A program made the translations under genes and the position numbers. A stretch of DNA of 35,120 nucleotides, taken from IMG/VR virus record IMGVR_UViG_3300035698_010320, positions 1 to 35,120 of that record. One strand, written 5' to 3'. The notes under the pieces were generated by a model, which did not search any database, was not told the origin of the DNA, and worked only from the letters and a program-made list of their open reading frames with translations. Source of the stretch: a virus. Below, one piece after another: positions 1 through 35,120 of the stretch (positions within the stretch are counted from its first letter, which is position 1; every line of letters begins with the position of its first letter).

Positions 1-171
1 GAGGGTATTGTGGCTCGTCCGGTCGCCGAGCTACAGTCTCGTGATGGAAAAAGAATAATCACTAAGGTTAAATATAAAGATTTCATAGACCGACAAGGAC
101 AAGGACAAGGACAAGAATGGAGCGAAGCACTGCCCTCATCGTGGGGGGCAGGATTGACGTGTGGGTTGTAG
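1..171 (+). CDS. RNA ligase family protein, C-terminal fragment (5' end outside window)
   Basis: The reading frame is open from base 1 to the TAG at 169-171 (56 codons). It begins with EGIVARP, which matches nucleotidyltransferase motif IV (EGxV) of ATP-dependent nucleic acid ligases. About 17 residues later comes KVKYKDF, which matches motif V (KxK) of the RNA-ligase family. Family knowledge: these enzymes adenylate a lysine in motif I and seal RNA (or DNA) nicks, often in phage repair of host tRNA damage. The catalytic lysine would lie upstream of the window, so activity cannot be judged. The tail after motif V is a Q-G repeat encoded by a hexanucleotide tandem repeat, followed by an unremarkable end. 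The family is fairly certain; the substrate is not known. Confidence 0.7.
   Translation, partial: EGIVARPVAELQSRDGKRIITKVKYKDFIDRQGQGQGQEWSEALPSSWGAGLTCGL
92..115 (+). repeat. (GACAAG)x4 hexanucleotide tandem repeat
   Basis: Four perfect copies of GACAAG lie head to tail in the 3' end of the ligase-like gene. They encode alternating Q and G residues. The six-base period keeps the frame, so copy-number change would only lengthen or shorten the Q-G linker. Confidence 0.85.
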
Positions 172-244
172 ACCCAGCGTAGCAAACAGTCGCACAGTGC
201 GGCTCAGGTTTTATGGGCACGAGCCCGAAAGGTAGGTTTTTCAG

Positions 245-754
245 ATGATGAAGTCACGGATGACAACGATGGTGCTGTTGATGCTCGTAGCAGTCATGGC
301 GGGGTGTGCCGGTGAGCAGGGGTACTACGATCCCGGCGCCGACACGCTGATCATGCCCGAGCAGTACGAGGCTCTGCCTCCGGCCCAGCAGGCCGACTAT
401 CTCGAGGTAGAGGTCGAGCGGATCGACCCAGCGGTGGCTGACAAGGTCGATACAGGTATGGCGATGGGTGAGACGGCAATTACTTTAGTCCGGCCGTACC
501 TCCCCGAGCCCTGGGGCACAGGGGTTGTAGCCCTCCTGGGCGTCCTGGCGACCGTGTGGTCCGCTCTAAAAGCCTCCAGGGTCACCGGGGTGCTATCCCG
601 CGTTAAACGAGGTGCGGTGATCACAGCGGGCACTGTGGACGCTCTGGTGCGAGCTAATCCGGAGCTCTGGGAGATGTTTAAGTCCCGACAGAAAGATAAG
701 TCTGAGGGTACGGGTGCCATCATGCCAGACAAAATTGTAACCCTGGATGACTAA
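245..754 (+). CDS. Lipoprotein with an internal membrane segment; possible lysis (spanin- or holin-like) protein
   Basis: The 169-residue product starts with a basic n-region and a hydrophobic stretch (residues about 8-18) ending at A-G-C21, a lipobox-like signal-peptidase-II site. Residue -3 is Met, which is not the favoured residue. A second hydrophobic segment (about 90-108, WGTGVVALLGVLATVWSAL) looks like a transmembrane helix. It is followed by a basic, helical, charged C-terminus. A lipoprotein signal plus a later membrane helix recalls unimolecular spanins, which link the outer and inner membranes during phage lysis. However, spanin helices usually sit nearer the C-terminus, so a holin-like or other envelope role is also possible. 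The ATG pair at 245/248 follows an AGGT-type ribosome site, and Met6 is another possible start. A strong terminator follows the gene. Confidence 0.6.
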   Translation: MMKSRMTTMVLLMLVAVMAGCAGEQGYYDPGADTLIMPEQYEALPPAQQADYLEVEVERIDPAVADKVDTGMAMGETAITLVRPYLPEPWGTGVVALLGVLATVWSALKASRVTGVLSRVKRGAVITAGTVDALVRANPELWEMFKSRQKDKSEGTGAIMPDKIVTLDD

Positions 755-783
755 CTTCCTCTATCATGAGTAACCCTAGGGCC

Positions 784-824
784 GGGCATGCGGTAATCCC
801 ACCCGAGCCGCATGCCCACTTTTT
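784..824 (+). terminator. Rho-independent terminator
   Basis: A perfect 10-bp stem, GGGCATGCGG (784-793) with CCGCATGCCC (808-817), has a 14-nt loop and is followed after two bases by TTTTT (820-824). It lies 30 bases after the lipoprotein stop and just before the sigma factor gene. It would therefore insulate the sigma gene from upstream transcription or attenuate it. Confidence 0.85.
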
Positions 825-841
825 AAAACGGAGTAATCTAC

Positions 842-1504
842 ATGGTACGGATACCACTATGGTCAGAGTTCACCAAAAATCGATCCCCCGAAACACGCAA
901 CCGCATCGTAGAGCACTACTGGCCCTGGGCGCAGACGCAGGCGGCCCGTTATCACAAACGCACCCCGCCGATAGTAATGCAGGAGGACCTCGAGGGGGCC
1001 GCTGCTATCGGACTCTGTCAGGCGGTGGATTCTTACGACCCACAGCAAAACACTAAATTTGAAGGATTCGCCTACTGGCGTGTCCAGGGGGCAATGCAAG
1101 ACTTCCTGCGACGCAGTGACTGGATTAGCCGTCAGGGACGTTGCCAGGCCAACCGCGAAGGGCGACCGTCGGGAATAGCGATACAGGTGCTGTCGCAGCA
1201 GAGGCGATTTAGCGACGGCGACGACACCGAGTATCAGTTCGAATCAACTTCCGGCAGTACCGAACCGACACTTGACGAGGTCGCCAAAAACGACTCTAAA
1301 ACATTTGTCTTGACGCAGTTGCCTCTGAGTGGCCGCGAGCTGGATATTCTGGAGTTGAGGTACTGGTGCGATATGCACTTTTGGCAAATCGGTGCTCATC
1401 TCGGCATCTCAGAGTCGAGAGTATCGCAGATCCATCACCTGTTGCTGCGACGACTCAGGTCTAGCTCGCGGGCCATACAGGGATTGCGGGATCAGCTCAG
1501 TTGA
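842..1504 (+). CDS. Phage-encoded RNA polymerase sigma factor, sigma-28/FliA-like
   Basis: The 220-residue protein has the two-domain core of a group 3 (FliA/WhiG-type) sigma factor. Region 2 lies at about residues 22-95 and includes EDLEGAAAIGLCQAVDSYDP and the -10-recognition stretch around FAYWRVQGAMQDFLR. Region 4 lies at about 158-207, with a helix-turn-helix (IGAHLGISESRVSQIHH) for -35 contact. The segment between them (about 100-150) is short and polar, standing in for region 3. Such factors redirect host RNA polymerase core to a subset of promoters, usually late phage genes. The ATG at 842 has GGAG about 10 bases upstream. The gene lies directly downstream of a terminator and ends five bases from the stop of a convergent HTH gene. 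I saw no obvious shared promoter motif that could be named as its target. Confidence 0.88.
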   Translation: MVRIPLWSEFTKNRSPETRNRIVEHYWPWAQTQAARYHKRTPPIVMQEDLEGAAAIGLCQAVDSYDPQQNTKFEGFAYWRVQGAMQDFLRRSDWISRQGRCQANREGRPSGIAIQVLSQQRRFSDGDDTEYQFESTSGSTEPTLDEVAKNDSKTFVLTQLPLSGRELDILELRYWCDMHFWQIGAHLGISESRVSQIHHLLLRRLRSSSRAIQGLRDQLS

Positions 1505-1508
1505 CACA

Positions 1509-1739
1509 CTAGGGGGTGATTTTATTATCTGGGGTGGTGACTGTGATCGTCAGGCCCAGTGCGGCACAGAGTTTCTCGGCGCGGTCCACACTGATCCGCA
1601 TGTCACCCCGGAGCCAACGGCGAACAGTGCTGTCGGCGAAGAGCCCCGAGGTGAGCCGGTGGAGGTCGGCCAGGGTCATGTTCTGCCGATCCATTTCTGC
1701 AATGACGGCGGTGCGGAGAATGTTTTGATGGTGAGTCAT
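1509..1739 (-). CDS. Small helix-turn-helix (XRE/Cro-like) DNA-binding protein
   Basis: The 76-residue product has a five-helix HTH pattern. MTLADLHRLTSGLFADSTVRRWLRGD is spread over residues about 20-46, with the turn and recognition helix around SGLFADSTVRRWLRG. ISVDRAEKLCAALGLTI follows, as in Cro/C1-type repressors. The ATG at 1739 has a good AGGAG upstream (minus strand). It is the distal gene of a three-gene minus-strand cluster and is convergent with the sigma gene, with stops five bases apart. A regulatory role on the divergent control region at 2370-2609 is plausible but inferred. Two other reading frames enter its start region: an ATG at 1773 with its own AGGAG, and a GTG-initiated frame from 1921 that ends in an ATGA overlap. 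This makes its translational coupling unusual. Confidence 0.78.
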   Translation of the reverse strand: MTHHQNILRTAVIAEMDRQNMTLADLHRLTSGLFADSTVRRWLRGDMRISVDRAEKLCAALGLTITVTTPDNKITP

Positions 1740-1773
1740 TCGTTTGTCTCCTGTTCGGGCGTGTCTTGCTCAT
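1603..1773 (-). CDS. Possible small overlapping ORF ahead of the HTH gene
   Basis: An ATG at 1773 (minus strand) is preceded by AGGAGA at good spacing and opens a 56-codon frame rich in Arg, Pro and His that ends with TGA at 1603-1605. It starts 34 bases before the HTH start and then overlaps that gene out of frame. The product has no recognisable domain. It may be a leader whose translation affects the HTH gene, or a decoy. The ribosome site is the only real support. Confidence 0.22.
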   Translation of the reverse strand: MSKTRPNRRQTNDSPSKHSPHRRHCRNGSAEHDPGRPPPAHLGALRRQHCSPLAPG

Positions 1774-1790
1774 GTAAATATCTCCTAGTT

Positions 1791-1807
1791 AGGGGTTTGG
1801 GGGCTGC
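1791..1807. repeat. Intergenic 17-bp repeat, copy 1
   Basis: The sequence AGGGGTTTGGGGGCTGC (as read on +) is repeated exactly at 2119-2135. Both copies lie between genes of the minus-strand cluster, upstream of an AGGAG ribosome site. Here the GGGGG/CCCCC arms around 1799-1818 could also form a small imperfect hairpin. Confidence 0.75.
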
Positions 1808-1829
1808 CTGGCAACCCCCGTGTGACCGG

Positions 1830-2099
1830 TTAATCGATCGTACGCAAACGTCGTTGTACCGATGCCCCATACTCTCCAGTGCGACTGTTTTGGGTTTGGT
1901 AGATCTCAACCTCTTGGACACCTCGGTCCTTGAGCGGCCCTCCGCAGTCGCAATCGTGCGAACCGCAGAGAATCCGTCGGCATCGCAAATATTGGAAATG
2001 AGTCAGGGGCATTAAGCCCTCGCCGTCTGCCCTGCTCCAGTCGACATTGAGGCGGCATTCGGTCGCGTGAAAAGTGTTGTAGATTGTGATAATACTCAT
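1830..2099 (-). CDS. Small conserved-looking phage protein of unknown function
   Basis: The 89-residue product of the middle gene of the minus-strand cluster is not recognised. It starts at the ATG at 2099 with a perfect AGGAG upstream. It begins with a beta-like segment (MSIITIYNTFHATECRLNV) and has a Cys/His-rich middle (LRCRRILCGSHDCDCGG, about residues 38-54) that could bind a metal. It is followed by a charged C-terminus. A competing frame starting with GTG at 1921 overlaps its 3' half, but this frame has the better start signal and a more ordinary composition. Confidence 0.6.
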   Translation of the reverse strand: MSIITIYNTFHATECRLNVDWSRADGEGLMPLTHFQYLRCRRILCGSHDCDCGGPLKDRGVQEVEIYQTQNSRTGEYGASVQRRLRTID

Positions 2100-2118
2100 G
2101 GCATCTCCTGGTTTTGTA

Positions 2119-2135
2119 AGGGGTTTGGGGGCTGC
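2119..2135. repeat. Intergenic 17-bp repeat, copy 2
   Basis: This is an exact second copy of the sequence at 1791-1807. On the minus strand it begins immediately after the TAA stop of the upstream gene (2136-2138) and precedes the ribosome site of the next gene. Confidence 0.75.
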
Positions 2136-2369
2136 TTACCAAGGCCGCGGTCCCTGCTCTTCTCCACCCCAACAGCCGTACATATCTGCTATGCCGTAAT
2201 CTGCGGGGTCGAGTCCACATTCCAGGATGCTAGACAGTCCGGTTTCATGCCGGCAATCAAACGACCCGTCTGTGTATCGCACCACGTACCAATCAATATC
2301 AGCGCTTATGAGGTAGTCGTGCGCTTCGGTGGACGTCAGATTGCCTTGTAGTTGTGTTGCTTTTTCCAT
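2136..2369 (-). CDS. Small acidic phage protein of unknown function
   Basis: The first gene of the minus-strand cluster encodes 77 residues. The open frame extends further upstream to 2474, but the start is placed at the ATG at 2369. That codon has AAGGAG nine bases upstream, whereas the upstream extension crosses the AT-rich promoter region. The product is acidic and Asp/Gly-rich with several aromatics (DWYVVRYTDGSFDCRHETG) and no motif I can name. Its position next to the control region suggests an early regulatory or host-takeover protein, but this is only inferred from context. Confidence 0.6.
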   Translation of the reverse strand: MEKATQLQGNLTSTEAHDYLISADIDWYVVRYTDGSFDCRHETGLSSILECGLDPADYGIADMYGCWGGEEQGPRPW

Positions 2370-2421
2370 TGTCTTGGCTCCTTGGTTACGTGTTGTTGGT
2401 TGTCCTAATCGATCTACTCTA

Positions 2422-2471
2422 AGTATACACCCATTATCGTATAATGCAAGCGGATAAGATAATATTATACG
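2422..2471 (-). promoter_or_regulatory. Candidate promoter/operator for the minus-strand cluster
   Basis: On the minus strand TATACT (2427-2422) lies 16 bases downstream of TTGCAT (2449-2444), a weak -35. A start near 2415 would give a leader of about 45 bases before the ATG at 2369. An 8-bp inverted repeat, CGTATAAT (2438-2445) and ATTATACG (2464-2471), has arms 26 bp apart centre to centre. It covers this region and looks like a dimer operator. Each arm also contains a TATAAT hexamer, pointing inward to the right on + and to the left on -. The control region 2370-2609 otherwise contains no gene. Confidence 0.4.
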
Positions 2472-2531
2472 CAAATACTTTCGGCTAGAGACTCATTGGA
2501 ATATAACTGCCTGGCACACAATAGCTTACGC

Positions 2532-2570
2532 TATAATTATATTTTTAGGATCTACGTTGACGATTATACT
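2532..2570 (+). promoter_or_regulatory. Candidate promoter(s) for the terminase/virion operon
   Basis: Two -10-like hexamers face the terminase genes: TATAAT at 2532-2537 and TATACT at 2565-2570. Neither has a convincing -35 at 16-18 bp; CTGGCA at 2511 and TTTTTA at 2542 are the nearest. The region is clearly more AT-rich than its surroundings. A promoter read by the phage sigma factor rather than host sigma-70 is possible. Confidence 0.3.
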
Positions 2571-2609
2571 AGGTAGGCAAGCGAGCGAAATGAACAGAAT
2601 AGGTGAAAA

Positions 2610-3107
2610 ATGACAGATAACACAGTACTTAGACCTCGGCACGCCGGGGGGCGGCCTCGGATCTGGACGGATGAGCTGGTTGTCAAGGTAGGGAAGGGCT
2701 TGCTCAGGTGGATGAAAGCCAAACCCGCAGAGAACTGGTACATGGCGGACTACTGCGAGAAGATAGAGATTCCGGCCGAATACCTGAGCCGTTGGGACGC
2801 CGAGCGGCGAGGAGGGGAAGAGTATCATCAAGCCTATAGGCGAGCCAAAGAAATTCAGAAAAGTCGACTGATTAAGATGGGGCTCCAGGACCGCTTCGCT
2901 TCGACGATGGCGATATTTGTGCTCAAAAATGTATCAACGATGCGTGATCAACGGCACATCGATCTGGATGTGCCACAGTTTGGCCCGGACGCCATGGCTG
3001 AGACAATGCGGGTACTGGCGGCCAACGGGCTCAGCCTGCCTAACCAGGCGATAGGTGCGGCGGTGGCCGGTGCGATAGAGAGCGGGGAGAGCGACGAGGA
3101 TGCATGA
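2610..3107 (+). CDS. Terminase small subunit
   Basis: The 165-residue protein begins with a basic GGRPR motif (about 13-17), followed by a helical DNA-binding-like region. A second region, IKMGLQDRFASTMAIFVLKN followed by VSTMRD, matches the pattern near the end of many phage small terminases (AIFxLKNV-x-x-(W/M)RD). The family forms a ring that recognises the packaging site on phage DNA and regulates the large subunit. The C-terminus is acidic, as expected for the segment that contacts the large subunit. The ATG at 2610 has an AGGTGA site. The next gene overlaps its 3' end by eight bases, and the large terminase follows. The call rests on motif and position. Confidence 0.75.
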   Translation: MTDNTVLRPRHAGGRPRIWTDELVVKVGKGLLRWMKAKPAENWYMADYCEKIEIPAEYLSRWDAERRGGEEYHQAYRRAKEIQKSRLIKMGLQDRFASTMAIFVLKNVSTMRDQRHIDLDVPQFGPDAMAETMRVLAANGLSLPNQAIGAAVAGAIESGESDEDA

Positions 3108-3459
3108 GTATGAGTCGCACACCAATATGCGTGAGTGGACAGATGCGTACGGGCTGCACTGGGCTGCTAATCAGTTCGACGGCTCGCTCGCATCTGCGAT
3201 CGCAATCACAGATATGATAGGCGGAGCCTGCTGGATTATTGATCGGTTCCGGAGGGACGACTTGGTGGCGATCACATCGATCGCATCGATCGCTAACCAG
3301 CCTAGCATCGACGGGCAGATTATCCGAGTCGGGCAATGGGTCAAGGTGGTTCGGGATGGTGGCCAATCAGTAACACAGACTCCGTGGGTGTGTGACGCTG
3401 TGCCAGACAGGCCGGAATGGTCACGCACAGCTCCGTCAAATCCACAAAAAAAGCCATGA
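3100..3459 (+). CDS. Hypothetical protein between the terminase genes
   Basis: The 119-residue product is not recognised. The ATG at 3100 overlaps the end of the small terminase and has GAGG just upstream, which suggests translational coupling. The N-terminal two-thirds reads as a mixed alpha/beta fold with a beta-like segment (IDGQIIRVGQWVKVVRDGG) around residues 71-89. The C-terminus is basic and Pro-rich. Roughly 100 bases without a gene follow, containing a short hairpin (CAGGC-AAA-GCCTG, about 3481-3493) with no U-tract. Confidence 0.55.
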   Translation: MHEYESHTNMREWTDAYGLHWAANQFDGSLASAIAITDMIGGACWIIDRFRRDDLVAITSIASIANQPSIDGQIIRVGQWVKVVRDGGQSVTQTPWVCDAVPDRPEWSRTAPSNPQKKP

Positions 3460-3564
3460 TACCCGCGAAAAAAAGAGGGACAGGCAAAGCCTGAAATCCC
3501 CTATAAGGACCAGCCAACCTGTGAGTACCCCAACTAACGCACGGATGCAATTGCAAGGACACGG

Positions 3565-5229
3565 ATGTCCATGGATTTAACGCTCGAGCAAGCTGTGGCT
3601 AACTACGCCCAACTGCGGGATCTGTACCCGATCCTCGAGTTTAAGGCGTGGAGTAAACAGGACGAGGTGCAGCGTGTCGACAAAGAGGTGCGAGGTTTAG
3701 CCTGGGCGAATCGGTGCGGCAAGAGCAGTATCGGAGCGAAGGAATGCGTCGAGGCAGGCATGGGCTGGCAGCCGTGGGTCGATTATCCCAAGCCACCGTT
3801 TACGATCTGGGCGGTGAGTACCACCTACCGACAGATGGAGGATTCCATCATCCCCGCGTTCGAGGGCGATGCCACGCACCATCGAATGCTGCCCAAGGGT
3901 GTCAAACTTAACAGGGGACGCATGGAGTATGAGCTGCCCTCCGGGAGTAAGATCCGACTCAAGTCGTCCGAGGCCGGTCGCGAGGCGTTTCAAGGCGCCG
4001 CGGTGCCGTTGATCTGGCTCGACGAGGATCATCCGGCGAGCGTGCTCAAAGAGATCTTCATGCGGATTGGTGTGGGTTTTAAGCGGCGAATCCTGTGGAC
4101 CATCACAGCCGTCAACGGGCTCAACTACCTGTACACCAACATCTACAAACCGTGGCTCGACGAGCAAAACAGCGGCCGCGATCACCCACAGTTTTATTGT
4201 TCGGTGGCGAGTATGGACGAAAATCCCCACTTGGATAAGGCGGAGATCGACGAGCTGGAGAAGTATTACCCACCGCACAGTAAGGAGTATCAGGTGCGGC
4301 GGTATGGCGGTTTTGCCAACATGGCCGGGGACGCGTTCTTCCCCGAGACTTCGATCCTGGCTCATGGCCGGGCGTGTCGCCCAGGCAAGCAGGTCCTCCT
4401 CGATTGGGTCCGCGACGGACAGCCCATCGGCCAGGAGCATTACGGTTCTGAGCGGATCGTCGCCCGGGACGCAACGGAGGAAGATCGAGCGTCGGTGACG
4501 GTGTATCACGAGCCGTATCCCGGCGACACCTACGTGATTGGTGCCGACATCGCCGAGGGGCGACTGAGCGATCAGGCCGACCCGGACAGCGACCGAGATC
4601 ACAACGCGGCCATCGTCTGGAACCGAGATCGAGGTCGCATCGATGCGATCCTGCACACTCGGCAAGACCCTCACACGTTCGTGCTCTGGTGCTGGCTGCT
4701 GGGCCATTATTACAATTATGCCTGGCTATGCCCGGAGGTTAACAATAACGGGGCGGCGGTGATCGGCGTGTTGCGGGGGACGATCATGCTGACCTACGCC
4801 AAAGACTTACCACGATACGTTAAAGTATATGCCCGAGAGACCCGATTTGATGAGTATGTGGGTGATGTCAACCCGGACCTGCTCGGATTCCGCACGACTG
4901 TGCAGAGCAGACCTAAGCTGGTTGAGGACCTGTATGATGTTGTAGTCCATGGCCCCTGCACTATCGAGGATGCGGTCGTGATCGAAGAAATGAAAACGTT
5001 TCAGAAGGACAAGAAAGGCAAGGCCCAGGCGGCGAGCGGCTACCACGACGACACCATTATGGCGTTCGGCTTGGCGATCCAAGCTCACGTCTCCTGCCCG
5101 AGCGACCAGCACGGCATGGTGGATGCGGAGGGCAACTGGCGGAGCAAGTCGGCGTTTGATATGTCCGTCATCAGTGGCGGGTCTGAGGGAGACCTGGAGT
5201 ACGGGGAAGAAGAAGTGGTGGTGGAGTGA
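3565..5229 (+). CDS. terL: Terminase large subunit (packaging ATPase and nuclease)
   Basis: The 554-residue length is typical. The ATPase domain carries Walker A LAWANRCGKSS (about 45-55) and Walker B LIWLDE (149-154, with E154 as the catalytic carboxylate). The C-terminal RNase-H-like nuclease shows its acidic residues in order: IGADIAEG (D328), CPEVNNNG (E391) and HDDTIMAFG (D495/D496). The protein pumps DNA through the portal into the procapsid and cuts the concatemer. The ATG at 3565 follows AAGGAC; an in-frame ATG two codons later is an alternative. The GTG of the next gene overlaps its stop. The packaging strategy (headful versus cohesive ends) cannot be decided here. Confidence 0.95.
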   Translation: MSMDLTLEQAVANYAQLRDLYPILEFKAWSKQDEVQRVDKEVRGLAWANRCGKSSIGAKECVEAGMGWQPWVDYPKPPFTIWAVSTTYRQMEDSIIPAFEGDATHHRMLPKGVKLNRGRMEYELPSGSKIRLKSSEAGREAFQGAAVPLIWLDEDHPASVLKEIFMRIGVGFKRRILWTITAVNGLNYLYTNIYKPWLDEQNSGRDHPQFYCSVASMDENPHLDKAEIDELEKYYPPHSKEYQVRRYGGFANMAGDAFFPETSILAHGRACRPGKQVLLDWVRDGQPIGQEHYGSERIVARDATEEDRASVTVYHEPYPGDTYVIGADIAEGRLSDQADPDSDRDHNAAIVWNRDRGRIDAILHTRQDPHTFVLWCWLLGHYYNYAWLCPEVNNNGAAVIGVLRGTIMLTYAKDLPRYVKVYARETRFDEYVGDVNPDLLGFRTTVQSRPKLVEDLYDVVVHGPCTIEDAVVIEEMKTFQKDKKGKAQAASGYHDDTIMAFGLAIQAHVSCPSDQHGMVDAEGNWRSKSAFDMSVISGGSEGDLEYGEEEVVVE

Positions 5230-5438
5230 AAACGAAGACGGAATTGAGATATATCGTGCGATATGCACTGTTGAAGGGCCTCTCGCCCGATGATCTCTGT
5301 GATCACTCAATCAACGCGGTGCGATGTGAACAGTGCGGATTTCGGTGGGTGGCGTTGATCGCACCCGACTGCCACAAGACTAAATTCAGTTGTCCTCGAT
5401 GTCAGGCTGACGCGAGGATTGATATTATTATCGATTAA
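5226..5438 (+). CDS. Small zinc-ribbon protein
   Basis: The 70-residue product has two CxxC knuckles, CEQC (34-37) and CPRC (56-59), separated by 18 residues. This is a classical four-Cys zinc ribbon with beta-like flanks (GFRWVALIAP). The start is the GTG at 5226, which overlaps the terL stop (GTGA), so translation is probably coupled. The function is unknown. Small zinc ribbons of this type are common in phage packaging and structural operons. Confidence 0.7.
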   Translation: MKTKTELRYIVRYALLKGLSPDDLCDHSINAVRCEQCGFRWVALIAPDCHKTKFSCPRCQADARIDIIID

Positions 5439-5448
5439 AGGTGATAAC

Positions 5449-6723
5449 ATGCGTTCGAGATACAGTCCGCCAGAAAGAGGATTCCAAGTTGTCGTTGCGG
5501 CGAGCGACGCGACTGACAAAGCCAAGAGGGTAGCCGACTACGTTTGTGATGGCACGGCGGATCAGGAGGAGATCCAAGCAGCTATAGATGCCACGGCAAG
5601 CACCGGGGGGCAAGTAAGGCTTTCGGCTGGCAACTTTGCCATTTCAGCAGCGATCGAAATGACCCATGCGGTAGGGTTGATCGGCAGTGGCGATAATGCC
5701 TCCATCCTACGAGCGATCGACGACATCGAAGATAATGTGGTCGAGTACTGCCCGACGACCGCCGGTGGTTTTGCAAACCTGCGAGACTTGGAAATTATCG
5801 GCCATGCTGAGGGGACAGTCGGGCATGGGATCTACATGTGTGATGACGGCGAGGCACCTCCCGTAGGAGACCCTCGAGATTGGACGATTGACCGGGTTTA
5901 TATCCGTGAGTGTGCCCAAGACGGTATTCACATCACAGCTAATTGGGGCGGAAAGATCACTAATTGTATCAGCGAAACCAACGAGGGCAAAGGGGCCTAT
6001 CTGACAGGAGGTACGCAAACCTTCGTGAAGGGTAGTTTCTTTGCCTACAACAAAGGCGATTACGGCGTTCAGATTGCTACACCTGATTGTCAATTCCTTC
6101 ATAATTATGTCTTCCGCAATGAAAAATCAGGGATGTATGTAGCGGGGGATAATAATGTTTTGGTTGGGAATAAGTTTCTGAGTAATGGATGCGAAACGGC
6201 GTCAACAACGAATACGCATTCAAATTTGATTCTCTGGGCAAGCGCCACTTATGGCACGGTTATCGTTGGGAACAACTTCAACGGCGTCTATGGCGGAAAA
6301 AACACCAAATACGACATCTACATCAATCAAGCGGTAAACAATATCATCACAGGCAACTCTTTCGAGACCATCGGCACGACTCACATCTATGACCCACTGG
6401 GTACTGGCCAGATTATTGGCAATAATGTGGGGGCGGATGATACCGTCAAAGCTTCTGTTGCAATCAGTCCTGCCGGGAAAACTTCGATTGATACAACCAA
6501 TGGAGCGTTAGCACTCTCACTAAAAGACGGAACAACTCTTGGCCAATTCTGCGAAATAGTGATGACCGTTGATGGGGGACATGACGCGACGCTAACAATA
6601 GCGCATCATGCAACAGACGACGCTGAGACTGCTACTTTTGCGGATGTTGATGACAGGCTGATTTTGCAGTGGGAGGGAACACATTGGAACACATGGCAAA
6701 ACACGGGCGTCGTGTTCCCGTAA
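5449..6723 (+). CDS. Tailspike-like protein with right-handed parallel beta-helix (pectate-lyase fold)
   Basis: The start is placed at the ATG at 5449 (424 residues), preceded by AAAGGTGA; a TTG further upstream is unlikely. The N-terminal segment around VADYVCDGTADQEEIQAAID, followed by a TGGQVRLSAGNF strand, is the standard opening of pectate-lyase-3-type beta-helices. It leads into many short N-x-I/F-x-x-N rungs (about 120-330, e.g. NNVLVGNKFLSNG, NNIITGNSFETIG). The last 90 residues form a separate beta domain (GQFCEIVMTVDGGHDATLTI) that could be a trimerization or receptor-binding head. Such proteins bind or degrade surface polysaccharide. No catalytic residues can be assigned. The position between terL and portal, away from the other fibre gene, is unusual. 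Confidence 0.8.
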   Translation: MRSRYSPPERGFQVVVAASDATDKAKRVADYVCDGTADQEEIQAAIDATASTGGQVRLSAGNFAISAAIEMTHAVGLIGSGDNASILRAIDDIEDNVVEYCPTTAGGFANLRDLEIIGHAEGTVGHGIYMCDDGEAPPVGDPRDWTIDRVYIRECAQDGIHITANWGGKITNCISETNEGKGAYLTGGTQTFVKGSFFAYNKGDYGVQIATPDCQFLHNYVFRNEKSGMYVAGDNNVLVGNKFLSNGCETASTTNTHSNLILWASATYGTVIVGNNFNGVYGGKNTKYDIYINQAVNNIITGNSFETIGTTHIYDPLGTGQIIGNNVGADDTVKASVAISPAGKTSIDTTNGALALSLKDGTTLGQFCEIVMTVDGGHDATLTIAHHATDDAETATFADVDDRLILQWEGTHWNTWQNTGVVFP

Positions 6724-6745
6724 AAAACTTTCGGAGAACTTAAAC

Positions 6746-7333
6746 ATGTACTTGGATACAAAGATCGATACTTTCTGCCTTTTGAATCAGGCTTCAGCTA
6801 GCGTGACGGCCGGTGAAACGGCGGCAACCACGACGTACGCTTTAACGAATGCTACCGCCGTGGTCCACACGAATCGTCCTAGCAATTGCTACACGGTGTA
6901 TAAGGCCGACGCGGCGAATGCGTTTGTCGGGGCACTGCTACTCCAGGACCTGGCGGGCGATGGGTTAGCAGGTGCTGACCGAACAGCGGAGTTCACCTTG
7001 TGGGGATGGTCTCCGGGCTATTCTGGCGGCGTGAAGTTGATGACGATTATGGCGACCTGTGGCACTTCGGTGATTGGCACAGCAGCAGCTCCTGGCGTCT
7101 CGCCTGCTGATGGTTCGGCGTTAACCGGCCAGTGGGGCTATGTGGACGAAATGTCCATTACGACAAACAACATTGACGGCTGGACGCTCCCGGTGTCTGG
7201 CATAGCGTCGAACGCAATTTGCCAGTTCGCGTTCGATCCGCGAGGAATGCAATACCTCTTCGGTGATTGGGATTGCGATGCGGGTTCCGGCACGACACCC
7301 GATGACGCAATGGCTATCATCAGGCCATATTAA
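6746..7333 (+). CDS. Beta-rich putative virion protein of unknown function
   Basis: The 195-residue product lacks a recognisable family. It is rich in Thr, Ala and Gly with alternating hydrophobic residues (ASVTAGETAATTTYALTNAT), as in decoration or head-surface proteins. The ATG at 6746 has CGGAG at good spacing. It sits between the tailspike-like gene and the portal and shares general style, but no clear motif, with the 184-residue product downstream of the capsid gene. A structural role is inferred from context. Confidence 0.55.
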   Translation: MYLDTKIDTFCLLNQASASVTAGETAATTTYALTNATAVVHTNRPSNCYTVYKADAANAFVGALLLQDLAGDGLAGADRTAEFTLWGWSPGYSGGVKLMTIMATCGTSVIGTAAAPGVSPADGSALTGQWGYVDEMSITTNNIDGWTLPVSGIASNAICQFAFDPRGMQYLFGDWDCDAGSGTTPDDAMAIIRPY

Positions 7334-7345
7334 GCGAGAGACACT

Positions 7346-9523
7346 ATGGGTGAGATTGTCACCACACTGAACGACGACAAAGCGTTCCACAATAAGCTCG
7401 ACGAAATCATGATCGCTTCGCGTTCGCGGACGGAATCGTTCACTGATCTGTATTCCGACGCGCTCCGCTATATGTACGGGCATCAGATCCACGGCAAGCG
7501 GGAAGAAGGTTGGGAGTATCCGGTCATCAACCAGATCTACCCCGACCTCACGCAAGAGGTTGCGATGCTCTCGGCCAATCAGCCGCGACTGCAAACCAGC
7601 CCGGTCGAGGACACTGATATTGAGGCGGCTAAGGCCTGTGGTGAGATCCTGCAAGCCTACTGGGTCAACGACCTCAACATGCAGATGCGGATCATGCAGG
7701 CGCTGTATGACGCTAAGCAAGCGGGCATGTACATCTTCAAGTTCTGGTGGGAGCCCAAGCAGCGATGGAACAAGCGGCTCCAGCACGTGCATCGAGCGAA
7801 CGGCGAAGGCATCCCAACGAAGGTCTTCGAGTCATTGCCTTCGGAGGAGAAGGCCAAGTACGTTCCCCAAGACGGGGCCTGGGAGGGCGACCTCCGAGTT
7901 GAGGTAATCGATCCGTTCTACTTTGGCTTTGATCCCAACGTCGAAGTTGCGGCTCGCATTCCGTTTGATGCCGAGTACGTTACGATCAAGCACTACATCC
8001 CGATGGAGAAGGCGGCGGCTCGATGGCCGATATACAAGGATTTTCTGAAGCAAACCAAAGGGATTGACCAAGCGGGCAAATCACTGTGGGTTCCTGGCGG
8101 CGGCGATAGCTCGACCGATGAGACGGGAGCCGACGTTACCTCGGGCGACTGGCATGGGCGAGAAAAAACCGAACTGAACGCCGAATCCATGCAGCGGCGA
8201 CTTGCCGACCTGTTACTAGGCAAGGAGCCCGTACAGTATGGCGGCAAGGCCGAGGGTCAAGGGATGGTGGAGGTTGAGGAGATTTACTGGAAGGACCGCA
8301 GTGTTGAGACTGTGGAGGCCCAGAGCGAAGATATGCCGACTCTCAGTCCCGGAGAATCTCGAGGCGACATTTTCAAGCCGCACGGTGACGTGTTCCACTA
8401 TGATCGGAGCAAGCCCATTGAGCAGGACGGGGCGATCGTCGGGTATGAGCGATTTAAGGGCAAGTGGCCCAAGCGTCAAGTCGCTCCGGCCTACGAGCAG
8501 CCCACGTACCCTAACGGGCGTGTCTCGATTCGCGTAGACCATGAGTGCGTCGTCGAAGATCGGGCCTGGCCCTATAGCCGGTGGATGGTCTCGGCTGGCG
8601 TCAATTACATGCTACCCCACATCGCCAACGGCCTCAATGGTGTGGAGATGCTTCGCTCATTGCAGGATTACACCAACAATATTCATTGCCACACCTTCAA
8701 TATCGTGCGCAATTTCAGCGACCCGACGCACTACGTCGAGGAGGGGGCCTATCCGGCTAAGAAGAAGCCCGAGACCCCGATCGTCAACAAGCCCGGCAAG
8801 ACGGTGTTCGTAGCGACTGGAGCGAACCGCCAGAAGAAGATATACACGGAAGACGGCCACGATATCCCCATCGGCCTGCTGCGACTGCATGAACTATTCA
8901 AGGAGGCATCCAAGGACAACTCAGGCATCCACGACGTGGCCCAGGGTAAGGCTAGCGGCACTAATACCCTTGGGGAGCTACAGATGCTCAACCGGAGCAC
9001 ACGGCTCCGTGTGGGGATGCAGGGGCTCATTCTCGACGACTCCCTGCGTGGCGTGGGCCAAGGGTGTGCGGAACTCATTCAGCACCATCTGCCTATCCAT
9101 CGGTGGGTGCGCCGGTTGGGTCCTGAGCGGGGAGCGATGATGGCGTCGGTTCAGTGGACGCAGTCGCTCAAGGAGGCTCGCTACGACGTGTTTATGGAAA
9201 CGGCCTCAACCCTGCCTTATGACGAGGAGCGGGAGCTAGCAAAATACAAAGAAGCTCTCAATGTGGCCGGACCGGAGCTGATGATGGAGGCCTATCTGCA
9301 GAAGCTGGGCATCTCCAACATAGCTGAGATCATGACGAAGCACCCGCTCGTAGCCCCGTTCCGACAACTGCTGGAAATGGCAAAGCAAATGGGCATGGGA
9401 TCGGAAGAGCTGCTTGCAGCTATCCAGGCCCAACTAGCACAGATACAACCGCTATTGGCTCCGGCTCAGGGTGGGCCGGGTGCCGGAGCACCGCCCCAAG
9501 GGGCACAATCAGGAGAAGTGTAA
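7346..9523 (+). CDS. Portal protein (P22-like size)
   Basis: The 725-residue protein starts with helical residues FTDLYSDALRYMYGHQ and then the segment VINQIYPDLTQEVAMLSANQ, typical of large podovirus portals in which the clip/stem follows an N-terminal wing. The central part is the alpha/beta wing (RVEVIDPFYFGFDPNVE and the segment around IKHYIPMEKAAARWP). The segment around GIHDVAQGKASGTNTLGELQ and the following helices resemble the stem/crown. The C-terminus is Gln/Ala/Gly-Pro-rich. The dodecameric portal is the DNA gate and motor docking site at one capsid vertex. Its length is comparable to the P22 portal. The next ATG overlaps its stop (TAATG). Confidence 0.88.
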   Translation: MGEIVTTLNDDKAFHNKLDEIMIASRSRTESFTDLYSDALRYMYGHQIHGKREEGWEYPVINQIYPDLTQEVAMLSANQPRLQTSPVEDTDIEAAKACGEILQAYWVNDLNMQMRIMQALYDAKQAGMYIFKFWWEPKQRWNKRLQHVHRANGEGIPTKVFESLPSEEKAKYVPQDGAWEGDLRVEVIDPFYFGFDPNVEVAARIPFDAEYVTIKHYIPMEKAAARWPIYKDFLKQTKGIDQAGKSLWVPGGGDSSTDETGADVTSGDWHGREKTELNAESMQRRLADLLLGKEPVQYGGKAEGQGMVEVEEIYWKDRSVETVEAQSEDMPTLSPGESRGDIFKPHGDVFHYDRSKPIEQDGAIVGYERFKGKWPKRQVAPAYEQPTYPNGRVSIRVDHECVVEDRAWPYSRWMVSAGVNYMLPHIANGLNGVEMLRSLQDYTNNIHCHTFNIVRNFSDPTHYVEEGAYPAKKKPETPIVNKPGKTVFVATGANRQKKIYTEDGHDIPIGLLRLHELFKEASKDNSGIHDVAQGKASGTNTLGELQMLNRSTRLRVGMQGLILDDSLRGVGQGCAELIQHHLPIHRWVRRLGPERGAMMASVQWTQSLKEARYDVFMETASTLPYDEERELAKYKEALNVAGPELMMEAYLQKLGISNIAEIMTKHPLVAPFRQLLEMAKQMGMGSEELLAAIQAQLAQIQPLLAPAQGGPGAGAPPQGAQSGEV

Positions 9524-9846
9524 TGGACAATCTCGAAAAAAAAGAGGAGCTGCAAGAGTGTTGCGGCACCTGCAGATTCCACTGGCCCGGCTGGGCTCCG
9601 CTGGTAATTCCGTTGCCGCCCAAACCGAACGCGATAGCGGGCTCGCCTCAGATGGTGACCCAGGCTACTATTTGCGGCAATGCTGACGGCCCGTTTTTTC
9701 AGCATATTTTAACGGTCCAGAAACACTGCGACGCGTACGAGTGCATCCCAAAAAAAGTGCCACCCGCAGGAGGGGGCGGGTTTTCGGAAAAAAGAGGGAC
9801 ACCCGACGACGACGAAAACACTGAGTCGATGATTATTCAGCCATAA
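9523..9846 (+). CDS. Small Cys-rich protein after portal
   Basis: The 107-residue product starts in a TAATG overlap with the portal stop, so it is probably translationally coupled. It contains CCGTC (13-17), Cys51 and Cys69-x4-Cys74 in a pattern that could bind one zinc. It ends in a Gly-rich linker and an acidic tail. The family is not recognised. Similar short Cys-containing proteins often follow phage portal genes, but their role is unknown. Confidence 0.55.
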   Translation: MDNLEKKEELQECCGTCRFHWPGWAPLVIPLPPKPNAIAGSPQMVTQATICGNADGPFFQHILTVQKHCDAYECIPKKVPPAGGGGFSEKRGTPDDDENTESMIIQP

Positions 9847-9888
9847 CCGGGAAAGCGTATCCGATTCTATCAAATAAGGAGCCAGATC

Positions 9889-10398
9889 ATGGCAAAAAGT
9901 AAGTCCAGCAAGCAAAACAAGCCGAGTAAGCCTACTAGACCAGCAGGAGTAAATCCTGTGGTCGGCGACCCAGGCAATGTCGTCGTCGATGGCGACGCCA
10001 CGTACGAGGCATTGATTCCGTTTGTCGTTAAGCGAACGATCAAGGGCAAGCCCGCCGGTCAACAAAACCGTGTTATGGCCGCCAGCGATCTGTCCGCCCT
10101 GCGAAAGGCGATTGAAGTGTTTACTGTCCCCCCTGCTGTGAAAGCGGTGGCCCCTGAACCCGAGAAACAGGAGAAGCGACCTATGCAAAATGACAAACCA
10201 TCACCCGCAGTGATCCCCGAGCCGGAAGCTCCGTCCGAGGTTGCTGCATCGCTGGTTAATGGCGATGCGAACGTCTCGGAGAATAAAGAGGTTGCTGCCT
10301 CGCCATTCAATGGCGATGCGAACGTCTCGGAGGATATTCCTGTCGATCACGACGACGCGACGACGAACGAAGAATGGAACCAAGACTACAAAAAGTAA
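9889..10398 (+). CDS. Low-complexity putative virion protein with internal tandem repeat
   Basis: The 169-residue product has a strongly basic Lys/Ser/Pro N-terminus (about 1-20). A short ordered segment follows (about 38-82, including ALIPFVVKRTIKGKPAG and ASDLSALRKAIEVFTVP). The tail is Pro/Glu-rich and disordered, and contains two 17-residue repeats centred on NGDANVSE. AAGGAG precedes the ATG. It is the last gene before a strong terminator. No family is recognised; a small virion-associated or assembly protein is plausible. Confidence 0.55.
   Translation: MAKSKSSKQNKPSKPTRPAGVNPVVGDPGNVVVDGDATYEALIPFVVKRTIKGKPAGQQNRVMAASDLSALRKAIEVFTVPPAVKAVAPEPEKQEKRPMQNDKPSPAVIPEPEAPSEVAASLVNGDANVSENKEVAASPFNGDANVSEDIPVDHDDATTNEEWNQDYKK
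10237..10338 (+). repeat. 51-bp tandem duplication within the preceding gene
   Basis: Two 51-bp units (10237-10287 and 10288-10338) both begin GAGGTTGCTGC and share GGCGATGCGAACGTCTCGGA, with a few substitutions between. The period is a multiple of three, so the frame is kept. Confidence 0.85.
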
Positions 10399-10429
10399 TA
10401 GCGATCTAGCGCCAAAAAAAACCGAATAG

Positions 10430-10458
10430 GCACGCTAGGCTTGATCACCTAGTGGTGC
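10430..10458 (+). other. Imperfect hairpin upstream of terminator
   Basis: GCAC-g-CTAGG (10430-10439) pairs with CCTAG-tg-GTGC (10448-10458) across an 8-base loop. No U-tract follows. It may stabilise the transcript end or bind a protein; its function is not known. Confidence 0.45.
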
Positions 10459-10477
10459 GTTGACACTGGCCTTCAAC

Positions 10478-10523
10478 GGGGCGGTGCGGACTCTTTATGA
10501 GTTCTGCACCGCCCCTTTTTTTT
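10478..10523 (+). terminator. Strong rho-independent terminator
   Basis: A perfect 10-bp stem, GGGGCGGTGC (10478-10487) with GCACCGCCCC (10506-10515), has a loop that can itself pair (ACTC/GAGT). It is followed by eight T residues (10516-10523). It ends the terminase-portal transcript ahead of the scaffold and capsid genes. Confidence 0.92.
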
Positions 10524-10685
10524 GGCGTTTTTACTGAATAGTGCCCCAAGCACAACTGCCTCTGACCCGTTCGGACAGGTGCTGAACACGGTAGGCGGCG
10601 GCGAGTGCCAGCGGGCGTTTAACCTATTTTGCTGAGTCGGCTCGGCCATGAGCTGATCCGATGAGAAGCGAAAGGAATTTTAGCC
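10524..10685 (+). promoter_or_regulatory. Intergenic leader of scaffold/capsid genes; promoter expected but not identified
   Basis: This 162-base stretch separates a strong terminator from the scaffold gene, so a promoter for the most highly expressed virion genes is expected here. I find no good TTGACA/TATAAT pair. A small hairpin (GCTC-ggccat-GAGC, around 10640-10653) and an AAAGGA ribosome site before the ATG at 10686 are visible. A promoter for the phage sigma factor would fit but cannot be pointed to. Confidence 0.3.
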
Positions 10686-11615
10686 ATGCCACCTATGATG
10701 CACACAGGGCACGAGATCAATGAGACAGTCGAGCAGGCTGTGGGGTTTGAGAACGACATCTCTGGGCAGGTAGAAGCCACGCCAGCGGATAAGCCGGCGG
10801 ACGAGGCAAAGCCTGCCCCTGAGGCCCCAAAGCCTGAGGCCGCTCCCAAGCCGGAGTGGGACCTCAAGAAGCAACATGCCGACGAAATCCGTGCTGCACA
10901 GCAACGGGAAGCGGCATTGCGGACTCAGAGTGCCCAGCTCGACGAGCGGAACGCTAAGCTGGGTGAGACAGTCACGTCACTTCAGGGTGACTTGACGGAG
11001 ATCAAGACTCAGTTGAGTTCTCTCAAGGACCGCGAGCCCGACGACGAGATGGACCTGGACGAGCTGGACGACTTCGAGGGACTACAGAACGCCCTCAAGA
11101 CGGTGACCGGCAAACTGGCTCAACAGCAAGAACGGCTCACAGCGTCCACGACAAAGATGACGACGGCGAGCGAACGCCTGGCCGCACAGCAAGAAACGAT
11201 AGATAAGCTGCAAGGCCAGTTGGAAGAAGTTTCGACCATCGCCAGGCAAGAAGTGGGTTCCAAGGCAGTGCATGCGGCGTGTGAACCTCTCAACACCCAG
11301 TACGGGGCCCAATTTGAGGACGCCGCGGTCGAAGCTGTGGACACTCGTTTTATTCAGCTTGGAATGAATCGGCTGGAGCCTAACGCTCAGCGAAAATGGA
11401 TTCTCTCGGAGCTGAATAGTACCTACCATCGCATGGCTGCGGATGCTCACGCATCCGCGAACACCCCCGCCAAGGGAACAGTTCCCCCGGCGATTAGTGC
11501 CACCACGGGCGGCGCGGCAGCTCCGGCTAATGTCCCGCTCAAGGAAGGCAGTTTTGAAGACGTAAAAGCGCAACTTGACAGTCAGGCTCGTGCTCCGACA
11601 CGGCGGCTGTCCTAG
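10686..11615 (+). CDS. Capsid scaffolding protein
   Basis: The 309-residue, highly charged, mostly helical protein lies immediately upstream of the major capsid gene. The N-terminus is disordered and Pro/Ala/Glu-rich (about 30-60). A long coiled coil follows (about 60-200, e.g. LTEIKTQLSSLKDRE and LAAQQETIDKLQGQLEEV) with an acidic patch DDEMDLDELDDFE. The C-terminal region is Ala/Pro-rich and ends in a basic helix-like tail, as needed to touch capsid subunits. Length and layout match P22-type scaffolds, which nucleate procapsids and leave before maturation. No protease is visible nearby. Confidence 0.82.
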   Translation: MPPMMHTGHEINETVEQAVGFENDISGQVEATPADKPADEAKPAPEAPKPEAAPKPEWDLKKQHADEIRAAQQREAALRTQSAQLDERNAKLGETVTSLQGDLTEIKTQLSSLKDREPDDEMDLDELDDFEGLQNALKTVTGKLAQQQERLTASTTKMTTASERLAAQQETIDKLQGQLEEVSTIARQEVGSKAVHAACEPLNTQYGAQFEDAAVEAVDTRFIQLGMNRLEPNAQRKWILSELNSTYHRMAADAHASANTPAKGTVPPAISATTGGAAAPANVPLKEGSFEDVKAQLDSQARAPTRRLS

Positions 11616-11638
11616 ATAACAACGAAAGGCGGTCAATC

Positions 11639-12727
11639 ATGGCCACAAATTTAACCGTTGCCACCAGGACGTTTTACGACCTGACGTGGAAAAGTCAGAT
11701 CACCTACGGCATGCCGATCCTGCGTCGTTTGCTGGAACGCAAGCGGATGCGGATGGGCGGTATCTGGGTCTCGAACATCAATGAGACGGCAGACAGCGAA
11801 ACCCTGGTCCAAGAGTACGGTCCCGAAGACGGCCTCGACGCTGGCTCCAAGACCATCATGGGAACCTCTAAGTGGAACATTGCTTTTATGCAGTGCCCCA
11901 TCGAGGAATCCATCGACGAAGAGATTATGAACCGGCCGGAAGGCGACACGCAGCTCGTGAAGATTCGCGACAAAGTGACGGCGAGCACGCAGCGAGGCAT
12001 GAAGATTCGCATGGCCAAGCGTATTTGGGGCTGTGCCTCCGATACCGAGATCGATGACAAGCACACTCTGCTCCAGGGCATCCCTTCCGCCCTGTACAAC
12101 GCCACTTACGGCGGCGTGGCCCGAACCACGACCAGCAACAGCTACTGGATGTCGGCGGACGCAGGAGCTTCCTGTATCAACATTGAAACGGCTGTGTCCA
12201 TCTCTAAGCGTCAGATCTGGGAATGGATCGACTCGGTCAAGTATTATCACGAAGGGCCCGAGTCCCTGTTGATCGTGATGGGTTCGACCCTGTTCCGTAG
12301 CCTGAAGGCTGAGATGGAAGCGTCGAATTCGTATCGCCCGGGCAAAGGCATCGCCAAGCAGGGCTTCCGGAACATGTATCTGGACGATTACGAGATCGCC
12401 GAAGATCCGTTCCTCGATACGCTCACGGAAGATTCTTGCTCCTTGAAAGACGGCGCGGACGGCTGTCTGATCGGCGAACAATCCGCCGCGTATACCGGAG
12501 CTGGTGTGGTCGCTTTGATCCACCTGGACAGTTGGGTGTTCCGTTATGTCAAGGCGTCGAACTCTTCCGGCAAGACGGAAGATCCGATGTTCACGGTCAC
12601 GGATTACTTCGATCAGTCGGTGTTGCCTGCGGGCAAAGAGAAACAACTGGCCCGCGTCAAGGGCAAGTTCAATCTCGAATGCCACCAGCCCAACGCCAAC
12701 CTGCTGCGGGTGAACGTTTCGGCGTAG
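11639..12727 (+). CDS. Major capsid protein
   Basis: The 362-residue product follows the scaffold gene. It contains features expected of an HK97-fold coat protein. There is an N-terminal helical arm, an extended loop region (SETLVQEYGPEDGLD, KWNIAFMQCPIEESIDEEI), a spine-like helix around TQLVKIRDKVTASTQRGMKI, a segment with IWEWIDSVKYYHEGPESLLI, and a C-terminal beta-rich domain (QSAAYTGAGVVALIHLDSWV). The ATG at 11639 lies 23 bases after the scaffold stop with an AAAGG site. The call rests on position, size and neighbours plus this general layout, not on a diagnostic motif. Confidence 0.85.
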   Translation: MATNLTVATRTFYDLTWKSQITYGMPILRRLLERKRMRMGGIWVSNINETADSETLVQEYGPEDGLDAGSKTIMGTSKWNIAFMQCPIEESIDEEIMNRPEGDTQLVKIRDKVTASTQRGMKIRMAKRIWGCASDTEIDDKHTLLQGIPSALYNATYGGVARTTTSNSYWMSADAGASCINIETAVSISKRQIWEWIDSVKYYHEGPESLLIVMGSTLFRSLKAEMEASNSYRPGKGIAKQGFRNMYLDDYEIAEDPFLDTLTEDSCSLKDGADGCLIGEQSAAYTGAGVVALIHLDSWVFRYVKASNSSGKTEDPMFTVTDYFDQSVLPAGKEKQLARVKGKFNLECHQPNANLLRVNVSA

Positions 12728-12774
12728 CAGAGAGTTAACGTGCGAGTGATCGCATTGTTTTTCACCAACACTTG

Positions 12775-12796
12775 CCTTCCCGCGCAGCGGGAAAGG
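12775..12796 (+). other. GC-rich hairpin between capsid gene and next gene
   Basis: TTCCCGC (12777-12783) pairs with GCGGGAA (12787-12793) around a GCA loop, extended by CC/GG with one bulge. It abuts the AGGAAGG ribosome site of the next gene and lacks a U-tract. It is better read as an mRNA 3'-stability or translation-tuning element than as a terminator. Confidence 0.5.
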
Positions 12797-12809
12797 AAGG
12801 ATTAGTATC

Positions 12810-13364
12810 ATGGCAGATGCAAGTTTAGATGATGGGGCAATTTGTCTGTATCCCCCGCAGATCGGGTGCGTGCCCCGAGTGGGCCAGCCCCCCGTTGATG
12901 GGTTCACGGGCTCCGACCATCACAACCAAGCTTACGAGAAATTTCCCGTAGGCACCACAATTCAGGTGTACGACACCACAAACAAGGGTCCATCCTACTT
13001 CACCTATTTGCGAGCAGGCGTAGCGTCTGGGACGGCGTTTGCGGCCAAGCAGGTGGGTACGGTGGGTGATGTGGCGACGGCAGCCTGGTATAGAATCTCC
13101 AACGACGGAGACCAGAGTATTACTGGCGGCCCGCCCTGCGTGTTCCTGAGTGCGATGACCCTGAACTACTACGGCTGGTTCTGGACCGGCGGAGTATGTC
13201 CGGTGGACTGGGTGTCCGGCCTGGACGGCAACTACGAGACAAACGACTCTGTCACGGCGGGCTGTATGATCTCTGTGGGCGACATGACGGCGGATAATCT
13301 GGGCTTCGTCATAGCAACCGCATTGCAGCCGTCCTGTGGTGTCTCAACTGAGGCTGACGCCTAA
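12810..13364 (+). CDS. Putative head decoration or minor virion protein
   Basis: The 184-residue product is not recognised. It is Gly/Thr-rich with beta-like segments (TTIQVYDTTNKGPSYFTYLR, NYYGWFWTGGVCPVDWV) and seven Cys. It is cotranscribed between capsid and another beta-rich protein. It resembles in style the small proteins often encoded right after podovirus coat genes. The ATG at 12810 is preceded by AGGAAGG at about 10 bases. Confidence 0.55.
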   Translation: MADASLDDGAICLYPPQIGCVPRVGQPPVDGFTGSDHHNQAYEKFPVGTTIQVYDTTNKGPSYFTYLRAGVASGTAFAAKQVGTVGDVATAAWYRISNDGDQSITGGPPCVFLSAMTLNYYGWFWTGGVCPVDWVSGLDGNYETNDSVTAGCMISVGDMTADNLGFVIATALQPSCGVSTEADA

Positions 13365-13381
13365 GAAAGGAGGCAAGCCTA

Positions 13382-14269
13382 ATGGCAGCTTTTGATTGGT
13401 CTACACAGTTTCGCTTCAAGGCGAATAACGGCTGGATCGAGAACGGAGAGTACTCGTTCACAACGACTAGCCTCACGGTGGAAGTACCCACCAAGCTAAC
13501 CAAGTGTGTGAGCCAGCAGGTGACTCCGCAGGTGACTAGTGGCGACGTGACGGAGATCCTCCGTTGCGACAAGACAATCACTTCGGGTCACATTACAGTC
13601 ACTCGCGAAGCTAAGCCGTTGACCCTGCAAACGTCCCCTGAAGACGCGGCGTGGATTACGGGGAACGACTGGGTCGGCGTGCCTGTGGGTAGGTCGCCCG
13701 TTGCCGGAACGATTGTCGGGTTCCGCGTACAGAACATGACGCTGCCCGGCGGTTCGCCGGTGATTGCACTCGGAAAGCAGGCGTCCACGGCTCTCTTGAT
13801 CGATACGACCGGCGGGACATCTGGGTTTGTGGTGGGCGAGGAAGTCTCCCAAGCAACCAGCCTGACTCGCGGTGTCGTGGTCTCCGAGACGGTGGCAGGG
13901 GACCAAATTTCCCTCGTTGTCCGCACCCTCGAAGGCTCGTGGACCACAGGCCTAGTGTCGGGTGCGACGGCCTCGATGGCTCCGAACACTCACGTCCCCA
14001 CAGCGACTGCTGCGGAGTCATTCATCGACGCAACCAACGCCTGGCTATTGCCGGAGGCTGGTTTCGGACTTGACATCCGCGAAGCTGACATCACTGTAGG
14101 TGATGCGGCAAACCAGTTCACGAGCATCACTGTGGCGAAAGGCGACATGATTATGTTCGGCACGACCAGCGGCGGCAGTTCTGACCCGTCGGGGCTGTTT
14201 GTTGCGGTGGACATTCGTCCAACAGCGACGAGCGGCTTGACGTTCGACTACGCGTTCTACGGACATTAA
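13382..14269 (+). CDS. Beta-rich virion protein carrying a VGExVSQATS module
   Basis: The 295-residue product has beta-rich N- and C-terminal parts. A central module (about 147-200) contains VGEEVSQATSLTRGVVVS and ends near LVSGATASM. The same module appears in the adaptor protein encoded next (VGEVVSQATSLATGTVVS). Such Gly/Thr modules recur in many phage head and tail proteins as surface insertions. A head-completion, decoration or capsid-fibre role is plausible. The gene has AAAGGAGG upstream of its ATG and is followed by a strong terminator. Confidence 0.6.
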   Translation: MAAFDWSTQFRFKANNGWIENGEYSFTTTSLTVEVPTKLTKCVSQQVTPQVTSGDVTEILRCDKTITSGHITVTREAKPLTLQTSPEDAAWITGNDWVGVPVGRSPVAGTIVGFRVQNMTLPGGSPVIALGKQASTALLIDTTGGTSGFVVGEEVSQATSLTRGVVVSETVAGDQISLVVRTLEGSWTTGLVSGATASMAPNTHVPTATAAESFIDATNAWLLPEAGFGLDIREADITVGDAANQFTSITVAKGDMIMFGTTSGGSSDPSGLFVAVDIRPTATSGLTFDYAFYGH

Positions 14270-14285
14270 ACCACCACCTTCTCCT

Positions 14286-14336
14286 CTTCTCAACGGGGCG
14301 GCCGAGTGTAACCGGCCGTCCCTGAGAGAAGTTTTT
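14286..14336 (+). terminator. Strong two-tier rho-independent terminator
   Basis: The inner stem GGGGCGGCCG (14295-14304) pairs with CGGCCGTCCC (14313-14322), with one G-U pair and an 8-base loop. An outer stem CTTCTC (14286-14291) pairs with GAGAAG (14326-14331), followed by TTTTT (14332-14336). It ends the scaffold/capsid transcript. The adaptor start codon lies only 17 bases after the T-tract, so that gene needs read-through or is expressed at a reduced level. Confidence 0.9.
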
Positions 14337-14352
14337 GATCGGGGTACGATCG

Positions 14353-15480
14353 ATGGCCAAGAATTTTACCGAGCTGGCAACGGCGGTGCAGGCTGAGTTG
14401 GGCAAGGCGTCCGACGATGTCCGCATCACCCTCTCGCGATGCGGCGACTGGGTCAATCGCGGCCAACGCAAGATTGCCAAGATGTACCCACACCTGCGCG
14501 ACTGCTACGTGCTCGACAAGACCTCCTACGTCGCGACCGAGGACGGATACGAACTCGATCTGTCGGATCTGACGACCTACCCGCTCAATCATGTGCTGGG
14601 CCTGCGATACGTGCAGACCAACAAGACCTTAACCGGCGTGCCCAGTGGGACGTTCACGGTCGGTGAAGTGGTGAGCCAGGCCACGTCGCTTGCGACAGGG
14701 ACGGTGGTCTCGATTGCCGCAGCTTACATCGTGATCAAAGTGACAACGGGCAATTTCGCGGCGGACTACGAGGTGACGGGAGCTACAAGTGCGAAGACCA
14801 TTACGCCCTCAGCGGTCTCAGATGTGACCGGGGCAGGCGTAACGGCCTACAAGTTCAAACCTTACCGAGGTGGCCTGGAGCGATGGGACGCGGACATGCC
14901 ATATATCCCCTCCTCCAATGGCGGCTACCCTAAGTACTACCAACGACGCGGCAATGACACGATTGAGGTCAATAAACCCTTCTCTAGCGTAGCGGCCGGA
15001 GCGGAGCTGTGGTTGGCTTACGCCCAGATCCCTTACTGGATGCAGTCTGCTTCGACTGTCGGGGCGTCAGCAACCGGGGCGATACGATCCTCCAATGTGG
15101 TAACGATTACCACGACAGCAGCCCACGGTTTTGGAGTGGGCGACAAGGTTGATATTTCGGTGACCACTGTAATAGGGGTAACCAGCTTCGACGGTGAGGT
15201 TGCCGTAGTGAGTGTCCCTAGCTCTACGACGTTCACTTACGCCCAAACAGCAGACGACGACACCGGCGGGGCGGGCACGGCAACTCACATCCCCCTGCTC
15301 ACCGATCTGGACGAGTGCCTGATTGCCTGGGGTAAGGCGATGGGCCTCAGAGCGATGGGGCCAAAATTCCAATCAGCGGCGATGGCCGAGGAAGCCATGG
15401 CTCGCGAGATGACAAGAGATGAAGTTTACGGGGGCGGCGACATTGAAACTTCGGAAATTTCCCCTAATGGCGGACCCTGA
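14353..15480 (+). CDS. Head-tail adaptor protein with two inserted beta modules
   Basis: The start is set at the ATG at 14353 (375 residues), because the only upstream in-frame start, a TTG at 14335, lies in the terminator T-tract. The N-terminal helices (ELATAVQAELGK, GDWVNRGQRKIAKMYPHLRD) followed by YELDLSDLTTYPLNHVLGLR match phage adaptor proteins that join portal and tail. Two modules interrupt this. Module A (about 98-152) is the VGEVVSQATS type shared with the upstream protein. Module B (about 244-310) contains AAHGFGVGDKVDIS and VPSSTTFTYAQT, a beta-sandwich-like repeat common in phage tail proteins. The C-terminus returns to helices (DLDECLIAWGKAMGLRAMGP). Numbering here is from MAKNFTEL with residues counted from about six earlier. 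Confidence 0.75.
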   Translation: MAKNFTELATAVQAELGKASDDVRITLSRCGDWVNRGQRKIAKMYPHLRDCYVLDKTSYVATEDGYELDLSDLTTYPLNHVLGLRYVQTNKTLTGVPSGTFTVGEVVSQATSLATGTVVSIAAAYIVIKVTTGNFAADYEVTGATSAKTITPSAVSDVTGAGVTAYKFKPYRGGLERWDADMPYIPSSNGGYPKYYQRRGNDTIEVNKPFSSVAAGAELWLAYAQIPYWMQSASTVGASATGAIRSSNVVTITTTAAHGFGVGDKVDISVTTVIGVTSFDGEVAVVSVPSSTTFTYAQTADDDTGGAGTATHIPLLTDLDECLIAWGKAMGLRAMGPKFQSAAMAEEAMAREMTRDEVYGGGDIETSEISPNGGP

Positions 15481-15767
15481 TGATGATGACATTTTTATTT
15501 GGCCTCCTCGCTCGGTCTTGTGATTCTACCTCCATCGTGCCCGCAGTCCTATGGGGCGGCGGAGTATCAGGGGCGGCGTTAACGACCTTAATGATTAAGC
15601 ACTTAATGAATCGAGAGGCGCATTGTTCTCGGGAGAAGAGGCTTTATACCCATGATTATGTTTTAGGTAGTGTTTGCAAAGAGCGGCATCGCCGCACAGA
15701 CGAAGCGTTGGAACGGATCGAAAGTAAACTAGATCGAGCACTGGAAGAACCTCATGCCAAGCCTTAG
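15480..15767 (+). CDS. Small membrane protein with C-terminal coiled coil; holin-like candidate
   Basis: The 95-residue product starts by ATGA overlap with the adaptor stop; Met2 and Met3 are alternative starts. A hydrophobic N-terminus (MMMTFLFGLLA) and a second membrane-like segment (about 19-41, around SIVPAVLWGGGVSGAALTTL) are followed by a basic stretch and a charged helix (RTDEALERIESKLDRALEE). This layout fits a small holin or another membrane-anchored accessory protein, but no lysin is visible next to it. Its 3' end overlaps the stabilization protein gene by 14 bases. Confidence 0.5.
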   Translation: MMMTFLFGLLARSCDSTSIVPAVLWGGGVSGAALTTLMIKHLMNREAHCSREKRLYTHDYVLGSVCKERHRRTDEALERIESKLDRALEEPHAKP

Positions 15768-17568
15768 CATTCCCGGCCTGATTGGCGGACTCAATAGCGG
15801 CTTCGCTCGTGAGCGGATCGACGCAGGGCAATCTCCTCGTCTACGCAACTTCACTGTCAAAGATGGGGTAGCGTGCAAGCGCACGGGGTACGCGGCGACC
15901 TCCGGTGTAAACTGGACAGCCAGTAAGAAGTTTTTTCATGGACATCACTATCAGGACGGAGTTTCGGGCAAGAAGCGGTTTTGGGGGTTCGGTGAGGCGG
16001 TCCACTGGAAGGACGCGGTGGGCGGGGCATGGTCAGATGACGCCTCGGGCACCTGGACGCCGACCGCCGGGAGCAACAACTACTATACCACCACCGAGAT
16101 CGTCGAATTAGATGACTACAAAAACCACCTGATTGTTACCCAGGCCGACACTAAGCGGGTGGGCGGGACATTTGTTGAAGTGGCCTACACGAATGAGCCA
16201 GAGACCGATTTAGCGGACCTCGTGGGAGCTAACGGGTATAATGATCTCGCAGTCAGCGCCACAGGAGGCTCAGGCACCGATGCCAGCCCCAGCGTGATCA
16301 CTTCCGCAGGATCGTTCACTGGACTGACTCTGGCGGATTATCAGGTATACCTGTCCGGCACAAATTGCACGACTGGCGTATACACTATCGCCAGCGACAC
16401 CGACGACACCATTACCCTGACCGCCAACGCATCGAGCGGTGGGGCGATGACTGACTTAGTGGTGATGGTGTACGGAAATAACACTACCCACTACTGCAAA
16501 CAGGCTATCAATGTGGCCGACCACTTGATGCTCTTGCACCCCCGCGAGTACCTAGGCGGGGCATGGCGGGACATGTTCCAGCGAGTGCGTTGGTCTCGTC
16601 TGGCACATTTCACTTCTGTGATTGACTGGGACGACACACTCTCCGCTGGGGCCGGTTATCAGGACCTACGAACCGATTATGGTGCAATTCTGGGCGGGGA
16701 GATGCTGAGGACCGGACTGACCATATACTTGGAGCAGGCTATCTATGCGTGCTATCATACTGGGTCGTCGACCGCTCCGTTCCACTTCGACTGCATGCTG
16801 GCCGGATTGGGATTGTACGCTCCCCGCCTGATTGCGTCTAATGGAGAATCGCACTTCTTGGTCGGCTCCGATCATCAGATCTATCAGTACTACGGGGGTC
16901 GCGACAAGCAGCCCATCGGCGACAAGATCAAGACCGAGTTCTTTGAGAACATCAACAAGACTCAGGCAGACGGGTACGCCTATGCGGATCGGGCCTGGGC
17001 GTTCGCCCTCCGAGATCTCGAGGCGGTCGTGTTCGCAATCCCCACCGGGTCGGCTAATTCTGACCCGACACTGTTCTATGTATACTTCTGGCGGGATGGC
17101 CGCTGGGATGTGTGGGACCTCGCCGACACGATTACCGGCATGGGCAACTACGAAAAACCCGCCTCGGTCAATGCGTATAACCTGCCTATCTTTTCGGGAG
17201 CGTCCGGCACAATCAACCAGCTAGACTACAGCAGTGCCAATGACGTGGCGGCGGCCATCGATGCGTATATTGAGACCAAAGATTTTGTCCTGGACCTTCA
17301 GAACGAATACAACGCCGCAGAAATACTCTTCGAGGCGTCCGGCGACGGGGCCGCCAGTAGCGTGGCTGTTTCGATTAGCGTCGATGGCGGCGAGACCTAC
17401 TCCACAGCTGTGACTGTAACCGTCGGAACGACCTGGGCCCTGTACAAAGTCAACACCAATGTTGCGGCCTACCTGGTTCGAGTAAAGTTCGCCAATGCCG
17501 TCGCCAGCCAGAAGCTCTTGCTCGGCGGCGTGAAGATCAATGTTGACGATTCAGGGGAGGGCTTCTAA
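15754..17568 (+). CDS. Packaged-DNA stabilization protein (P22 gp10-like)
   Basis: The 604-residue product opens with a short hydrophobic segment and the pattern RIDAGQSPRLRNFTVKDGV followed by KRTGY. This is characteristic of tail-hub plug proteins that begin each virion-DNA stabilization factor of the P22 gp10 type. The middle includes EYLGGAWRDMFQRVRWSRLA and GAGYQDLRTDYGAI, also typical, and several propeller-like blades (LIASNGESHFLVGSDHQIYQ). A Thr/Ser/Gly-rich segment at about 168-236 looks like an inserted beta domain. The C-terminal 100 residues form an added beta domain. The protein closes the portal channel and receives the tail needle or fibres. It is longer than P22 gp10 (about 470). 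Confidence 0.75.
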   Translation: MPSLSIPGLIGGLNSGFARERIDAGQSPRLRNFTVKDGVACKRTGYAATSGVNWTASKKFFHGHHYQDGVSGKKRFWGFGEAVHWKDAVGGAWSDDASGTWTPTAGSNNYYTTTEIVELDDYKNHLIVTQADTKRVGGTFVEVAYTNEPETDLADLVGANGYNDLAVSATGGSGTDASPSVITSAGSFTGLTLADYQVYLSGTNCTTGVYTIASDTDDTITLTANASSGGAMTDLVVMVYGNNTTHYCKQAINVADHLMLLHPREYLGGAWRDMFQRVRWSRLAHFTSVIDWDDTLSAGAGYQDLRTDYGAILGGEMLRTGLTIYLEQAIYACYHTGSSTAPFHFDCMLAGLGLYAPRLIASNGESHFLVGSDHQIYQYYGGRDKQPIGDKIKTEFFENINKTQADGYAYADRAWAFALRDLEAVVFAIPTGSANSDPTLFYVYFWRDGRWDVWDLADTITGMGNYEKPASVNAYNLPIFSGASGTINQLDYSSANDVAAAIDAYIETKDFVLDLQNEYNAAEILFEASGDGAASSVAVSISVDGGETYSTAVTVTVGTTWALYKVNTNVAAYLVRVKFANAVASQKLLLGGVKINVDDSGEGF

Positions 17569-18863
17569 TGCCGGAAGGGAATGTAAGCTTATTGGGATTC
17601 GATGCCGCCGACCTGTTCCCCCATGCGCCGACCGCCGGGGCCACGCCCGAGGAAACGATGGCCAACATTATGGACTTCTTCCCGAAGTTCCAAGCGGCCT
17701 TGCAGGAATTCGCCGCCATCGTTAATACGCGAGCCCTGATGGGGTTTCAGTCGATGACCGACGGGACCAATACGTACCTGGCCTCAGAAGGAGGGACGCT
17801 CACGCTGGCTGAAGGCGGTGATACGACCATAGCTGTGGACGAGGCGACGGGCACAATGACCTTCACCTCGACCACGGGCGGGGGTTCGGCTACCTATGTG
17901 GCGAATGGGGATTCCCCTCCGGCCACTCCGGCTGAAGACGACACTTGGTATGTTACTGCCGATGACGGTAGTTATGTCAAAGGCCGCACCTATGTCTATG
18001 ATGGTGCGGATTGGGTTGAGGTGGGCAATCTCATCTACAGCACCACGATCACCGCCGGGCAGATATCCTTGACCCATACCAGTGTCGATAGCGGTAACTG
18101 GACGGGGACGGTGGGCAGCGAAACCGCCGCTCATGTGGCCGATGGGTCCGGCCGTGCCTTGGATGGTCTTAATGTCTCGGGGTATGTGACGCAGCCGCTG
18201 AGAAGTACGGACATGTCGTCGCATTCGCCCTCGCTGGACGGTCTATATATGACGGCCGATTACCTTGGGTTTTACGACTGGGGCGTCGGCTGGATGGCGT
18301 ATATTACCGATGGGGGCGACTTTTATTTTCGGGGTGATCCTGATAATTATTTACAGTGGAACGCAACAACGGCAGTCCTGGACCTCAAGTTCAAGGATGG
18401 TTACCTGGGTAGCACGACGGATTACTTCGATATCACCAACTCTATACTCTGCCTCAGGCAATCGGATAGCCAATATGCTAAGTTATATTCTCAAGGACTG
18501 GTGTTAACCACTGGGGCTAACGGGGCAGGAACGGCTCATGCGAGATACACCCGCACTGATTGTTCTTTACGACGGCAGTCTTCGGGTTATGTCCAAATGG
18601 CCGTGTCGGGGTATGACGGATCTGTGGCGTTTTCGGCTTATGTGAATTCGTCGGACGAGGGACAAATTTTGATACAAGGGGATACGACCCATTATCTTCG
18701 TTGTTACAAGAACACCACGACATACGAACTCAAAGGGTTTGCGTTGAAAAGCTGTACCTATGAGTCCTCTGACGCCAGTGCCGGGGTCTCGGGTACCTTT
18801 GACGATACCGATAGCAATACAGTGACTGTAAAAGACGGAATTATCACCAACCTTACAACGTAG
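17568..18863 (+). CDS. Tail fibre / receptor-binding structural protein
   Basis: The 431-residue product starts by TAATG overlap with the stabilization gene. The N-terminus (about 1-60) is helical and may anchor to the virion. A linker with DDTWYVTADDGSYVKGRTYV follows; its VxDGADWVEVG pattern is common in fibres. The C-terminal half is a run of short beta units (GLYMTADYLGFYDWGVGWMA, DNYLQWNATTAVLDLK) ending in SGTFDDTDSNTVTVKDGIIT, a familiar phage-fibre C-terminal pattern. It probably contacts the host surface together with the beta-helix tailspike encoded at 5449. Confidence 0.7.
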   Translation: MPEGNVSLLGFDAADLFPHAPTAGATPEETMANIMDFFPKFQAALQEFAAIVNTRALMGFQSMTDGTNTYLASEGGTLTLAEGGDTTIAVDEATGTMTFTSTTGGGSATYVANGDSPPATPAEDDTWYVTADDGSYVKGRTYVYDGADWVEVGNLIYSTTITAGQISLTHTSVDSGNWTGTVGSETAAHVADGSGRALDGLNVSGYVTQPLRSTDMSSHSPSLDGLYMTADYLGFYDWGVGWMAYITDGGDFYFRGDPDNYLQWNATTAVLDLKFKDGYLGSTTDYFDITNSILCLRQSDSQYAKLYSQGLVLTTGANGAGTAHARYTRTDCSLRRQSSGYVQMAVSGYDGSVAFSAYVNSSDEGQILIQGDTTHYLRCYKNTTTYELKGFALKSCTYESSDASAGVSGTFDDTDSNTVTVKDGIITNLTT

Positions 18864-18873
18864 GAGAAGCATA

Positions 18874-19107
18874 ATGATCTACAAAATTGACATTCCTGAA
18901 ACCGAAAGATCCAAAGTGGAATCGGCTTTTGCCGTGGCTAGCGGAGGAGGAACGGTGGAAGAATGCCTCAAGGCCCACGTCCTCCATATCCTGACCAAGT
19001 ATCTCCAAGAGAAAAAAATGAGAGAAATCGTCAATACGCACGTTACGGCGGAGACGAGGAAGCTGAATGAGCACTTTTTTGCCGCCGTCACGGAACTAGA
19101 GGGGTAG
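18874..19107 (+). CDS. Small helical protein of unknown function
   Basis: The 77-residue product has an AGGAG site before the ATG at 18874. It is predicted helical with a charged middle (HILTKYLQEKKMREIVNTHV) and no Cys. Small helical proteins directly after fibre genes can be chaperones or assembly factors; that role here is only a guess from position. The family is not recognised. Confidence 0.6.
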   Translation: MIYKIDIPETERSKVESAFAVASGGGTVEECLKAHVLHILTKYLQEKKMREIVNTHVTAETRKLNEHFFAAVTELEG

Positions 19108-19111
19108 CCTT

Positions 19112-19420
19112 ATGACCACCTTTCAATGCCAACGTTGCGGGACCTGCTGCAAGCAGGTCGGTCACCTAATCCAGTGGATACCGTTGATGCTAGCGGCGAT
19201 CTTCAAGCCTGACGCCTCGGGTGCCTGCCAGCACCTGCGAAAGCTGGAAGATGGGACCTATGAATGCGTAATATATGAGAAACGACCCAAGATTTGCCGA
19301 GTAGAGTGGGTAGTCAAGAACCGAGCCCGAAGTTTCGGTCTGGACGAGCAATCAATGTATGACCTAAGTGCTCACGCCTGTAAACTCCTACGAGAGGAGA
19401 ACGACCATGATACAGTTTAA
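19112..19420 (+). CDS. YkgJ-like CxxCxxCC protein (putative Zn/Fe-binding)
   Basis: The 102-residue product begins with the signature C6-x2-C9-x2-C12-C13 (CQRCGTCC). It continues with Cys39, then CVIYEKRPKICR (Cys52 and Cys62), the full pattern of the YkgJ/UPF0153 family thought to bind zinc or an iron cofactor. The molecular role of that family is not established. Placement in a late virion operon is odd, because the family is usually cellular. The gene follows its neighbour by four bases, and the next gene starts inside its last codons. A virion Zn/Fe protein or host-modifying factor are both possible. Confidence 0.75.
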   Translation: MTTFQCQRCGTCCKQVGHLIQWIPLMLAAIFKPDASGACQHLRKLEDGTYECVIYEKRPKICRVEWVVKNRARSFGLDEQSMYDLSAHACKLLREENDHDTV

Positions 19421-21647
19421 GTTCAGCTTCAATCCTAACGACCCGCTGGGCCTGCACCGACGATATAGTGTCACGCAGTGCCACCTTGACCCGGGGACCG
19501 CAACGGTGATTGGTGCGTCCATTGCCGGGGGGAGCAGCCTCTTGGGCGGTGCGATAGGCGGAAGTGGGGGAGGCTCTATTGAGGCAATGAGCACTCTGAG
19601 CCGTAGCCAGAAAGGCCTGGATACGGTGCTCATCGACTTCCTGCTCGGTATCGAGCGGGACGCCAAGGGTAATATTATCAGCAAGAATCCGCTGCTCACG
19701 AGGGCGTATAACAAAGCCATGCCGCAATACAAAGCCATGCCCATGACGGACAATCAGCAGTCCGGCTTGGCGGCGGCAAAGAATCTCTTGGGCCAGATCC
19801 AGAATCCAGTGCGACCGGACGCTGGGTACATGAAAGACCTCGCCCACGGTATTCTGCCCGGAAAAACAAAGAGTGCAGCTCTCGGTGCGGCACTACTCCC
19901 CGGCGAGAAGGCTGTGGTGGGCGAGGATGGGCCTGAGGTCATCGAGGTGCAGCCGGACGGCTCAGTGAAGGTAATTCCAAACCCCAAGAGCGTAGCGAGC
20001 CCCAAGGCTATTGACGGAGCCCTAGCCAAGAGCGAAGCCGTCCAGCAGGATTTGGGCGTTGCTAAGGGCATGGCTGTCGGCGGCATGACGCTCACTAGTG
20101 ACGCGAAGAAGCAACGGAAGTGGGGCGACTATTACATCCCCGACTCCGCTCCCGGCATGGACACAGGGCTGGCGCAATACAAGGACCAGGACTGGTACGA
20201 GGATGTAGTTGGCGACTACAACACGATCTGGGGCGGGACAGATTCGGGGAAAGACTGGACCCGTAAGCTCGAAAGGAGCAAGCTGTGGACCGGCGATATG
20301 TCTGAATTCCCGATCCAGAAAGAGACCCATATGGGGATGCGAGACTGGCATAACAAGAAATATAAGGGTGCCCTGGAGGACTACTATACCGGCCTCGACG
20401 AATACTGGAACGGCCTGGAGCAGACCACGGAGAATGCTGGCGTTAGTGAGTCCCTGAGCGGCCTACCTTCGGATCAGTATGAAGGGTTCTATGATTGGTG
20501 GAACAGCTCGAGCAATGTGGATGTCGCCAACCCCCTCGGCACGCGAGACGGAGCCCTGACGTTCGAAGACCCGTTCAGTGTGGACGGCGGCAAGCTGAGA
20601 GACGCTATCCCACAGTACTGGGAGGACTCGGGATATGCGCAGAACGAGGCGGGTGAATGGGTAGAGAAAAATAACTGGTCAGACTTGTCCGGTCACGTTA
20701 ACCCCGAGCAATACACAGCATTCAACGAATTTTCGGCAGCCCATCCGGAGTGGGGCGGAGCCCAGATCAATACAGGCCCCAACGGTGCCGAGTTCGGTTC
20801 GTGGCAGAACGGGCAGTGGGTGCCCGCCGATGACACTGTGTATCAAGGAGCGACACAGGCGATCAAGCAGTACCAAGCTGAGATACAGGCGAGTCGTCCT
20901 CATGGCGAAGGGCTGGGAGAGGAGTCGCCCACCGAGACAACGCCCACCGGGGTAGATCCTGCCGCTATAGCCACGGCTCCGGTGTCCGCACTGCCGGTCG
21001 CGAGCACTGGCGATGACGCAACGGACACTACGCTCAGCGCGATTGGTGACGCCCTGGCGGAGAACAGTAAGTCGTTCGACGCTGACGCTGCCAACGACAC
21101 GTTCAATAAGAGCATTTATAACCCGGCCATGTCCCAGTTTGAAAAGATCACAGTGCCGGGTATTCAGGAGACATTCGCAGGAGGCAACCTGTTCGGCTCG
21201 GCTCGCGATAAAGCGGTGCTCTCCGAACGGGGCGATCTCAACGAATCTCTGAATTCGGATCGAGCGACTTATGTGGCCAACAGTGAGCAGGCCCACAAGA
21301 ACCGGGCCCTGTCGGCAGTGTCGTTGACTATGGACCTGGCCAAACTACCGGGTACTATTGCAGGCCAAGCAGCGGACAATGATTACAAGGTTGCCGCCGC
21401 CGCTTCAACGTTCGCCAATATCGAAACCCAAAATGCTCTGGTCAACTCTCAGATCACCAACGATCAATTGGTCGGGATCGTAACTTTGCAGCAGATGTTC
21501 GACACAGAGCAATACCAAGAACAAGCCGAGTGGAACGCGGCAATGCAGAACGCTCTGCAAGCCGACGGCGGCCTCGACTGGACCAGTATTATCCAAATTA
21601 TGATGGGCTATAACTCCGAGACGCAGCTAGCGTTTGCGACCTCGTAG
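19407..21647 (+). CDS. Internal virion (ejection) protein, 746 residues
   Basis: The start is set at the ATG at 19407, which has GAGGAG upstream and overlaps the previous gene by 14 bases; the frame is open a little further upstream. A Gly/Ala-rich hydrophobic segment near the N-terminus (about 31-56, VIGASIAGGSSLLGGAIGG) could insert into a membrane. VVGEDGPEVIEV with the following DGSVKVIPNP is the pattern often seen in tape-measure-type and ejection proteins. The middle is rich in Trp, Tyr and Asp. The C-terminal 250 residues are helical (TFNKSIYNPAMSQFEKITVP, SLTMDLAKLPGTIAGQA). In P22-like phages, three such proteins leave the virion to form the DNA conduit. Confidence 0.65.
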   Translation: MIQFKFSFNPNDPLGLHRRYSVTQCHLDPGTATVIGASIAGGSSLLGGAIGGSGGGSIEAMSTLSRSQKGLDTVLIDFLLGIERDAKGNIISKNPLLTRAYNKAMPQYKAMPMTDNQQSGLAAAKNLLGQIQNPVRPDAGYMKDLAHGILPGKTKSAALGAALLPGEKAVVGEDGPEVIEVQPDGSVKVIPNPKSVASPKAIDGALAKSEAVQQDLGVAKGMAVGGMTLTSDAKKQRKWGDYYIPDSAPGMDTGLAQYKDQDWYEDVVGDYNTIWGGTDSGKDWTRKLERSKLWTGDMSEFPIQKETHMGMRDWHNKKYKGALEDYYTGLDEYWNGLEQTTENAGVSESLSGLPSDQYEGFYDWWNSSSNVDVANPLGTRDGALTFEDPFSVDGGKLRDAIPQYWEDSGYAQNEAGEWVEKNNWSDLSGHVNPEQYTAFNEFSAAHPEWGGAQINTGPNGAEFGSWQNGQWVPADDTVYQGATQAIKQYQAEIQASRPHGEGLGEESPTETTPTGVDPAAIATAPVSALPVASTGDDATDTTLSAIGDALAENSKSFDADAANDTFNKSIYNPAMSQFEKITVPGIQETFAGGNLFGSARDKAVLSERGDLNESLNSDRATYVANSEQAHKNRALSAVSLTMDLAKLPGTIAGQAADNDYKVAAAASTFANIETQNALVNSQITNDQLVGIVTLQQMFDTEQYQEQAEWNAAMQNALQADGGLDWTSIIQIMMGYNSETQLAFATS

Positions 21648-21659
21648 AAAGGTTTTACC

Positions 21660-22835
21660 ATGCCAAATGTACAACAGATTCAATTGCGGCCCAACACGAA
21701 GCGACAGTCGATGGCCGCCGGACTGATGGGTGCCGGTCAAGCTATCGGTCAGGGGTTCAATAAATATGCGGACTATCAGATCAAAGAGGAACGCCGAGCG
21801 GAAGACCAAACCCGGCAGGATACACTGCGAGGTGAAGACCAAACCCGTCAGGATAAGCTGATCGCGGACGCTCAGGCTCGTCAGGATGAGCTGCGAAGCC
21901 AAGACCAGACCCGGGAGGATAAACAGCGAAACGAAGACCAAGCCCAGAAGGATGCACGTCAAGATCGGACTGACGCCGCCAATGCGATAGGTACGCTGGT
22001 GGGGCTACCTGAGGACCAACGGCCTGCCATGGCAAAAGTCATGGAAAGGTTCCTGTCCCCTGAAGCCTGGGCCCTTGTGGATGCGGAGTCTCTGTTTGGA
22101 ATTGACTCCGGCAAGACCAAGACCCAGGAGATGAACGAGGCGGACAAGAGCTACATGAAGGGCCTTGAGAGAGATATCGAAGCCACCAAGGCTGAAGACG
22201 CAGAGCTAAGAGCCCAACTAGAAGGGGAAGATCCAAACGCGATCTTGGCAGGTGATCGAGGCACAGAGAGATGGGGGGGTATGTTTACTACTGGAGAAGA
22301 CTACACCGAAAAACAGTTCAAAATTGCCGACGCCATCGCCCGCAATCAAGAAAAGCTTGTCGGGCTTAAGGAAAAATACGACGCGGCCCGTAAGAAGGCC
22401 GGCGGGACGATGGGCCTCCCTCAGGCACCGGGATCGACACCAGGATCAGCAGCACCAGGAGCTGCGATCGCAGGATCGGGAGCTGCGGTACCAGGATCGG
22501 GAGCTGCGATCGCAGAAGTCATGGGCTCGCCGCTCAACTCCTCCGAGGCAGGGGCACCGAAACTGCCGCTGCAACCGACTCTTCCGCAACCAACGTTTCA
22601 GCCGGGCACAAGCGGGCTTGTGGGTCAGGCACTAACGCAGGGCGGAGCGAGACCCCCACAAGATCTTGCAGCCCAAAAAGCGGCAATCGCGAACGCTACC
22701 GTGGACCGGATGCTCAATGACAAGATGACATATAAGACAACCAAAAAACTGATAGAAAAAGCGATCAAAATGGGAAAATCGAGTGAGGGGATCCTGGAGA
22801 TCCTCAAGGGCTACCCGGACGCATTCCCGCAATAG
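21660..22835 (+). CDS. Internal virion protein with coiled-coil repeats, 391 residues
   Basis: After a Gly-rich N-terminus (about 18-34, MAAGLMGAGQAIGQGFN), the protein has five consecutive 11-residue repeats at about residues 47-101 with core sequence EDQTRQD. These are hendecad repeats, which favour a long right-handed coiled coil. A second helical region precedes a Gly/Ala/Pro repeat tract (about 255-285) and a basic helical C-terminus. The ATG at 21660 follows GAAAGG. It is flanked by other ejection-type proteins and probably fills the same structural role. Confidence 0.65.
   Translation: MPNVQQIQLRPNTKRQSMAAGLMGAGQAIGQGFNKYADYQIKEERRAEDQTRQDTLRGEDQTRQDKLIADAQARQDELRSQDQTREDKQRNEDQAQKDARQDRTDAANAIGTLVGLPEDQRPAMAKVMERFLSPEAWALVDAESLFGIDSGKTKTQEMNEADKSYMKGLERDIEATKAEDAELRAQLEGEDPNAILAGDRGTERWGGMFTTGEDYTEKQFKIADAIARNQEKLVGLKEKYDAARKKAGGTMGLPQAPGSTPGSAAPGAAIAGSGAAVPGSGAAIAEVMGSPLNSSEAGAPKLPLQPTLPQPTFQPGTSGLVGQALTQGGARPPQDLAAQKAAIANATVDRMLNDKMTYKTTKKLIEKAIKMGKSSEGILEILKGYPDAFPQ
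21798..21962 (+). repeat. Five 33-bp coding repeats
   Basis: Five diverged 33-bp units encode 11-residue repeats built on (E/Q)DQ-x-(R/Q)-x-D. The first two share GAAGACCAAACCCG, so expansion was recent for those units. Confidence 0.75.
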
Positions 22836-22844
22836 AGGTGATTT

Positions 22845-25800
22845 GTGAAAACAGTATTGGACCAATTGACGCAGGAGATGCTCGCTCCGCCTAAGCCTAC
22901 TGATCTCGATCCGGCCATAGCAGCCCGCCTTGAGCACGACCTTCTTGCTCCCACGGAGCCGGTCGATCTCGATCCGGCCATAGCGGCACGCCTTGAGCAG
23001 GCCCTCCTTGCCCCCACAGAGCCTGCTGATCTCGATCCGGCCACAGCGGCACGCCTTGAGCATGACCTCTTCGACAAAGAATTCAAGATCCCCACCGAAG
23101 GTCCGTCGTTTGCTCCGGCTCCCGACCCCTACGGCCAGACTCCGTACGATCTCCCCGACGAGGGCGGGCCGGAGGCTCTCCCCGACGAAGATTTCGCTGA
23201 CCTGATCGCCCCGGAAGCCGCCAACCCCAACTACGAACCCATGGTCGCAACCCCCGAAGAAGTCCAGAAATGGACTGCAATGGGCAAGATGGATGTGGGC
23301 GACACATGGGATAAAATGGATATCGGGGAGAAAATCCCCTTTTATGGCAGTGGTCAGGAGCTGCGATTGATGTGGGACCTGTGGTCCGCCACCCGACGAT
23401 TGAAGAAGAACAAGTACGAGAGCTTCGACCAGCAGAACGAAGATCGAGACCTGGTCACCTGGTATCTCAAGAACATGGATGAGCGAGCGGTTCGCGGCGT
23501 GACTATGAAAGGCAAGATCTTTGAAGGGGCATCAGCACTGCCGAAGTTCATGCTCGAGTTCATGGTAACCGGCGGAGCGGCCAGTCTAGGCAAGAAGGCC
23601 GCTATGAAGGCCACGAAGAAAGCTCTCGGCAAGAAGGTGGCCTCTACCGTGGGGCAGCTCGCGACAAAGGCCAGCAAGGCCCTGGGCAGCCCCACAGGTC
23701 GAACTCTCGCTCAACCGTGGCTGACGGCCACAGGCGCCATGGAACGCAATCTACCGCAGCGAGCGCACTTCGACGACGAGACCGGCAAGTTCGTAGTTGA
23801 TAAAGCGGGTGACAGTGGGGTTACCTCCATCGTCAAATCCGCCGGGGACGTGTTCATTGAAAACCTGTCGGAGGAGGCGGGCGAAGCGATCATGAAGATC
23901 ATGGGCAAGGTGGTGCCCAATTTCGTCAAGAAACCATGGAAAGCGGTGGCGAATAAGTTCCCGAAAGGCGGCAAAGTCAAAGACCTGTTCGATTCCATGG
24001 GAGTCCAGGGCTATCCAGCAGAGTCCGCTGAGGAGTACTACGGTGCATTCCTGCGTGCCGTGACCGGCATTGAGGGCGAGGGCGACATCGGTGAGCGGGT
24101 CGGTGCGACCATCCCCGGCGTCGGCAAATCGTGGGAGGATGTGGCTGTCGAGCAGACTGTCCTGGCGGTTCCGGGTGCAGCCCGAGTGGGCGGTATGGCC
24201 GCCGGCAACAAGATTGAGGCCGCTCGCGAAAAGAAGATCGCTAAGCTCACAGACGAGGAGTTATTCACTCTGGCGGCCAAGAAAAGCCCGGGCCCCCTAG
24301 TCAAAAAAGAGATCATGCGGCGAATTACCAGGGAGAGAGAGACAAACGTCCCCAAAGCCGAGGAAGTCACGGATGACGCCCCGGCCCAAAGGGACGCTCA
24401 GGCAGAAGCCGACAGACGGGGCGTCATATACAACGGCCCTCAGGCAGAAGCCGACAGGCTGGGCATCACATACAACGGCCCACAGTTGAAGGCCGACGGG
24501 TCTGTGGCTCACCACCTCTTCACAGATCCCAAAAACGGCACCTCATTCGGAGTCAAGCCGGGCGACAGTGTGGAAGAGAAACGGCAGGCCGCCCAAAAGC
24601 GGATGGATGAGGGTGCCTCTAAGGCCCCAGGATCAACGACCGTTGCAGAAGGTGAGATTGCCCCGGTTAAGGGCCAAGAGGGCAATCCAGCCCAGCAGGC
24701 CCCTACTGAGGGCCAGGCTGACGCCCCTGATCCAACAAAAGTGAGCAAGAAAGAGTGGGTTGCTGGGCAGGAAATCCCTAGACCCGCTTTATCAGAAAAA
24801 GAGATGTCTGGTCTTGCTCAGCTTTCAGACAATATGGGGCTGTCCTTATCTTTGGCAGAAAAAAAAGCAGCCCTTGATTCTAGCTTGATTGATGACTTAA
24901 AGAGAAAAGGTGTGACATCTATTGATGCCTACCACGTAACAAATGTCGATCCAGAAGTTCTTAAAAAAGAAGGAATCCTAGGAAGCAAATTAGATTATAT
25001 CGGAGATTCAACCGGGAGCCTAAGAGAAAAGTCTGTTTATCTGTTTTTAGACCCGGATGATATTAAGTTGGGCCATGATTTTATTGGTAGTGCGGAGGGT
25101 GGCGGAAATAACGTTGTTCACATAAAAATACCAATAGAAAAACTCACACATCTTAACTGGGATTCTAATTTCAATCTCACAGCAGGCACTTACACTTCGG
25201 AGAGATTTTCGGGAGACATCCCAGGGGGGTGGATACAGGGCGTCTATAAGTATAATCCTAAAAAGGGTGGTTTCAAGACCCGCCAGCAACTCGAATCGGA
25301 GTGGGAGGCCGCAGTTGATGCAGAAAATGCAACAACTGACGCCCAACCCGCCCCGGCCCAAGATCCATCGGCTACGGTCGCGGCCCAGCCGGAGGCGGTG
25401 GCAGACGAAACCCTCGAACCAGGCACCGGCGAGCTCGTCGGCAAATATCAGGAGACCGGCGATGAGACCATGTACGTGCTTATCGATGAATCCTATACGC
25501 TCCAGTCACTCATCGACGACGGGACGCTCACTAAGGAGCAGGCGTACCAAAAGCTTCGCGATGCGGGCCTCGAGCAAGAAGACCCGGCTGATGTTGAAGT
25601 GTTCGGATCGAACGCCGAGATGTACATTGAAGGCGTAAAAAGGGATGTGGTCAAGCTGTTCAAAGGGGCAGACGTTTCGACCCTACTCGAAGAGAAGGCA
25701 GAATTGTGGTATAAGAAGAAAGTGGCCAGCAGTCCCACATTCGCCAATCAGGTCAAAAAGTGGAGACAGAAATATGAAAAGCACACCGGAATTCAAGACG

Positions 25801-28730
25801 GACAGTCAGATCTCGAGTGGTTCTCTAGCCGGGCCACTGAGTATGCGTTGCACAAGCAGATTAACCGGGCAATCGATACACCTCTGCGTCAGCTCCTCGA
25901 CCGATTCCGAGTCTATGCGAGAGAGCTGCTCCAGAAAAGCAACGCCCTGCGGAAGTACCTGCGGAACACCAAAAACAACAAGCGATTTGAAGCAGCCCTA
26001 GGCGAGTCAACCAGCCTGAACAAGCTCGGTCTTGAAGCAAAAAATAAGCCGAGATCTACCGAAGAGCAGTCTAGTGCCTCGACGATACGTACGCCGGGAG
26101 CATCTGAGAGCCGTCCCATTTCGATCTCGGCCAGCCCTCAGCATATCGTCTTGGGCGGCACAGATCAATCAACCACTTTCTCGCTCCGCCCTCACGGCAA
26201 GACGATCAGCAACAGAAACAAAGAGTTCCAAAGGTTTTATGGCGATCTAAGCCCCAACGCAAAAACTTCATTTGACTTCTATAAAAGCCTCCAGGATATC
26301 GAGAAGGAGGCCGCCGAGAACCCAGTGCGAGCCCGAAACTCCAAGAAGATTTGGAAGAAATACAAGAACGGAGACATCCTCAATCGGTTTCTGACTACGG
26401 CCCAGCTCAATGAGTTCGTCAAGAAAAACCCCCACGCCCAGGCCGCCACTCAGCAGATATACGAACTCCTCGATCCGAAGGTCCGCGAGGAGATGGGTCT
26501 GCGTGAGGACGGGCTGTTCGACCCCGGCATTCTGGACGATATCGGATTCAAGGTCAAACGCTCGATTATGCAACGGGTGCTCGATGCCCGAAACAATGTC
26601 ATGACTGTGACACTCGACAGCCCACTCTACACCCTACCCGGCACAGATATCACCGTGGACCTCGGGCAAGAAGGAACAATCCCCTTCGACGAAGACTATC
26701 GCCAGGCCCTCCTCAAGGAGATGCGACGAATGTACAAAGAGGGGACGCTCGACACCGCCTCGCCCGGGGCAATGAGTGTGGACACCTGGGGGACGATGGG
26801 GTTCTTATCGGCTAACCAGAAGACTATCGCCAGCAGCGATACCACAACCCTATGTCCACAGATCATGTATAATGGGGGTTGTTTTTACTGTTATCGACGA
26901 GCAGCCCTTGCGTCTGATATTAACACTAAACTCGGTGGCGAGAAGGTCTGGTACGGCGGCGAGCTATTGCGAATGCGACCGGACGACGTGAACGACCTCA
27001 ACGCTATCGGAGGCTTGCGACATCAATCGTTTGGCGACTGGTACGGCACCGACGCTCAGACGCTCAGGATGTTTGTGGACATGCTCTACGACGCTGAGCT
27101 GCAACAGCTACAAAGCAAAGTGATCACGAAGGACGGCGGCATGGTGGAGTTTGTTGCATCCATCATGGACCAGAAAATCACTCACGAAGTCAAAGGAAAG
27201 CAAGTGTCGCTCGGCTCGTATGTATTCTTCAACCTCTCAACGGATTACCTGATGGAAGAGGCTGGCCCTGCCGAACAAGCGGACGAAGGCGGCGTGGCCC
27301 CGTTGAATGCCGAACGGCCATTCAAACGGTTTGAGGAACACCTGGAACCCGGCCAGATGGGACCGGGCAGAAGTGTAGCATACTGGAAGCGAGCTTTATC
27401 AGTAGAAGAGGCCGACGAGTTAGCCAAGAAATATCACTGGGTCAATGTCAGAACTGTGGCTACCGACGCCGAAGAATTCATTGAGGGCCTGCTCGACCCA
27501 AGAGTGCATGTGGTCACTGGATACCACGGCAAAATCCGCGAGCATCAGAGGGGGGTCACCCTGCACGATGGCACGCGGCTCAAGTTTGATCTCGAGTCTA
27601 TTGGCGACGACGACATGCCGACTTTTAATTCCGACGGCTCGATCAAGAGCCACGGCAAGAATAGGCAGCACTTCAAGCTGGCATATCTCATCCACAAATT
27701 CGGCCTTCAGGACGAGTACTACCGCAAGGCCTGTTGTATTACGGGCCGGTGCAAAAGCTGCACGACCAAATGTGGAGCAGCTCAGCGGCACAAATACACC
27801 AGCGGGCGGTCGTTTCCGCCTAGCGAGCTGCTCAGTCAGGACAACTCGACAATCCGCAAGGTAGCTGAAGCGTACGACATCGACACTGACTGGAAAAACA
27901 AGAGGGTGAAAAACAAGGACATCGTCGCCAAGCTCGATGGGATGTTGCGAGTTACGCCGAGTTTCCAGATGCGAGTCAAGGCCAGCGGCAGCAAACAGAC
28001 CCGACCAGCTCCCCCGCCTAAGGTCCGCGTTGATCGCACTTCAGCCAGACAGGAGCATACCGATGCTGATCGAGAACCGATGGGCCTCGATGTTCTGCCA
28101 TCCCCGAGCCGGGTCGAGTGGCAGCAGAATCTCGACGAGGCCAAAGAACAGCGAGTACCAGAAAAAGCTCTCCGCATCGCAGGAGAAATTCAGGCCGCTC
28201 CCCGAGCCCTCAGTGCAACCGAGACAGCGGGACTGGTTATCCGTGCGGTGGAGCTGAAGGCGGAGCACCGAGGACTGGTCAACGAGATGCGGGATCTCGA
28301 CGACAAGGCGGACCTGCGAGCTAAAGCCGAGGAGATTCGGAGAGTCCAGGAAGAGTTCGACCTGATCACTGACGGACTGAGGAAATCTGGCACCGAGAAA
28401 GGCCGGGCACTGGCGGCACAGAAACTCACGATCAATCAAGATTTCGATCTGATCACGGTCACAAATAGAGCCAAGGCGGCTCGCGGCAAGGCCCTATCGG
28501 TCGGAATCGATAAACGATTCGCCATGCTCACAGAGGCACTCGAAGACGCGGTGGCTCGCGTGGGGACTCTCAAAAAGGACATTGCCAGTCGCGACGCAGT
28601 GCGAGCAATTGAAACGGCGGGGGCCCGAAAGTATTCGCGAATGAGTACCCGTGAGAAGGATGCCGACCTCGAATCCACAGCATCAAGGCTCAGAGAGCTG
28701 ATGTCGGCTCAATGTTACGACGTAAATTAG
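22845..28730 (+). CDS. Giant multidomain polyvalent-type virion protein (1961 residues)
   Basis: It starts at a GTG at 22845 with GAGGTGA upstream. Regions in order: three 21-residue repeats (13-75); a basic/amphipathic segment with FMLEFMVTGGAASLGKKAA (about 233-251); a helical region with AESAEEYYGAFLRAVTG; a 14-residue duplicated linker (about 519-546) and LFTDPKNGTSFGVKPG, a pattern of polyvalent-protein linker domains; an AT-rich insert (about 640-812) with YHVTNVD and FSGDIPGGWIQGVY, resembling an ADP-ribosyltransferase fold; GADVSTLLEEKAELWYKK (941-958), a zincin-like helix whose HExxH seems replaced by EEKAE, with E991 in a plausible third-ligand position; TTFSLRP (about 1109-1115), a common linker; a Cys-cluster domain with C1337-x8-C1346-x2-C1349, GGLRHQSFGDW (1389-1399) and a distal cluster C1630, C1631, C1636, C1639, C1643; and a C-terminal coiled coil. 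Such proteins are thought to enter the host with phage DNA. Domain identities are pattern calls. Confidence 0.7.
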   Translation: MKTVLDQLTQEMLAPPKPTDLDPAIAARLEHDLLAPTEPVDLDPAIAARLEQALLAPTEPADLDPATAARLEHDLFDKEFKIPTEGPSFAPAPDPYGQTPYDLPDEGGPEALPDEDFADLIAPEAANPNYEPMVATPEEVQKWTAMGKMDVGDTWDKMDIGEKIPFYGSGQELRLMWDLWSATRRLKKNKYESFDQQNEDRDLVTWYLKNMDERAVRGVTMKGKIFEGASALPKFMLEFMVTGGAASLGKKAAMKATKKALGKKVASTVGQLATKASKALGSPTGRTLAQPWLTATGAMERNLPQRAHFDDETGKFVVDKAGDSGVTSIVKSAGDVFIENLSEEAGEAIMKIMGKVVPNFVKKPWKAVANKFPKGGKVKDLFDSMGVQGYPAESAEEYYGAFLRAVTGIEGEGDIGERVGATIPGVGKSWEDVAVEQTVLAVPGAARVGGMAAGNKIEAAREKKIAKLTDEELFTLAAKKSPGPLVKKEIMRRITRERETNVPKAEEVTDDAPAQRDAQAEADRRGVIYNGPQAEADRLGITYNGPQLKADGSVAHHLFTDPKNGTSFGVKPGDSVEEKRQAAQKRMDEGASKAPGSTTVAEGEIAPVKGQEGNPAQQAPTEGQADAPDPTKVSKKEWVAGQEIPRPALSEKEMSGLAQLSDNMGLSLSLAEKKAALDSSLIDDLKRKGVTSIDAYHVTNVDPEVLKKEGILGSKLDYIGDSTGSLREKSVYLFLDPDDIKLGHDFIGSAEGGGNNVVHIKIPIEKLTHLNWDSNFNLTAGTYTSERFSGDIPGGWIQGVYKYNPKKGGFKTRQQLESEWEAAVDAENATTDAQPAPAQDPSATVAAQPEAVADETLEPGTGELVGKYQETGDETMYVLIDESYTLQSLIDDGTLTKEQAYQKLRDAGLEQEDPADVEVFGSNAEMYIEGVKRDVVKLFKGADVSTLLEEKAELWYKKKVASSPTFANQVKKWRQKYEKHTGIQDGQSDLEWFSSRATEYALHKQINRAIDTPLRQLLDRFRVYARELLQKSNALRKYLRNTKNNKRFEAALGESTSLNKLGLEAKNKPRSTEEQSSASTIRTPGASESRPISISASPQHIVLGGTDQSTTFSLRPHGKTISNRNKEFQRFYGDLSPNAKTSFDFYKSLQDIEKEAAENPVRARNSKKIWKKYKNGDILNRFLTTAQLNEFVKKNPHAQAATQQIYELLDPKVREEMGLREDGLFDPGILDDIGFKVKRSIMQRVLDARNNVMTVTLDSPLYTLPGTDITVDLGQEGTIPFDEDYRQALLKEMRRMYKEGTLDTASPGAMSVDTWGTMGFLSANQKTIASSDTTTLCPQIMYNGGCFYCYRRAALASDINTKLGGEKVWYGGELLRMRPDDVNDLNAIGGLRHQSFGDWYGTDAQTLRMFVDMLYDAELQQLQSKVITKDGGMVEFVASIMDQKITHEVKGKQVSLGSYVFFNLSTDYLMEEAGPAEQADEGGVAPLNAERPFKRFEEHLEPGQMGPGRSVAYWKRALSVEEADELAKKYHWVNVRTVATDAEEFIEGLLDPRVHVVTGYHGKIREHQRGVTLHDGTRLKFDLESIGDDDMPTFNSDGSIKSHGKNRQHFKLAYLIHKFGLQDEYYRKACCITGRCKSCTTKCGAAQRHKYTSGRSFPPSELLSQDNSTIRKVAEAYDIDTDWKNKRVKNKDIVAKLDGMLRVTPSFQMRVKASGSKQTRPAPPPKVRVDRTSARQEHTDADREPMGLDVLPSPSRVEWQQNLDEAKEQRVPEKALRIAGEIQAAPRALSATETAGLVIRAVELKAEHRGLVNEMRDLDDKADLRAKAEEIRRVQEEFDLITDGLRKSGTEKGRALAAQKLTINQDFDLITVTNRAKAARGKALSVGIDKRFAMLTEALEDAVARVGTLKKDIASRDAVRAIETAGARKYSRMSTREKDADLESTASRLRELMSAQCYDVN
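22881..23069 (+). repeat. Three 63-bp tandem repeats
   Basis: Three units of 63 bp encode LAPxxPxDLDPAxAARLE-like 21-residue repeats at residues 13-33, 34-54 and 55-75. GATCTCGATCCGGCCA is shared by all three copies. The near identity suggests recent expansion. The repeat could be a packaging or docking signal at the N-terminus, as it sits before all recognisable domains. Confidence 0.88.
24399..24482 (+). repeat. 42-bp tandem duplication
   Basis: Two 42-bp units (24399-24440 and 24441-24482) share CAGGCAGAAGCCGACAG and a following ATACAACGGCCC-like end. They encode QAEADRxGxxYNGP twice. Confidence 0.85.
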
Positions 28731-28739
28731 GGACACCCA

Positions 28740-30914
28740 ATGGCTAAAAAAATAGACTGCTCTGAGTTGTCACTGACGCTAACCAAAATGGCGATGAATC
28801 TCGGCTCGCGAAAACACATTAAAGACCTCGACAGCGTGGTTACTGAGATGCAGACCTATGTCCCCCAGGTGACCCGCGAAGTGCTCGTTGACGCCATCAA
28901 TGAGACTGTGGACACCTCGAGCCGGAAGACCAGCGAAGAGGCACTGAAGTGGCGGCAGCTGCGTGGTGAGGCGGTGAGCGAGAAGAAGCTCCGTTCCGGG
29001 CTCGATAAAAAACTCAGCCATGGACTGGATAAAGTGTCGTTAGCTCTGGAAGCAGAAGCCGCCCGCACAAAGCCGTCACACAAGCCGTCGCCCGTCCTTA
29101 AAGCATTACAGGCCCTGAAGCACGACGTTGACCAGCAAGAAAAAACACAGAGTCGCATCGACAGCGTCAAGCGGGCGATCTCTCGCAAAGAGGCCCTGGA
29201 AGCCAAGCAACACAAGGCCCGGCCAGCTTCAGCGAAACTGAAAGAGATGCGAGCGGAACTTGGGGAACTCACGCGGCAGGAGAAAGCCTCTGCTCGCATT
29301 AGGGAGATCAAAAAAGCGACGGCCCCCAAATCCAAGCGAAAGGCCACGCCTCCATCCGAGACGGTGGCCGCCCTGCGAGCGGAGGCCAACGACCTCGCAC
29401 AACGCAAAAAAGTGCAAGCCCGCATCAAGGAGATCAAAAAAGCGATCGCAACCGGCACCACTATCGACACGGATCGCAAAACCAAACCGGCATCTAAGGA
29501 GCTGGCCGCCCTCCGTGAGGAGCGGGACGAACTGACGAAAAAGCTAGGTCGCACCGATCCGGCCCTGATCAAAAAAATCGGACGCAGTATCGACAAACTC
29601 GAGAAACAGCTCGAGATGGGGACGTTCAAGGCCCCAGCAGCACTCGAATCTAAATCTGACAAGGTCACAAACAAAGAATTAACGCGAGTGCAGTATCGTG
29701 AACACAAACTCAAGACCGAGATCAATCGACAAATTAAAGTGTTGCAGCCCAAAAGCATGATGGATCGATTTGCTGATCCCTTCAATGCCGGGCGTGCGCT
29801 CATGACCTCGCTAGATTTCTCGGGGGTAGGCCGCCAAGGTATCATCATCGGCTTGGCTCATCCGATCAGATCCGCCAAATCAATCATGCCAATGCTCAAG
29901 GCCACGGTGAGCAAGAAGAAGGCATATGAAATAAATAGGGACATCCTAGAGAGCCACAACGCTCCGCTGTACTGGAGGTACGGACTGTACCTGGCCGCCG
30001 TCGATGGCGGCACGCTGAGCCAGCGAGAGGAGGCGTACATGACTAGTTGGGCGGAGAGAATCCCCGGCGTGGCTGCATCCGAGCGAGCCTACGTCACATA
30101 CCTCAATAAAATCCGAGCGGACACTTTCGACGCGATGATTGCCACCCTGTCGCGAAACAAAAACGGGGAGGTGACGCAGGCTGAAGGAGAGGCCATCGCC
30201 AACTTCGTCAATGTTGCCACAGGCAGAGGTAACCTGGGAGCACTCGAGAAGGCCGCGGTGCCGCTCAACACGATATTTTTCGCCCCGAAATATGTCGCCA
30301 GCCGGTTTCAGTTCGCCATGGGTCAGCCATTGATGAAAGGTCCCAACAGTACCCGCAAGATGATCGCCGCGGAATACGCACGATTCCTGATCGGTGCTGG
30401 CGTCGTCGCCGGACTGGGCCTAGCAGCAGGCGGTGATGTGGAGGACGATCTACGATCAGCCGATTTCGGCAAAATCAGATTCGGCGACACCCGCATCGAT
30501 CTCATGGGTGGACTGTCGCAGACGATAGTGCTCGTGGCTCGCGTCGTGAGCGGTAAAACGAAATCCACAGGCTCCGGCAAGATCTACAAGATTAGAGGCA
30601 ACACACGATTCGGCGGGCGTGACACCGCCGACGTACTAGCGTCGTTTGGGCGAAGTAAATTGTCGCCGATGTTTTCTACGTTTATCGACACTGCCACCGG
30701 CACTGATGTCATCGGTCAGCCGGTGACGCTGTGGTCGGAAATCACAGGTTATGCACCGCTGGCCCTGCGTGATGTCTATGACGCCATCATCGCTCAAGGG
30801 CTCCCGGCGGGCACCGCTTTGGGCCTCACCGCCATTATGGGTGGGGGCCTGCAAACGTACGAGTCGCGGGGAAAAAAGGCATCGCCCGCTCGCAGGACTC
30901 GCAAAACCCGCTGA
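28740..30914 (+). CDS. Ejection/polyvalent C-terminal-type protein (724 residues)
   Basis: This gene starts nine bases after the giant gene. The N-terminal 300 residues are strongly helical and basic, with at least three copies of a motif RIxxIKKA (139-147, 186-194, 228-236) separated by Lys/Pro-rich spacers. From about 335 the protein changes to a hydrophobic, helical domain: SLDFSGVGRQGIIIGLAHP, SWAERIPGVAASERAYVTYL, FFAPKYVASRFQ, a possible membrane segment FLIGAGVVAGLGLAAGG (about 547-563), then DFGKIRFGDTRIDLMGGLSQ. This domain typically ends large phage polyvalent proteins, so the gene probably represents a split form of that architecture. The C-terminus is Arg/Lys-rich. A conduit or membrane-insertion role during DNA entry is plausible. 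Confidence 0.65.
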   Translation: MAKKIDCSELSLTLTKMAMNLGSRKHIKDLDSVVTEMQTYVPQVTREVLVDAINETVDTSSRKTSEEALKWRQLRGEAVSEKKLRSGLDKKLSHGLDKVSLALEAEAARTKPSHKPSPVLKALQALKHDVDQQEKTQSRIDSVKRAISRKEALEAKQHKARPASAKLKEMRAELGELTRQEKASARIREIKKATAPKSKRKATPPSETVAALRAEANDLAQRKKVQARIKEIKKAIATGTTIDTDRKTKPASKELAALREERDELTKKLGRTDPALIKKIGRSIDKLEKQLEMGTFKAPAALESKSDKVTNKELTRVQYREHKLKTEINRQIKVLQPKSMMDRFADPFNAGRALMTSLDFSGVGRQGIIIGLAHPIRSAKSIMPMLKATVSKKKAYEINRDILESHNAPLYWRYGLYLAAVDGGTLSQREEAYMTSWAERIPGVAASERAYVTYLNKIRADTFDAMIATLSRNKNGEVTQAEGEAIANFVNVATGRGNLGALEKAAVPLNTIFFAPKYVASRFQFAMGQPLMKGPNSTRKMIAAEYARFLIGAGVVAGLGLAAGGDVEDDLRSADFGKIRFGDTRIDLMGGLSQTIVLVARVVSGKTKSTGSGKIYKIRGNTRFGGRDTADVLASFGRSKLSPMFSTFIDTATGTDVIGQPVTLWSEITGYAPLALRDVYDAIIAQGLPAGTALGLTAIMGGGLQTYESRGKKASPARRTRKTR

Positions 30915-31003
30915 CGGGTCAAAATTCTCATCACCATAAATTCTTGTTCGATAGGCACTTACGCCGTCGGTCTGCCCAATAAAAGTTTTTATCATTTTTG
31001 TTG

Positions 31004-31032
31004 TTGACATTGTTTAATCGGGACGATAGTAT
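31004..31032 (+). promoter_or_regulatory. Sigma-70-type promoter for the early-type operon
   Basis: A perfect TTGACA (31004-31009) is followed after 17 bases by TAGTAT (31027-31032). Transcription would start near 31039. This is the best sigma-70 promoter in the window and precedes the regulator/helicase gene set. Because the start site nearly coincides with the ribosome site of an ATG at 31048, the downstream ATG at 31078 is favoured for the next gene. The 89 bases before it hold no gene, only weak inverted repeats. Confidence 0.7.
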
Positions 31033-31077
31033 TGATGGAGGCTGAGGATGGGATTGAAATACGAAAGGCAAAACAGA

Positions 31078-31317
31078 ATGTCAGTCGCACAGACAATAAC
31101 GTTTCCTGATGAGCTACACGCAGCCCTCACGGGCCGTGTAGCCGCGACGCCGGGAGCGAAATTCTCGCCACTGATTGTGGCGTTGATCGAGATGGGCCTG
31201 GAAGCGGAAAAGGCCACCACCGCGAAGAGCAGCCCTCCGGTAAAACTAGGACCCGGCGGTGACTACACTAGGGATTGGCCGCCACAATCACAGAAAGGGA
31301 CCGACGATGTGGAATAA
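31078..31317 (+). CDS. Ribbon-helix-helix-like small DNA-binding protein
   Basis: The start is placed at the ATG at 31078 (79 residues), which has AAAGG upstream; an in-frame ATG at 31048 is the alternative, but its ribosome site would lie at the predicted transcript start. The sequence SVAQTITFPDELHAALTGRV has an N-terminal beta strand followed by a helix. FSPLIVALIEMGLEAE forms the second helix, as in CopG/Arc/MetJ-type ribbon-helix-helix proteins. The tail is Pro/Lys-rich. As first gene after a good promoter it may autoregulate. The fold call is moderate. Confidence 0.6.
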   Translation: MSVAQTITFPDELHAALTGRVAATPGAKFSPLIVALIEMGLEAEKATTAKSSPPVKLGPGGDYTRDWPPQSQKGTDDVE

Positions 31318-31633
31318 AACCCTCGACGACTATGTGGCGGAAACGTACGATCGATGCCCGATCTGCGGGGAATACTACGACCCCGAGGACGCCAAGGTCT
31401 GCACCGACTGCGGGAGAGTGATCTGTCGCAATGCCGACTGCGGCGGCGTGTGTGGGTTTGAGGATGACGACACGATCTGCGATGAGTATGTATGCTGTGA
31501 GTGCGGTGAGTGCGGTGACCAGGACGGGCACTGCCATCGATGCCAGCTCGACGAGATACGGAACGAGCTGGATCGCACCCCAACGCCGGCGGCGGAGCCG
31601 CTGCACCTTGAGGCCACGGAGGGCCATTCTTAG
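31307..31633 (+). CDS. Multi-zinc-finger small protein
   Basis: The start is placed at the ATG at 31307 (108 residues), with AAGGGA upstream and an 11-base overlap with the preceding gene. Fourteen Cys occur in CPIC (17-20), CTDC (32-35), then C40, C45, C49, C58, CCECGEC (63-69), and HCHRC (75-79). This could bind three or more zinc ions in zinc-ribbon or RING-like order. The acidic linkers (FEDDDTICDEYV) fit. The C-terminus is disordered and acidic. The function is unknown; a nucleic-acid or protein-binding regulator is likely. Confidence 0.7.
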   Translation: MWNKTLDDYVAETYDRCPICGEYYDPEDAKVCTDCGRVICRNADCGGVCGFEDDDTICDEYVCCECGECGDQDGHCHRCQLDEIRNELDRTPTPAAEPLHLEATEGHS

Positions 31634-31652
31634 ATCATTAGATCCGATTTGG

Positions 31653-31697
31653 GCCCGGCCTCCGGTTGGTTCCTCCTAGCGGGGGTCGGGCACTTTT
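31653..31697 (+). terminator. Rho-independent terminator between zinc-finger gene and helicase
   Basis: GCCCGGCCTCCG (31653-31664) pairs with CGGGGGTCGGGC (31680-31691) in a 12-bp stem that includes two G-U pairs, with a 15-base loop. AC and TTTT follow (31694-31697). The short T-tract suggests partial termination. It lies 34 bases before the helicase start. Confidence 0.7.
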
Positions 31698-31730
31698 GAC
31701 ACATTCTGAAACCCCTAGGAAGGAATCACA

Positions 31731-33422
31731 ATGATAAAAATCAGTATACAGGACGGCAGGATTGTCGCCAAAACCCCGTTCGAGCTCAAAGAAACGTGCA
31801 AATCGATCCCTGGAGCGAAGTGGGACAAAATCAGGCGGGTCTGGACCTACGCGGCCAGCCCGTACGCCGCACAGGAAGTGGTCCAGGCGTTTGGTCCCTA
31901 CGAGGTGGAGGATGGCCAGGGCCAGGCATCAGTTCGCGATCTAGCCAGACAGATAGTGCGAATCAAACAGATCCTCGAGCATCCCGAGACGCTCGATCCG
32001 ATCCCTAAGACGATCATGTCGCCGCGTGAGTGCCAGCTCCAGGGCTACCACCTCATAAAGGAACTCCCAGGCGTAATGCTCGCTTTCGAAATGGGGGTGG
32101 GCAAAACAAAAGTCGTGGTCGATGCGGTCTGCAACAACCTTCAGGAGTACCGCCGCGTACTCGTCGTCTGCCCCAAATCCGTAGTGGCGGTGTGGCCTAA
32201 GGAATTCAAAAAACACGCACAGACCCCCCCTAAAGTTGTCGCCCTCGACTCGGGCTCCCTAAAGAAACGCATCAAAACACTCGACCATGCCAGGATCTAT
32301 TCCACCGGCTCTATAGTTGCCGTGATCAATTATGAGGCGGTATGGCAGGGTGAGATGGGTAAGTATATCAAGGCCATCGACTGGGACATGGTCGTTTGCG
32401 ACGAGTCACACAAAATTAAATCACACGACCGCTCGGCTCGGGCCAGCACATTCGTGTCTCGGCTGTCAGCAAAAAAACGGGTCGCTTTGACGGGAACCCC
32501 CATGCCGCACAGCCCGCTCGATGTGTGGGCTCAGTACCGGTTCCTGGACCCGAGCGTGTACGGCGATCGGTTCACGGCATTCCGAGCCCGCTATGCCGTG
32601 ATGGGCGGCTACCAGAACCATCAGGTATTGGGATTCCAAAGCATGGACGACCTCAATAGGAGGTTCTACCGGATCGCCATAAGGGTGACCAAAGAGGAGG
32701 TTTTGGATTTGCCCGACCAAGTGGACACTGAGCGGATGGTCACGCTGGCCCCCAAAGCGGCAAAGGCGTATCGCGACATGCAGAACGAGTTTATAGCCGA
32801 GGTGGACGGCGGCGTCATCACTGCGTCCAACGCCCTGAGTAAAATGCTGCGACTGCAACAGATCACCAGCGGATTCGCCACGAACGAAGAGGGAGAGCAG
32901 GTCCCTGTCGGTGACAGTAAGTTTGTCGCATTTTGCGAAACTCTAGACGACATCGGTATGGACCAGCCGGTGGTGACGTTCTGTCGTTTCCGTTCGGACC
33001 TCGACCGGATTGTGGAGGCTGCTGAAGCCGCCGGTCGCAAGGGTTTCGAGCTGTCTGGACGCAAGAACGAACTCGCCGAATGGCAAGACGATACTACCGG
33101 CAGCGTATTGGCAGTACAGATCCAAGCTGGCGGAGCGGGCATCGATCTGACCCGCTCCTGCTACTGCGTGTACTATAGTCTGGGCTTGAGCCTGGGAGAT
33201 TACATGCAGAGTCGGTCAAGACTGCACCGGCCTGGCCAGAACTACAATGTGACCTACGTCCACCTGCTGGCCTCCGGTACTATCGATGAGCGGATCTACC
33301 GAGCACTGCAAACTCGGCATGAGGTAGTAACCGCAGTGTTGGAAATGTTCCACGCGGCCTCAGATCAAAAGATGCTCGAGTCGCACGCCCTAAATGATGC
33401 ATTGGACATTTTTAACGCTTAA
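31731..33422 (+). CDS. SNF2-family DNA helicase/translocase
   Basis: The 563-residue protein carries the full superfamily 2 motif set. Walker A is MGVGKT (121-126), preceded by QxxGYHLIKELPGVMLAFE (Q-motif region). Motif II is VVCDESH (DESH, 224-227), motif III LTGTP (253-257), motif V QIQAGGAGIDLT (about 463-474) and motif VI QSRSRLHRPGQ (493-503). The N-terminal 55 residues (IKISIQDGRIVAKTPFEL, WDKIRRVWTY) look like the HARP-type substrate domain of annealing helicases. Such phage proteins act in replication, recombination or fork remodelling. The ATG at 31731 has AAGGAA upstream. It is the most confidently assigned non-virion gene here. Confidence 0.93.
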   Translation: MIKISIQDGRIVAKTPFELKETCKSIPGAKWDKIRRVWTYAASPYAAQEVVQAFGPYEVEDGQGQASVRDLARQIVRIKQILEHPETLDPIPKTIMSPRECQLQGYHLIKELPGVMLAFEMGVGKTKVVVDAVCNNLQEYRRVLVVCPKSVVAVWPKEFKKHAQTPPKVVALDSGSLKKRIKTLDHARIYSTGSIVAVINYEAVWQGEMGKYIKAIDWDMVVCDESHKIKSHDRSARASTFVSRLSAKKRVALTGTPMPHSPLDVWAQYRFLDPSVYGDRFTAFRARYAVMGGYQNHQVLGFQSMDDLNRRFYRIAIRVTKEEVLDLPDQVDTERMVTLAPKAAKAYRDMQNEFIAEVDGGVITASNALSKMLRLQQITSGFATNEEGEQVPVGDSKFVAFCETLDDIGMDQPVVTFCRFRSDLDRIVEAAEAAGRKGFELSGRKNELAEWQDDTTGSVLAVQIQAGGAGIDLTRSCYCVYYSLGLSLGDYMQSRSRLHRPGQNYNVTYVHLLASGTIDERIYRALQTRHEVVTAVLEMFHAASDQKMLESHALNDALDIFNA

Positions 33423-33482
33423 CTCGGATTACCCCGGGCCTTGGAACTCACAGCGACACTAAAAGAGACGAAAGGTTAAATC

Positions 33483-33905
33483 ATGGATAATCGAAGACTC
33501 AAAAAGTACGTACAACTGATCGACCAGAAACGCAATCTGGAGGACCAAGTTAAGGGAACGAAGGAAGAGCTGGCCGTGCTCGAGGAATACATCATCGAGA
33601 ACATGATGACCTCCGGTGTACAGCGGACTACGATGGATGGCTACACCGTATACATACACAGGCAGCTGTGGGCATCAGGAGCGAACGGGCCGGAGGCGTT
33701 GCATGCGGCCCTAAGAGATGAGGGCTATCCGGAGATGATCGAACCGAAGGTTAACGCCAACCGGCTGTCCGCCCTGGTGCGGGAATATGATGCCGACCCC
33801 AAGTACCCGCACGACGAGGAAGGGCTGCCGATCCTCCCAGGGGATCTGCAATCAGCGGTTAAGATTTCAGAACAATATAAGATCAAAGCGAAGAAAGCGG
33901 GTTAA
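33483..33905 (+). CDS. Conserved-type phage protein of unknown function
   Basis: The 140-residue product has an N-terminal coiled coil (KKYVQLIDQKRNLEDQVKGT, about 7-35). A compact segment follows (SGVQRTTMDGYTVYIHRQLW, about 44-63), then helices with NRLSALVREYDADP. The pattern recurs in many phages next to recombination and helicase genes, but its function is not established. The ATG at 33483 has AAAGG upstream. It lies between the SNF2 helicase and the four-Cys protein, so a role in DNA replication or recombination is inferred. Confidence 0.65.
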   Translation: MDNRRLKKYVQLIDQKRNLEDQVKGTKEELAVLEEYIIENMMTSGVQRTTMDGYTVYIHRQLWASGANGPEALHAALRDEGYPEMIEPKVNANRLSALVREYDADPKYPHDEEGLPILPGDLQSAVKISEQYKIKAKKAG

Positions 33906-33970
33906 TTATTATGGGATGTGACATACATTGGACACCTAACACCTAACACTTTGCACAAGGAGCACTGAAC

Positions 33971-34018
33971 ATGGCTAAAAAAGCACAAACACACATGGCT
34001 AAAAAAGCACAAACACAA
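33971..34018 (+). repeat. 24-bp tandem duplication covering a start codon
   Basis: The unit ATGGCTAAAAAAGCACAAAC plus ACAC/ACAA is repeated at 33971-33994 and 33995-34018 with only the last base different. Both copies carry an in-frame ATG, so the first eight codons were duplicated recently. Confidence 0.92.
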
Positions 34019-34741
34019 ACAGAGACTACGGACCTCGCCGTAACGAACGCCGACAGTTACGCTATCGTCCGAGCGGGCGGGATGGCCAATCTGGCCGCCC
34101 TTCAGGCCAATCTAGGCGACGAGCAGCTCGGAATGGCCGACCTGGACCGCATCGGCGTTCCCGCCGGTGGCGGGCTCCAGTGGGAGATCCCCACCCTTGA
34201 CGGGGCGGAGTCCGTAAAAGCAATTGAGGGCGTGATCGTCGCCCACCATTCTTTGCGGATCTATTGGAAAAAGGACATCGAAGAGGGCGGAGCGGGCGGA
34301 CCTCCTGACTGTGTCTCTCGCGATGGCAAAACCGGCCAGGGCGACCCCGGCGGGGAGTGCGCTACGTGTCCCATGACAAAGTGGGGATCAGCTAAGGGCG
34401 GCGAAGGTCGGGGCTGGGCGTGCAAGCTCATCCGGCAGTTATTCATTATGCGAAAGGACGATGTCCTGCCCATCTGCGTCAACGTTCCGCCGTCGAGCCT
34501 GACTTCGATCAAGCAGTACCTATGTGGACTGGGCAAAAAAGGCGTGTTTTTTCACGGGGCGATCACTTGTCTCACCCTGAATCGCACGGCCAATAAAGAT
34601 GGAATCACCTACTCTGAAGTCGTTGCGAGGCCTGCCGGCGAACTCGACCCGGCCAGTGCGGCGTTTTTTGCAAAATTCGCCGACGAGATGAAACCCCTCC
34701 TGACTGAGTCCGCACCAGACGGGAGCGAATACAGAGCGTAA
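33971..34741 (+). CDS. Phage four-Cys protein, possibly DNA-binding, unknown function
   Basis: The 256-residue product begins with an exact duplication of the first eight codons (apart from the last base), giving two Met starts. AAGGAG precedes only the first, at 33971. The ordered part includes IYWKKDIEEGG and a cysteine motif: PPDCVSRDGKTGQGDPGGEC, CPMTKWGS and GWACK (C114, C130, C133, C151), likely binding one zinc. This motif is familiar from phage proteins encoded near replication and recombination genes. A single-stranded DNA-binding role has been suspected for such neighbours but is not shown here. The C-terminus is acidic (FADEMKPLLTESAPDGSE), as in single-strand binding proteins. Confidence 0.65.
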   Translation: MAKKAQTHMAKKAQTQTETTDLAVTNADSYAIVRAGGMANLAALQANLGDEQLGMADLDRIGVPAGGGLQWEIPTLDGAESVKAIEGVIVAHHSLRIYWKKDIEEGGAGGPPDCVSRDGKTGQGDPGGECATCPMTKWGSAKGGEGRGWACKLIRQLFIMRKDDVLPICVNVPPSSLTSIKQYLCGLGKKGVFFHGAITCLTLNRTANKDGITYSEVVARPAGELDPASAAFFAKFADEMKPLLTESAPDGSEYRA

Positions 34742-34795
34742 TTATAGCGGGAGTATTTTTATATAAGCAGGTCTGTAAAACTGAAAGGACGTATT

Positions 34796-35116
34796 ATGGA
34801 ACTTAAACTTAAGGTCAGAATCAGGGAACGGGTGAAGACCTCGAAATCTCCGCCTCCGGAGAGAGATTTCGAGGTCTATGGCACGATGTCTATTTACGAC
34901 GTAGTCACAACACTCCTTGGCGATATACAACCGGTAGGCTGCTCACAAACAGATTCGCAGAATTTCGACAATCTCGTAATTATGACGGAGCTGGTTTATT
35001 CGCTCCTGCAAGACATCAAGCGGGTGTCGGTTAACAAGACTCGGCATGGAGGCAGCATGAAAGAGATAGGCAGATATGCAGATGATTTTATTCGCAACAC
35101 TTTACAAGATTTTTGA
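34796..35116 (+). CDS. Small hypothetical protein containing a long inverted repeat in its gene
   Basis: The 106-residue product is not recognised. The ATG at 34796 has AAAGGA upstream. The N-terminus is beta-like and basic (MELKLKVRIRERVKTSK), followed by a Pro-rich turn. A helical C-terminal half follows (NFDNLVIMTELVYSLLQDIK). Codons 14-27 contain a perfect 14-bp inverted repeat, unusual within a coding region. An internal ATG at 34885 lacks a ribosome site. The gene ends four bases before the window edge. Confidence 0.6.
   Translation: MELKLKVRIRERVKTSKSPPPERDFEVYGTMSIYDVVTTLLGDIQPVGCSQTDSQNFDNLVIMTELVYSLLQDIKRVSVNKTRHGGSMKEIGRYADDFIRNTLQDF
34837..34876. repeat. Perfect 14-bp inverted repeat within a gene
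   Basis: GACCTCGAAATCTC (34837-34850) and GAGATTTCGAGGTC (34863-34876) are exact reverse complements around a 12-base spacer. The transcript would form a stable hairpin about 40 bases after the start codon; no T-tract follows. It could alternatively be a DNA site for a dimeric protein. Confidence 0.88.
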
Positions 35117-35120
35117 CAAC

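Follow-up and report, generated by a model that had tools for sequence, protein, structure and literature searches.

What does a very long ORF among the late virion genes of a phage encode, and where would its product act? The window, by which we mean the whole stretch of 35,120 bases of an IMG/VR viral record that was analysed, carries on its + strand a single unbroken frame of 1961 aa with a GTG start (22845–28730). A preliminary description made from the letters of the DNA had read this frame as a polyvalent-type virion protein lying between ejection proteins and possibly delivering several effector activities. We consider it moderately probable that the giant ORF is an internal virion protein of the ejection, polyvalent type, and that the module best conserved in it is an enzyme domain resembling radical SAM proteins.

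The giant ORF and its virion-gene setting

The ribosome-binding site AGAGGTGA lies directly 5′ of the GTG start, the ORF is placed 9 bases after the preceding stop codon and 9 bases before the next ATG, and its GC and GC3 (0.55 and 0.63) are similar to those of neighbouring genes; hence the single 1961-residue frame described previously was borne out. The short N-terminal repeat of that description was likewise recovered by TRF as a 63-bp (21-aa) unit in 2.7 copies with 87% matches (22902–23069, + strand), and TRF also found a second tandem repeat in a linker (24397–24485, +; 42 bp, 14 aa, 2.1 copies). Hydropathy and hydrophobic moment marked a K/A-rich amphipathic helical stretch at residues about 215–300 (23487–23744, +), with a moment of 0.55 at residues 263–280, and this stretch may contact membrane or DNA. 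The amphipathic segment proposed earlier therefore holds in a weak form: the helices are present, but other stretches score equal or higher in moment. Whole-protein searches of the giant ORF against profile collections and PDB sequences gave no match, and neither did RNA polymerase profiles of Pfam and PHROG; a match to SseC (E 0.96) was judged to be a chance match of coiled or helical sequence. Promoter-like and terminator-like sites in the window were no more frequent than in shuffles.

The gene order on the + strand of the window is sigma factor, terminase genes, beta-helix tail protein, portal, coiled-coil protein and major head protein, followed on the same strand by virion proteins, a series of large ORFs without a match and an SNF2-type helicase. 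The sigma factor is of the sigma-70 family (regions 2 and 4; 842–1504, +) and lies just 5′ of the terminase genes, and the helicase (563 aa; 31731–33422, +), 3′ of the virion cluster, matches only the middle of phrog_62 (1881 positions). Profile matches identified terminase, portal, capsid and a virion structural protein 5′ of the giant ORF on the same strand, and the ORF is thus encoded among late virion genes. Phage polyvalent proteins are typically encoded near late genes, consistent with virion inclusion, according to the main text of the survey of Iyer et al. (2017, PMC5512222).

The immediate neighbours (19368–21647, 21660–22835 and 28740–30914) had no profile match above noise. The earlier placement of the ORF between ejection proteins is partly supported: genes further upstream are virion genes by profile, but the adjoining genes are without profile match. 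By its position, the 391-aa upstream neighbour (21660–22835, +) is a possible ejection protein. The 724-aa protein downstream (28740–30914, +) is coiled and has a hydrophobic C-terminal part, and its position and composition suggest that it may be a separate C-terminal part of the polyvalent unit; its PAD_porph match (E 0.0086, below cut-off) was judged to arise by chance from coiled or helical sequence. The virion-gene cluster upstream also contains a 102-aa CxxCxxCC protein (19112–19420, +) that matches PF03692 over the cut-off (E 7.3e-6), and this family is annotated as a putative zinc- or iron-chelating domain. One may speculate that this small protein is a metal partner of the cysteine-rich (Cys) domain of the giant ORF.

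A module shared with a second giant protein

When 50,697 phage records were searched by tblastn, one match was obtained, in which residues 1321–1435 aligned with a 231-aa protein of Moorella phage MTATph1. A search of IMG/VR with the two-row alignment gave one contig, IMGVR_UViG_3300001598_000162, and the matching frame was another giant ORF, of 2762 aa. Scans of IMG/VR with the whole protein, the module, the Moorella protein, the segment read as ADP-ribosyltransferase (ART) and the downstream gene found only this contig, and no relatives were found in the genome contigs and plasmids scanned. The two giants align at residues 1054–1645 with 38% identity over 602 residues (E 3e-101). The shared module covers ~540 residues, and its core aligned alone has 49% identity (E 1.6e-93). 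The N-terminal part of the module, residues 1111–1315 (26175–26789, +), which is predicted to be mostly helical by a low-confidence model, retains 25% identity when aligned alone with the 2762-aa protein (E 4.6e-12).

By tblastn at E ≤ 0.01, the proteins of the window match the second contig in this module and nowhere else; the order of genes in that contig is terminase, phrog_156 portal, head protein, phrog_3287/internal virion protein, a 364-aa gene in the place of the 391-aa neighbour, and the giant. Terminase, portal phrog_156, capsid, phrog_3287 and the giant ORF are common to both phages. Thus, two phages that are otherwise without detectable sequence similarity have one module in common, at a similar gene place, and the gene order in both suits an ejected internal virion protein. 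Both the position of the ORF and the second giant at the same place support the preliminary view of a polyvalent-type giant among virion genes, but only one of its domains gained support.

The 2762-aa giant (frame 3626–11914 of the extracted locus) has a HENAH (HExxH) motif at residue 799. Its Cys module is followed immediately by an ART-PolyVal-like stub (E 5.7e-5), and its C-terminal half matches phrog_22978 (E 8e-224); no significant similarity was found between this half and the 724-aa protein of the window. In the Moorella phage the relative (5977–6672 of the extracted locus) is a free-standing protein, encoded near DNA polymerase and Holliday-junction resolvase genes, not virion genes. 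Elsewhere MTATph1 (OR602862.1) encodes a separate 274-aa Radical_SAM protein (105261–106085; E 2.1e-9), and a thymidylate synthase gene is nearby; this might hint at DNA base modification.

Cysteine motifs and radical SAM likeness

Eight of the nine cysteines of the 1961-aa protein fall at residues 1337–1349 and 1630–1643, and the Cys-cluster domain noticed previously was in this way both confirmed and extended. The first group forms CX8CX2C (C1337, C1346, C1349) followed by Y (26853–26891, +), a predicted [4Fe-4S]/SAM site that is conserved in both relatives. The second group (C1630, C1631, C1636, C1639, C1643; 27732–27773, +) is a predicted auxiliary Fe-S or Zn site, and its CX5CX2CX3C pattern from C1630 is kept in the 2762-aa giant and in the 231-aa protein of MTATph1. 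Across three of three relatives the motifs CX8CX2C-Y, YxGE, GGLRxxSFGD, ITK, NxSxD and the C-terminal CX5CX2CX3C are kept. The three-cysteine motif of the radical SAM superfamily is therefore present, with a non-canonical spacing (CX8CX2C, not CX3CX2C).

Profile, structure-search and motif evidence all bear on residues 1316–1652 (26790–27800, +). Against NCBIfam, the 231-aa protein of MTATph1 matched viperin (E 1.1e-3) and the StsB radical SAM family (E 9.8e-4), and Pfam Radical_SAM matched the segment of the 2762-aa giant at E 0.04 with ranges that place the Cys motif in register; none of these radical SAM signals passes curated cut-offs. The window protein's own segment matched no family, and PF04055 found nothing in the window or in the second contig. 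Sequence searches of the Cys module and the window protein against solved structures gave no significant match. An AF2 model of the core was built from an alignment of two sequences, to which the MTATph1 protein did not belong, and it shows alternating strands and helices at pLDDT 51 and pTM 0.50. When this low-confidence model was compared by Foldseek with 350,542 PDB chains, the first three matches were viperin (E 0.05). VIA-align returned generic TIM barrels (Z about 6), with no radical SAM enzyme among the matches listed, an absence that does not weigh against the assignment. In a viral structure library, one match was significant (E 2.9e-6): a piece, 1313 residues long, of another phage protein. 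Lower in that list, at E above 0.05, stood several proteins annotated as radical SAM or radical-activating. An earlier two-sequence AF2 model of residues 1111–1667 had a pLDDT of 38.6, at which the Foldseek result is without meaning. We read residues 1316–1652 as probably radical-SAM-like from the agreement of these weak and partly independent signals, none of which is decisive alone. The predicted TIM-like barrel, the N-terminal Cys triad and the weak HMM and Foldseek matches resemble viperin and other radical SAM enzymes, whereas the CX8CX2C spacing in place of CX3CX2C and the extra C-terminal Cys cluster set the window protein apart.

A similar order of motifs is found in DUF5131 (phage Gp37/Gp68), GP88 and DUF7227, namely C...CxxCY, a D-containing strand motif, T[KR] and an S-x-[DE]-type strand, although the members fetched are small proteins and not modules of giant ones. 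Members of DUF5131 and GP88 were gathered with consensus queries, and their membership was confirmed by Pfam. The core profile aligned with that of DUF5131 (PF07505) in a profile–profile comparison at E 3e-4, a score reached by none of 650 column shuffles; the comparison with GP88 (PF17338) was not significant and not above column shuffles. Plain HMM searches of the Cys-module family against DUF5131 or GP88 were no better than shuffles. Moreover, the Pfam models PF07505, PF17338 and PF23872 had no match in the window, the second contig or the Moorella phage, and membership of the Cys module in DUF5131, GP88 or DUF7227 was rejected on that ground. The Cys-module motif spacing and a C-terminal Cys cluster are present in six of eight GP88 members. 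For each relative, the full motif pattern occurred in 0 of 100,000 shuffles, a count that is not unbiased because both families had been inspected before the pattern was drawn up. Radical_SAM is weakly matched by two DUF5131 members (E 0.005–0.013), one GP88 member also matches DUF7227, and the GP88 and DUF5131 profiles match each other in hhalign (E 4e-5), which suggests kinship. Our literature search found no mention of DUF5131 or PF17338. Taken at the level of sequence, the Cys module reads as a sister family to these, distantly akin to DUF5131, and not as a member.

Competing readings and possible action at the start of infection

The preliminary description had assigned an ADP-ribosyltransferase-like region to residues about 690–835 (YHVTN...VYLF...; 24912–25349, +) and a decayed zincin to residues about 925–1060 (STLLEEKAEL...; 25617–26024, +). 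A reading in which these two accompany the Cys domain and the ART is the principal effector seems to us quite unlikely. The resemblance is by eye, YHVTN and VYLF looking like ART strands 1 and 2, and the reading draws further on the ART being the commonest predicted protein-modifying domain of polyvalent proteins (PMC5512222) and on the weak ART-PolyVal stub and HENAH motif of the 2762-aa giant. Yet the window protein matches no ART or metallopeptidase model: both regions were without a profile match in Pfam, PHROG and NCBIfam, ART-PolyVal (PF18760) and MPTase-PolyVal (PF18818) searched directly in the window gave nothing, HExxH is absent from the whole 1961-aa protein, and the IMG/VR scan found no relatives of the ART-like stretch. 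Among catalogued polyvalent domains these two were tried directly and the others through Pfam, a procedure that remote versions would escape. Neither assignment was confirmed, and of the several effector activities first proposed only the Cys module has support, the ART and zincin parts having gained none in any test. The low-complexity linkers, the repeats and the zincin-like stretch without HExxH could also be taken to mean that the giant ORF is an inactive accretion of decayed modules; we regard this as very improbable, given that every motif cysteine of the Cys module, and 49% identity in its core, is retained in a protein from an otherwise unrelated phage.

Two other readings keep the Cys domain and change its role, and we judge both to be unlikely, to a similar degree. 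The domain might be a zinc-stabilised structural or nucleic-acid-binding one with a TIM-like fold and no radical chemistry, in a giant that is a scaffold or a component of an ejection channel; the non-canonical CX8CX2C spacing, the generic TIM barrels of VIA-align and the curated radical SAM cut-offs that were never reached fit this reading. However, radical SAM families were matched by three routes, and the conserved motifs other than cysteines (CY, YxGE, SFGD, ITK, NxSxD) resemble an active site more than a zinc knuckle. Alternatively, the domain could be an enzyme that acts in the producing cell at assembly, for example by modifying DNA or inner proteins before packaging, and not after injection. 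A place among late genes suits assembly no less than injection, and the Moorella relative is free-standing near DNA-metabolism genes; in both giants, however, the module is fused into a protein at the place of an ejection protein in podovirus-like genomes, and injection is the fate assumed for polyvalent proteins that have a virion context (PMC5512222).

For the reading that we prefer, a radical-SAM-like module in an ejected internal virion protein, packaging and injection are suggested by gene order. The giant protein would be packaged along with the genome and threaded into the recipient, either together with the DNA or before it; there it would refold, and host machinery would then build its cluster. 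In a predicted TIM-like barrel, C1337, C1346 and C1349 would hold a [4Fe-4S] cluster, and the C-terminal cysteines 1630–1643 would form an auxiliary Fe-S or zinc site. The Cys domain may bind a cluster and act as a catalyst, and its SAM-derived radical chemistry would be directed, early in infection, at a nucleic acid, a nucleotide or a protein. It counts against this scheme that an Fe-S cluster would need rebuilding after tail passage. We tentatively propose, as an idea that is plausible but still the less probable outcome, that what the phage injects includes a radical SAM enzyme. This would be a mobile iron-sulfur module of ~540 residues, borne by the giant ejected proteins of podovirus-like phages that are not related to each other; it would perform SAM radical chemistry in the recipient at the start of infection and might make or remove a modification of a nucleotide, RNA or DNA.

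Among the cargoes known or predicted for giant phage proteins that are injected are ARTs, peptidases, helicases, RNases and RNA polymerases. The N4-like virion RNA polymerase is an ejected protein of about 3500 aa with HExxH in the polymerase C-terminal domain, and the paper on it mentions radical SAM only in connection with the HExxH motif (PMC12633501). By analogy, the window protein may be a giant ejected protein with an embedded enzyme, whereas it has no RNA polymerase match or HExxH, and its cargo is different. Its length, its richness in linkers, its place in a late virion-gene cluster, the module common to otherwise unrelated elements and the relative with an ART-PolyVal-type stub and HExxH all resemble polyvalent proteins (PMC5512222); unlike these, it has no profile-recognised polyvalent domain, and its main module is radical-SAM-like. 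Neither ‘radical’ nor ‘Fe-S’ nor ‘iron-sulfur’ occurs in the main text of the survey of polyvalent proteins (PMC5512222), and the papers found with both ‘radical SAM’ and ‘polyvalent protein’ concern other systems. Since that main text does not contain ‘radical’, the radical-SAM-like module seems, with moderate confidence, to represent a class of effector that is new, within a type of protein that is known. The earlier suggestion of an undescribed domain combination is accordingly kept for the Cys domain, a kind not in the survey's main text, but not for the ART and zincin parts.

If this is true, the range of activities that phages deliver in the first minutes of infection would come to include, with radical SAM cargo, an oxygen-sensitive iron-sulfur chemistry, and the rebuilding of the cluster after passage through the tail would become a testable question. 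Moreover, unexplained small phage proteins (DUF5131, GP88 and DUF7227) would be tied to a likely catalytic class.
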